The position numbers were made by a program, and so were the translations under genes. Source: Chaetoderma sp. LZ-2023a (lineage: Eukaryota; Mollusca; Caudofoveata; Chaetodermatida; Chaetodermatidae). From it: 64,000 bases of DNA. The notes below the pieces were generated by a model. The model saw only the letters and a list, made by a program, of their open reading frames with translations, ran no database searches and was not told where the DNA came from. The stretch lies in the NCBI GenBank assembly GCA_034401795.1, contig CM067372.1:17015924-17079923 (forward strand). Direction: 5' to 3'. Positions 1-64,000 of the stretch are shown here, piece by piece; position 1 is the stretch's first letter, and the number at the start of each line of letters is the position of its first letter.

Positions 1-2194
1 GTACTCGTTCTGACCTCATGCTAACAGTAGTCCTATGACCTGTACTCGTTCTGACCCTCATGACAGCAGTGGTACTATTACCTGTACTCGTTCCGACCCT
101 CACGATAACAGTAGTACTATTACCTGTACTCGTTCTGACCCTCATAATAACAGTAATACTATTACCTGTACTCGTTCTGACCCTCATGACAGCAGTAGTA
201 CTATTACCTGTACTCGTTCTGACCCTCATGATAACAGTAGTACTATTACCTGTACTCGTTCTGACCCTCATGATAGCAGTAGTACTATTACCTTTACTCG
301 TTCTGACCCTTATGACAGCAGTAGTACTATTACCTGTACTCATTCTGACCCTTATTACAGCAGTAGTACTATTACCTTTACTCGTTCTGACTCTTATGAC
401 AGCAGTAGTACTATTACCTGTACTCGTTCTGACCCTTATGACAGCAGTAGTACTATTACCTGTACTCATTATGACCCTCATGATAACAGTAGTACTATTA
501 CCTGTACTCATTCTGACCCTCATGATAACAGTAGTACTATTACCGTTACTCGTTCTGACCCTTATGACAGCAGTAGTACTATTACCTGTACTCGTTCTGA
601 CCCTCATGATAACAGTAGTACTATTACCGTTACTCGTTCTGACCCTTATGACAGCAGTAGTACCATTACCTGTACTCGTTCTGACCCTCATGATAGCAGT
701 AGTACTATTACCTGTACTCGTTCTGACCCTCATGATAACAGTAGTACTATTACCTGTACTCGTTCTGACCTCAGGCTAACAGTAGTACTATTACCTGTAC
801 TCGTTCTGACCCTCATGATAGCCGTAGTACTATTACCTGTACTCGTTCTGACCCTCATGATAGCAGTAGTACTATTACCTGTACTCGTTCTGACACTCAC
901 GATAACAGTAGTACTTTTACCTGTACTCGTTCTGACCCTCATGATAACAGTAGTACTATTACATGTACTCATTCTGACCCTCATGACAGCAGTAGTACTA
1001 CTACCTATACTCGTTCTGACCCTCATGATAACAGTAGTACTATTACCTGTACTCGTTCTGACCCTCATGATAGCAGTAGTACTATTACCTTTACTCGTTC
1101 TGACCCTTATGACAGCAGTACTACTATTACCTGTACTCATTCTGACCCTTATTACAGCAGTAGTACTATTACCTGTACTCATTCTGACCCTCATGATAAC
1201 AGTAGTACTATTACCTGTACTCATTCTGACCGTCATGATAACAGTAGTACTATTACCGTTACTCGTTCTGACCCTCATGATAACAGTAGTACTATTACCT
1301 GTACTCGTTCTGACCCTCATGATAGCAGTAGTACTATTACCTGTACTCGTTCTGACCCTTATGACAGCAGTAGTACTATTACCTGTACTCGTTCTGACCC
1401 TCATAATAACAGTAGTACTATTACCTGTACTCGTTGTGACCCTCATGATTACAGTAGTACTATTACCTGTACTCGTTCTGACTCTCGTGACAGCAGTATA
1501 CTCGTTCTGACTCTCGTGACAGCAGTAGTACCTCTGACCCTCATGACAGCAGTAGTACTATTACCTGTACTCGTTCTGACCCTCATGACAGCAGTAGTAC
1601 TATTACCTGTACTCGTTCTGACCCTCATGATAACAGTAGTACTATTACCTGTACTCATTCTGACCCTCATGATAACAGTAGTACTATTACCTGTACTCGT
1701 TCTGACCCTCATGATAACAGTAGTACTATTACCTGTACTCATTCTGACCCTCATGATAACAGTAGTACTATTACCTTTACTCGTTCTGACCCTTATGACA
1801 GCAGTAGTACTATTACCTGTACTCATTCTGACCCTTATGACAGCAGTAGTACTATTACCTGTACTCATTCTGACCCTCATGATAACAGTAGTACTATTAC
1901 CTGTACTCATTCTGACCCTCATGACAGCAGCAGTACTATTAGCTGTACTCGTTCTGACCCTCATGATAACAGTAGTACTTATACCTGTACTCGTTCTGAC
2001 CCTCATGATAGCAGTAGTACTATTACCTGTACTCGTTCTGACCCTCATGATAACAGTAGTACTATTACCTGTACCTGTTCTGACCCTAATGATAACAGTA
2101 GTACTATTACCTGTATTCGTTCTGACCCTCATGATAACAGTAGTACTATTACCTGTACTCATTCTGACCCTCATGATAACAGTGGTACTATTAC
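1..2194 (-). repeat. 42-bp minisatellite built on the w14 donor junction (about 52 copies)
   Basis: The tandem array has a 42-bp unit and runs off the left edge. On the minus strand each unit contains the last exon bases of w14 (ATCATGAGGGTCAGAACG, then AGTACAG), its donor GTAATAG and about ten more intron bases. Because 42 is divisible by 3, the exon frame stays open through runs of units as repeats of [14 protein letters not shown] (14 residues). It is unbroken from the exon to about 1449 and again from 1446 to 730. Units differ by a few substitutions; some have AACG|GTAATAG as the junction. Short irregular units lie near 1485-1545. The long open frames on the plus strand are by-products of the periodicity. 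Confidence 0.95.
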
Positions 2195-2291
2195 CTGTAC
2201 TCGTTCTGACCCTCATGATAGCATCAAAGGCAACTGGTCTCTCAATGTTCTGTTTTAAATCTGTCATGAAGCGGTCACCATCCAGGTCAGC
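2195..2291 (-). CDS. Sec24CD: Sec24CD exon w14 (start of beta-sandwich)
   Basis: This exon has 97 nt to the first donor, with acceptor ACTTCTTGTAG|GCTGAC. It reads [20 protein letters not shown] followed by [12 protein letters not shown], then one base of a Gly codon. [12 protein letters not shown] is invariant in the C/D class. The 3' edge is ambiguous. The last 25 bases and the donor (AACGAGTACAG|GTAATAG) recur every 42 bases down to position 1, so the spliceosome faces about 50 equivalent donors. Using a more distal one would add multiples of 14 residues in frame. The following exon is outside the window. Confidence 0.93.
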
Positions 2292-2494
2292 CTACAAGAA
2301 GTATAAATGCAACAATTAAAAAATACAAGTTCAAGTTAGTTACTTTTATTTTCAGTTTAAACACAGTATGATAGACATTATAGGTTGCTTGTAATTAAGG
2401 TATTGCCTATGAGCCTTACAAGCAACTAGGTTAATATTTGTGTATCTTCACACTATAATACATATATAATAGACATTTAATACTACCAGCAGAA

Positions 2495-2558
<64 letters not shown>

Positions 2559-5500
2559 GGAATGGGAATGAGTGAGTGAGAGAGATGAAAGATTATGATG
2601 GCGGAATTTAATAATTACTAACAATGTATCGTTTCAATGATTTTTTTATGTGACCTTTTCCACAGGCGTTGTGCCCTAAAATTGACCTCTACTTCATTCC
2701 ATGCAATAAGTTATTTTCCTGCTACCCTAGCGTATTCTTGCAAATTGTGTGTGTAGATTTTGTTTTGCGCGCGTGTGGTATTTGTGGATGTTTTCGGTTT
2801 TTATGATAATGAGTTGGGTAAGATATTGTGATGGAAGTCACATACCATGGTATACAGCTGCATTCTGCCAATATCTGTCAGCTTTAATAAATTCTCTTTT
2901 TTAAAGAGATTTTGGTGTACTTTGTTGTATGTAAATAATTTGATGCTTCTCTTTTCTAATCCAGCCAACTTGCCGAGTTTTTGTGTGTGTGTGTTTGTCC
3001 AGATTGCATTGCAATATGTTACCAAAATAAAACTGTAACCGTTTGTTAGTCATGCGTGTGTGCATGCATGCCTTTGTGAGTATGTGTGTGTGTGCTTCAT
3101 ATATGTATATGATGATGTACATAGCTCTATGTGCGAGCGTACATGCATGCGTACATGCATATATGTCTGTACACACGCCCGTATGTTTCTGTGTGCATGT
3201 TTGTGTGCTATGGGCATACACGTGTGTAATATCTACCTGGAAGTAGCTGTATTTATACATGTTTCCAGAGGTGAATCTGCATACGTCACTTATTGATGCC
3301 ACATCGATGTACGAGTTTGGAAAGAGAAATAGGTCAACGCTACATCCAGCTGCGACACAATCATGTCCAAGTTTGGTGTAAAACGGGATATTGGGGCTCA
3401 GTAATGTCTGTAAACACAAGATACAGGATATGAGGACTGCAAGAGCACACGATACAGAATGAGGGCTCAGTAATGTCTGCAAGAACACAAGCCACAGAAT
3501 GAGGGCGCAGTAATGTCTGCAAGAACACAAGATATGAGAGTTCAGTAATGGCTACAAGAACACAAGATATGAGAGCTCAGTAATGCTACAAGAACACAAG
3601 ATATGAGGGCTCAGTAATGTCTGCAAGACACAAGATTCAGGATATGAAGGCTCAGTAACGTCTACAAGAAAAAGATACAAGATGAGGGCTCAGTAATGGC
3701 TACAAGAACACATGATATGAGGGCTAAGAAATGTCTACAAGAACACATGATATGAGGGCTCAGTAATGTCTACAAGAACACAAGATATAACATGTATAAG
3801 GGCTCAGCTATGTCTACAAGAACACATGATATGAGGGCTCAGTAATGTCTACAATAACACAAGATATAACATGTATAAGGGCTCAGCTATGTCTACAAGA
3901 ACACATGATATGAGGGCTCAGTAATGTCTACAATAACACAAGATATAACATGTATAAGGGCTCAGCTATGTCTACAAGAACACAAGATATGAGGGCTCAG
4001 GAATGTCTACAAGAACACAAGATATAACATGTATAAGGGCTCAGTTGTCTACAAGAGCACAGGATATGAGGGCTCAGTTATGTCTACAAGAGAACAAGAT
4101 ATGAGGGCTCAGTTATGTCTACAAGAGCACAAGATATGAGGGCTTAGTTGTCTACAAGAACACAAGATAAACAGCTAGAGTACACCTGATAAATATGTAG
4201 TCATCATGTTTAATAAACAAAAAACAAAAACATGTTAGTTAGTACAAATTTGAATACACAGCATGAATTATGACGAACATGTAATGTAACTATCAGAGAA
4301 GAATGTAAATGCACAGGATGGAACGATGAAGATTTTTAACATTAGACACATCTTTGGGTGGTGTACAATAATCTTGTTAAGTTTCGAACAATTTTCCCTC
4401 AAACTGTGGAAATTGCAGCGACAAGGTTTTCGGGACATACTGATTGGCGGATCTACGGATCAATGGGATGGACCGATGAATAAATGTTTAACATTAGGCA
4501 CATCTTTGGGTGGTGTACAATCTTCCTGTCAAGTTTCAAACAAATCTCTCAAACTGTAGGAGTTGCAGCAACAAGATTTTCGGGACGTACTCTTGGCAGG
4601 AGTTACAAATGGATAGGATAGACCGATGAGGATTTTTAACATTAGGCACATCTTTAGGTGGTGTACAATCTTATTGCCAAGTTTCAAACAATTCTCTCAA
4701 AACCTTTAAAACCTGAAATCTCAGCATCTCAATTGGAAAGCAAATATTCCAGAGTTAGTTGTTGAATATTTTGAAACTAATGACTTAGGCAGGAACATAA
4801 GTCAGCTGCTCAACAGCTCCCACTCAAATTAGTTTCAAAATATTCAACATATTTCATATATATTAAATTAAGACCTTATTGTCTCTAGTCTGTAGACTAG
4901 ATAGAATTAACTGATGAAGACTAACTGCAAACATGTTCATAAGTGATATTGAAGTAAGATGTGGCTAATATTTGTAATATGTGGCTAACAAAAATTATAT
5001 TTGGTTAATCGATTGGCTAGAAAATTGCAAAAGCCAGATCTGTCCCTGTACCACTATATATATACACCTGTGCAAAAGTTAAGCACCACCCTATTTTTAC
5101 GCACATGCGAGGGTATATTCATGTGCTATGAAGAAAGCAATAGGATAAACATTTATGTACCCATCCATCTTAGTGCAAGAGGTAATAATGCAACTAGAGG
5201 AATGCTGATTATGATGGTGGGGAAACACTGTATGTTTTTGTTTGAACTTGAAAACGAGGCCTGAATATGGTTACGTTGACACAACTGACAACTGTTGCCC
5301 TACAGTTGACACACGTGGCTAGATTGTCATTAATGGTGTCTGAAAACGAAGTTTAACATCTGTGCACGAGTTTGAGACTGTCATTATTAATACCGGGTAT
5401 ATCCACCTTGTGCCTGGATGACGGCCTGGACACGACGTCTCATGCTGGTCACCAACCGACTGATACGCCATTGTGGTATTCGTTGCCATTCAAGATGGAG

Positions 5501-8500
5501 TGCGTCTGTTAATTCCTGTAGGTTCTGCACAGGAGGATCCCTCCTTCTCACCATGTTTCCCAGAATGTCCCAGATATGCTCAATAGGGTTCATGTCAGGG
5601 CTCCTTGCTGGCCATGGTAGGGTTTCTATGGCATTCTGGCGGAGGTATTCATGCACAGCTCTAGCACGATGTGGTCGGGCGTTGTCATCCATGAATATAG
5701 GGTGGGTTCCAGGTGCATGATTTACAAAATGAGGGACCACAACTCTATCCAGTATGGAATCTTGATATCTTTGTCCATTTAGTGTTCCAGGTACAGTCAA
5801 CAGATCCAGCTTACAATCAAATGAGATGCACCCCCATATCATAACGGAACCTCCACCAAATGGAACTTCCTCCATGATGTTACGTTGGTCGTACGCCGTG
5901 CGTCTGGACCTCCATACACGAGTTCGACCATCTGTGGCATGAAGCAGGAACCGACTTTCATCGGACCAGTGTACCCGTCTCCAGGATCTCATGTTCCAGT
6001 GTCTTCTTTCGTTGCACCACCTCAGACGCTCCTCTTTGTGGTGTGCAGTGAGGAGAGGACGTCTGACAGGTCTCCTAGCTTTCATGCCAGCAGCATACAG
6101 TCTCCTTTTGACGGTAGACATTGACACTCTATTGCGCGTTTCCCATTGCTGGCTGAGCACTCTGCTGTTGGTGAATGGAGATCTCCTAACAAGGCGTACT
6201 AGGGCTCGATCATCACGGGCAGTAGTCTTCTTCGGTCTTCCAGATCTAGGCCTGTCCTTCACCTCGTTAGTTTGCCCATGTTTTGCAATCAAACGACTGA
6301 TTACAGTATGGTTAATGTTCAGCTGTCTGCCAATCTCTCTGCATGACATACCAGTGGTATGCATGCCTATGATTTGCCATTTCACACGATCACTTAACCT
6401 TCGTCTTGCCATAGCGGTTCACAATCAAGAGCTAATTCTCTCTGTACAAATAAACCACGGTCATGAACACAAAATTCCTAATCTTGTCGCCTAAATCTGT
6501 ATGTAATGTTCTACACCTCAAACTGGACTTTTACATAACTGAACACGTGTGCTGTTTCCCGCCACGCACGGACATCAAGCGGCGTGAAGTCATGCATGCA
6601 TGTGCATTTCGTACTTGGAATTATGTCAGCTAACGCGGGGACAAAAAGTATGGCAGCCTAGTTGTACCATCATGTTTCTACGTTCTATTGTTTTTGCTGG
6701 TGCTTAACTTTTGCACAGGTGTATATATATATACCTTCTCTTTGTCAGTTCCCAGCAGATTCCTATCATCACGGTTTTTCAGCTTGCCAGGTGCCTTAGC
6801 TGTAGGGAGAGATGAGTGGAAGATGAACAGTTTTCCCGGGCATTCGGCTGCCTTCATCGCATCAAGACCAGCCTGTATAACGGGACCAAGTACAATTTCT
6901 GTCTCACGAGACTCGGCAAACATGGCAGGTATCTGAGCCAGCAGGCTGTAATGAAGACAACAAAAAGTTAAAAGCAGTCCAATTGTGGACAAGGTCACCT
7001 TGTTGCCGAGATGAATACATGCAAAGTGATATCTGGGAAGAGGCCCAATGATACTGAGGTGTATACATGCATATTCAGAGGAGTGCCCATGTTATTGAGG
7101 TGAATACCTGGATGAGCCGCCTTGTTGCTGGGGTGAATACATGTAAAGATATATATATATATTATTTGGGATGAGGCCCAATGTTACCGAGGTGGATACA
7201 TGCATAGAGGTAAGTATGAATGCTTACCTGTCAATGACGGCCTCAGATTCAGACATTTTGACTAGAAAGCCATCGAGTAGCGGCACAAACATATCTTCGA
7301 GATCAGAAACAACAAGCATCTGAGGCTGTGCTAATGAACCCTGAATCATAAGTACCATAATAAAGGTCAAGATCAAAAGTAAAGTAAGAGTATAAAGTGT
7401 GGGCTGAAGTGATGGTCGTCTTAGTATAGGTCCACCCCCTTCAGACCAAACTTGGACACATGGTTATATATTTCAAACGGATGCACCACTGTCCCATTGA
7501 AGTCATGAGGTCAATGGTTACTGTGACCTTGGTATAAAACTGTTTTGTGGGTTAGGTTTTTGGTTTAACGTAACATTTAACATTGTCATATCTCAGGATT
7601 GGTTCACACTATTTGAATTAAACTATTGGTCAGAGGGATGATGATGATGATGATGACGATGATGATGATAACAAGAGGCCCAAGGGCCTGTGGCGCTCAC
7701 CTGGACCATTAGCATTTGAACCATTTGCATTTAAATAGATATGATGGATCATTTCCGGAAAATACAAGATGGCCACCCAAAAAAATGACCAATTAAAATT
7801 CTGAATAGATGTCTAAAGTCTACCATGATAGGGTCGTTCTAGACAAATTTGGTTGAAATATGTCAAGCGACTAAGGAAAAGCAACGTATTGACAATTTCT
7901 GGTAAATTTGTCATAAAATCTATGATTTTATCCCAAAAATTTCTCAATCAAAATTCCGAATAGAATTTCTAGAGCCTACCACCATAGAATCCATCTACTG
8001 AAATTTGTTTGAAATATGTCAAGCAGCTAAGGAGGCGGCGTAGCAATTTGACAATTTCCAGTAAATTTTTCATATCTAAGATTTTCACCCAAAAAACTCA
8101 TCAATTAAAATTCTGAAAAGATATTCTAGTGCCTACCACCATAGAATGCATCTAGTCAAATTTGGTTGAAATATGTCAAGCTGCTAAGGAGGAGTAGCAT
8201 TTTGACCATTTCCGGTAGATTTTTCATAAAATCTCAGATTTTCACCCAAAAAATTGATCATTCAAAATTCTGAAAAGACGATCTAGAGCCTATCACAATA
8301 GAATCCTTTCAGTCCAATTTGGTTGAAATCTGTCAAAATGGTAAGAAGTAGAGATTTGACAATTTCCAGTAAATTTTAATAAAATCTAGGATTTTCACCC
8401 AAAATATTTACGCAACAAAATTCTAAATGGAAGTTCTAGAGCCTATGAACATAGGATTCTTTCAGCCCAATTTGGTTCAAATTGGTCAAAATAGTAAGAA

Positions 8501-11500
8501 GAAGGAAATTGACAATTTGCGGTAAATTTTTAATAAAATCTAATTTTTTTCACCAAAAATATTTACGAATCAAAATTATGAATGCAAGTTCTATAACCTA
8601 TGACCATAGGATCCTTTCAGCCAAATTTGATTGAAATCGGTTAAATGGGTAAGAAGAAGCAATTTGACAATTTCCGGTAAATTTTTAATAAAATCCAGAA
8701 TTTTCGCTCAAAATTTTTACGCAACAAAATTCTGAATGGATGTCCTCGAGCCTATGACCATAGGATTCTTTCAGCCCAATTTGGTTCAAATCGGTCAAAA
8801 TTCTACGGAGAAGCAATTTGACAATTTCCTATAAATTTTTAATAAAATCTAAGTTTTTCACCCAAAATATTTACGAATCAAAATTATGAATGCAAGTTCT
8901 ATAACCTATGACCATAGGATCATTTCAGCCAAATTTGATTGAAATCGGTTAAATGGGTAAGAAGAAGAAATTGACAATTTCCGGTAAATTTTTAATAAAA
9001 TCTAGAATTTTCGCTCAAAATTTGTACGCAACAAAATTCTGAATGGATGTCCTCGAGCCTATGACCATAGGATTCTTTCAGCCCAATTTGGTTCAAATCG
9101 GTCAAAATTCTACGGAGAAGCAATTTGACAATTTCCTATATATTTTTAATAAAATCTAAGTTTTTCACCCAAAATATTTACGAATCAAAATTATGAATGC
9201 AAGTTCTATAACCTATGAGCATAGGATCCTTTCAGCCAAATTTGATTGAAATCGGTTAAATGGGTAAGAAGAAGCAATTTGACAATTTCCGGTAAATTTT
9301 TAATAAAATCTAGAATTTTCGCTCAAAATTTTTACGCAACAAAATTCTGAATGGATGTCCTCGAGCCTATGACCATAGGATTCATTCAGCCCAATTTGGT
9401 TCAAATCGGTCAAAATTCTACGGAGAAGCAATCTGACAATTTCCTATAAATTTTTAATAAAATCTAAGTTTTTCACCAAAAATATTTACGAATCAAAATT
9501 CTGAATGGAGGTTCTATAATCTATGACCATAGGATCCTTTCGACCAAATTTGATTGAAATCGGTCAAAAGAGTAAGAAGAAATAATTTGACAATTTCTGG
9601 TAAATTTTTAATAAAATCTACGATTTTGAGCCAAAAGATTTATGAATCAAAATTCCAAATGTAAGTTCAAGATCCGAGCACAATAGCATCCTTTCACCAA
9701 AATTTAGTTAAGATTCTGGCGGACAGATGAACGGACGGACGGTCGCCACAGCATAAGCTCACTTGGCCTTTCAGGCCAGGTGAGCTAATAATGATAATGA
9801 TGATGGTTGACTGTGCTCTGCGCCTGCTGTTTTGCTAACGAGTTCTTTCAATCGTTCACTGATTTAGTGCAGGATCTTAATGCGATTCTGTCTTAGTTCA
9901 GTTTGATGTTCATTTTTACTGCTTTGACAAATACATAGTCGCAGTGTGTTCTGTTCTTCAAACAGCCTTGTAACATGTGCATCCTTTGAATAGTATTCCT
10001 GGCTGCACTGTTTTTAGCAGCTGATGTCGCCACACATTTTAGGACTTGACTTAAGGCTTTGTTTTAGGCTTGTGTGATTACGTGATTAAATCGATCGCGA
10101 TTGTGTTTTAAATCGGGAATTTATGATTAAAAATTAAATAATCGAATAATCGTGAATATTTTTTATTGCATAAAATATTTCAAAACCTAAGTTTCAATTA
10201 CTTTTTGATGCGATCGGTCATGCTTAGTGAATGTATGTCCATTTGCAGGTCAAGAGAGAGCTATTTTTGAAAATGTATTACTGGAAGGCATTCCAGTGAT
10301 ACATTTTCAAAAATAGTCTTCTCTTGCCCTGCAAATAGACTTTTCTAAACACCATTGTAATTTTCGTCATTGATATTCTTTTGTTGTTATGTTTTGGTAA
10401 TTTTTATCCAAGCTGATTAATCGAGTAATCACGATTATTTTTTAATAATCAATCGCGATCACTCGCCACAATAATCGCACCAGCCTACTTTGTTTGGTTT
10501 ACAGTCGAGGTCACCTGTGGCCATTTGCTCAATTATTGTTTTCCTATATGATGCTTGGATGGCCTTGTCATTAGTTAGTTTTGAGCGACCACGGTTGACC
10601 TTGGATTTATGATTTTAGGGTCGCTTCTAGATGAGGCACATTTGGTCACACTGTAATCAGGCAATTACTGATTACTGGTTTGTGGTCAGAACTTAGGTCT
10701 GTACAACATAGAATCGTGAGTCTCTGAGTAACCCATTCACCTTGCACAGTACGTATTCAATCTGATTAATGGTTGTTTTTCTGGTTTTAGTTGTTTTGTC
10801 GGCCGTGTCATGTCCATGTTGTTCAATTATGACAAGGGTGCCCAAAGGCTGTGTTTGTTGCATATACACCAGGAGAGCAGATGAAGGCATCTAATGTATC
10901 TCTGTTACTGTTGCATTTTCCCATTCCGTAAGAACCAGCACTCAAATCTAACCCCGTTTGTTTGTCTGTTTTGCTTCGTTTTCTGAGTTTGGAGTTTAAG
11001 TCACCACATACATGCGGTAAATTGATAGTTGTGTGTAATTCATCATAGAAGAAGTGAAGGATTGAAGGATTGTTATGTGATTTCTCAACAGTTTACCCTA
11101 CATGTATAGCAAGTGGATGGAACACAATGCTAATGAGGTCAAAGGTAAAGGTCATTGTAACATTTGTATTAAAATTAGTAAGTATGAGACATTATTGCCT
11201 GCCATTAGTCATATTTTCCTTTCAATTTGATATTTATTTTAACCCTTTAATACTCAAAGTTGTCAAAGACAATTTCAATTTTCTCACAGAAAATGACAAT
11301 TTCCAGTCTAAGAGGTTGATTTGGGAAATTTATCACTGAGTGATTGGCTCGGATAACCAAAGGTAACTTTTAAAAAATTGTCGCCTCTTGGTCTGCAAAT
11401 GGACATTTCTCACGACCACTGCAGAAGCTGTTTTGGCCAGTTTGAGTGTTAAAGAGTTAAAAATGTCATGTTAATAGCGAGTCAACGACGGCACCAACAA

Positions 11501-14500
11501 CAGATATCATCTACCTTACATAGGCCTTTATGGCACGCACACAACAACAGATATCATCTACCTTACATAGGCCTTCATGGCACGCACACAACAACAGATA
11601 TCATCTACCTTACATAGACCTTTACGGCACCAAAAACAGACCGTACACAGGTCTTTATGGCATGCACACAACAACAAATATCATCTACCTTATACAGGCC
11701 TTTATGGGACGCACACAACAACAGATATCATCTACCTTACACAGGGGCACGCACACAACAACAGATATCATCTACCTTACACAGGCCTTTATGGCACGCA
11801 CACAACAACAGATATCATCTACCTTACACAGGCCTTTATGGGACGCACACAACAACAGATATCATCTACCTTACATAGGCCTTCATGGCACACACACAAC
11901 AGCTATCATCTACCTTACACAGGGGCACGCACACAACAACAGATATCATCTACCTTACACAGGCCTTTATGGCATGCACACAACAACAGATATCATCTAC
12001 CTTAAAGAGGCCTTTATGGGACGCACACAACAACAGATATCATCTACCTTACACAGGGGCACGCACACAACAACAGATATCATCTACCGTACACAGGCCT
12101 TTATGGCACGCACACAACAACAGATATCATCTACCTTACACAGGCCTTTATGGCACGTACACAACAACAGATATCATCTACCTTACACAGGCCTTCATGG
12201 GACGCACACAACAACATATATCATCTACCTTACATAGGCCTTCATGGCACACACACAACAGATATCATCTACCTTACACAGACCTTTATGGCACGCACAC
12301 AACAGATATCATCTACCTTACACAGGCCTTTATGGCACGCACACAACAACAGATATCATCTACCTTACACAGGCCTTCATGGCACACACACAACAACAGA
12401 TATCATCTACCTGACACAGACCTTTATGGCATGCACACAACAACAGATATCATCTACCTTACATAGGCCTTTATGGCACGCACACAACAACAGATATCAT
12501 CTACCTTACATAGGCCTTTATGGAATGCACACAACAACAGATATCATCTACCTTACATAGGCCTTTATGGCACGCACACAGAGCTGTATCACTTGGTGAT
12601 TACACATCAACTGTACGTATTGTTAAATGTAATGGATGAATCCGATCCGTCACTCAAATATGACATCATAATCAATTACGTCACATGTAAGCCGGCATCA
12701 CATCCAAATGAACAATGAATGTCTCTGTCAGGAACATTTGAAATCAGTTGTACGAATTGTATGTCTTTGATAGAGTTACTATTTAATAAACATTTTGTTG
12801 AATATTTTGAAACTAAATTTCAAAATAGGTAACAACACCACCGTCAAAATAGTTTTAAACTAGTCAATAGCTTACCTGTACAGTTACCTTGTAATTGGGA
12901 TTCTGACAATTCTTGTACAGTTACCTTGTAATTGGGATTCTGAGAATTCTTAGTCCAAAGTGTACATATAAATCCATCCAACAATGCGTAAAAAGGTGGA
13001 CAGAGCTTAGCTAGAAATGGATCTTGCTACTAGGCACTTACCTTTACATTGTAGAAATGTAGTTCATTTGAGTATGTGACAAAACCTACTCTAACTTCAG
13101 ACTCGTTAGCACCGGCCTCTCTGTAGAGAAAACAAAAAGATACATTCAATGTTATTAAATAGCTCAGTGTGCAGCAAACATTCAAGTATAAATGTATGAA
13201 TAAAACTTTCTGTGAAACACATTCCAACTGATGAAACTGGCAAATTACATGTATGCAGACATACAGACACGCACGCACGCACGCACGCACGCACACACAG
13301 ACACTCCAACTGATGAAACTGGCAAATTACATGCATGCAGGCATACACAGACGCATGTACGCACGCGCACACACACACGCACACAGACACACACTCCAAC
13401 TGATGAAACTGGAGAATTAGAAGCACGTCACACATATACACTCAACACGCACAGACTAACATGCACATACACGACTGCAGATTTTTTGAAAAACTTGATT
13501 AAATCACATGAATCCTCATAGAGCTCTTAACCGTTTGACCACTAAGTTTTTGCAGACGACATATTCCAGGGTTTATATCTCTGGACCGGCTAAACAGTTT
13601 GAAAACAATTTGACTGAAAGTTGTTGGTGGCTAAGCCACCAACAACTTTCAGTCAAATTGTTTTCAAAATATTCAGCAAGTCAAGCCGTTTTGTTCATTG
13701 AAATTATTGTCTGGTGGCTTGCAGCAGCAAAACAATTAAAAGGAAGCTACCTGGGTAAATTGATGAGTATCTCCTCCTTTAAGCGAGAGCATATGAGTTG
13801 TACCAGTCCACTTTTCACGCTGTTATATGAGACATCAATCATAAAGATGTAGGCTGGTGGCTTTGGCAGGACACCATTCTGTCACATAAATAACACACAA
13901 TTAACACTAATCCTTTAATGGTCAAGCCGGACAGAACCGGCCTCGGCCTCGGCAGTGCTCCTGGGAAATGTCAATCTTCAGGACAAGAGAAGACCCATTT
14001 TGAAACTTTACTACTGGAATGACTGTCTCGATAATCGAGCCAGTCATTCCAGTGATAAATTTTCAACAAGGGTCTTCTCTTGGCTTGCAAAATGGACATT
14101 TTCTTCGAAATTTGAGTGATTAAAGCCTAGTTAGAAAGAAATATCATCTAATGATAAGCCCTGATACATGATGATTATTGACTTAGTTTACAAATACTGT
14201 GGCTAATATTGATTGTTCCCAGATATTGCAAGCACAGACCCACACATCCACCAATTAGTTTTTGAGAACAATTCTCATGGTTGGCTAATAAAATCCCAAA
14301 ATAGGCTAATATCTAAGAACACAGTTAAAGGAAAAACAACCTCATGTAACCATACAGGTAAGCTGTTGAATATTTTGAAATTAATTTGACTGGAATCTGT
14401 TAACTATACACCTGTGCAAAAGTTAAGCACCACCCTATTTTTACGCACATGCAAGGGTATATTCATGTGCTATGAAGAAAGCAATAGCATAAACATTTAT

Positions 14501-17500
14501 GTACCCATCCATCTTAGTGCAAGAGGTAATAATGCAACTAGAGGAATGCTGATTATGATGGTGGGGAAACACTATGTTTTTGTTTGAACTTGAAAACGAG
14601 GCCTGAATATGGTTACGTTGACACAACTGACAACTATTGCCCTACAGTTGACACACGTGGCTAGATTGTCATTAATGGTGTCTGAAAACAAAGTTTAACA
14701 TCTGTGCACGAGTTTGAGACTGTCATTATTAATACCGGGTATATCCACCTTGTGCCTGGATGACGGCCTGGACACGACGTCTTATGCTGGTCACCAACCG
14801 ACTGATACGCCATTGTGGTATTCGTTGCCATTCAAGATGGAGTGCGTCTGTTAATTCCTGTAGGGTCTGCACAGGAGGATCCCTCCTTCTCACCATGTTT
14901 CCCAGATATGCTCAATAGGGTTCATGTTAGGGCTCCTTGCTGGCCATGGTAGGGTTTCGATGGCATTCTGGCGGAGGTATTCATGCACAGCTCTAGCACG
15001 ATGTGGTCGGGCGTTGTCATCCATGAATATAGGGTGGGTTCCAGGTGCATGATTTACAAAATGAGGGACCACAACTCTATCCAGTATGGAATCTTGATAT
15101 CTTTGTCCATTTAGTGTTCCAGGTACAGTCAACAGATCCAGCTTACAATCAAATGAGATGCACCCCCATATCATAATGGAACCTCCACCAAATGGAACTT
15201 CTTCCATGATGTTACGTTGGTCGTACGCCGTGCGTCTGGACCTCCATACACGAGTTCGACCATCTGTGGCATGAAGCAGGAACCGACTTTCATCGGACCA
15301 GTGTACCCGTCTCCAGGATCTCATGTTCCAGTGTCTTCTTTCGTTGCACCACCTCAGACGCTCCTCTTTGTGGTGTGCAGTGAGGAGAGGACGTCTGACA
15401 GGTCTCCTAGCTTTCATGCCAGCAGCATACAGTCTCCTTTTGACGGTAGACATTGACACTCTATTGCGCGTTTCCCATTGCTGGCTGAGCACTCTGCTGT
15501 TGGTGAATGGAGATCTCCTAACAAGGCGTACTAGGGCTCGATCATCACGGGCAGTAGTCTTCTTCGGTCTTCCAGATCTAGGCCTGTCCTTCACCTCGTT
15601 AGTTTGCCCATGTTTTGCAATCAAACGACTGATTACAGTATGGTTAATGTTCAGCTGTCTGCCAATCTCTCTGCATGACATACCAGTGGTATGCATGCCT
15701 ATGATTTGCCATTTCACACGATCACTTAACCTTCGTCTTGCCATAGCGGTTCACAATCAAGAGCTAATTCTCTCTGTACAAATAAACCACGGTCATGAAC
15801 ACAAAATTCCTAATCTTGTCGCCTAAATCTGTATGTACTGTTCTACACCTCAAACTGGACTTTTACATAACTGAACACGTGTGCTGTTTCCCGCCACGCA
15901 CGGACATCAAGCATGCATGTGCATTTCGTACTTGGAATTATGTCAGCTAACGCGGGGACAAAAAGTATGGCAGCCTAGTTGTACCATCATGTTTCTACGT
16001 TCTATTGTTTTTGCTGGTGCTTAACTTTTGCACAGGTGTATATAATATAACAGATCAATGCAATTTGAGACAAGATCAGTATCCCTTTCACATTTGGCTA
16101 ATAAAATCCCAAAATATGTAAATTTCCTAGCTAAGAGATTTAATATTTGACTACGAAAATCCCAAAATAGACTAATTTACTGGCCAATAATTTCAGATGT
16201 GTAGGTCAGTCCCTGTGTTGTCTACCATCTCATTACACGCAACCACAGATTTTAACATTTTTAGTTGCAATCGAAACTAGTTATAGTATATAAGTCTATA
16301 TGTTTGTCAGTCAAATGTTTTACATTTCTTACAAAGCTGCCTAGGTCACAACTACAGTGTTGTGTGTGTGTGTGATTCAGAAATTCTAGAATACTGCTCA
16401 GAAATAGTTTGTTCATGTTTCGAAAACAAAAACAGAATCTTGTTAGTTAGCAAGAAATATTCTGTGGAATATTTTGCACAGTACATATTACTAGCCATGT
16501 CGCTAGCATGGAGTGCTGGGAGTGCTGGGTGTTCTTGTGCTCAAGACATTTTTAACAAGCATTCTGTAAATATTGCTTTGCAATACATGTCCCCTACCTG
16601 GTGATATAAATCTTTAGAGATTGACAGTCAAATACTCCATTAAAAATTGACAGAAGCAGCTGAAGCTCGAACATGATCTGTAACTTCTCATAACATGGCA
16701 ATAAACCAAGTAAGTCTCAGTTATATATGGTGAAGGAGAAGGAGTCTTGAAAGCTGATATGTTTGTAGTTCATAAATCGAAAGGGGACATAAATCCATCA
16801 AAGAATGACGCATACGTCTGAAAACCCACTTGGACTGCAATTTCTCAAAATAAAGTAATGTACCAATTCTCAGTTGAATAACTTGAAAGACTGCGAGAAA
16901 AAGGGCTGAAAACTAATATTTTTCGTATTTCATAGGTCGAAAGGGGGCATAACCTCATAAAAAATGTACACATATGCCTGAAACTCCAACTTGGTCTGTA
17001 ACTTCTCATACCAAAGCAATGTCGCAATTCTCAGTATAATATCTTGAAAGACTGCGAAAAAAAGTGCGGAAAACTAACATTTTTCGTATTTCATACGTCG
17101 AAAGGGGGCATAACTCCATGAAAAATTGACGAAAATATCTGAACCTCGAACTTGCTATGTAACACCTTATACTAAAGCGATGCACCGATCTTCGCTTAAA
17201 TATCTCGCAGGAGTGCGAAAAAAGGTGTGGAAAGCTAATATTTTTCGTATTTCATGTCGAAAGGGGGCATACCCCATGAAAAGTTGACAAAAATGTCTGA
17301 AACTCGAACTTCCTCTGTAACTCCTTATACTAAAGCGATGCACCGATTTTCGCTTAAATATCTTGAATGTGTGCGAAAAAAAGTGCGGAAAGCTAATATT
17401 TTTCATATTTCTTAAGTCGAAAGGGGGGCATAACTCCATCAAAAATGTACGCATACGCCTGAAACTCGAACTTGGTCTGTAACTTCTTATACCAAAGCAA

Positions 17501-20500
17501 TGTAGCAATTCTCTGCTTAATCTCTTGAAAGACTGCGGGAAAACTAATATTTTTCGTATTTCATAAGTCGAAAGGGGGCATAACTCCATGAAAAATTGAC
17601 GAAAATGTCTGAAACTCTAACTTGTTCTGTAACTCCTTATACTAAAGCGATGCACTGTTGTTTTCTTAACAGCAACATTGTTTTCAAAATAAGTTGGTTC
17701 GACTGGAAAGGGGTCCCGTAGAAGTATACTAATGCTGGGCTCAAAAGTTAAAACGCAACAGCAACATCTTTCAGCAACATTATTTTCAAAGTAAACACTT
17801 GTGACTTCACGGTGGTTTGCTTTGGAAACATTCTATGTAATTTCAAAGCTGTACTTAGTAGATCCATGGCATCAAGATACACCTCATGTATTGACTAAAT
17901 TGAGTCATGTTAAATGAATTTGAGTGCGACTTTTGCGAGTACCAGAAAAAAAAAACCCTCAAATTAGTCAACAGAAGGGATCTTACATTGCAAAGAATAT
18001 ATTTCCCTACATATAAAGTATTGAAATGGCTACATAAATTGCTGTAAATAATTTATGCATAAATTATATGCATCTGAGAAAATATTGATGAATTTACTTA
18101 AACCTATAATGGTCCAGACAGCTGAAACTCGCCTCTGAAGTTTGGAAATTTGCCACTGAAATGTCTGGCCAGATAATTGAGCCAATGATTGTAGCGCTAC
18201 ATTTTTAATGAGATGGACAGCATCCACGTCGAGCACTAGTTTTTCCACATATCACACACCATGTGTGGCAGTGTCACAAAATTATGATTTATTAAGATAG
18301 TATACCCCCTTGATAAATCAAATGTCTACCGAAAAACTCTTAACATTCTTCTAATTCTTGAAAAGGAGATCAGATAAGTCCTTGATGAGTTAAATGTCCA
18401 CTGAAAAACTTACATTTTCCTAGTTCTTGGTGCAAAATAAGTCCAAACAACGTAAAAATATGGAAAAAATGTGAAAATCATTTAAATTATGACGGCGACT
18501 AGATGTAATGATTGTATAGATCAAATCTGTAAAGTTTTATTAAGATCGGATAAGTCCCTGATAAATTAATGTACCTTGAAAAGATTTAACATTTATCTGC
18601 ACGCCACACACCAGCAGGGTTTGATCTCTAGTTATGTTCGCTAGTCCGAGACTACCTGATTCTCTTACAGACTACTTATAGTCTGTTGGTCACAAGTCCG
18701 GTGGACTAGTACAAAATTTCTGTCAAAATTATCCATTAGACTCGCAAAAACAAAATATTCCATGACATTGAGAAAACTAATGCATAAATTTCTTGCAAAC
18801 ACGCAAGCTTGCACGCTTAAAATTACAGCAGAAGCTATATATGTTAAAATCTATGATAGCAGTGCCTGTTCATAGTCGGCAACCATTCTGGAGCATTTGC
18901 ATTTAATTCACGCTCAGATTTTTTCGGTTTCTATATGATAGGACATAACATATCCGAAGACAACTGAATTGCGAAATCGCTTAATGTGTGCAAAAGTGCT
19001 GACATCGTAAAACGAATTACTTGGTCAATTCAGCCTAGAGGGATACAAGAATTGCTCATTGCCTCGTAGCTGAGTTGCATGGCTTATGAATTGATCGGTA
19101 ATTATGGAGAATTCATAAAATTGATTTTGACCGATACTTACATATCTGGCATATGTATATGGCTTGGAAACTACATATAATATAGTATACCAATTACATC
19201 AACGTGAATATCTGTACACTCTACATTTAATAATTAAACTGTATACTGATGACATATTTTGCCGAGGAACATATACACCCCCAACGTTCCCGACGAATTG
19301 AAACTTCTGGTTCATTTTGTCATAGAGGGGTATATGAGAATTCCTATTATCCAGGAACATTGTCGTGTCGAATTTAGTAATGTCTATACAGTATCAACCG
19401 ATTTTGGGACAAATGTTATGATAAAATGCATTAAATTATCACTAAGCTACTATTAGAACATCGTGAGCACGCTTTCTAAACAATACAATTCGATATTTAA
19501 TCATTTTACAGCTTGAATTGATGACTTTTTAAAGACAAAATGGCGGTAGAATAGCAATAGTCAGAACTGAGAAAATTATGCCATTACACATACTCCAATT
19601 CAGTGACTGACCGTCTAAGAGTCTGTTTTAGATAAAATATCACAGCGCATAGTAGCTACACGGCGCATGACACCGTGTAGCCTGGTTCCCAAATAAATGC
19701 CCCAGGGAACCAATCTACCGCAATGGTGCAGTTCTGAATGCATTAACTTCCTGGTTAGTGTGCTATAAAAATATGTGCACGTGTGTCAAGATATTGTCAT
19801 GACTTGTAAAATAGTAACACAATTTGGACAAGTAATATGCTAATTCTTCTTAGATGCACCAAATTTTTTATCATACCGCATATTATTTAAGATGTGCAAT
19901 GCGTTAATCCTGTATTTTGCTCAGAAATTTAAAGAAAAAAATCTTATTTAACATGACTGCGCATATACATATATATATTCAAACGCGTGATTTGCTGATT
20001 ACTGGAACTACACAACAAATTACATGTGGTACCTGGTTCCCTGCACAATATAATTTTATAGCGCTAAAAGAATTGATAGCGGTTCCAAACTAATTATGCA
20101 ATATCAAATCAAGCGATAAGAACGTAATTATAAACATATTCATTTCATGTTCGTGTCCTCAGTTCGCGATTTCTATGTATTTTATGTGATGAAACTTTGA
20201 TATTGGGTGCTTGCTAGATGTCTTACACACGAGGCATCAAAAAGTGAATGTGGACGAATTTAGATTTGGCGATTCCTTTTATTTGGCTGGATGTGTTTCT
20301 TAATTTCATAATGACCCTTCAGCTCTAAAGTGTTAAGGAAGCTGTTAAAGAATGTCCTACCTTACAATAATCTTTGGTACCGACAAACTCATATGAGCCG
20401 AGACACAGCTCCGCTCTCTGAGACCAATCAACCCGTCTCCCTGTGTGATCTAGATGGTTGAAGTATTCATTTGGCACTGTGGAAGAAAACAGATGCTTGA

Positions 20501-23500
20501 ATTAGTCACTTGGCACTGCCTAAGAAATGTAACTATGATTTACTCAAGAGTAATGGACCTTTCCATTTTTTAGCTATGCCCCGCCCACCACTAGCTAAGC
20601 TCCACCCACACCTCGCCGTGTTTGGATTGATCGATCCCCGAATGCCCTAGCTATCAATTTCCTGAAAACTATACAGGGAAGCTGTTGAATATTTTGTAAC
20701 TAATTAGACTGGGTGCTGTTGCTGCCATAGGCAGCAACAGCGCCCAGTCAAATTAGTTTCGAAATATTCAACAGAATATTTATTAAATAGTAAAAGCAAA
20801 CAATTTGTACAAGAGCCCATAGACCGTCTTCAAATATGTGTTCGTGACGTACTTATCGACGTCATTCATTATGACATCATTGTACACACCACGCAGTTCA
20901 TTATGACGTCATATGATGGGTGGGTACTCTGGAAAGGACCATTAGAACCTCATACTATACCTGCTTGCTCATATTAGCTCATAACAGTCATATAGCTTGC
21001 TTAAAATGACAACCCTGCATGATATGCCAATTAAATGTTCACAATTTAATCTTAAAAACTTAGCACCATAACCATTGGATTTCCAGTCTCTCAATTTCAA
21101 GCAAGATAGTTAAATATTTTTAAACTAATTTAACTATAACCTATTGCGATCATATGCAACAACAGCATCCATTCATACTGAGTTGCAGGTACAAAATACT
21201 GTATTTACCCAAAGGTAGTCCACTAGTGTGTCTAGTCCACACCACTAAATTTGACCCCAAATGGCCTAAAAATGTGTTTTCATTTATACACCTGTGCAAA
21301 AGTTAAGCACCAGCAAAAACAATAGAACGTAGAAACATGATGGTACAACTAGGCTGCCATACTTTTTGTCCCCGCGTTAGCTGACATAATTCCAAGTACG
21401 AAATGCACATGCATGCATGTCTTCACGCCGCTTGATGTCCGTGCGTGGCGGGAAACAGCACACGTGTTCAGTTATGTAAAAGTACAGTTTGAGGTGTAGA
21501 ACATTACATACAGATTTAGGCGACAAGATTAGGAATTTTGTGTTCATGACCGTGGTTTATTTGTACAGAGAGAATTAGCTCTTGATTGTGAACCACTATG
21601 GCAAGACGAAGGTTAAGTGATCGTGTGAAATGGCAAATCATAGGCATGCATATCACTGGTATGTCATGCAGAGAGATTGGCAGACAGCTGAACATTAACC
21701 GTACTGTAATCAGTCGTTTGATTGCAAAACATGGGAAAACTAACGAGGTGAAGGACAGGCCTAGATCTGGAAGACCGAAGAAGACTACTGCCCGTGATGA
21801 TCGAGCCCTAGTACGCCTTGTTAGGAGATCTCCATTCACCAACAGCAGAGTGCTCAGCCAGCAATGGGAAACGCGCAATAGAGTGTCAATGTCTACCGTC
21901 AAAAGGAGACTGTATGCTGCTGGCATGAAAGCTAGGAGACCTGTCAGACGTCCTCTCCTCACTGCACACCACAAAGAGGAGCGTCTGAGGTGGTGCAACG
22001 AAAGAAGACACTGGAACATGAGATCCTGGAGACGGGTACACTGGTCCGATGAAAGTCGGTTCCTGCTTCATGCCACAGATGGTCGAACTCGTGTATGGAG
22101 GTCCAGACGCACGGCGTACGACCAACGTAACATCATGGAAGAAGTTCCATTTGGTGGAGGTTCCGTTATGATATGGGGGTGCATCTCATTTGATTGTAAG
22201 CTGGATGTGTTGACTGTACCTGGAACACTAAATGGACAAAGATATCAAGATTCCATACTGGATAGAGCTGTGGTCCCTCATTTTGTAAATCATGCACCTG
22301 GAACCCACCCTATATTCATGGATGACAACGCCCGACCACATCGTGCTAGAGCTGTGCATGAATACCTCCTCCAGAATGCCATCGAAACCCTACCATGGCC
22401 AGCAAGGAGCCCTGACATGAACCCTATTGAGCATATCTGGGACATTCTGGGAAACATGGTGAGAAGGAGGGATCCTCCTGTGCAGAACCTACAGGAATTA
22501 ACAGACGCACTCCATCTTGAATGGCAACGAATACCACAATGGCGTATCAGTCGGTTGGTGACCAGCATGAGACGTCGTGTCCAGGCCGTCATCCAGGCAC
22601 AAGGTGGATATACCCGGTATTAATAATGACAGTCTCAAACTCGTGCACAGATGTTAAACTTCGTTTTCAGACACCATTAATGACAATCTAGCCACGTGTG
22701 TCAACTGTAGGGCAATAGTTGTCAGTTGTGTCAACGTAACCATATTCAGGCCTCGTTTTCAAGTTCAAACAAAAACATACAGTGTTTCCCCACCATCATA
22801 ATCAGCATTCCTCTAGTTGCATTATTACCTCTTGCACTAAGATGGATGGGTACATAAATGTTTATGCTATTGCTTTCTTCATAGCGCATGAATATACCCT
22901 CGCATGTGCGTAAAAATAGGGTGGTGCTTAACTTTTGCACAGGTGTATATAAGCCGCTGTGAGTGAGAGACTTAGGAACAAAAACCAGTAACAAAGCAAC
23001 TATTGTGCTTCGCATATTTTTTTCTTATACAATCCAGTTGTTAAATTGTTAATATATATTTAATTTTTTTACTTACGGGTATATCATTTGCTTAGTCTTT
23101 TATCAACTATTTCATATTAAATCTTATAAATTACTCAAGCCAGTCATTCCAGTGGTAAAAAATAGTCTTCTCTTGGCCTGCAAATGGGCATTTGCCAAGA
23201 GCACTGCAGACACCAGTTGTGGCCGGCTTGACCATTAAAGGGATAATATCATCCTTATTGTATGCTAGCAACGATCAGTAGACGAATATCTGGCTTAATT
23301 TATGTAATATTGGCATTTGGTTTCTAAACATAGTGAGAAAATGGATCATATATGACTGGTTAAAATGTGAGGAAACATAACGGAAAAAAATGTTAGGCTA
23401 ATCTATGGGTCTATACGGTATTGAACATAGTATTCATTATAGCATAGAGAATTCGTCATTTCTGCTCATTAAAGGTTAACGGTCAGCGATGGGTTTTGAG

Positions 23501-26500
23501 AATAAAATGTCGCATTGCTGATCAATGACCCTTTTTTTTAAATCTACCTCTAAAATGGCAACGAGCAAACAAGTCATTCAAGTTGTAAATTTTCAAGTCT
23601 TCTCTTAGCCTGCAAATGAAAATTCACACAAAATGTTTACCAAACTTGACTAGAAATTTCAGCGATTCTCATAAACTCAATATAAAAATCAATTTCAGCT
23701 CAGAAATAAATTTGAAATGAAACCATACAACATTGTGCGAAGGGAAGAAAGGTTTTCTATAGGCATGACGGTGCACAGGTTTTCTATAGGCATGACGGTG
23801 CACAGGTTTTCTATAGGCATGACGGTGCACAGGTTTTCTATAGGCATGACGGTGCACAGGTTTTCTATAGGCATGACGGTGCACAGGTTTTCTATAGGCA
23901 TGACGGTGCACAGGTTTTCTATAGGCATGACGGTGCACAGGTTTTCTATAGGCATGACGGTGCACAGGTTTTCTATAGGCATGACGGTGCACAGGTTTTC
24001 TATAGGCATGACGGTGCACAGGTTTTCTATAGGCATGACGGTGCACAGGTTTTCTATAGGCATGACGGTGCACAGGTTTTCTATAGGCATGACGGTGCAC
24101 AGGTTTTCTATAGGCATAACGGTGCACAGGTTTTCTATAGGCATAACGGTGCACAGGTTTTCTATAGGCATGACGGTGTACAGGTTTTCTATAGGCATGA
24201 CGGTGCACAGGTTTTCTATAGGCATGACGGTGCACAGGTTTTCTATAGGCATGACGGTGCACAGGTTTTCTATAGGCATGACGGTGCACAGGTTTTCTAT
24301 AGGCATGACGGTGCACAGGTTTTCTATAGGCATGACGGTGCACAGGTTTTCTATAGGCATGACGGTGCACAGGTTTTCTATAGGCATGACGGTGCACAGG
24401 TTTTCTATAGGCATGACGGTGCACAGGTTTTCTATAGGCATGACGGTGCACAGGTTTTCTATAGGCATGACGGTGCACAGGTTTTCTATAGGAATGACGG
24501 TGCACAGGTTTTCTATAGGCATGACGGTGCACAGGTTTTCTATAGGCATAACGGTGCACAGGTTTTCTATAGGCATGACGGTGCACAGGTTTTCTATAGG
24601 CATAACGGTGCACAGGTTTTCTATAGGCATAATGGTGCACAGGTTTTCTATAGGCATGACGGTGCACAGGTTTTCTATAGGCATAATGGTGTACAGGTTT
24701 TCTATAGGCATGACGGTGCACAGGTTTTCTATAGGCATGACGGTGCACAGGTTTTCTATAGGCATGACGGTGCACAGGTTTTCTATAGGAATGACGGTGC
24801 ACAGGTTTTCTATAGGCATGACGGTGCACAGGTTTTCTATAGGCATAACGGTGCACAGGTTTTCTATAGGCATAACGGTGCACAGGTTTTCTATAGGCAT
24901 GACGGTGCACAAGTTTTCTATAGGCATGACGGTGCACAGGTTTTCTATAGGCATGATGGTGCACAGGTTTTCTATAGGCATGATGGTGCACAGGTTTTCT
25001 ATAGGCATAATGGTGCACAGGTTTTCTATAGGCATGATGGTGCACAGGTTTTCTATAGGCATAATGGTGCACAGGTTTTCTATAGGCATGACGGTGCACA
25101 GGTTTTCTATAGGCATGATGGTGCACAGGTTTTATATAGGCATAATGGTGCACAGGTTTTCTATAGGCATGACGGTGCACAGGTTTTCTATAGGAATGAC
25201 GGTGCACAGGTTTTCTATAGGCATGATGGTGCACAAGTTTTCTATAGGCATAACGGTGCACAGGTTTTCTATAGGCATGACGGTGCACAAGTTTTCTATA
25301 GGCATGACGGTGCACAGGTTTTCTATAGGCATGATGTTGCACAGGTTTTCTATAGGCATGATGGTGCACAGGTTTTCTATAGGCATAATGGTGCACAGGT
25401 TTTCTATAGGCATGACGGTGCACAGGTTTTCTATAGGCATAATGGTGCACAGGTTTTCTATAGGCATGACGGTGCACAGGTTTTCTATAGGCATGACGGT
25501 GCACAGGTTTTATATAGGCATAATGGTGCACAGGTTTTCTATAGGCATAATGGTGCACAGGTTTTCTATAGGCATAATGGTGCACAGGTTCTCTATAGGC
25601 ATGATGGTGCACAGGTTTTCTATAGGCATAATGGTGCACAGGTTTTCTATAGGCATGATGGTGCACAGGTTTTCTATAGGCATGATGGTGCACAGGTTTT
25701 CTATAGGCATAATGGTGCACAGGTTTTCTATAGGCATAATGGTGCACAAGTTCTCTATAGGCATGATGGTGCACAGGTTTTCTATAGGCATAATGGTGCA
25801 CATGTTTTCTATAGGCATGACGGTGCACAGGTTTTCTATAGGCATAATGGTGCACAGGTTCTCTATAGGCATAATGGTGCACAGGTTTTCTATAGGCATA
25901 ATGGTGCACAGGTTTTATATAGGCATAATGGTGCACAGGTTTTCTATAGGCATGATGGTGCACAGGTTTTCTATAGGCATGATGGTGCACAGGTTTTCTA
26001 TAGGCATGATGGTGCACAGGTTTTCTATAGGCATAATGGTGCACAGGTTTTCTATAGGCATAATGGTGCACAAGTTCTCTATAGGCATGATGGTGCACAG
26101 GTTTTCTATAGGCATAATGGTGCACAGGTTTTCTATAGGCATGACGGTGCACAGGTTTTCTATAGGCATAATGGTGCACAGGTTCTCTATAGGCATAATG
26201 GTGCACAGGTTTTCTATAGGCATAATGGTGCACAGGTTTTATATAGGCATAATGGTGCACAGGTTTTCTATAGGCATGATGGTGCACAGGTTTTCTATAG
26301 GCATAATGGTGCACAGGTTTTCTATAGGCATGATGGTGCACAGGTGGTGCAGAAATGACGTCAGGCTACATTTAAATTAGAGAAGCTAGAAGTGTCCATT
26401 GTTCCCTTCCCACACAGCAGGATTCTCTCCCAATTCCTATGTTGGCAGGATAGGCATAGACTTGCACACCAATGAATGTGCTATAAAGAGCGTTCATATT

Positions 26501-29500
26501 CCATCCTCTGTGTCAACACCCATGACAATTCTATGACCTGAACTAAGACCTTTAATCATCTCCGCAAATAAATTAATAACTTTAATAAGTGTTATGGTTG
26601 AATAGTTTGCTACTAATTTGCCTGTACACTGATCCGGCTTAGATCCAACACTGTTACTGGTCCAAACAAATTATTTTTGTAAGATTCGCAAGACATATAC
26701 CCTCATGATGCTCACTTTTGGCTACTTTAAATAAAAGACTTCTATAACTTTCCATGACCTTTGATATGTTTGAGAAACCGTGAATTGGCTTTTCTAGCAT
26801 TTACAAGTACTACAGGTAAACATTCAATTTTCATGACCTATACAATCTCTGTATTGTATATCACTCAGGGGTTGAAACAAGAAATTGTTCTCCATGTACA
26901 AAGACAATCTACAAGTAAATAGATTGATATTCTCGCATAATAGCCAGAAAAGTGCATGTATCTTGTGCACCCGGGATTGCAGAGGTTACTTCACTGGCTA
27001 TGTTTTCATCTGCATAGTGCATGTAAAAAGGCAATATTTAATGGCCATGATATAGCTTACCATCAGTTGCAGTATCAGCTCGCTATAACACACACAGCTT
27101 ACTATCAGTTGCAGTATTACTCTGATATAAAGCACACAGCTTACCATCTGTTGCAGCATTACTCTGCTAACAAAGACAGCTTACCATCCATTGCAGCATT
27201 ACTCTGTATAACACACACAGCTTACCATCAGTTGCAGCATTACTCTGTATAACACACACAGCTTACCATCCGTTGCAGTATTACTCTGATAACACATACA
27301 GTTTACCATCCGTTGCAGCATTACTCTGCTAACAAACACAGCTTACCATCCGTTGCAGCATTACTCTGTATAACACACACAGCTTACCATCAGTTTCAGA
27401 ATTACTCTGCTAACAAACACAGCTTACCATCAGCTGCAGTATTACTCTGATAACACACACAGCTTACCATCAGTTGCAGTATTACTCTGCTAACACACAC
27501 AGCTTACCATCAGTTGCAGTATTACTCTGCTAACAAACACACCTTACCATCAGTTGCAGTTTTACTCTGATAACAAACACAGCTTACCATCAGTTGCAGT
27601 ATCACCCCGATAGCACACACAGCTTACCATCAGTTGCAGTATTACTCTGATAACAAACACACCTTACCATCAGTTGCAGTATCACCCAGATAACACACAC
27701 AGCTTACCATCAGTTGCAGTATCACCCTGATAACACACACAGCTTACCATCAGTTGCAGTATCACCCCGATAACACACACATCTTACCATCAGTTGTAGT
27801 ATCACCCCGCTATAAACACACAGCTTACTATCAGTTGCAGTATTACTCTGATATAACACACACAGCTTACCATCAGTTACAGTATTACTCTGATATAAAT
27901 CACACAGCTTACCATCAGTTGCAGTATTACTCTGATAACACACACACCTTACTATCAGTTGCAGTATTACTCTGATATAAAACACACAGCTTACCATCAG
28001 TTGTAGTATTACTCTGATAACACACACAGCTTACCATCAATTGCAGTATTACTCTGATAACACACACAGCTTACCATCAGTTGCAGCACTGCAGAACGCA
28101 CACTGGAATCTCTTTCCTCCGTCTATAAACTGCATGAAGGAATTCATGTAAGCCTTACAGCGTGTACATCTTACAGGCCCGATCTCACCCAGGTCCACCA
28201 CAGGAGGTGCTTGCTGAATAACAATAACAACAACACATATATCTTACAGGGCCGATCTCACCCAGGTCCACCACGGGAGGTGCAGGTGTTTGCTGATTAA
28301 CAACCTGTATCGCTCACCTGGAATTATTGGCCACTGGCATAATATAACAAAACGAGATGACCATTGGACAAATTTACCAATCAAATTTCTGTGAAGATGG
28401 TTTAAAATTGGCTCAGTCATTAATAAGTAGTCTTTTTATGATTTTCTAAGGAATTTGCAGAAAATACAAGATGTCTCCCAAAAATGCTAAATTCTGATTG
28501 ATTCATGGTGAACATGTGTTTTTGACATATCATATTTCGGCCCGATTCAGCGGTTCTGGCGGTCGCTTTCACGAAAATTAGGTCATCCAAGATGGCCACC
28601 GAACCATTTGGCAAATCAAGTTCCCTCAAACAAACATTGTTCAGCTCTTGCCATATACCATATTTCATGAGGTTTGCATCGATCCCCCAAGCAGTTTGGT
28701 TGATTTTTTAAGACGTTGCTAAGTCAGCCAAATCTAAGAAGGTCACCGGCTAAATCAGCCGATCATCTTCCTTTGAACAAACTTGTACCACTATGCCATA
28801 AGGATGCTTCCTGTTAAACATAGCTGAAATCGGCACAGTGGTTCTCGAGAAGACATTTTAAATTTCCCATTGCTTTAGTATGGGAGCCTTTGGCGGGAAA
28901 ATGATCAAAGCTACCCATCAAACCGTTTATGCGACAGCTTCGACAATGGCAAATTTGAAATCAGAATACCAAAAAAAACATATAAAACCAATTTCGGCCT
29001 TTAAAAATCCATCAAATAAAAAAAATCTGATATGCCAGACAAACATGCTAGATTTTGATACCCCACAGTGGCTATGTTTTTACGAATCACCTTCCTTTGA
29101 AGAAACTTAAATGTCCATTATTCACTCGATCTCACCCAGGTTCACCACAGGTATTTGCTGAATAACAATAACAACAATTAGTGTTGTGAATCGGAAAAAG
29201 AAAATTTTCTGGAAAATTTACCAACATATTTTTCCAGAAAATTTTCGGTCACCTAAGGATGCAATTGCAAATTTTTATTTCCCTATTGCATTAATACCGG
29301 TGCTTTTGCTACTAATATAAGTAAATAGATTTAGATTTGTGTCATGTATTGCCATGGCTGAAATGGCTTGCGTCACGTTACACTATCACTATTGTTCAGA
29401 AATAACAAATTTCCAAACAATGCTGTTAAATATCTTGAACCCAATTTGTTTGAAAAAAGCTATCGTTGCTACAGGCAGTAATGGCTTGGCAGCAATGGCT

Positions 29501-32500
29501 TCCTAGCAAATTGTGTTCAAAATATTCAACCAGAAAGTTTTTGCACATCATTCAAAATTGAAGAAAATTTTAATTCTGTGTACTGTTACCTTATTTCTGG
29601 GTTCAACTGTACACCAGCTGCATGGAATCGTGAATGATGCAATATCGCATCAGCATAATATTGCATCATACACTGCATCATGCACATGCTGGTCTGGTGT
29701 AAATTCTTATTCATTGTTGTAAGTCAGTCAAGTGGTTACTGGTTATGCAATAACATTGTTTAAATTTTAGTGTATGTTAATTATTTAGTTTCTGCAAATT
29801 CCACTTTTTGCCAGTTAAGGCAGTTATCAGTTAAAGCTCCTAAACATGCCAAAAAGACTTGATATGAAAGCATGGAATCATTTCAACAAAGAAATTTCTG
29901 GAAAAAATAATTATATAGGAAAATGCAAATATTGTGATAAGACCTGGACCATAGGCATTTATCAACAAGATGGCCACCGAACCATTTATCCGACAGTTTC
30001 GAAAATTGCAAATTTGAGATCAGAATACCCAAAAACACATATAAAACCAATTTCAGCCTCAAAATCCATCAAATAAAAGTTAACTATGGACACCAAACAT
30101 GCTATGTTTTGATTGGCCCATGGTGTCCAGGTTTTTTTGAGGGATCAACTTCCCTTGAATAAACTTCAATGGCCCTTAGTCCCTAATCATACCTGCCAAA
30201 TTTCGGCCCGATCCCTTCCGCGGTTCTGGAGACAGTCATTTTCGCTATAACTAGGTCAACCAAGATGGCCGCCAAACCATTTTACCAATCAAGTTCCCTT
30301 GAACAAACTTGGCTCAGCACTTGCCCTAATCCTTTTTCATGAGGTTTGCATCAATCCCCCAAGCGATTTCGGAGCAGAAGATTTTTAGACGTTTCTAAAA
30401 ATCGGCCAAAATCCAAGCGGACGATCGGCTTCGTTTGAACAAACTTGAATCTCTATACCCTAAGGATGCTTTCTGCGAAATAGAATTGAAATCGGACTAG
30501 TTGTTCTCGAGAAGAAAACATTTTAAATTTCCCATTGCTTTAGTACGGCAAGATGGCCGCCATACCGTTTATTCGACAGTTTCGAAAATTGTAAATTTGT
30601 GATCAGAATACCGCAAAACACAGACAAAACCAATTTCGGCCTCAAAATCGATCAAATAAAAAAATCCAATATGGCCGCCAAACACGCTATATTCGCTACA
30701 ACTAGGTCAACCAAGATGGCCGCCGAACCATTTGACCAATCAAGTTCCCTTGAACAAACTTGGTTCAGCTCTTGCCCTAGATCATATTTCATGAGATTTG
30801 CATCAATCCCCTAAGAGGTTTTGGAGAAGATTTTTAAAGACGTTTCCTAAAATCGGCCTGAATCCAAGATGGCTACCAGCCAAATTGGCCAATCAGGTTC
30901 ATTTGAACAAACTTGGATGCCGATGCCCTAAGGATGCTTCGTGCCAAATATAATTGAAATTGGCCCCAAGGTTCTTGAGAAGAAGCCGTTTAAAGGAAAA
31001 GTTGAACGACAACAGATGACGGACAGACGACGGATGGTTGCCACGGCATAAGCTCACTTGGTCTTTCAGGCCAGGTGAGCTAGAAATGTGAGCACAGAGA
31101 AATCAAGCATTAAAGTAGCTTGCCTTCCACTTATTTCAATGTAATTTTTGTTAGTTATCTGTTTGTTTAATAATCACATATTTGACGAAATTCTGCTTGC
31201 TATTGCTGGTATATACCCTAAGAAATAACATATCCAAAATTTCAAATTTTATCAAAAAATGCTGCGGAACCGAAAATAGACCACTTCATGAATTGCATCA
31301 TGTATATATATATATATATCTGTGAATAAAAACATACACGAATATTTATTTGTTTTAATACATACCTCTTGTGCATCTGGCTTGGCAAATGGTGATATAG
31401 TTAAGACAAATGGTATATGGCTGGTTTTCAACATGTCTGAATTCACAGGTACGTTATACATCGTGGAGCGTATGTAGCGTGGACTGCAAACACCTATGCA
31501 AGAACAAACACACACATTATACGCGTGGACTGCAAACACCTATGCAAGAACAAACATACACATTATACATCGTGCATCATATGTAGCGTGGACTGCACAC
31601 ACACACCTAAGCGAGAACAAACATACACATTATACACGTGGACTGCAAACACCTATGCGAGAACAAATACACATTATACATCCTGCAGTGTATGTAGCGT
31701 GGACTGCACACACCTAAGTGAGAACAAACATACACATTATACGCGTGGACTGCAAAGACCTATGCGAGAACAAACACACACATTATACATTATGCAGTGT
31801 ATGTAGCGTGGACTGCATACACCTATGCAAGAACAAACATACACATTATAAATTACAATCACTATATACAGCGTATAACGTACTGTGTTAATGACATGAT
31901 CCTGATACTTGGTATATCATCTGATATGATTTCAAAGGTAAGCATGCATAATCTGCTCAAATCAAATTGGGGTATTATATATGAATCCTGTTAAGTCTGT
32001 CAATATCACTATCATAGCCACATTGGTTAGTTATCTTCCATTGCTAGCGTATGTAGGTAAGGTGAGTCTATCCAAGCCTACAGCTTATTGTCATTCAGAT
32101 CAAAGTGTATCTATAATTGCCTAGAGCTTACTGTCATTCAGATCAAAGTGTATCTATAATAACCTAAAGCTTATTGTCATTTAGATCAAAGTGTTTTAAG
32201 ATAGCCCAGAGCTTGTTGTCATTCAGATCAAAGTGTATCCTTAATAGCATAGAGCTTATTGTCATTCAGATCAAAGTGTATCTATAATATCCTAGAGCTT
32301 ATTGTCATTCAGATCAAAGTGTATCTATATTATCCTAGAGCTCATTGTCATTCAAATCACAGAGTATCCATGATAGTCTAGAGCTTATCACCATGCAGAT
32401 CACAGTGTATCTATAATAGCCTAGAACTTATTGTCATTCAGATCAAAGTGTATCTATAATAGCCTAGAGCGTATTGTCATTCTGATCAAAGTGTATCTAT

Positions 32501-35500
32501 AATAGCCTAGAGCTTATTACCATTCAGATCAAAGTGTATCTATGATAACCTAGAGCGTATTGTCATTCAGATCAGTCTTCTAGGCCTATTGTCATTCAGA
32601 TCAGTGTATCTATAATAGCCTAGAGCTTACTGCCATTCAGATAAAAGTGTATCTATAATAACCTAAAGCTTATTGTCATTGAAATCACAAAGTGTATCTA
32701 TAATAGGATAGAGCTTATTGTCATTCAAATCAAAGTGTATCTATAATAGGCGAGAACGTACTGCCATTCAGATCACAAAGTGTATCTATAATAGGCGAGA
32801 ACGTACTGCCATTCAGATCACAAAGTGTATCTATAATAGGCGAGAACGTACTGCCATTCAGATCACAAAGTGTATCTATAATAGGCAAGAATGAACTGCC
32901 ATTCAGATCACAAAGTGTATCTATAATAGGCGAGAACGTACTGCCATTCAGATCACAAAGTGTATCTATAATAGGATAGAGCTTATTGTCAATTCAGATT
33001 AAAGTGTATCTATGATAGCCTAGAGCTTATTGTTATTCAGATCAAAGTATATCTATAATAGCCTAGAGCAGTCCTCCAGATAACTTTCTTCACTTGAGAG
33101 TAGGGTACTCCTTAATTTTTCAACTGACGCGTATGACATAATTGATGAGGAGGTCAAGACTTTTTCGTTTTTGACCACTGGTGTCTTCTCCTTTAACCCT
33201 CAAGTTTGTTCAAGAAAATTTCTACATTTCATGACATTTATATTTTGATACTGAACAAGAGGCGCAAGGGGGCCTGTATCGCTCACCTGGACCATAGGCA
33301 TTTCAACTAGAATGCGCTTTATCAACAAAATGGCCACCAAACCGTTTATACGTCAGTTTCAAAAATTGCAAATTTGAGATCAGAATACCGAAAAACACAT
33401 AAAACCAATTTCGGCCTCAAAATCCCTCAAATAAAAAAATCCAATATTGACGCCAAACATGCTATATTTTGATTGGCCCATAGTGTCCAGGTTTTTTGAC
33501 GGATCAGCTTACCTGGAGCAAACTTTAATGGCCCTTGGTCCCTAATCATATCTGCAAAATTTCGGCCCAATCCCTTCAGCGGTTCTGGAGAAGTCGTTTT
33601 CGCTACAACTAGGTCAACCAAGATGGCCACCAAACCATTTGACCAATCAAGTTCCCTTGAACAAACTTGGTTCAGCTCTTGCCCTAAATCATATTTCATC
33701 AGGTTTTCATCAATCCCATAAGCGGTTTCGGAGATTTTTAAAGATGTTTCTAAAAATCGGCCAAAATCCAAGATGGCCACCGGCCCAATTTGCTGATCGG
33801 CTTCGTTTGAACAAACTTGAACCTCTACACCCTAAGGATGCTTCTTGCCAAATATAATTGAAATCGGCCCAGTAATTCTCGATACGGAAACATTAAACAT
33901 TTCCCATTGCTTTAGTATGAGAGATTTTGGCGGGAAAATGATCCAAGACGGCTGCCAAAGCGTTTATCAGACAGTTTTGAAGATTTCAAATCTGAGCTCA
34001 GAATACCCCAAAACACATACAAAACCTCAAAATCCATTAAATAAAAAAGTCCAATATGGCCACCAAATATGCTATATTTTGATTGGCCCACGGCAGCCAT
34101 GTTTTTTGACGGATCAACTTCTCTTGAACAAACTTTAATGGCCCTTAGGCCCTAATCATATCTGCCAAATTTCGGCCAGATCCCTTCAGCGGCTCTGGAG
34201 AAGTCATTTTCGCTACAACTAGGTCAACCAAGATGGCTGCCGAACCATTTGACCAATCAAGTTCCCTTGAACAGACATGGTTTAGCACTTGCCATAAATC
34301 ATATTTTATGAGGTTTGCATCAATCCCCCAGCGGTTTCAGAGATTTTTAGACGTTTCTAAGAATTGGCCAAAATCCAAGATGGCCACCGGCCCAATCGGA
34401 CGAGCGGCTTCGTTTGAACAAACTTGAATCTCTTTGCCCTAAGGATGCTTCTTGCGAAATACAAGACGCCCAAGGGGCCTGTGTCACTCACTTGGAGCAC
34501 CATAAATTTTTGTCAAAATTGTTGGTGTGTGGTTTAGTAGTCGTTTAAATGAGTTTGTGGACATTTTTGCAAGTACAATATGGCTGCCAAACATGCTACA
34601 TTTTGATTGGCCCACGGCGCCCAGGGGTTTTTTTATGGATCAACTTCCCTTGAGCAAACTTTAATGGCCCTTAGTCCTTAATCATACTGCCCAAATTTCG
34701 GCCTTATCACTTCAGCAGATCTGGAGGAGTCGTTTTCGGGAAAACTAGGTCATCCAAGACGGTCGCCGAACAATTTGGTCAATCAAGTCCTCTTGAACAA
34801 ACTTGGCTTACCTCTTTGGCCTAGATGAAGATTCCCCAAGCGATTTCGGAGATTTTTAAAGACATTTCCTAAAATCGGCCGAAATCCAAAATGGCCACCG
34901 GCCAAATTGGCCGATTGGGTTCATTTGAACTAACTTGGATCCCTATGCCCTAAGGATGCTTCCTGCCAAACATAATTGAAATCGGCCGAGTAGTTCTCGA
35001 AAAGCCATTTTAAACTTCACATTGCATGGGAGCTTTAGACGAGAAAATTATCCAAGATGGCCGTCAATCTGTTTATCCGACAATTTCAAGAATTGCAAAT
35101 TTGAGCTCAGAATACCCAAAAACATAAATAGAACCAATTTTGGCCTCAAAATCCATCAGATAAAAATAGCCAATATGGCCGCTAAACAGGCCTCATTTGG
35201 ATTGACCCACACCGGCCATGTTTTTTTACGGAGCAAATTCCCTTGAACAAACCTCAATGGCCCTTAGTCCCTGATCATATCTCCCAAATTTCGGCCTGAT
35301 CCCTTCAGCGGTTCTGGAGGTCATTTTCGGGAAAACTAGGTCATCCAAGATGGCCGCCGAACCATTCTGTCAATCAAGTCGTCTTGAGCAAACTTGGCTT
35401 ACGTGTTTCCCTAGATGAGGTTTCGTAAGCTTTGAATCGATTCCACAAGCGATTTTGGAGATTTTTAAAACCATTTCCTAAAATCGGCTGAAATCCAAGA

Positions 35501-38500
35501 TGGCCGCCGGCCAAATTAGCCGATCGGCTTCATTTGAACAAACTTGGATCCCTATGCCCTAAAGATGCTTCCTGCTAAATATAATTGAAATCAGCCGAGA
35601 AGTTCTCTAGAAGTTCTCTAGAAGAAGACATTTTAAATTTCCCATTGCTTTAGTATGGGCGCCTTTGGTGGAAAAATAATCCAAGATGGCTGCCAAACCG
35701 TTTATCCAACAGTTTTGAAAATATCAAATTTGAGCTCCGAATACCCAAAACCATATATATAGAACCAATTTCGGCCTCAACATCCATCAAATAAAAAAAT
35801 CCAATATGGCCGCTAAACACGCTACATTTTGATTGGCTCATGGCGGCCATGTTTTTTGACGGATCAACTTCCCTTGAACAAACTTTAATGGCCCCTTAGT
35901 CCCTGATCATATCTCCCAAATTTCGGCCTGATCCCTTCAGCGGTTCTGGAGGTCGTTTTTGGGAAAACCAGGTCATCCAAGATGGCCACCGAACCATTTG
36001 GTCAATCAAGTCTTCTTGAACAGACTTGGCTTACCTCTTTCCCTAGATGACGTTTCATGAGTTTTGAATCGATTCCTAGTGTTTTCGGAGAAGATTTTTA
36101 GACGTTTCCTAAAATCAGCCGAAATCCAAGATGGACGCCGGCCAAATTGGCTGATTGGCTCCATTTTAATAAACTTGGATCCCTATGCCCTAAGGATGCT
36201 TCCTGCCAAATATAATTGAAATCAGCCCAGTGGTTCTTGAGAAGTCATTTAAAGGAAAAGTTGACGGATGGACGACAGATCGACACACGACAGATGGTCA
36301 CCATGGCATAAGCTCACTTGGCCTTTCAGGCCAGGTGAGCGAATAAATAATATTGAATCTTGAATCTTGAATCAGAGACAATGTCCAGTTGTACACTGCA
36401 GAAGCCATTTTTGGCCGGGTTTAGTGTTAAGGCGATAAACTAGTCACCCCCCCCCCCCCACCCCCAAAACCCCTCCATGTTATTTCCTACGGCCAGAAAA
36501 GTTACATGTTATGGTTGGGGCAAGGTGTTTGGGACCCATTGCTATTGATCAACTAACTAGTCAGTCGTGCCTACCAGATTTTAATTCTGAATGAAAATAC
36601 GATTAGCCTATAGAGATACACTAGGATTCTAAAGACTATCTCTGTGACATAGTGGCAAACAAATAAATATTATTGCTATAATAATGCTCGTCATTCTGAA
36701 CTCTGAAATTTGTTTTAAAGGAGGTAAGTTTAGAAGCTAGTTTCATTGAAAAAAATTACAGACAACAATTAACCACTTACAGAAGTTAGTCAAATTGTTT
36801 TCAAAATAATTAGTAGAGTTTCAACTATAACATACGGTAGGCCGACATGTATCATTGACATTGGCTATAAAATAGGAAAACTGTTAACACTCCACATTCT
36901 CATGGAGAATTTCTTTAGGCAAATGCCTAAGTTTTAAAGAAGGCAAACTCCAGTTTTTTGCTTCCTATTTGATTAAGATGGAACTATGTATAGAAGTGCT
37001 GACAAGACAAGTTATTGCAATTAGAATACTGTTCATTTAATCTTGGCAAGTTTCTTACTAAAAATATAATCCAAGGTTAGAAGCGCTAATATATTGGTTA
37101 CTGTAATAAGAGAACAGATTTGCCCTGTAGGTGGGGCTTAGAATACACCTTCCGTATCCTCTGCGTGTCGTAAGAGGCGACTAAAGGAGGTAAGGGTGAG
37201 GTAACCCTGACAGAAACCTCGAGTGCTGAAGACGGAGGTTCCAGGCCGCACGGCGCACTCCAATAAAACATGGATCCACGCACTTAACGCTTATGATCAT
37301 GTCAATAGTCACTTACAGGACTGGCGGTATGATCAGCGAACGAAAAGAAGAAGAAGGTAAGAGAACAGATCTTTTAATATTTGCCGGTAAACTAAATCAG
37401 GTGAAGAGAACTTGCAGTTGTTATTGGCAGAGTAATGCTTTTAGCCTACCTACGGAAATTGTTGTAAATTTCATATTAAAAGTTATTGGTATAATTACCT
37501 CTCCAATTAAAATATGTGTGAAAGAACCTTTCACAAATATTTGTATATTTTGCCGTATCTAATAAAATATTTACAATTAAACAAGAATGCTGAAGCGTAC
37601 AATGTCTCGCCTGTAAAGCCATGGATAGTGTGGATTGCCAAAGCAAACTTGGTTTGGTTCGGAATATGCATATTCAGTAAGGCACCAACAAACCAGTGTA
37701 ACAAATCAAACATGGACAATTTTCCCAAACTGTTGAGTCTGATCTTGAAGCTAGTAATGATGCAGATAGTACACCTGCATAGTATATAACTCTGCTGCAA
37801 AATTGTGTTGATATCTGGTGAGCCATTGTTGAAAACCAGTGGTCCATAAAAAACTATCCAAAAACAAGAGGTATCAGAAGATACTAATATCTAGCATTTT
37901 TAAGTTACCGCAGGATCCGACTGCCGCAGGACCCAGTCTGCCCAGGACTAAATATTCTGCAAAAAAATAATGTCCAAGCCATGCACATATATAGAATTAG
38001 ATTGCCCATTTGACCTCTGGCCATTGCCCTCAGATTGACTCAAGAACAAAATAATTTGTTGTACTGTTGTCTACTAACCACAAGCTTCAAAATCATGTGT
38101 GACATGACTACATTTGATCAAATTTATTTTCTGCCCACCATTTCCCTCACCCCTGCACATGGGGGTGATATAAAAATTCCAATGTGTCATGCACATCCCT
38201 GGCCATATGTGTAATCATACAGAAAGTTTCAAGTTTCTATGAGAAATGGTCTAGGAGTTGCGTTACAATCGATTGGTGCCCACTTTTGACCAACCCCCTA
38301 CCCTCAGTTTGACCCAAGATCAGAATAATTCCTTGTACTGCAGTCTACTCATCATTGACTTCAAAATGATGCGACATGATCACCGTTGGAAATTTTTTTG
38401 TCCCACATTTGCCACCCCCAGCCCAATGTTTCAAGTTTCTATCTGAAATGGTCTAGGAGTTGCATTACAATCGATTGGTGCCCACTTTTGACCCCATCAG

Positions 38501-41500
38501 AAGACAGCAAATAGCTTACCTGTATGTATTTTTATTTTATTGACGCACTGGCAACGTGCGGCTTCAATTTCCATGTGCTAACTTAGCCGACAGTGCTGCA
38601 CCCGTTAGTTTAATTTGTTGATCACCATCTCCCGGTCGCGGGATCGAGCCGCCATCCTGCAACTCCGCATAGCATCAGCAACCAGGCATCTTTCCACTGG
38701 ACCACCGCACCAAGACAAAAGTCAAGGATTGGCCGACCAGCTTTCACATGTCTGATATACTGACACACTGACGATTCATATGGGACTATCTGTGGATGCA
38801 TCTGTCACAATCAATCCTAGGCTTTTACGCCTATTGTACTCTGACTCCAGCACGGCTCTGGCAGTATATGTATTTTTATTTTATTGACGCACTGGCAACG
38901 TGCGGCTTCAATTTCCATGTGCTAACTTAGCCGACAGTGCTGCACCCGTTAGTTTAATTTGTTGATCACCATCTCCCGGTCGCGGGATCGAGCCGCCATC
39001 CTGCAACTCCGCATAGCATCAGCAACCAGGCATCTTTCCACTGGACCACCGCACCAAGACAAAAGTCAAGGATTGGCCGACCAGCTTTCACATGTCTGAT
39101 ATACTGACACACTGACGATTCATATGGGACTATCTGTGGATGCATCTGTCACAATCAATCCTAGGCTTTTACGCCTATTGTACTCTGACTCCAGCACGGC
39201 TCTGGCAGTATATGTATTTTTATTTTATTGACGCACTGGCAACGTGCGGCTTCAATTTCCATGTGCTAACTTAGCCGACAGTGCTGCACCCGTTAGTTTA
39301 ATTTGTTGATCACCATCTCCCGGTCGCGGGATCGAGCCGCCATCCTGCAACTCCGCATAGCATCAGCAACCAGGCATCTTTCCACTGGACCACCGCACCA
39401 AGACAAAAGTCAAGGATTGGCCGACCAGCTTTCACATGTCTGATATACTGACACACTGACGATTCATATGGGACTATCTGTGGATGCATCTGTCACAATC
39501 AATCCTAGGCTTTTACGCCTATTGTACTCTGACTCCAGCACGGCTCTGGCAGTATATGTATTTTTATTTTATTGACGCACTGGCAACGTGCGGCTTCAAT
39601 TTCCATGTGCTAACTTAGCCGACAGTGCTGCACCCGTTAGTTTAATTTGTTGATCACCATCTCCCGGTCGCGGGATCGAACCGCCATCCTGCAACTCCGC
39701 ATAGCATCAGCAACCAGGCATCTTTCCACTGGACCACCGCACCAAGACAAAAGTCAAGGATTGGCCGACCAGCTTTCACATGTCTGATATACTGACACAC
39801 TGACGATTCATATGGGACTATCTGTGGATGCATCTGTCACAATCAATCCTAGGCTTTTACGCCTATTGTACTCTGACTCCAGCACAGCTCTGGCAGTATA
39901 TGTATTTTTATTTTATTGACGCACTGGCAACGTGCGGCTTCAATTTCCATGTGCTAACTTAGCCGACAGTGCTGCACCCGTTAGTTTAATTTGTTGATCA
40001 CCATCTCCCGGTCGCGGGATCGAACCGCCATCCTGCAACTCCGCATAGCATCAGCAACCAGGCATCTTTCCACTGGACCACCGCACCAAGACAAAAGTCA
40101 AGGATTGGCCGACCAGCTTTCACATGTCTGATATACTGACACACTGACGATTCATATGGGACTATCTGTGGATGCATCTGTCACAATCAATCCTAGGCTT
40201 TTACGCCTATTGTACTCTGACTCCAGCACGGCTCTGGCAGTATATGTATTTTTATTTTATTGACGCACTGGCAACGTGCGGCTTCAATTTCCATGTGCTA
40301 ACTTAGCCGACAGTGCTGCACCCGTTAGTTTAATTTGTTGATCACCATCTCCCGGTCGCGGGATCGAACCGCCATCCTGCAACTCCGCATAGCATCAGCA
40401 ACCAGGCATCTTTCCACTGGACCACCGCACCAAGACAAAAGTCAAGGATTGGCCGACCAGCTTTCACATGTCTGATATACTGACACACTGACGATTCATA
40501 TGGGACTATCTGTGGATAGTTTGACCCAAGATCAGAATAATTCCTTGTACTGTAGTCTACTCATCATTGACTTCAAAATGATGCGACATGATCACCGTTG
40601 GAAATTTTTTTGTCCCACATTTGCCACCCCCAGCCCAATGTTTCAAGTTTCTATCTGAAATGGTCTAGGAGTTGCATTACAATCGATTGGTGCCCACTTT
40701 TGACCCCATCAGAAGACAGCAAATAGCTTACCTGTATGTATGTATGTATGTATGTATGTATGTATTCTGCGGCTGTAGTAGTACAAACATCCTACAGCTG
40801 CAATCAGTCCTTCACTTTTGCCCACTGTGTCTTGTTCTCAGCTGAAATCCTTAGCTTCCTCAGGTCCACTCTTGACTTGAGTGTACCGAGTCCTGCCTAC
40901 CAATACTGTATATTAATTGTACATCACAGGATATGATGGACCACCCGATACAGTATCATTTTGAAATTTGACAATCAACATGCTGATTCAAAACACCCAA
41001 GGTATTACCCATCGGGCAAGCAGAGCTTTGCTTGGAGACTGAACCATTAAGCCTTTCTGGCAAGTTGTAATGACAACTGGCACCCTGGGGCTAACCGAAA
41101 GGCAAATGGTCCAAACATAAGAAAAGTTCATAGTCGGAAAAAAAGAAGCATTTTCAAAACCAATCAGTATAATACATATTTGGATGCGAAATGGTCTCGG
41201 AGTTAGCTATTACGCATTTTACACCATGCGATAATGGTTAAATGAAGTGGCACACTTGACACATGCGTATTGCCAAATTACTTAGCCGACTCAAGACACA
41301 GTAATAGCGTGTGTAAATATATATTCCAAGAAAACATATGATATGATAATATTGCCAGAATCACATAACCGATTGTAATAATTCTGATACCTACCTGTAG
41401 CTGCAAATTCGAAGATTTATCCAATGCTAGGTATGTTAGAATCGGCCTAGTGGTTCAAGACACACTCTGCGGGAAAGACTAAAGCCAGCAAAATTTCAAA

Positions 41501-44500
41501 CAAAAATTTCAGGATCTGCTCTAACCATCATCCCATATCAGAATGAGTATTACAGCTACAATGGCAGAATTTGTTGTGCCGAAGCTTTACAATGTTATCA
41601 CATAATGGGAAAAATTCCATCAAAATATCTTAATTATTGAAATTACTACAGCTTGCCGGGCATTATTGATCGGCGATGAAAATTCCCAGATTTTATGTCA
41701 AAATGTTAATTCATTTAGTGATATCTCTGGCAATATTCACGTGAGCAAGATTATAATTGGTCAGGAAAATAGCCATTTCTTTCAGCTTTAAGCACACTCC
41801 AATTTAATGACAATACGCAAAGATAGTCTGCGAGACAAAAACCATCTCATGCTGAATTTTACCAAAAACAGGATAACATATTCTCAGATGAATAATTTTT
41901 TTTTATATATTTCAGTCTTTTGAACCTCTTGTTCGATATTAACATCCATTATATCATGCTAATCCTGAGGTTGGCACATATTTAGAGATCCTAGAATCAT
42001 TGGAATCGCTTCAGCGGTTCGTTTGCTATTATCATTTACATATACTTCCTTAAAATATATACCCGCATCTATATTGGCCTCGCTCCTCCTGCGGCGCTGA
42101 CGTGGCTAGACGCGATAAAATGGCAGCGCCCCAATGTGCGAAAAATTCTCAATTTTACCGACTTTATCTAGCGATAGTTGGTTACGTTATTTCTGTCTGG
42201 TTATTATTGTAATAATCTTTCAAATAAAGCAGACTTTTTATCATCCTGGAATTGCCCATTAACGGAACACATACAATATAATATAATCTCATATTAACTA
42301 CTTCAAATTTCACTCTGAACTCTCCTACCGACGACGACTGAGTAAATGTAAACACGACAGGATAAGCTATGTCGTTGATTTAAATTTAGGAATATATACT
42401 AACTAGTTATGAAATACATTTGTAAATTTGCATGATAAAATATGTACTCCACAAATTCTTGTGATAACAGATCAGTCAAAACAAGTTATTAGCAATGAAG
42501 CGTAGAAATGAGTTTCAGAAGGTACTAACATACCTTGATCCTGCGTAGTAAACTTTGTAGTAACAAGCGGCGGTACAACACCTTTCTCCGTCTGAAACAA
42601 GCCTTCTCGACTGTTACGATCATCTTCAATCACCTGAATCTGGACACAAAGAGCAGTATCACAAAGCATATGTAACTAAACAAGACGCCCAAGGGGCCTG
42701 TATCGCTCACCTGGAGCACTATGCACTTTTGTCAAAATTGTTGGTGGGTGATTTAGTAGTCTTTTAAATTAGGTTGTGGACATTTTTGCAAGTCCAATAT
42801 GACCACCAAACACCCTACATTTTGATTGGTCCACTGCAGCCATGTTTCTGATGTAGCTCATTCCCTTGAACAAATTTTAATGGCACTCAGTGCCTAATTA
42901 TATCTCCCAAATTGCGGCCCAATCCATTCAGTGGTTCTTGAGTTCTTTTGGGAAAAAATTGGTTATCCAAGATGGCCCCCAAAACCATTTGGTCAATCAA
43001 GTTCCCTTGAACAAATTTGGTGCAGCTCTTGCCGTTGATGATATTTCATGTGTTTTGAATTGATCCTCTAAGCGGTTTCAGAGAAGATTTTTAAACACAT
43101 TTCTAACATGCTACATTTTGATTGGTCAACGGCGGCGATGTTTTTTGACAGATTACCTTCCCTTGAAAAAACTGTAATGGCCCTTAGTCTAATCATATCT
43201 CGGCCAAAATCTAAGATAGCTGCCTTCCAAATTGGCCGATTGGCTTCATTTGACAAAACTTCAATCCCTATGCCCTAAGGATGCTTCCTGCCAAATATAA
43301 TTTAAATCGGCCTAGTGGTTCTTGATAAGTCGTTTAAAGGAAAAGTTTTCGGACGACGGACGGACGATACCATGGCATAAGCTCACTTGGCCTTTCGGCC
43401 AGGTGAGTTAATAATGGGTGTTGCGGAATATATTCTGGTAAATATTTTGGAACTACATGTAATTTGACTGTGAGCTATTAATGCCTATGGCAGCAAAAGA
43501 TTCCAATCAAATTAGTTTTAAAATATTCAAGTCTTGAAATTGAGAGTAGCAATACTACAGGGAAAGCACATGTAGCAATTCGGCGGATAATTTATAAATA
43601 TATGGACTATAGGAAGTCATATTTTTCACTGAGATTAAAATATCTTCTGAGCAGATGATAATTTTACAACCATTAACAAAACAACAATTGTGACGTTATA
43701 TTGTACAACACCATATTCACACACATATAATAATATAACAGATATATAACAAGAGGGCCTGTATGTGCGGCAGACCTGCAATTATTGCCCACTGTCACAA
43801 GCGAACAAAATGAGATGACCACCGGGAAAATTTACCAATCAAATTTCTGTAAAGAAGCGTTAGCCAAGTTTTACTAAAATTGGCCCAGTGGTTAATAAGC
43901 AGTCGTTTTATGATTTTTGCAGAAATTTGCAGAAAATACAATATGTTCGCCAAAAAACACTAAATTTTGGTTGATTTATGCCGGACATGTTTTTCTGACA
44001 TAGTAACTTTCCACGGACAAATTTTAATGGCGTTTCGGCTCTAATCATATATGCTAAATTTCCACCCAATCCGTTCAGGGTTTTCGCAAAAACTAGGTCA
44101 TCCAAGATGGTTGCCGACCCATTTGGCAAATCAAGTTCCCTCAAACAAACTTGTTTCGGCTCTTGCCATAAATCATATTTCATGAGGTTTGCATCGATCC
44201 CCCAAGCGGTTTCGGAGATTTTTAGACATTTCTAAAGGTCGGCCAAAATCCAAGATGGCAGCCAACGGCCGATCATCTTCCTTTGAACAAACTTGTATCC
44301 CTTTGTCCTAAGGATTGTTCCTGCCAAACAGGTGTCAAAATGTGCACTCTTCCCTACTCATTTTCCAGACCTCAAATTGCTATGGAAGTCCTCAATTTTA
44401 GATGAGGTCATTCATGGATGAATTTAAATCCTGGAAATTTGCATTGCCTAAATGATAACCCCAGTTCAGTTTGGATGACCTCATTAAATGTGAGATCATT

Positions 44501-47500
44501 GCCCTGGATGGCTCCAAATTTTCCAACATTTTGACCCCTGCTGCCAAATATAATTGAAATCGGCCCCGTGGTTCTCGAAGACATATTTGTGATCAGAATA
44601 CCCAAAACATATATAAAACCATTTTCGGCCTCAATATCCATGAAAAAAAAAAAAATCCAACATGGCCACCAAACACGCTACATTTTGATTGGCCCACGGC
44701 GGACATGTCTTTTGCCCGATCCATTCAGCAGTTCTTGAGAAGTGGTTTTCGCAAAAAAAATAGGTCATCCAACATGGGCAACGAACCATTTGGTCAATCA
44801 AGTTCTCTTGAACACATTTGGCTTAGCTCATGCTCTAGATGATGTTTCATGAGTTTTGAATCAATTCCCCAAGTGGTTTCGGAGATCGGCTTTGTTTGAA
44901 CAAACTTGGATCTCTATGCTCTACCGATGCTTCCTGTCAAATATAATTGAAATCAGCCCAGTAGTTCTTAAGTCGTTTAAAGAAAATCCGGATGCCGGAC
45001 AAAGGACGCCGGCCGGTCGCCATGGCATAAGCTTGCTTGGCAGTTCTGGCCAGATGAGCTAATAATGTAACGCATATATTTAATAGTTTGTTCAGATTTA
45101 AAGAATTGCTACATTACACTTTAGCTGCTGTTGCGGAAATGTAATGAATTTATCCACAATTGAGCAGATGATTACATCACTGGGTACATACAAACTAATA
45201 ACTTACTGGACTGGGTATCTGGTCTGGGTCGAGGCGTCGCTGGGCCTGCGCAGGGCCAGACAGTGGTCTCTGTTGTGCAGCTCCTGCAGGACCAGGAGGG
45301 TAACCATACCCAGGCTGCGTTTGTTGCGCAGGATCGTAAGACCCAGGACTGGATGGTTGAATCGCTGTAGGATCAGTACCCATGTACGGTTGACCATACT
45401 GCGGAGGACCGCCCTGTGATGCTGGTGGTCCAGCTAAAGGCTGTCCATATTGTGCTTGACCACCTTCTGATGCTGGTGGATGCCCATACTGAGACATATG
45501 AGGTTGTGCTGGTGGTGGAGGGGCTCCTGGGTATTGTGGCCCGCTGGAGGGTGGTGGCATTCCATGACCTGGGGGGCCTGCTGGAGGACCAAATCCTGGC
45601 TGTGGTCCTAAAGGCTGTGACATGTGTGGCTGGGGATGCATGGGCCCAGATGCTCGATTCAATGGTGGCATGTTTGTAGCAATTGGCCCAGCTGAAGGAT
45701 CAATGCTTTGAGAAGGTGGCCCTGGTTGCGGCTGTCTCATCATAGTGTTAGGTGGTCCGACTAGTCCTGAAGATGGCTGGCCACTGTTCATTGACATGCC
45801 ACCAGGTGGTCCCATGCCACCAGGAGCCATCATAGGTGGACCACTCATGCGTGACGGTGGCATATTGACACCTTGAGGTGCGGCCATCGAGTGTGGTGGC
45901 ATCCCGGCAGCATAAGGACCAGCTGCAGTTGATGGCGGTACACTAGCACCATATGGTGCATTCACAGTTGAAGGTGGCATGATAGGCCCATGTGCATTGC
46001 TCATGCCTGGGTGTGATGGAGGCCCAGCACCATACACCCCACTCATTCCTGGCAATGGCTGACCACCAACCCCAATCATTCCTGCATGTGGCTGGCCAGG
46101 ATCCCCAATCATTCCTGCAGGTGGCGGGCCAGTACTGTGTGATGGAGAAGCTGGTCCTCCAGCTGCAGCAGAGTTTGGCGGTGCAAATGTTTGTTGATTC
46201 TGATGTGCATTGTAGCCAGCACCTGGCGGAGGCAGTGGTCGAGAGGCACCTGTAGGACCGGCTGGAGGCATCTGCATAAAAGTAAAACAAAACAAGCAAG
46301 CATTAAGTATACAAGTTCATTGTAGAATGGCCAATGGACAAAGTTATGAGCAATGACGCCACACTCTTAACAGGATAAACATGGTCAATAAGTGATTATG
46401 TAACTACTGTGCGATTAGCTCCAGCTATTAACAGAGTTAACATTTCGCTATTTTAGTATTTTAGCCAACTGGTACATACTAATCTATAGTTCTGTATTTT
46501 AGATGCTATTTCCATGTAAACTATGGACGATTCATAAGAGTAGGCAGGTCTGTATAAGGCCCACATACATGAATCTCTCTATCATGTCTATGTTATTGTC
46601 TTGTTCATATTTCCACAATATCTAGATTACCTTGTGTGCATTTGACAGGTTCATGGCCGACATAGGGTTTGCAAGCTGCAACAGAAATAACAAGAAATGT
46701 ATATATATAGATTCATGATTATGCAAACCCAGGGTTAGCAGTTTCCTCCAAAGTACATATTTTGCTGTGTGTGTGTGCGTGCGTGCGTGCGTGCGTGTGT
46801 GTGTGTGTGCTCAAGTGCACTTGTGCGCACATACGTGCGACTCGCGCATGCATGTATGTGTACATGCTCTCACAGTGTGTGCATGTACACACATCTGTAG
46901 TCATATTGAGAAGACAAAGACCACACCAGAAACACACATGACTAAACGGTGAGTGCGCCCTATGAAAACTATGTCAGTTCTGACGGCTTACCAGGGTCGT
47001 CAATTTCCAGGGAAATACTTGTATTTCCCAGGGCAGTGGGAAATACTGGGAAATATTGGGAAATACTCAGATATCAGGTGGCAAGTTTATATATTTAAGC
47101 TCATGGATATTTACCATGCTTAAAAGAACACTGACAAGCATTAGTAAATATAATCTGGTGGCATATGCATAAGTTGCAAACCTATGTGTAAGGAACAGAG
47201 TCATCTAACTGTTAAGAAAATGGCTTCTGCCGTACTAGTCTTTGATAAATGTCCATTTGCAGACTGAGAGAAGACACTTTTTGAAAATTTACCACTAGAA
47301 TGACTGGCTTGATAACTGAGCCAGTCATTCCAGTAATACAGTTTCAAAAATAGCATTCTTGATCTGCAAATAGATATTTTCTATGAGATAAATGAAATTT
47401 GCTGGAACAAATTTGATTGTTAAAAGGTTAAATAACTAACTCACTCTCTGGGATGCCACTATATATATAAGTTAGTAGGGCTGCAACGATTCATCGATGC

Positions 47501-50500
47501 ATCGATGGATCGCGATACTTTCCCCACGATACGATACATGATACTGGTTTTCCGAATCGCGACACGGCAAAAACAAAATTTCCAGTGAGATTAATTCAGT
47601 AAAATCGGATATGACCATTGATTTTAGACGTTAAACACTCTAAATAATATGCGGATACAATAACCTTTTAAAACTACGATGTAACTTTACCTCGAGGAGG
47701 GATTTTAGTGCAGAAAATTTAGGGACAAGTCACGACTTAGTTACCAAATCTGGAAACGCCACATAAATTTTACAACATCGTTCTTGGTCAATTCTCGCAA
47801 TATTTTCAATAAATTGTCGCAAACATATTTAGTTCGGTCTTTAAACACTTCTACAACGATGCCGGCAATGAAAATTCCTTAAATTTAATCCAAATTTCTC
47901 GCGATAAATAACCGCGGTGGGAGGCAATGAACCAGCTTTTACTGTTTATGTACTATAGAAGAAAAATCGCTTGCTTTTGTACGATGCGAAGGGTGTCTAC
48001 AGGATCGGCGTGAAATACGAAACTACGAGCGAGTGAGATACGAAAATGAGGCATCAAATTATTAAATCAATGAGCGCCTGACGCACGTAATATACACTAT
48101 AGAGGAATTTCATTTACAAATGCACACTAATTGGAGTTCCATAAAGGGTGATTCCAACAGCATCCAATCAGATTATTCCGCTGGCTACTACGTCATTAGA
48201 CATTAGCTGTTTCGTGGCTTAGTTGAACTATTTTATTTTGACTCTCGTAATTGCTGCACATTTGCGTGGAATTTTAAGAGGTGGTAAGTAAAATATAAAA
48301 TGCCTGTACTTAAACAGTCTCAAATTGCCATAAATATTTGTAAATATGGCATTCAGAACCGCTGCAATCGGCCATCTTACGACATTAGCCTAGTCACCTG
48401 GATATAAAAAATATAAAGCAGATTTCACAGAGCTACTGATTGGATGGTTTTGGCCAATACAATTCGCTCGTTTTACAACGCCTGCTAAAAATATTTTACT
48501 TTTTCATTGTCATAGCTGACATGAAGTATCGCGATGCGTATCGCATCGTGACAGGAGTATCGTGACATGTATCATATCGTTGCTTAGTGTATCGTTGCAC
48601 CCCCATAAGTTAGTGCTATGCTGACTGAATACATTCATTTCATTGTGAAGTTGCAGAAATGTTAAAATTGTAATTGCTATTTAAACCTTAAACAGAATAG
48701 GTTGAAAATAATGTGAAAGTCTGTGTGTGCAATCGCATAGTATGTAATCAATAGAGAACCTGGAATGAGGTCACTTTTCATATCACTATTATGGACCGAG
48801 TTGAAAATTATCAATTTGCACGAGCTATAGCAAGTGCAAAATTGATAATTTTCAACGAGGTTCATAATAGTGATATGAAGTGACCGAGTTTGAGATTTTA
48901 TTTATCATATAAACTGTAATTTTGAAATATTTGCCAATAGTTGCTGATCTGAGTTTTATTTGATTTCTCATTGTTGATTTTCGTGAAATCGATACCGCCC
49001 CTGTGATGCACCACTACTTGATAACAGATACTGAATGCGCAGCAAAATATAGTGACAAACACAAAATCTGGCGATGTCAGCCGTAAGCTACAATTTTCTT
49101 CTAAGACTATCGCAGAGCCACGGCCATCAATCGTTACTTCGCTGCTGACTGATAAACTGTCAAACGTTGACATTTTGCGATGACGTTTCATGAATGACAA
49201 ATCGTAGTAAACAAATCGTAGTAAAACATTAATGCATAGTAATACCTACGCGTCACACTCACATCAATCGATGTTTTAATTGGTCGATTTAAATGTGTTG
49301 CGCACCCAACGGGCTAAAAGGCTTGTTTATATGATATTGTATAAATACTAAATAGTTAATAATATTAGTATATAACAGAATGAAATGTGTTGTCATCTCA
49401 ATCAGTTAATCCCCAATTAGACAGCTTGCTGTCTTTCCATTGTGAGACAATATCACACATGTACATGAGCTGAGTGTGGCAGACAGCCTAGCTTAGCGCA
49501 TTGATTTATATAGAAATCTACTGAAGGCTAAATAATCAATACTTGTATACACATGTACACGTACTTGCAATTTGGTAACCTAAGCTTAAATCTCTATTTT
49601 AAGTCAATATTCTGATAGGATGAGAATTCAAGGCAGTATAATGGATTTGTATTGTATGGCACAATATGGACAGCATGCTAATGCATTGTATATCAGTTTA
49701 AGTAACCCATTCATGACATGAGCTGTTTATTATTTTGTTGTTGCAGCCTGTACTGTAAATGTTTTCTAAAAATTCCACCAACATTGTTTGTGCAATAAAT
49801 AGTAGGTGTTATATCTGCTATGTAGAATTCATGTTGCTGCCTTTACTGAAAATGGTTTCTAAAAATTCCCCAACATTGTGTGTGCAATAAATAGTAGGTG
49901 TTGTATCTGCTATAGTAGGTGTCGTATCTGCTATAGTAGGTGTCGTATCTGCTATAGTAGGTGTCGTATCTGCTATAGTAGGTGTCGTATCTGCTATAGT
50001 AGGTGTCGTATCTGCTATAGTAGAGTAGAAAAGGAATTAGATATGCTATGATGTGCCTATATTGCCTATTTGATTTAATATGTCAACCTGTATTAGATAT
50101 GCGCTTCTATATTAGCCCCTCTGGTTAATATATCTAAGATGTTTAGTTTAAAATTTACCACTTCTGATGAGTATTGGAATATTTCCCAGTATTTCCCGGT
50201 ATTTTCCGGCATTTCCTACTTTTTAGAGTATTTCCCGGGGCGGTATTTCCCGCACCGGGAAATTGCTGCCAACCCTGCAGCTTACAAAAATGAACAAATT
50301 ACGTAAGCTTATATCTTTGAAAAGGAATGTCTAGCAGATATTGACAGGACCTAACAAAACATGAACCTGACCACTAACGGTACTCTGAAGAGTAACTTGA
50401 CATCAGGTAAACTAATATCAAGAGCTCTATAGTTCCAATTTGTCTCAAATCCTAACCTCTAGGCCAAGTTATTGCTCATAAATGAATAAATGACAAATGT

Positions 50501-53500
50501 CTGGATTAAATCAGGCAAAGATTAACTCTAAAACAAGAGCACTTGCCTTTCTAGTATAAACACTTTAACCCTCAAATTTGTTCCAAAAAATGTCATTTTC
50601 CTCATAGAAAATGTCTATTTGCAGATGGAGAAGACTATTTTTGAAAATTTACCACCTGAATGACTGGTTCTGTTATCGAGCCACTCGTTCCAGTGGTAAA
50701 TTTTCAAAAAAATTTTGGTCTCCAAATGGACATTTCTCAAGACAACTGCAGATGCCTTATTGGCTGATTTGAGTGGTAAAGGGTTAAGCTAATATATTCT
50801 GAACTTGGCTAATATCTGTTTAAGTCTAACACAAGTTATGTAGATGGAAGCGAACAAGTTCACCCTTCTTTTCAATGATGAAAACTCCTCAAGGGCAATA
50901 ACTCTTGCAAAATATTGATGAAAATTAACGGCGCATGGCCCTGATCTCCAGTTTCTATTGTGAAGCTATTTGAATTTTGTTCAAATCCATTTAGTCTTGT
51001 ACACAACTGATTTGCTGGAAATGAACATATAAACCATTCTTTTAAGGGCAATAATCGCGACAAATATTGATCAAAATTAACGGAACATGACCCTGACATC
51101 TTAATATTATTAAGTGATGTACCAAATTTGTGTCAAATCTGTTCACTTTCCCAGAAACGAAGAGATTAATAATTCAATGGTGATAACTCTTCAAGGGCAA
51201 TATACTGAACTTGGGTCAAATCTGTTTGGCCTCAGACATGTCAAACACAAGTTACTGCATGGAAAATAATTAGTCATGTACAAACACACTTACAAACAGG
51301 AACATTCATATACCGTGTCCAATGAAATAAGCTTAATTAGAAAATGTTCTTTGTACACACTAGAAATTTCAAAATTATTTTAGCATAATGCAGATTGGAT
51401 GTAATCATTATACATAGGAAAGTTGTGCTTTTATTGAAATTGTAACAGTGCTCTGGCACACCAGGTGAGTCCAATGAAGTCACCTTGAAACAGTGCTCTG
51501 GCACGCCAGGCGAGTCCAATGAAGTCACCTTGAAACAGTGCTCTGGCACACCAGGCGAGTCCAATGAAATATCCCTTGTAACAGTGCTCTGGCACGCCAG
51601 GTGAGTCCAATGAAGTCACCTTAAAACAGTGCTCTGGCACGCCAGGTGAGTCCAATGAAGTCACCTTGAAACAGGGCTCTGGCACACCAGGTGAGTCCAA
51701 TGAAGTCACCTTGAAACAATGCTCTGGCATGCCAGGTGAGTCCAATGAAGTGACCTTGAAACAGGGCTCTGGCACACCAGGTGAGTCCAATGAAGTCACC
51801 TTGTAACAGTGCTCTGGCATGCCAGGCGAGTCCAATGAAGTAACCGTGTAACAGGGCTCTGGCATGCCAGGTGAGTCCAATGAAGACGCCTTGAAACAAT
51901 GCTCTGGCATGCCAGGCGAGTCCAATGAAGACACCTTGAAACATTGCTCTGGCATGCCAGGCGAGTTCAATGAAGACACCTTGAAACAATGCTCTGGCAT
52001 GCCAGGCGAGTCCAATGAAGACACCTTGTAACAGTGCTCTGGCACACCAGGCGAGTCCAATGAAGTCACCTTGAAACAATGCTCTGGCATGCCAGGCGAG
52101 TCCAATGAAGACACCTTGTAACAGTGCTCTGGCATGCCAGGCGAGTCCAATGAAGTCACCTTGCGACAGGGCTCTGGCACACCCGGTGAGTCCAATGAAG
52201 TCACCTTGAAACAATGCTCCGGCATGCCAGGCGAGTCCAATGAAGACACCTTGTAACAGTGCTCTGGCACACCAGATGAGTCAAATGAAGACACCTTGAA
52301 ACCATGTGCGCCTGGCTCTCACTGAAGACAGTGCTCTGGCATGCCAGGTTGATTCCAATCAAGACGCCTTGTAACAGGGCTCTGGCATGCCAGGCGAGTC
52401 CAATGAAGACGCCTTGTAACAGCACTCTGGCACACCAGACGAGTCAAATGAAGACGCCTTGAAACCATGTGCGGCTGGCTCTCACTGGAGACAGTGCTCT
52501 GGCATGCCAGGTTGAGTCCAATCAAGATGCCTTGTAACAGGGCTCTGGCACACCAGATGAGTCCAATGAAGATGCCTTGAAACCATGTGCGGCTGGCTCT
52601 CACTGGAGACAGTGCTCTGGCATGCCAGGTTGAGTCCAATCAAGATGCCTTGTAACAGGGCTCTGCCACACCAGATGAGTCCAATGAAGATGCCTTGAAA
52701 CCATGTGCGCCTGGCTCTCACTGGAGACAGTGCTCTGACATGCCAGGCGAGTCCAATGAAGACGCCTTGAAAGCCTGTGCAGCTGGCTGGCTCTCACTGG
52801 AGACAGCACAAGCAGCTTGATACCCTCAAAATACTATGCAAAGATGCTAACAAACACCCGACTTGATATGAATAATCACATCACGTTTAATCAGTTACCT
52901 CGCCCATCTGGTTTGGTGGTCCTGCACCATGTTGTGGCTGTCGCATTTGTGTTCCTGTACCATGCTGTCCAGCAGGTGCACCAAACTGACCAGCTGGCTG
53001 TCCTGGCATGGGTGGCCTGAGAGAAATAAAAACAACGAAAACATTCATATATATGGATTCACTAATTAATCGGTGTTCATTATTTGGCAGTGCTAATAGA
53101 TGCTGTGTACTGAGTTTAATGACGTTAATATTCTGGAAAATTTTCCAAATGTAGTGTTTCATATTTGTTAAAAGGAAACAAGTTAAATACTTAATTAGAA
53201 TTATTCTTTTCAAATCAGTGAACAAACGACATCATGTGCATTATGCATATTAAATTACAAAATATTTAGTGATAAATGTATATAGTTAAAGAGCTGGTGG
53301 AATGAAAGCTGGTGGTCAGAAATCCAGTTTTAAAGAACTGGTATAAGAAAGACTGGTGTGCATTTTAAAAACAATTTGACTGAAAGTTGTTGCTGTCTTA
53401 CATGTAGGCCCTGTAAGCATTATTAATCCTTTTAATGCTACAGTCCCAGAAAACTGAATTTCAAGACAATGATACAGGCAAACTGTTGAATATTTTGAAA

Positions 53501-56500
53501 CTAATTTGACTGGAAGCTGTTGCTGCACCAACAGCTCCCAGTCAAATTAGTTTCAAAATATTCAACAGAATATTAATTTATCAACTAGGTGTATACATGC
53601 ATTGTTAGGTTTAATCATATGTAAATGTAACAAAAGTAGGTCACACCTGGTTCTGCAATTCAATATGATCAACTCTTTTAATCCCCAACAAGTATTGGAC
53701 TCATTGGAGTATTAGTATTAACATAAAACATGTTGCTTGTGCACTTTTTCTAGTAATTAGTTTATGTTAAAAATAATTCTAAGAATAAATAAGACAATTT
53801 ACGCAATGAGATGGGAAATTAAGTTTCAGATAAAAACTGGAAAACTTTCAGGAAAAAATGTCTGGGTAACTTTCCGGAAATTTTTCCGACTGAGTTGCAT
53901 GTGAAAAGGTTGAATGCGCCCGTATTGCTCGCCCATTCTGCAACATCGGTACTTGAACCTTAAGACTGTGTACCGTAAATCTCCTATTTGAAGCCGCGTC
54001 ATTAACAGATATTGTATGCCAATTTTCGAGCTCGAGCCATTTTAATTTCTTAGCAGCATTAAACAAGCAAATGCATATTTTAGAAATTCCAGCAGTTTGC
54101 GTAAAGAAAAGATATCGTTTGCGAGTTAACCCTTAGCACACTGGTGTCAAGATTTTTAATTTTCAAATTAATTAAAAGATGGACTTGTATTCATTTTTCA
54201 ACAAATTTGGTTGGAGATGGTTCTGTCACAGACACCAACATTGCACACCAAAGTTGTAGAAAAATGTACACCAGTTTCTTTGATTTTGACACAGTAAAAG
54301 ATAGAATATTGACATCAGAGTGGCAATGGTTAAATAACTTATAAATACCAAATAAAGTGAAATTTGAATTTCTTTTGCAATAACTTTTCAAGAAAATAGC
54401 ATCCAAGACATGACACCATGGTCAGCTCATTAAAGCTAAAGTAAATACACGTAGGGGAATTACTGTACGGTAATACGGACAGGCGGTCAGAATTACTGTA
54501 CGGTAATACGGACAGGCGGTCAGAATTACTGTATGGTAATACGGACAGAATTACTGTACGGTAATACGGACAGGCGGTCAGAATTACTGTACGGTAATAC
54601 GGACAGGCGGTCAGAATTACTGTACGGTAATACGGACAGGCGGTCAGAATTACTGTACGGTAATACGGACAGGCGGTCAGAATTACTGTACGGTAATACG
54701 GACAGGCGATCAGAATTACTGTACGGTAATACGGACAGGCGGTCAGAATTACTGTACGGTAATACGGACAGGCGGTCAGAATTACTGTACGGTAATACGG
54801 ACAGGCGGTCAGAATTACTGTACGGTAATACGGACAGGCGGTCAGAATTACTGTACGGTAATACGGACAGGCGGTCAGAATTACTGTACGGTAATACGGA
54901 CAGGCGGTCAGAATTACTGTACGGTAATACGGACAGGCGGTCAGAATTACTGTACGGTAATACGGACAGGCGGTCAGAATTACTGTACGGTAATACGGAC
55001 AGGCGGTCAGAATTACTGTACAGTAATACGGACAGGCGGTCAGAATTACAGAACTCTAATCAAATGAGCGTCCATGGTTATATTTGAGCCATAAAAGTCG
55101 GCATGACGGAGAAATATTAACTGCAGAAAACAAGGCTACTACATCATGTACATAAGCAAGTGGCCCAAGGGGCCTGTATCGTTATTCAGCTGGAACATAA
55201 CCATTTCAACTAGAAAGGCTAGCACCTATTATGCCCATAAGCAGAATACTGGAGGTTTTGGTCAGAATTGTAACAAGAACAAGGACACATCCTACCAAAT
55301 TTGGGTAAAATCAATCCAACGGTTCTTGAAGACATTTTGAATCTTCCAGTGCTTTACTATGAGAGTTTTTGGCAGGAAGAAAACTTCAAGACGGCCACCA
55401 ACCTGTTTATGACAGTTTCAGAAATGGACAATTTGAAATCGGCATTCCCAGACAATTTCGCCTTCAAAATCAGGCCTGTCAAAATTGAAAATGTGCGTAA
55501 CCAATTTTGTGGTTATGTTAATTTATTTTAGGCAACCAATTTCATTTTGCGTAACCTTTTGAATATATTTATGTACAAAATACAAAAACTAACACAAAAA
55601 TAGGTAACGACAGGAATTTTTGCATAACCTCTGCGCAAACTAAAAAATGGGTTTACGCAATTTTGACATGCCTGAAAATCCATCAAATAAAACTTCCAAT
55701 ATGGCCACCAAGATGATGAATTCAGGGCTGTTACCCTAGCGGATGTTTCAAACATGTTTCTAAAAATTTGGCTAAAATCCAATCCGACGGCCTCATTTGA
55801 ACAAAATTGGATCTCTTTGGCCTAAGGATGTTTTCTGCCAAAAATAATTGTCCCAGTAGCTCATGAGAAGAATAAGATCAAGTTCCGGCTAGGTGAGCTA
55901 ATTAACAAGAGGCCCAAGGGGCCTGTATCGCTCACCTGGACCATAGGCATCTCAACTAGAATGGTCATTAACAATAAGTAGAACTCGAATGAGTTGAGCA
56001 GACTTGTAACAAGAAAACAGAGGCCATGTTTCTTTATGTATCAAGTTCTGTTGAACAAACCGTAATGGCCCTTAGTCATCGATATCATATTTCCAAAATT
56101 TCGGCCCAATCCGTTCAGTGGCTCAGGAGATGAAGTTGCTTTCATGAAAACCAAGGGTGGTCCTACAATTTGAGAAATCAAGTTCCCTTGAACAAACTTG
56201 GTTTAGCTTGTGCCCTAAATGAAATTTTATGGCTTTTGAATCAATCGCTCAAACAGTTTCGGCGAAGATTTTTAAAGACATTTCTAAAAATCAACCAAAA
56301 TCCATGATGGCCACCGGCCAAATTGACCGACCAGCTCCGTTTGAAAGACTTAAATCTTTATGCCCTAAGGATGTTTCCTGCCAAATATAATTGAAATCAG
56401 TCTTTCCATAGATGAGGTTTCATGAGTTTTGAATTGATTCCCCAAGCAGTTTCGGAGAAGATTTTTAAAGATGTTTCCTAAAATCAGCCAAAATCCAAGA

Positions 56501-57145
56501 TGGCCGCTAGTCAAACTGGCCGATCGGCTTCATTTGAACTGGATCCCTATGCCCTAAGGGTGCCTCTTGCCAAATATAATTGAAATCGGCCTAGCAGTTC
56601 TCCAGAAGACCTTTTAAATTTACCATTGCTTTAATATGGGCGCCCTTGGCAGGAAAATAATCCAAGATAGCCACCAAACCGTTTATCCGACAATTTCGAA
56701 AATGGCAAATTTGAACTCAGAATATCCAAAAACATATATCGAACCAATTTCTGCATCAAAATCAATCAAATAAGAAAGTCCAATATGGCCGCTAAACACG
56801 CTACTTTTTGATTAGACCACGGCGGCCATGTTTTTTGATACATCAACTTCCCTAATTGAAATCGGCCCAAATTCTTCTTGAGAAGTTGTTTAAAGGAAAG
56901 GTTGACGGATGGACAATGGAAGGTCACCACGGCATAAACTCACTTGGCCTTTTAGGCCAGGTGAGCTAATAACTGTACAAGTGTTATTTGAAGGAAGGTT
57001 AGTAAAATGTGGACAGCCACAGTCACTAGTGATTGTGTATATATATATATATTAATGAGGTAATGAGGAAATAGTAATTATGGATATATGTTAATGAGGG
57101 CCTCTGCTAGATCAGGCCGTATACTTTAAGTGTTACCCTCAATAA

Positions 57146-57192
<47 letters not shown>

Positions 57193-57784
57193 GATTGATA
57201 CCTGACCCTGTTCTCGGGTTGATGTTATGGTGTTGTTCACCCACTTTGCCCAGCAGTTCTTCATATCATGGGAAAGACTAAACCTTCTCGCTTTGGAGGA
57301 AGGAATTCTCGACCCAATCATTGGATCATCTCGATACAAACACCGCAGGTTTACAGGGTCACCCGATCCAATAGTCAACAATTAAATCTACCCGTCTGTG
57401 TCATGGAATGTGTTTCATTACACATTATACATGTCTTAAGGGGGGGGGGGGGGGGTGTGTGGTGGAGGGGCCTCAATGCGTACACCCAACAAGAGAAAAA
57501 GAAAGCATAGTGGATCCATCAAACTCCACATTATGGAACCTCTTGGCCCAACCTTATTAAATGATGCTCCCATATTCCCCTCTACCCACGTTTTAATTGC
57601 TGTTATTTGAAGGAAGCATGTACTTGTATGTGAGCAGACACATCATCACATCTCTTACTCTATATCTGTTACCTTGTAGGAAATGCTGCTGCCTGTGCAG
57701 GAGGCCCACTAGGAAGACCATTCTGTATGGGACCAGCTGGACCAAGCTGTCCAGGATGTAATGCTGGCTTGGTAGGCATCATAC
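2195..57784 (-). CDS. Sec24CD: Sec24C/D-type COPII coat subunit, partial gene (14 exons in window)
   Basis: Sec24 pairs with Sec23 in the inner COPII coat on endoplasmic reticulum exit sites and binds export signals of cargo proteins. Fourteen minus-strand segments, each bounded by AG and GT, join in phase to about 876 codons (2628 nt). Hallmarks in order are a Pro/Gly/Met/Gln-rich N-terminal third, [17 protein letters not shown] and [13 protein letters not shown], a Cys4 zinc finger, and trunk motifs such as [27 protein letters not shown] and [10 protein letters not shown]. Then come [39 protein letters not shown] and [12 protein letters not shown]. These match the C/D class rather than A/B, from remembered vertebrate sequences. 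The true N-terminus (beyond 57784) and about the last third (beyond position 1) are missing. Introns run from 282 bp to about 11 kb and are packed with repeats. An unseen small exon in the large N-terminal introns cannot be excluded. Which of the vertebrate paralogues C or D is closer cannot be decided here. Confidence 0.95.
2292..3236 (-). other. Intron between w13 and w14, with (GA)n and TG-rich stretches
   Basis: This 945-bp intron has no gene signal. It contains an almost pure (GA)n tract at about 2497-2560 and TG/ATGC-rich simple sequence at about 2980-3215. Short open frames here are low-complexity artefacts. Confidence 0.7.
3237..3407 (-). CDS. Sec24CD: Sec24CD exon w13 (end of trunk domain)
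   Basis: This exon has 171 nt (57 codons, phase 0), with acceptor TGTTTACAG|ACATTA and donor TTCCAG|GTAGAT. It reads [20 protein letters not shown], then [20 protein letters not shown] and [13 protein letters not shown] from w12 followed by TLLSP parallels the vertebrate KEKTLFQPQT. The acceptor and the first roughly 14 exon bases are repeated about 20 times in the array upstream (to about 4172). Confidence 0.95.
3394..4172 (-). repeat. 35-bp minisatellite built on the w13 acceptor junction (about 20 copies)
   Basis: Units of about 35-36 bp (some longer, with an inserted ATAACATGTATA segment) read on the minus strand as CTTGTGTTCTTGTAG|ACATT, then ACTGAGCCC. The true exon start is TGTTTACAG|ACATTACTGA. 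Each unit thus repeats a pyrimidine-rich 3' splice site plus the first 14 exon bases. Copies near the exon still have the exon-type TTTACAG or TTGCAG; later copies mostly have TTGTAG. Confidence 0.92.
4326..4715. repeat. About 150-bp tandem repeat, three diverged copies
   Basis: Three copies start near 4326, 4474 and 4626. Each has a GATGA(A/G) start, TTAACATTAGGCACATCTTT, GGTGGTGTACAAT and a later TTTTCGGGAC. It is intronic, with no coding signal. Confidence 0.75.
4761..4848. mobile_element. Hairpin MITE, GTTGAATATTTTGAAACTAA family
   Basis: The left arm GTTGAATATTTTGAAACTAA is matched by a right arm AGTTTCAAAATATTCAAC. The same arms recur in inverted orientation at 20682-20774 and 53483-53568, and as half copies elsewhere. 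It is a non-autonomous foldback element with no coding capacity. Confidence 0.7.
5063..6723 (-). mobile_element. Tc1-type DNA transposon, copy 1 (1661 bp, intact-looking)
   Basis: The terminal inverted repeats are TACACCTGTGCAAAAGTTAA at the left and its complement at the right, flanked by TA. The element carries one transposase frame (5387-6412, minus). It is nearly identical to the copies at 14407-16040 and 21287-22947, so it moved recently. It sits in the first bases of the intron after exon w12, only 11 bases from the donor. Confidence 0.95.
5387..6412 (-). CDS. Tc1-family transposase (DD34E), full length
   Basis: This is a 341-residue transposase for cut-and-paste movement at TA sites. 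The N-terminal paired-like helix-turn-helix region (about residues 1-110) includes [20 protein letters not shown] and the linker motif RSGRPKKT near 57-64. The DDE domain has D151 in HWSDESRF, D243 in [11 protein letters not shown] and E278 in NPIEHIWD. With 34 residues between the last two, this is the DD34E signature of Tc1. Length (about 340) and motifs match complete Tc1 transposases, and no stops interrupt it. The ATG was chosen because [12 protein letters not shown] begins the conserved region and matches copy 3. It probably encodes a functional or recently functional enzyme. Confidence 0.95.
   Translation of the reverse strand: MARRRLSDRVKWQIIGMHTTGMSCREIGRQLNINHTVISRLIAKHGQTNEVKDRPRSGRPKKTTARDDRALVRLVRRSPFTNSRVLSQQWETRNRVSMSTVKRRLYAAGMKARRPVRRPLLTAHHKEERLRWCNERRHWNMRSWRRVHWSDESRFLLHATDGRTRVWRSRRTAYDQRNIMEEVPFGGGSVMIWGCISFDCKLDLLTVPGTLNGQRYQDSILDRVVVPHFVNHAPGTHPIFMDDNARPHRARAVHEYLRQNAIETLPWPARSPDMNPIEHIWDILGNMVRRRDPPVQNLQELTDALHLEWQRIPQWRISRLVTSMRRRVQAVIQAQGGYTRY
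6735..6945 (-). CDS. Sec24CD: Sec24CD exon w12 (trunk domain)
   Basis: This exon has 211 nt, with acceptor TCATTACAG|CCTG and donor AGAGAAG|GTATAT. It reads [57 protein letters not shown] and ends GTDKEK. All are diagnostic for Sec24C/D. The donor lies only 11 bases from the inner end of the Tc1-type transposon at 5063-6723, which occupies the start of the following intron. Confidence 0.96.
6946..7227 (-). other. Short intron between w11 and w12 with degenerate repeats
   Basis: This is the smallest intron seen (282 bp). It contains degenerate repeats of the type GAGGTGAATACATG and AGGCCCAATG, and a (TA)n tract near 7149-7166. The sequence next to the w11 donor forms an imperfect inverted repeat with a nearby GGTAAGTATG on the opposite strand. 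Confidence 0.6.
7228..7340 (-). CDS. Sec24CD: Sec24CD exon w11 (trunk domain)
   Basis: This exon has 113 nt, with acceptor ATGATTCAG|GGT and donor TTGACAG|GTAAGC. It reads [20 protein letters not shown] followed by [17 protein letters not shown]. It is nearly identical in pattern to the vertebrate SLAQPQMMVVSDVADMFVP and LLDGFLVN. The split Ser codon joins w12 across a 282-bp intron, the shortest here. Confidence 0.96.
7671..9789. mobile_element. GCTCACCTGG-family interspersed element with internal tandem repeats
   Basis: The left end is ACAAGAGGCCCAAGGGCCTG followed by GCGCTCACCTGG. The right end is GCATAAGCTCACTTGGCC, then TTTCAGGCCAGGTGAGCTAA. GCTCACCTGG and CCAGGTGAGC form a short inverted pair, and each end has a small GGCC hairpin. 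The interior is built of about 150-bp diverged tandem units (AATTTTTAATAAAATCTA, TCAGCCCAATTTGGTTCAAA). There is no coding capacity. The structure (hairpins near the ends, internal repeats, insertion in an AT-rich site) suggests a non-autonomous rolling-circle (Helentron-like) element, but this is inference. Confidence 0.7.
10065..10487. mobile_element. hAT-type MITE with 8-bp target duplication
   Basis: The ends TAGGCTTGTGTGATTA and, inverted, TAGGCTGGTGCGATTA are flanked on both sides by CTTTGTTT (10057-10064 and 10488-10495). An 8-bp duplication with a TGCGATTA-type end is the hAT signature. Inside are ATCGCGATT-rich subterminal repeats and a hairpin of a second MITE family (about 10250-10340, with TTTTTGAAAATGTATTACTGG and its complement). 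It has no transposase. Confidence 0.85.
10488..11238. other. Intron sequence without recognised feature
   Basis: This is unique-looking AT-rich sequence within the w10-w11 intron. No exon, RNA or element end could be supported on either strand. Confidence 0.5.
11239..11460. mobile_element. TTAA-flanked MITE (piggyBac-like ends)
   Basis: TTAA occurs at 11239-11242 and 11457-11460. The left end is CCCTTTAATACTCAAA. The right end, TTTGAGTGTTAAAGAG, is nearly its complement. The TTAA target and CCCT end are typical of piggyBac-type elements. A related copy at 50565-50787 has the same TTAA flanks, and the interior hairpin recurs at 13920-14128 and 47245-47430. It is non-coding. Confidence 0.75.
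11490..12585. repeat. 46-47-bp minisatellite (about 24 copies)
   Basis: The units contain GGCACGCACACAACAACAGA, then TATCATCTACCTTACA(C/T)AGG and CCTTTATGG. Some units are shortened, lacking CCTTTATG. The long frames rich in [10 protein letters not shown] or RTQQQISST are periodicity artefacts. On the minus strand each unit has TGTAAG|GTAGAT, a donor-like string, but it does not match a neighbouring exon edge. Confidence 0.9.
13042..13120 (-). CDS. Sec24CD: Sec24CD exon w10 (trunk domain)
   Basis: This 79-nt exon lies between CTCTACAG and TGTAAAG|GTAAG. It encodes [20 protein letters not shown] and HFYNVK, the trunk strand equivalent to AIRVGFVTYNKVLHFYNVK in vertebrate Sec24C. Confidence 0.95.
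13228..13440. repeat. About 80-bp tandem triplet with (CACG)n/(CA)n
   Basis: Three copies of CCAACTGATGAAACTGGCAA (13228, 13306, 13397) are separated by ACGC/CACA simple sequence. They lie in the 630-bp intron between w9 and w10. Open frames here are low complexity. Confidence 0.75.
13601..13665. repeat. Perfect 65-nt palindrome (hairpin MITE core)
   Basis: GAAAACAATTTGACTGAAAG continues through GGTGGCTAAGCCACC to its exact complement CTTTCAGTCAAATTGTTTTC. The outer sequence resembles the GTTGAATATTTTGAAAC hairpin family. It lies within 100 bases of the w9 donor. Confidence 0.85.
13751..13878 (-). CDS. Sec24CD: Sec24CD exon w9 (start of trunk domain)
   Basis: This exon has 128 nt, with acceptor ATGTGACAG|AAT and donor TTACCCAG|GTAGC. 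It reads [20 protein letters not shown] followed by [29 protein letters not shown] is the first strand of the von Willebrand A-like trunk fold that contacts Sec23. The split Arg codon (AG+A) joins w10. Confidence 0.95.
13920..14128. mobile_element. Hairpin MITE related to the TTAA family
   Basis: The inverted arms include GACAAGAGAAGACCCATTTT and GGGTCTTCTCTTGG, and CTGGAATGACTG with CAGTCATTCCAG near the centre. The outer ends are CCTTTAATGG and GAGTGATTAAAG. It lies just upstream of exon w9. Confidence 0.7.
14407..16040 (-). mobile_element. Tc1-type DNA transposon, copy 2 (1634 bp, defective)
   Basis: It has the same 5' TACACCTGTGCAAAAGTTAA end and inverted copy as copy 1, flanked by TA. 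It is slightly shorter, with about 17 bp missing near 15910 and 10 bp missing in the transposase gene. It inserted beside a half copy of the GTTGAATATTTTGAAA hairpin MITE (about 14362-14402), whose second arm is not found on the other side. Confidence 0.93.
14729..15744 (-). pseudogene. Tc1 transposase with 10-bp deletion
   Basis: It is identical or nearly so to copy 1 through NPIEHIW. A 10-bp deletion near 14903 (CCCAGATATG here against CCCAGAATGTCCCAGATATG in copy 1) then shifts the frame and ends the protein at 284 residues. D151, D243 and E278 are retained, but the last roughly 60 residues are lost. The deleted segment lies between two CCCAGA repeats, consistent with slippage. Confidence 0.92.
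16041..16775. other. Intron sequence without recognised feature
   Basis: This is AT-rich sequence with scattered AAATCCCAAAATA-type short repeats near 16090-16160 (also near 14280). No gene or element end is supported. Confidence 0.5.
16776..17655. repeat. About 160-bp tandem repeat (about 6 copies)
   Basis: Copies are marked by GTCGAAAGGGGGCATAACTC at about 16937, 17098, 17256, 17417 and 17567. Other shared blocks are GAAACTCGAACTTG, CTAATATTTTTCGTATTTCA and AAAGCGATGCACCGAT. Divergence is 10-20 percent by eye. It is non-coding; the minus frame of 140 codons here is an artefact. Confidence 0.85.
17656..20360. other. Long intron stretch, mostly featureless
   Basis: This part of the w8-w9 intron is AT-rich. 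A degenerate hairpin-MITE remnant lies near 18110-18235. Loosely repeated GATAAGTCC(T/C)TGAT-AAT segments occur at about 18310-18560. I see no exon, RNA gene or element end in the rest. Confidence 0.5.
20361..20476 (-). CDS. Sec24CD: Sec24CD exon w8 (post-zinc-finger segment)
   Basis: This exon has 116 nt, with acceptor TTCCACAG|TGCC and donor TTGTAAG|GTAGG. It reads [18 protein letters not shown] and then [17 protein letters not shown]. These match the family's VPPxYFQHLDHxGxR and PELSLGSYEFxATxDYC. A degenerate copy of the acceptor and the first 21 bases lies just upstream at 20498-20525. Confidence 0.95.
20498..20525 (-). repeat. Degenerate duplicate of the w8 acceptor junction
   Basis: On the minus strand, CTTAGGCAG|TGCCAAGTGA then CTAATTCAAGC matches the exon start TTCCACAG|TGCCAAATGA then ATACTTCAACC. 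17 of the 21 exon bases agree, and the AG is conserved. Confidence 0.55.
20682..20774. mobile_element. Hairpin MITE, GTTGAATATTTTGAAAC family
   Basis: CTGTTGAATATTTTGTAACT through TGGGTGCTGTTGCTGCC folds onto GGCAGCAACAGCGCCCA and on to GAAATATTCAACAG, with a TA loop. It is a near-perfect 93-nt hairpin with no coding capacity. Confidence 0.8.
21287..22947 (+). mobile_element. Tc1-type DNA transposon, copy 3 (1661 bp, intact-looking)
   Basis: TA-flanked, with the same terminal inverted repeats as copies 1 and 2 but in the opposite orientation. It is the same length as copy 1. It carries the full transposase at 21598-22623. Confidence 0.95.
21598..22623 (+). CDS. Tc1-family transposase (DD34E), full length
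   Basis: This 341-residue transposase differs from copy 1 at only about six positions: T20I, H35R, Q47K, L205V, V224A and R258L. The catalytic D151, D243 and E278 and the RSGRPKKT linker are intact. The near identity of three copies within 18 kb points to recent, possibly local, transposition. The start ATG begins [12 protein letters not shown] as in the other copies. Confidence 0.95.
   Translation: MARRRLSDRVKWQIIGMHITGMSCREIGRQLNINRTVISRLIAKHGKTNEVKDRPRSGRPKKTTARDDRALVRLVRRSPFTNSRVLSQQWETRNRVSMSTVKRRLYAAGMKARRPVRRPLLTAHHKEERLRWCNERRHWNMRSWRRVHWSDESRFLLHATDGRTRVWRSRRTAYDQRNIMEEVPFGGGSVMIWGCISFDCKLDVLTVPGTLNGQRYQDSILDRAVVPHFVNHAPGTHPIFMDDNARPHRARAVHEYLLQNAIETLPWPARSPDMNPIEHIWDILGNMVRRRDPPVQNLQELTDALHLEWQRIPQWRISRLVTSMRRRVQAVIQAQGGYTRY
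22948..23744. other. Intron stretch with MITE fragments
   Basis: It contains half copies of the hairpin/TTAA MITE family at about 23135-23245 (CAAGCCAGTCATTCCAGTGG, ending GACCATTAAAGG) and about 23560-23650. The rest is AT-rich with no recognised feature. Confidence 0.55.
23745..26345. repeat. 27-bp minisatellite (about 96 copies)
   Basis: The unit is GTTTTCTATAGGCATGACGG then TGCACAG. The left third is almost pure GACGGTG. The right half mixes GATGGTG, AATGGTG and AACGGTG and carries the rare variant TTTTATATAGG at about 25131, 25509, 25915 and 26239, which marks higher-order blocks. Because 27 is divisible by 3, frames of 887 (plus), 890 and 473 (minus) codons stay open. Nothing in context (splice sites, promoter, conserved start) supports translation. 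It lies deep in the 7.6-kb w7-w8 intron. Confidence 0.95.
26346..27050. other. Intron sequence without recognised feature
   Basis: This is unique-looking AT-rich sequence between two minisatellites. No coding or element signal was found on either strand. Confidence 0.5.
27051..28074 (-). repeat. 40-bp minisatellite built on the w7 donor junction (about 26 copies)
   Basis: On the minus strand each unit contains CTGCAACTGATG|GTAAGCTG. The exon w7 end is TGCTGCAACTGATG|GTAAGC. Each unit therefore repeats the last roughly 13 exon bases, the 5' splice site and about 20 intron bases (TGTGTGTTATCAGAGTAATA). The native junction is the first unit of the array. The unit length is not a multiple of 3, so distal donors would shift the frame. 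Confidence 0.93.
28075..28213 (-). CDS. Sec24CD: Sec24CD exon w7 (Cys4 zinc finger)
   Basis: This exon has 139 nt, with acceptor TTATTCAG|CAAGC and donor AACTGATG|GTAAGC. It encodes the zinc finger of the folded core. [16 protein letters not shown] supplies the first CxxC and FQCAFC the second, 18 residues apart. In the family this motif sits near the Sec23 interface. Both edges are duplicated in the flanking introns: the donor edge in the roughly 26-copy array 27051-28075, and the acceptor edge in extra partial copies at 28239-28303 and 29125-29177. Confidence 0.95.
28239..28303 (-). repeat. Partial duplicate of exon w7 start with acceptor
   Basis: The minus strand reads TTAATCAG|CAAACACCTG and continues to GACCTGGGTGAGATCGGCCC and TGTAAGATAT. 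It translates as [18 protein letters not shown] against [16 protein letters not shown] in the exon. It lies directly upstream of the real exon and has an AG at its start, so it offers an alternative 3' splice site. It is followed immediately by a GCTCACCTGG-family element. Confidence 0.85.
28303..29118. mobile_element. GCTCACCTGG-family element, fragment
   Basis: It starts at CCTGTATCGCTCACCTGG without the usual first bases. It shares the family interior (CCCCCAAGCAGTTTGG, CCATCAAATAAA, TTCCCATTGCTTTAGTATGG). It lacks the right terminus. It is non-coding. Confidence 0.7.
29125..29177 (-). repeat. Third partial copy of exon w7 start with acceptor
   Basis: The minus strand reads TTGTTATTCAG|CAAATACC and continues TGTGGTGAACCTGGGTGAGA. 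It is the same junction as 28213, about 950 bp further upstream and more diverged. It includes the flanking AACAATAACAAC tract, so the duplicated block extends into the intron. Confidence 0.8.
29179..29949 (+). mobile_element. hAT-type element fragment with BED zinc finger start
   Basis: It begins TAGTGTTGTGAATCGG, resembling hAT ends. It contains a hairpin MITE (about 29423-29532). It ends in a frame starting at 29846, [20 protein letters not shown], followed by [17 protein letters not shown] and CKYC in this spacing are the first half of a BED-type zinc finger, the N-terminal DNA-binding domain of hAT transposases. The frame then runs straight into a GCTCACCTGG-family element at about 29950, so the rest is absent. 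Confidence 0.65.
29950..31084. mobile_element. GCTCACCTGG-family element, 5'-truncated
   Basis: It begins within the family consensus at ACCATAGGCATTTATCAAC and ends with GGCATAAGCTCACTTGG, then CAGGCCAGGTGAGCTA. The interior has AAGATGGCCGCC and TTCCCTTGAACAAACTTGG repeats in two partial tandem blocks. It is non-coding. Confidence 0.75.
31366..31493 (-). CDS. Sec24CD: Sec24CD exon w6 ([13 protein letters not shown] segment)
   Basis: This exon has 128 nt, with acceptor TTCTTGCATAG|GTG and donor CAAGAG|GTATG. It reads [20 protein letters not shown] and then [13 protein letters not shown], the segment just before the zinc finger. Its first roughly 40 bases and its acceptor are repeated in the tandem array directly upstream (31494-31850), so several competing 3' splice sites precede it. 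Confidence 0.93.
31478..31850 (-). repeat. Minisatellite built on the w6 acceptor junction (about 7 copies)
   Basis: On the minus strand, TTCTTGCATAG|GTGTTTGC then AGTCCACGC recurs at about 31525, 31639, 31745 and 31808. Variants with CTTAG|GTGTGTGCAG occur at 31589 and 31699. Short units (about 46 bp) alternate with longer ones that also repeat exon bases up to CACGATGTATAA. The native w6 acceptor is the first copy. Each unit is therefore a decoy 3' splice site with 17-40 exon bases. Confidence 0.9.
32085..33070. repeat. 43-bp minisatellite (about 22 copies)
   Basis: The units contain ATTGTCATTCAGATCAAAGT, GTATCTATAATAGCCTAGAG and CTT. A sub-block at about 32740-32990 has the variant GGCGAGAACGTACTGCCATT in consecutive near-identical copies. 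It is not similar to any Sec24 exon edge found here. Confidence 0.9.
33254..34461. mobile_element. GCTCACCTGG-family element, 3' end replaced by another copy
   Basis: It starts ACAAGAGGCGCAAGGGGGCC then TGTATCGCTCACCTGG. The interior repeats AAGATGGCCACC, AATCAAGTTCCCTTGAACAA and CGGTTTCGGAGA. It stops where the next element's CAAGACGCCCAAGGGGCC begins. It is non-coding. Confidence 0.75.
34462..36342. mobile_element. GCTCACCTGG-family element (about 1.9 kb)
   Basis: It starts CAAGACGCCCAAGGGGCCTG and ends CATAAGCTCACTTGGCCTTT then CAGGCCAGGTGAGCGAA. It has two or three internal long units, each running from ATGGCCGCTAAACA(G/C)GC through the GAACAAACTTGGATCC block. Immediately downstream is a TTGAATC triplet repeat (36351-36371). 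Confidence 0.75.
36343..38305. other. Intron stretch with a repeat fragment near 37.1 kb
   Basis: It contains (TTGAATC)3 at 36351-36371, a TTAA-family MITE tail near 36385-36435, a C-run at 36451-36463 and a block at about 37110-37265. That block has CCGTATCCTCTGCGTGTCGT then AAGAGGCGACTAAAGGAGG, more GC-rich than its surroundings. I believe this is a dispersed repeat but cannot name its class. From 37950 the sequence is an older relative of the 38306-38529 block (AGTTTCAAGTTTCTATGAGA and TCTAGGAGTTGCGTTACAAT). Confidence 0.5.
38306..38529. repeat. Direct repeat A, left flank of the SINE array
   Basis: This 224-bp block from AGTTTGACCCAAGATCAGAA to CTTACCTGTATGTAT is repeated almost exactly at 40518-40741, at an offset of 2212 bp. 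Confidence 0.9.
38530..40517 (-). repeat. Tandem array of a tRNA-derived SINE (344-bp period, 5.8 copies)
   Basis: Units start at the same point at 38541, 38885, 39229, 39573, 39917 and 40261, exactly 344 bp apart and nearly identical. On the minus strand each contains a tRNA-like head with A box TGGTCCAGTGG and B box GGTTCGATCCC (GGCTCGATCCC in the three leftmost units). The body follows and then an AATAAAATAAAAATACAT tail. Internal RNA polymerase III promoters plus an A-rich tail define a tRNA-derived SINE. The array ends at CTGTGGAT in a partial copy. Confidence 0.85.
40518..40741. repeat. Direct repeat A', right flank of the SINE array
   Basis: This is a near-identical copy of 38306-38529 (for example CTGTAGTC here against CTGCAGTC there). 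It continues into a (TATG)n microsatellite to about 40765, which the left copy lacks. Confidence 0.9.
40742..42533. other. Intron stretch without recognised element
   Basis: It opens with (GTAT)n, then unique-looking sequence. A short GC-richer segment with several CpGs lies at about 42075-42150 (CCTCGCTCCTCCTGCGGCGC). No exon or transcription unit could be supported. Confidence 0.45.
42534..42639 (-). CDS. Sec24CD: Sec24CD exon w5 (IQVIEDDR segment)
   Basis: This exon has 106 nt, with acceptor TGTGTCCAG|ATT and donor GATCAAG|GTATG. It encodes [20 protein letters not shown] and [15 protein letters not shown]. This is one of the most conserved stretches of C/D-type Sec24; human paralogues have IQVIEDDR and PPLVTT at the same place. 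It ends one base into a Gly codon completed by w6. Confidence 0.93.
42679..43412. mobile_element. GCTCACCTGG-family element, short copy
   Basis: The left end is AACAAGACGCCCAAGGGGCC then TGTATCGCTCACCTGG. The right end is GGCATAAGCTCACTTGGCCT then TTCGGCCAGGTGAG. At about 734 bp it is the shortest copy with both ends. It lies just upstream of exon w5. Confidence 0.8.
43749..45062. mobile_element. GCTCACCTGG-family element, diverged copy
   Basis: It starts ACAAGAGGGCCTGTATGTGC and ends GGCATAAGCTTGCTTGGCAG then TTCTGGCCAGATGAGCTAA. Both termini are more diverged than in other copies. A segment at about 44340-44540 (CCTCAAATTGCTATGGAAGT region) does not match the family and may be an insertion. 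A hairpin-MITE relic lies just before it (43438-43530). Confidence 0.65.
45207..46271 (-). CDS. Sec24CD: Sec24CD exon w4 (large Pro/Gly/Met-rich exon)
   Basis: This 1065-nt exon (355 codons, phase 0 at both ends) starts after TTTATGCAG with [20 protein letters not shown]. It ends [12 protein letters not shown] at the donor CCA|GTAAGT. It is intrinsically disordered, built of Pro, Gly, Met, Gln, Ser and Ala, with loose repeats of PPSxxxGPY and GQP/GPP type. The end RxLDPDxIPSP followed by IQVIEDDR (next exon) is the signature boundary between the disordered N-terminus and the folded core of Sec24C/D. The reading frame stays open for 366 codons, but the extra residues at both ends are intronic. 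Confidence 0.93.
46631..46675 (-). CDS. Sec24CD: Sec24CD exon w3 (45-nt small exon)
   Basis: This small exon reads [15 protein letters not shown]. It lies between TTTCTGTTGCAG and CACAAG|GTAATC, and both boundaries are in phase 0, so it fits between w2 and w4. Similar short Met/Asn-containing segments occur in Sec24C/D N-termini. Because it is exactly 15 codons it could be skipped without a frame change. The call rests on splice sites, phase and position only, with no strong homology. Confidence 0.65.
46676..46991. other. Intron segment with (TG)n/(GTGC)n
   Basis: GTGTGTGTGCGTGCGTGCGT and related simple sequence lie at about 46768-46870. There is no other signal upstream of the hAT element at 46992. 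Confidence 0.6.
47245..47430. mobile_element. Hairpin MITE related to the TTAA family
   Basis: The arms AATTTACCACTAGAATGACT and AGTCATTCCAGTAATACAGT surround GGCTTGATAACTGAGCC. Matching outer parts (ATGTCCATTTGCAGAC, TCTGCAAATAGATATTTTCT) are present. It is inserted in the outer hAT element. Confidence 0.65.
47476..48605. mobile_element. hAT-type non-autonomous element, 1.13 kb, nested
   Basis: The left end is TAGGGCTGCAACGAT and the inverted right end is TGGGGGTGCAACGAT. Both are flanked by TAAGTTAG (47468-47475 and 48606-48613), a perfect 8-bp duplication. Subterminal ATCGCGATAC / GTATCGCGAT repeats occur at both ends. No transposase frame is seen. Confidence 0.85.
48769..48886. repeat. 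Long near-perfect palindrome (about 118 nt)
   Basis: GGTCACTTTTCATATCACTA and TTATGGACCGAGTTGAAAAT pair with ATTTTCAACGAGGTTCATAA and TAGTGATATGAAGTGACC, around CACGAGCTATAGCAAGTG. It is a probable foldback MITE, inside the outer hAT element. Confidence 0.8.
49892..50024. repeat. 21-bp minisatellite (about 6 copies)
   Basis: TAGTAGGTGTCGTATCTGCTA repeats almost without variation. It follows a diverged duplication of about 90 bp whose copies both contain TGTGCAATAAATAGTAGGTG (49790s and 49880s). Confidence 0.85.
50565..50787. mobile_element. TTAA-flanked hairpin MITE (piggyBac-like ends)
   Basis: TTAA is at both ends. CCCTCAAATTTG opens the left end and GAGTGGTAAAGGG closes the right. The central hairpin has TTGAAAATTTACCACCTGAA and CAGTGGTAAATTTTCAA. 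It is the same family as 11239-11460. Confidence 0.75.
50788..51439. other. Intron segment with a diverged tandem pair
   Basis: AAGGGCAATAA(C/T) with AATATTGAT(G/C)AAAATTAACGG occurs at about 50893 and 51048, marking two diverged copies of a unit of about 155 bp. There is no gene signal. Confidence 0.55.
51440..52805. repeat. 45-bp minisatellite (about 30 copies)
   Basis: On the minus strand the unit reads TTGGACTCGCCTGGCATGCC, AGAGCACTGTTTCAAGGTG, ACTTCA. The copies nearest exon w2 carry extra blocks (CTGTCTCCAGTGAGAGCCAG and GCGCACATGGTTTCAAGG). It is open as [15 protein letters not shown] repeats for 287 codons, but it lies between two phased Sec24 exons and has no codon-level conservation beyond the DNA repeat. 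It probably is not coding. Confidence 0.9.
52899..53016 (-). CDS. Sec24CD: Sec24CD exon w2 (Pro/Gly/Gln-rich)
   Basis: This exon has 118 nt, with acceptor CTCTCAG|GCC and donor GGCGAG|GTAACTG. It reads [18 protein letters not shown] and then a segment ending PPNQMGE, in codon phase 0. Its composition matches exons w1 and w4. The downstream intron begins only about 90 bp before the 45-bp minisatellite at 51440-52805. Confidence 0.8.
53017..54455. other. Intron stretch with one hairpin MITE
   Basis: Apart from the hairpin at 53483-53568 and a partial copy near 53365-53390 (AAAACAATTTGACTGAAAGT), nothing recognisable was found. Short frames at 53848-54066 and 54144-54406 show no domain. Confidence 0.5.
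53483..53568. mobile_element. Hairpin MITE, GTTGAATATTTTGAAAC family
   Basis: CTGTTGAATATTTTGAAACT, AATTTGACTGGAAGCTGTTG and GTGCAGCA-type tip sequences fold on CAACAGCTCCCAGTCAAATT and AGTTTCAAAATATTCAACAG. This 86-nt hairpin is nearly perfect and closely matches 20682-20774. Confidence 0.85.
54456..55050. repeat. 33-bp minisatellite (about 18 copies)
   Basis: The unit is GAATTACTGTACGGTAATAC then GGACAGGCGGTCA. The copies are almost identical, implying recent amplification. One short unit lies near 54540. Being a multiple of 3 it leaves a frame of [11 protein letters not shown] repeats open (184 codons), with no supporting context. Confidence 0.93.
55154..55900. mobile_element. GCTCACCTGG-family element, diverged
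   Basis: It starts AAGTGGCCCAAGGGGCCTGT then ATCGTTATTCAGCTGG and ends GTTCCGGCTAGGTGAGCTAA. The interior is only partly like other copies. It ends directly against the next copy. Confidence 0.65.
55904..56970. mobile_element. GCTCACCTGG-family element
   Basis: The left end is AACAAGAGGCCCAAGGGGCC then TGTATCGCTCACCTGG. The right end is ACTCACTTGGCCTTTTAGGCC then AGGTGAGCTAATAA. It has the family interior (CCAAGATGGCCGC, TATGCCCTAAGG, GCGGCCATGTTTTTTGA) and is non-coding. Confidence 0.8.
56971..57672. other. Intron segment with (ATT)n tail and G-run
   Basis: A block ending GTGTTACCCTCAATAAA followed by (TTA)n at about 57148-57192 looks like the 3' end and tail of a retroposon (LINE or SINE); no body was recognised. 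A 17-base G-run lies near 57440-57456. No exon is supported before w1. Confidence 0.45.
57673..57784 (-). CDS. Sec24CD: Sec24CD exon w1 (N-terminal Pro/Gly-rich region)
   Basis: This is the first coding exon recognised in the window. The acceptor is ATATTTCAG before 57784 and the donor is CCTACAAG|GTAACAG at 57673/57672. It has 112 nt, starting two bases into a codon and ending two bases into one. The translation includes [18 protein letters not shown] and [15 protein letters not shown], the low-complexity composition typical of the Sec24C/D N-terminus. The split Arg codon (AG+G) joins it in frame to the exon at 53016. Because it starts in mid-codon, at least one more coding exon lies upstream. 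I could not find that exon between here and the end of the window. Confidence 0.8.
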
Positions 57785-57887
57785 CTGAAATATACACATT
57801 TAACATTATGATCATGAAAAAGTAGCATATTATCTACCATAAAACTTATTCTGTTGAATATCTTGAAATATTTGAATGAAATTCATT

Positions 57888-60800
57888 GCAGCAGGCTGTA
57901 GGATTGATCAGAAGGGGTTAGCACTGAAGCAGGCTGGAGGATTGATCAGAAGGGGTTAGCATTGAAGCAGGCTGGAGGATTGATCAGAGGGGCTAACATA
58001 GAAGCAGGCTGGAGGATTCATCAGAAGGGGTTAACATTAAAGCAGGCTGGAGGATTGATCAGAAGAGGTTAACATTGAAGCAGGCTGGAGGATTGATCAG
58101 AAGAGGTTAACATTGAAAGCAGGCAGGAGGATTGATCAGAGGGGTTAACATAGAAGTAGGCTGGAGGATTGATCAGAAGAGGTTAACATTGAAGCAGGCT
58201 GGAGGATTGATCAGAAGGGGTTAACATTGAAGCAGGCTGGAGTATTGATCAGAAGATGTTAACATGGAAGCAGGCTGGAAGGATTGATCAGAACAGGTTA
58301 ACATTAAAGCAGGCTGGAGGATTGATCAGAAGAGGTTAACATTGAAACAGGCCGGAGGATTGATCAGAAGAGGTTAACATTGAAACAGGCGGGAGGATTG
58401 ATCAGAAGAGGTTAACATAGAAGCAGGCTGGAGGATTGATCAGAAGGGGTTAACATTGAAGCAGGCTGGAAGGATTGATCAGAAGAGGTTAACATTGAAG
58501 CAGGCTGGAGGATTGATCAGAAGAGGTTAGCATTGAAACAGGCTGGAGGATTGATCAGAAGAGGTTAACATTGAAGCAGGCAGGAGGATTGATCAGAAGG
58601 GGTTAACATTGAAGCAGGCAGGAGGATTGATCAGAAGGGGTTAACATTGAAGCAGGCTGGAAGGATTGATCAGATGAGGTTAACATTGAAGCAGGCTGGA
58701 GGATTGATCAGAAGAGGTTAACATTGAAGCAGGCTGGAGGATTGATCAGATGGGGTTAACATTGAAGCAGGCAGGAGGATTGATCAGAAGAGGTTAACAC
58801 TGAAGCAGGCTGGAGGATTGATCAGAAGAGGTTAACATTGAAGCAGGCTGGAGGATTGATCAGAAGAGGTTAACATTGAAGCAGGCTGGAGGATTGATCA
58901 GAAGAGGTTAACATTGAAGCAGGCTGGAGGATTGATCAGAAGAGGTTAACATTGAAGCAGGCTGGAGGATTGATCAGAAGGGGTTAGTATTGAAACAGGC
59001 TGAAGGGTTGATCAGTAGCGGTTAGCACTAAAGCAGGCAGGAGGATTGATCAGAGGGGTTAACATAGAAGTAGGCTGGAGGATTGATCAGAAGAGGTTAA
59101 CATTGAAGCAGGCTGGAGGATTGATCAGAAGAGGTTAACATTGAAGCAGGCTGGAGGATTGATCAGAAGGGGTTAACATTGAAGCAGGCTGGAGGATTGA
59201 TCAGAAGGGGTTAACATTGAAGCAGGCTGAAGGATTGATCAGAACAGGTTAACATTAAAGCAGGCTGGAGGATTTATCAGAAGAGGTTAACATTGAAACA
59301 GGCCGGAGGATTGATCAGAAGAGGTTAACATTGAAGCAGGCTGGAGGATTGATCAGAAGAGGTTAACATTGAAACAGGCCGGAGGATTGATCAGAAGAGG
59401 TTAACATTGAAGCAGGCTGGAGGATTGATCAGAAGGGGTTAACACTGAAGCAGGCTGGAAGGATTGATCAGAAGAGGTTAACATTGAAGCAGGCAGGATT
59501 GATCTGAAGAGGTTAACATAGAAGCAGGCTGGAGGATTGATCAGAAGGGGTTAACATTGAAGCAGGCTGGAAGGATTGATCAGAAGAGGTTAACATTGAA
59601 GCAGGCTGGAGGATTGATCAGAAGGGGTTAACATTGAAGCAGGCTGGAAGGATTGATCAGAAGAGGTTAACATTGAAGCAGGCTGGAGGATTGATCAGAA
59701 GAGGTTAACATTGAAGCAGGCTGGAGGATTGATCAGAAGAGGTTAACATTGAAGCAGGCTGGAGGATTGATCAGAAGGGGTTAGTATTGAAACAGGCTGA
59801 AGGGTTGATCAGTAGCGGTTAGCACTAAAGCAGGCAGGAGGATTGATCAGAGGGGTTAACATAGAAGTAGGCTGGAGGATTGATCAGAAGAGGTTAACAT
59901 TGAAGCAGGCTGGAGGATTGATCAGAAGGGGTTAACATTGAAGCAGGCTGGAGTATTGATCAGAAGATGTTAACATGGAAGCAGGCTGGAAGGATTGATC
60001 AGAACAGGTTAACATTAAAGCAGGCTGGAGGATTGATCAGAAGAGGTTAACATTGAAGCAGGCTGGAGGATTGATCAGAAGAGGTTAACATTGAAGCAGG
60101 CTGGAGGATTGATCAGAAGGGGTTAGTATTGAAACAGGCTGAAGGGTTGATCAGTAGCGGTTAGCACTAAAGCAGGCAGGAGGATTGATCAGAGGGGTTA
60201 ACATAGAAGTAGGCTGGAGGATTGATCAGAAGAGGTTAACATTAAAGCAGGCTGGAGGATTGATCAGAAGAGGTTAACATTGAAGCAGGCTGGAGGATTG
60301 ATCAGAAGAGGTTAACATTGAAGCAGGCTGGAGGATTGATCAGAAGGGGTTAACATTGAAGCAGGCTGGAGGATTGATCAGAAGGGGTTAACATTGAAGC
60401 AGGCTGAAGGATTGATCAGAACAGGTTAACATTAAAGCAGGCTGGAGGATTTATCAGAAGAGGTTAACATTGAAACAGGCCGGAGGATTGATCAGAAGAG
60501 GTTAACATTGAAGCAGGCTGGAGGATTGATCAGAAGAGGTTAACATTGAAACAGGCCGGAGGATTGATCAGAAGAGGTTAACATTGAAGCAGGCTGGAGG
60601 ATTGATCAGAAGGGGTTAACACTGAAGCAGGCTGGAAGGATTGATCAGAAGAGGTTAACATTGAAGCAGGCAGGATTGATCTGAAGAGGTTAACATAGAA
60701 GCAGGCTGGAGGATTGATCAGAAGGGGTTAACATTGAAGCAGGCTGGAAGGATTGATCAGAAGAGGTTAACATTGAAGCAGGCTGGAGGATTGATCAGAA

Positions 60801-63018
60801 GAGGTTAGCATTGAAACAGGCTGGAGGATTGATCAGAAGAGGTTAACATTGAAGCAGGCAGGAGGATTGATCAGAAGGGGTTAACATTGAAGCAGGCAAG
60901 AGGATTGATCAGAAGGGGTTAACATTGAAGCAGGCTGGAAGGATTGATCAGAAGAGGTTAACATTGAAGCAGGCTGGAGGATTGATCAGAAGAGGTTAAC
61001 ATTGAAGCAGGCTGGAGGATTGATCAGAAGAGGTTAACATTGAAGCAGGCTGGAGGATTGATCAGAAGGGGTTAGTATTGAAACAGGCTGAAGGGTTGAT
61101 CAGTAGCGGTTAGCACTAAAGCAGGCAGGAGGATTGATCAGAGGGGTTAACATAGAAGTAGGCTGGAGGATTGATCAGAAGAGGTTAACATTGAAGCAGG
61201 CTGGAGGATTGATCAGAAGGGGTTAACATTGAAGCAGGCTGGAGTATTGATCAGAAGATGTTAACATGGAAGCAGGCTGGAAGGATTGATCAGAACAGGT
61301 TAACATTAAAGCAGGCTGGAGGATTGATCAGAAGGGGTTAACATTGAAGCAGGCTGAAGGATTGATCAGAACAGGTTAACATTAAAGCAGGCTGGAGGAT
61401 TGATCAGAAGAGGTTAACATTGAAACAGGCCGGAGGATTGATCAGAAGAGGTTAACATTGAAACAGGCCGGAGGATTGATCAGAAGAGGTTAACATAGAA
61501 GCAGGCTGGAGGATTGATCAGAAGGGGTTAACATTGAAGCAGGCTGGAAGGATTGATCAGAAGAGGTTAACATTGAAGCAGGCTGGAGGATTGATCAGAA
61601 GAGGTTAGCATTGAAACAGGCTGGAGGATTGATCAGAAGAGGTTAACATTGAAGCAGGCAGGAGGATTGATCAGAAGGGGTTAACATTGAAGCAGGCAGG
61701 AGGATTGATCAGAAGGGGTTAACATTGAAGCAGGCTGGAAGGATTGATCAGATGAGGTTAACATTGAAGCAGGCTGGAGGATTGATCAGAAGAGGTTAAC
61801 ATTGAAGCAGGCTGGAGGATTGATCAGATGGGGTTAACATTGAAGCAGGCAGGAGGATTGATCAGAAGGGGTTAACATTGAAGCAGGCAGGAGGATTGAT
61901 CACAAGAGGTTAACATTGAAGCAGGCAGGAGGGATTGATCAGAAGGGGTTAGCATTGAAGCAGGCTGGAGGATTGATCAGAAGAGGTTAACATTAAAGCA
62001 GGCTGGAGGATTGATCAGATGTTAACATTGAAGCAGGCTGGAGGATTGATCAGGAGGTTAACATAGCAAGCTGGAGGAGTGATCAGAAGAGGTTAACATA
62101 GAAGCAGGCAGGAAGGATTGATCAGAAGGGGTTAACATTGAAACAGGCTGGAGGATTGATCAGAAGAGGTTAACATTGAAGCAGGCAGGAAGGATTGATC
62201 AGAAGGGGTTAACATTAAAGCAGGCTGGAGGATTGATCAGAAGAGGTTAACACTGAAGCAGGCTGGAGGATTGATCAGAAGAGGTTAACATTGAAGCAGG
62301 CTGGAGGATTGATCAGAAGAGGTTAACATTGAAGCAGGCTGGAGGATTGATCAGAAGAGGTTAACATTGAAGCAGGCTGGAGGATTGATCAGAAGAGGTT
62401 AACATTGAAGCAGGCTGGAGGATTGATCAGAAGGGGTTAACATTAAAGCAGGCTGGAGGATTGATCAGAAGAGGTTAACATTGATGCAGGCTGGAGGATT
62501 GATCAGAAGGGGTTAACATTGAAGCAGGCTCGAGGATTGATCAGAAGGGGTTAGCATTGAAGAAGGCTGGAGGATTGATCAGAAGGGGTTAGTATTGAAA
62601 CAGGCTGGAAGGACTGATCAGAAGATGTTAACATTGAAGCAGGCTGGAGGATTGATCAGAAGGGGTTAGTATTGAAACAGGCCGAAGGGTTGATCAGTAG
62701 GGATTAACATTGAAGCAGGCTGGAGGATTGATCAGATGAGGTTAACATTGAAGCAGGCTGGAGGATTGATCAGAAGAGGCTAACATTGATGCAGGCTGGA
62801 GGATTGATCAGAAGGGGTTAACATTGAAGCAGGCTGGAGGATTGATCAGAACAGGTTAGCATTGAAGAAGGCTGGAGGATTGATCAGAAGGGGTTAGTAT
62901 TGAAACAGGCTGGAAGGACTGATCAGAAGATGTTAACATTGAAGCAGGCTGGAGGATTGATCAGAAGGGGTTAGTATTGAAACAGGCCGAAGGATTGATC
63001 AGTAGGGGTTAGCACTAA
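57888..63018. repeat. 38-bp minisatellite, 5.1 kb (about 130 copies)
   Basis: The unit is GAAGCAGGCTGGAGGATTGA then TCAGAAGAGGTTAACATT. Variants are AGGGG/AGAGG, GGCTGG/GGCAGG/GGCCGG and AAGGATTG. A distinctive run (GGTTAGTATTGAAACAGGCT, GAAGGGTTGATCAGTAGCGG, CACTAAAGCAGGCAGG) recurs at about 58981, 59781, 60121 and 61071, showing higher-order duplication of blocks of several hundred bp to about 1 kb. It lies about 100 bp upstream of exon w1. Confidence 0.95.
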
Positions 63019-64000
63019 AGGGCAGTTTTACAGTCCTGGGCACATTTGAGATTTGACCACTTTCTGTTGATTTGCTTGATAACTCTATTATAATAACGGA
63101 CATTTACAATTCCACACAATCCATGGGAGTTAGCTGCAATAAAAACCGAAAACGGAATCAAAATATCTTTACCGGTGACAGAATAATGGCCATTTTACCC
63201 CTTAAAATACCCCAAAATGGTGTCTCATTTGAGAAATAAGCTACTTAGACATATGTAAATGTGTACATTTGTAATCTTAAACTAAGTCAGTGACTTGTTT
63301 ATAGCTAAATTGGTGTGTTTTGTAAACAATACAAATCATAATAACAATGTCCTAGGAATTTTTTTACAAAAAAATAGCAATATTGCACAACATACATTTT
63401 CCGTCAATTGAAATGTCCTTTCCGACACAAATTCAATACCATTTTAGATCTATAATATTGGATACATTTGGAATTAAAACAAATCCTGCAGCAATTGGAA
63501 GGTATTTGTCACAATAAATAAAGTAATGAAAAATTTATTTAATCTCTGGTTAACAACGGACACAATATATAAATTAATGAAGTAAATTTCCGTCAAATTG
63601 ATGTCCTTTCCGACTCATTAGATTTGTGCATGCCAATCACAACTAAATAGATACATCAAAAGATTATGGTTTAGAATTGTTGCCTTAGGTTGTACTGAAC
63701 ATGTGCAGAACTAGGGAAAGTTCTGTCACATTACTTATTTATTGTTTTAGTATCTTTTATGCATTTAAATTGACTATGTCAAAATGTCCTTTCCGACACA
63801 CCATTATTTATCACAGTTAATCAATATATAACATGGTCACAATAAGTTTTTTGGTTTCCAATCTATTGCAATAGTATCCTCTATTCTCAACAACAGCTGG
63901 AGTTATCATTTTATCGATAAACATTTTAAAAGTTAACTTTTGGGGACTAATAATGTTATTTGTAAGACAATGATGAGCTATGTCTAACATGATTCAATAG
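63019..64000. other. AT-rich segment with a thrice-repeated TGTCCTTTCCGAC motif
   Basis: No exon was recognised. The motif ATGTCCTTTCCGAC(A/T)CA occurs at about 63412, 63602 and 63784. Two of the copies are preceded by TTTCCGTCAA(T/A)TTGA-type sequence. This suggests a diverged tandem or dispersed element of about 190-bp period. Confidence 0.5.

What the first reader, a model, noticed from the sequence alone, without database searches (positions are those of the whole stretch)
1..2291. Frame-neutral minisatellite of about 50 copies of an exon's own 5' splice site
Each 42-bp unit carries the last 25 bases of Sec24 exon w14 and its donor (AACGAGTACAG|GTAATAG). The unit length is 14 codons and the exon frame continues without a stop for at least 17 units, so any of these donors would give an in-frame protein with n x 14 extra residues. 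The insertion would fall right after the conserved RVRTSTG of the beta-sandwich. Either the first donor is strongly preferred, or the gene makes a length ladder of Sec24 isoforms. The array could also act as a decoy for the U1 particle.
Basis: partly seen in the sequence, partly recalled or inferred. Interest (0 to 1): 0.88.

Follow-up and report, generated by a model that had tools for sequence, protein, structure and literature searches.

The report
Splice-site minisatellites in a Sec24C gene
In one gene of what is probably a mollusc, short stretches of DNA that straddle exon edges have been copied in tandem up to 50 times, giving the splicing machinery dozens of near-identical sites to choose from, of which probably only the one touching the exon is used.

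Summary
The exon at w2291-2195 (minus strand) of a Sec24C gene runs straight into a 42-bp array (w1-2223; 52 parsed units, its far end in a 2,500-N block). Each unit is the exon's last 28 nt (not 25) plus 14 nt of intron; 51 of 52 keep GT. The exon frame stays open for 743 nt, 17.7 units.

The same gene has a 40-bp, ~25-copy array on the zinc-finger exon's donor, a 35-bp, ~20-copy array and a 46/109-bp array on two acceptors, and two 2-copy acceptor duplications. Outside the 42-bp array nearly every outer site tested shifts frame or meets a stop, and units show no coding constraint. Published minigenes with two identical strong donors under exon definition used only the inner one. Best reading: inert junction-duplication minisatellites whose innermost site is spliced, not a selected isoform ladder.

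Precedent: human IFI6. Junction arrays exceed array-edge chance in this gene (4 of 28 junctions tested; 1.3% of random positions), but by plain repeat cover they do not, the locus is a minisatellite hotspot (28.5% versus about 3.4%), and 60 control myosin exons gave 1 array. No RNA data were available.

The parts
2195..2291 (-). Sec24C exon (97 nt) whose donor is copied by the 42-bp array
1..2223 (-). 42-bp donor-spanning minisatellite, 52 units parsed; unit = last 28 exon nt + 14 intron nt (GTAATAGTACTACT); runs up to an N block outside the window
2193..2194 (-). first (innermost) donor GT, the one most likely used
   Evidence: sequence; usage inferred
28075..28213 (-). zf-Sec23/Sec24 exon ([16 protein letters not shown]...FCSAATD)
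   Evidence: the domain name is recalled
27054..28086 (-). 40-bp donor-spanning minisatellite, about 25 copies; unit = 12 exon nt CTGCAACTGATG + about 28 intron nt GTAAGCTGTGTG...
28214..28292 (-). extra copy, 79 nt upstream, of the zf exon's acceptor and exon start (CAG|CAAACACCTGCACCTCCCGTGGTGGACCTGGG...): two-copy acceptor duplication
3237..3407 (-). Sec24C exon [14 protein letters not shown]...
3408..4173 (-). 35-bp acceptor-spanning minisatellite, about 20 units (TCTTGTGTTCTTGTAG|ACATTACTGAGCCCTCATA); TRF span 3459-4173
31366..31493 (-). Sec24C exon [15 protein letters not shown]...
31454..31850 (-). 46/109-bp acceptor-spanning array; repeats GCATAG|GTGTTTGCAGTCCACGC of the exon start
20361..20476 (-). 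Sec24C exon [11 protein letters not shown]...
20452..20527 (-). two-copy 39-bp duplication of this exon's acceptor and start; the extra copy carries a stop (VPSD*FKHL)

Best explanation
Each array began as a short tandem duplication crossing an exon-intron junction and then expanded into the intron, as minisatellites do. The copy touching the exon kept its function, so the expansion was nearly neutral. Because the exons are short and the flanking introns long, the spliceosome pairs the two sites closest across the exon and uses the innermost donor (or acceptor); the outer copies, up to about 50, are inert decoys. The open, 14-codon frame of the 42-bp array is a by-product and would give at most minor longer isoforms. 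Shown: anatomy, copying of the junction, recurrence in the gene, the frame consequences. Inferred: the duplication history and the site actually spliced.
For: Repeat copies contain exon and intron sequence at six junctions of one gene. Productive sites: 1 of 45 GTAA sites in the 40-bp array (at least 18 of the 45 are GAGTAA, not copies of the donor; 19 are identical to the real donor, itself included), 3 of 21 acceptors in the 35-bp array, 1 of 8 ATAG/TTAG sites in the 46/109-bp array, only the inner of the two homologous acceptors in the 39-bp duplication, and 14 of 43 in the 42-bp array. The gene's exons match Gigantopelta Sec24C colinearly and the composite is about 72% identical to several molluscs' Sec24C, so productive splicing must occur. 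Flanking introns are about 945 and 5,200 nt. In minigenes with two identical strong donors under exon definition only the upstream one was used (PMC9225289). No coding constraint on units; no masking RNA structure (z -1.23 and +1.89). In 107 of 120 Sec24C proteins the motif is followed at once by conserved residues ([IVL]R[PA]..), with no insertion.
Against: No RNA was seen, so site use is not measured. The donor lacks a G at +5 (CAG|GTAATA); with weak identical donors the published larger exons were mostly skipped, though smaller ones kept the upstream preference. Human IFI6 does use outer donors (PMC4526556). By position alone, junctions are not in repeats more often than random points of this locus: at score 18, 5 of 24 junctions against 25.4% of 2,900 random positions with an array on the given side; 47% of 143 random positions had a copy within 1.5 kb.
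Confidence: 0.76

Rival explanations
1. Isoform ladder: several of the first 16 donors of the 42-bp array are used, giving Sec24C proteins with n x 14 extra residues ([14 protein letters not shown]) at the start of the beta-sandwich, as the IFI6 minisatellite does.
For: 14 of 43 AG|GTAA sites, the first included, are in frame and open; 37 of 43, the first included, have the same -3..+6 sequence; IFI6 precedent (PMC4526556 introduction).
Against: No constraint on unit codons; no insertion at this site in the 107 Sec24C proteins with a motif match; exon-definition minigenes with strong identical donors use the upstream one; the other duplications tested in the gene cannot make a ladder, apart from two open extensions in the 35-bp array.
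Confidence: 0.13
2. The array works as a U1 sink or guard: many donors in the intron recruit U1 and protect the long intron from premature polyadenylation or slow splicing.
For: 51 of 52 units keep GT.
Against: GT is no more conserved than many other unit positions; acceptor arrays in the same gene would need another explanation.
Confidence: 0.04
3. Recursive or within-array splicing: every AG|GT joint acts as acceptor and donor, or the array is becoming a new intron or exon as in intron gain by tandem duplication.
For: AG|GT at 46 of 51 joints; a boundary-crossing duplication made a new intron in a potato gene (PMC4974935 abstract).
Against: No pyrimidine tract before the CAG in the 42-bp unit (sequence); the unit is 42 nt, very short for an intron.
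Confidence: 0.03
4. Assembly artefact or chance resemblance.
For: The array abuts an N block of exactly 2,500 bases.
Against: 33 distinct unit types among 52 units and exact exon sequence in the units.
Confidence: 0.02

Closest known systems
[quoted passage not shown]
   Same: A minisatellite whose repeat units carry splice donors; two downstream units serve as donors (three mRNA species).
   Different: Here the units are 42 and 40 bp, arrays reach about 25 and more than 50 copies, acceptors are involved too, and use of outer sites is not shown. The 1995 paper was not held; known from its title in reference lists and from the introduction of PMC4526556.
Variable internal tandem repeats at exon-intron boundaries of human segmental-duplication genes (PMC2812944)
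   Same: Minisatellites at exon-intron boundaries that can alter splicing.
   Different: There on average 30-bp units repeated 4 times, with transcript evidence; here large arrays at several junctions of one gene, no transcripts. Passages seen.
[quoted passage not shown]
   Same: Tandem duplication that crosses an intron-exon boundary and copies splice signals.
   Different: Two copies and a detected new intron there; many copies and no known new intron here. Abstract seen.
Cross-exon proximity rule under exon definition (Carranza et al. 2022, PMC9225289)
   Same: Predicts use of the innermost of identical sites in exons with long flanking introns.
   Different: Tested there with two competing donors in transfected minigenes; here about 7 to 50 sites in a natural gene. 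Abstract and passages seen.

Membership tests
Splice-donor minisatellite (IFI6 type) | array unit contains the donor of the exon it abuts | tested here: met
   28 exon nt + donor in the 42-bp unit; 12 exon nt + donor in the 40-bp unit
Splice-donor minisatellite (IFI6 type) | several units used as donors in mRNA | not testable with these tools
   no RNA data
Splice-donor minisatellite (IFI6 type) | outer donors leave an open reading frame | tested here: inconclusive
   met for the 42-bp array (14 of 43 sites, first included); not met for the 40-bp array (1 of 45, the first)
Intron gain by tandem duplication | duplicated segment supplies AG and GT around a candidate intron | tested here: met
   AG|GT at 46 of 51 joints
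Intron gain by tandem duplication | a new intron is spliced from the duplicated region | not testable with these tools
   no RNA data; candidate 42-nt introns lack a pyrimidine tract
Exon-definition context | both flanking introns over 250 nt | tested here: met
   about 945 nt upstream, about 5.2 kb (2.5 kb of it N) downstream
Sec24C/D gene | exons colinear with Sec24C, including the Sec23/Sec24 trunk | tested here: met
   tblastn of Gigantopelta Sec24C, colinear exons; PF04811 matches in the window

The most novel reading that the evidence does not exclude
Splice junctions are preferred birthplaces of minisatellites in this genome, for example because transcription, R-loops or splice-signal sequence make the exon edge prone to tandem duplication. 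The resulting genes carry natural arrays of identical donors and acceptors in which distance to the exon alone decides the splice site.
Probability: 0.27. Interest if true: 0.68.

Novelty: new variant of a known kind. Interest (0 to 1): 0.5.

Why it matters
How the spliceosome picks one of several equal sites is usually tested with two sites on a plasmid. Here one gene offers 43 AG|GTAA donors in one array (37 with one and the same 9-mer), about 25 donors in another (19 identical), about 20 acceptors and about 7 acceptors, so one RNA-seq experiment would test the cross-exon proximity rule at extreme numbers. It also shows exon edges caught in tandem duplication, a proposed first step of intron gain and of change in exon length, and raises whether junctions are duplication hotspots.

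Tried and rejected
Rejected: chance or low-complexity origin (exact exon sequence in the units). A dispersed repeat as source: the array end of the query matched only within this array, although only the best candidates are scored there; the repeat further up the intron is the dispersed one. RNA structure hiding outer donors. Purifying selection on the ladder frame. Higher-order repeats in the array: no run of three or more exactly identical successive units recurs.

Led nowhere: no relatives' genomic DNA for a eukaryote, so age and array length in related species could not be studied. Paralogous Sec23/24 loci showed little minisatellite, 0 to 4%. SNF2 exons as a second control sample were listed but could not be fetched. 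A genome-wide count of regularly spaced CAGGTAAG did not complete, nor was the adaptin search. Paper searches; apart from IFI6 no other splice-site minisatellite of this size appeared in their listings, which cover open-licence papers only.

Left out of counts: 24 junctions were tested; four of the mapped ones were not (both ends of the exon near -8675, whose search strings did not match, the acceptor near -16672 and the donor near -19195). In one search, 4 of 6 further junctions were found and tested, none with an array; 2 strings did not match. In one search, 100 of 3,000 random positions were dropped for N. Of the 65 myosin matches I left out five before fetching: the two longest at the head of the list, two with five or more stops inside, and one in a 590-residue open frame. 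The codon count used the 49 gap-free units of 52. One search was a script that failed on a file name and was rerun.

Full report
Setting. The window is G000:C14:17015924-17079923 of a 2.44-Gb eukaryotic genome. The gene on the minus strand is Sec24C: a composite of its exons matched 2,480 proteins at E <= 0.001 among 7,992 scored, the best 120 listed; the most similar are molluscs (Lottia, Elysia, Gigantopelta, Mizuhopecten, about 72% identity). The top row by E-value is a sea cucumber protein at 59%. That the animal is a mollusc is an inference; no species was identified. tblastn of Gigantopelta Sec24C places colinear exons over the window and the next 20 kb, 47-79% identical for the exon-sized alignments in the window. 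PF04811 has further matches elsewhere, but of the three paralogous loci fetched only C14:65.6 Mb resembles Sec24C, at 41-48% identity, so this looks like the only Sec24C copy; contigs C1528 and C1529 were not fetched.

The flagged array. Exon w2291-2195 ends ...ACGAGTACAG|GTAATAG. From w2223 to the window edge lies one 42-bp array of 52.6 copies. Parsing gives 52 units with consensus GTAATAGTACTACT + GCTATCATGAGGGTCAGAACGAGTACAG, the second part being the last 28 nt of the exon. GT is kept in 51 of 52, GTAATAG in 45 of 52, AG|GT at 46 of 51 joints. The exon frame continues as (NSTT[A/V]IMRVRTSTG)n, with variants, for 743 nt beyond the first donor and is shifted by insertions at units 16-17; the last in-frame AG|GTAA donor is 630 nt past the first. 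Past the window the next 2,500 bases read N (an assembly gap or a withheld stretch; I cannot tell), then a (CTA/CTG)n tract, then the next exon with acceptor TTATTTCTCAG. So the array's length is a lower bound.

It is not alone. Following the gene's other arrays showed that several copy a junction. (i) w27054-28086, 40 bp, about 25 copies: CTGCAACTGATG|GTAAGCTGTGTG..., the donor of the zinc-finger exon. (ii) w3408-4173, about 35 bp, about 20 units...CTTGTGTTCTTGTAG|ACATTACTGAGCCCTCATA, the acceptor of exon w3407-3237. (iii) w31454-31850, 46/109 bp: GCATAG|GTGTTTGCAGTCCACGC, the acceptor of exon w31493-31366. (iv) w20452-20527, a two-copy 39-bp acceptor duplication. (v) 79 nt before the zinc-finger exon, a second copy of its acceptor and exon start. 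Of the 11 arrays whose flanks were printed, eight (47, 27, 43/45 at w32075, 45 at w51440, 33, 38, 154 and 344 bp) show no exon edge that I could recognise by eye; three are (i), (ii) and (iii).

Is that more than chance? Two answers, both to be told. By position, no: 25.4% of 2,900 random positions of this 84-kb stretch have a tandem copy on a given side within about 160 nt, against 5 of 24 junctions at score 18, and 47% of 143 random positions have a copy within 1.5 kb. The locus is saturated: minisatellites (period 10-200, at least 4 copies) fill 28.5% of the window but about 3.4% on average of 14 arbitrarily placed 10-kb stretches (mean computed from its rows). By array edges, yes: positions where an array lies on one side only make up 1.28% of random positions at score 22, against 4 of 24 junctions (binomial P 2.3e-4; 3.1e-3 for 3 of 23 with the flagged junction set aside). 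Four more junctions tested later had none: 4 of 28, P 4.3e-4, or 3 of 27, P 4.9e-3. The edge test is the fairer one for where arrays began, but the gene was chosen because of one such array. As an outside sample I read 60 myosin-head exons of the 65 matches (up to 120 junctions). The scan flagged 17 loci; the sequence of all 17 was then printed, and one is a real junction array: L072, acceptor TATTTCAG|CGTAATGGTTTT repeated as 26- and 48-bp units. The other 16 hold simple repeats or repeats that do not carry the exon edge. So the phenomenon exists in at least one other gene, at about 1 in 120 junctions. A second control (SNF2 exons) could not be fetched.

What the spliceosome must do. For each array I asked which sites would leave an open, in-frame mRNA. 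40-bp array: 45 GTAA sites, of which at least 18 are GAGTAA and not copies of the donor and 19 are ATG|GTAAGC like the real one (itself included); only the innermost is productive, because the first extra unit already brings a stop. 46/109-bp array: 8 ATAG/TTAG sites, one of them (368 nt out) not a copy; only the innermost is productive. 39-bp duplication: the outer copy carries a stop. 35-bp array: 21 acceptors, the innermost plus extensions of 69 and 144 nt. 42-bp array: 43 AG|GTAA sites, 37 with the 9-mer of the first (itself included), 14 productive (first included). The 79-nt duplication (v) was not in that call; 79 is not a multiple of three. Since the rest of the coding sequence is intact and conserved, the innermost sites must be used often. 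Carranza and colleagues tested this in small: minigenes with two identical donors and flanking introns of 365 nt used the upstream donor exclusively; with both donors weakened, the smaller exons kept that preference while the larger ones were preferentially skipped (PMC9225289, abstract and passages). Here the exon is 97 nt and the introns about 945 and 5,200 nt.

Against a ladder of isoforms: among the 49 gap-free units the distinct changes are 24 nonsynonymous and 5 synonymous (87 and 7 counting every occurrence), where random change would give about 72:27, so there is no sign of coding constraint. In 107 of 120 Sec24C proteins a motif match shows that the residues after RVRTSTG are of the conserved [IVL]R[PA] type with no insertion; 13 did not match the motif, of which 7 of 8 looked at have RVRTSQG followed by IRPVDF and one lacks the stretch, 5 not looked at. 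One protein, P0050, has the stretch twice, 419 residues apart, each followed by IRPTGF, which looks like a duplicated model rather than a ladder. The donors are not hidden by structure: z -1.23 for six units of the 42-bp array and +1.89 for about five units of the 40-bp array.

What is known. A minisatellite that supplies several donors is known from human IFI6 (Turri et al. 1995, title in reference lists; use of two downstream units described in the introduction of PMC4526556). Tandem repeats at exon-intron boundaries that change splicing are known in human duplicated genes (PMC2812944, passages), and a boundary-crossing tandem duplication made an intron in potato (PMC4974935, abstract). What I did not find in the listings is a gene with large arrays at several donors and acceptors.

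Verdict. Real, ordinary in kind, unusual in degree and clustering. The first donor is probably the one used; the array is a decoy field left by junction duplication. It is worth an RNA experiment because it turns splice-site choice among dozens of equal sites into a direct measurement.

Noticed in passing
L072 (G000:C6:59853497-59854310): Myosin-head gene with an acceptor-spanning minisatellite (TATTTCAG|CGTAATGGTTTT, 26 bp x about 8 plus 48-bp units), a second gene with the same phenomenon.
   Followed up: partly
L009:7501-10000: Exactly 2,500 N next to window base 1; another locus (L008:2173-2672) has exactly 500 N. Gap or withheld stretch, not distinguishable here.
   Followed up: no
window 1-64000: Minisatellite hotspot: 28.5% of the window against about 3.4% in 14 arbitrarily placed 10-kb stretches of the genome.
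   Followed up: partly
window 23750-26345: 27-bp x 96 array, 96% matches; in the part read (w23672-24000) two minus-strand frames are open as 9-residue repeats.
   Followed up: no
window 57884-63011: 38-bp x 135 array just upstream of a candidate N-terminal Sec24C exon (w57784).
   Followed up: no
window 38523-40517: 344-bp unit x 5.8 at 99% matches; contains a tRNA-like stretch, so perhaps a tandemly amplified SINE (recalled, not tested).
   Followed up: no
window 14893-15750 and 5390-6418: Two related open frames on the minus strand that look like Tc1/mariner-type transposases (recalled, no family search run).
   Followed up: no
window about 2334-2482: Stretch of the intron upstream of the flagged exon that recurs at many places in the genome (71 matches to the query in all, array units included).
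   Followed up: no
L010:3288-4008: 24-bp x 30 array with an open frame directly upstream of a later Sec24C exon; it does not obviously copy the junction.
   Followed up: no
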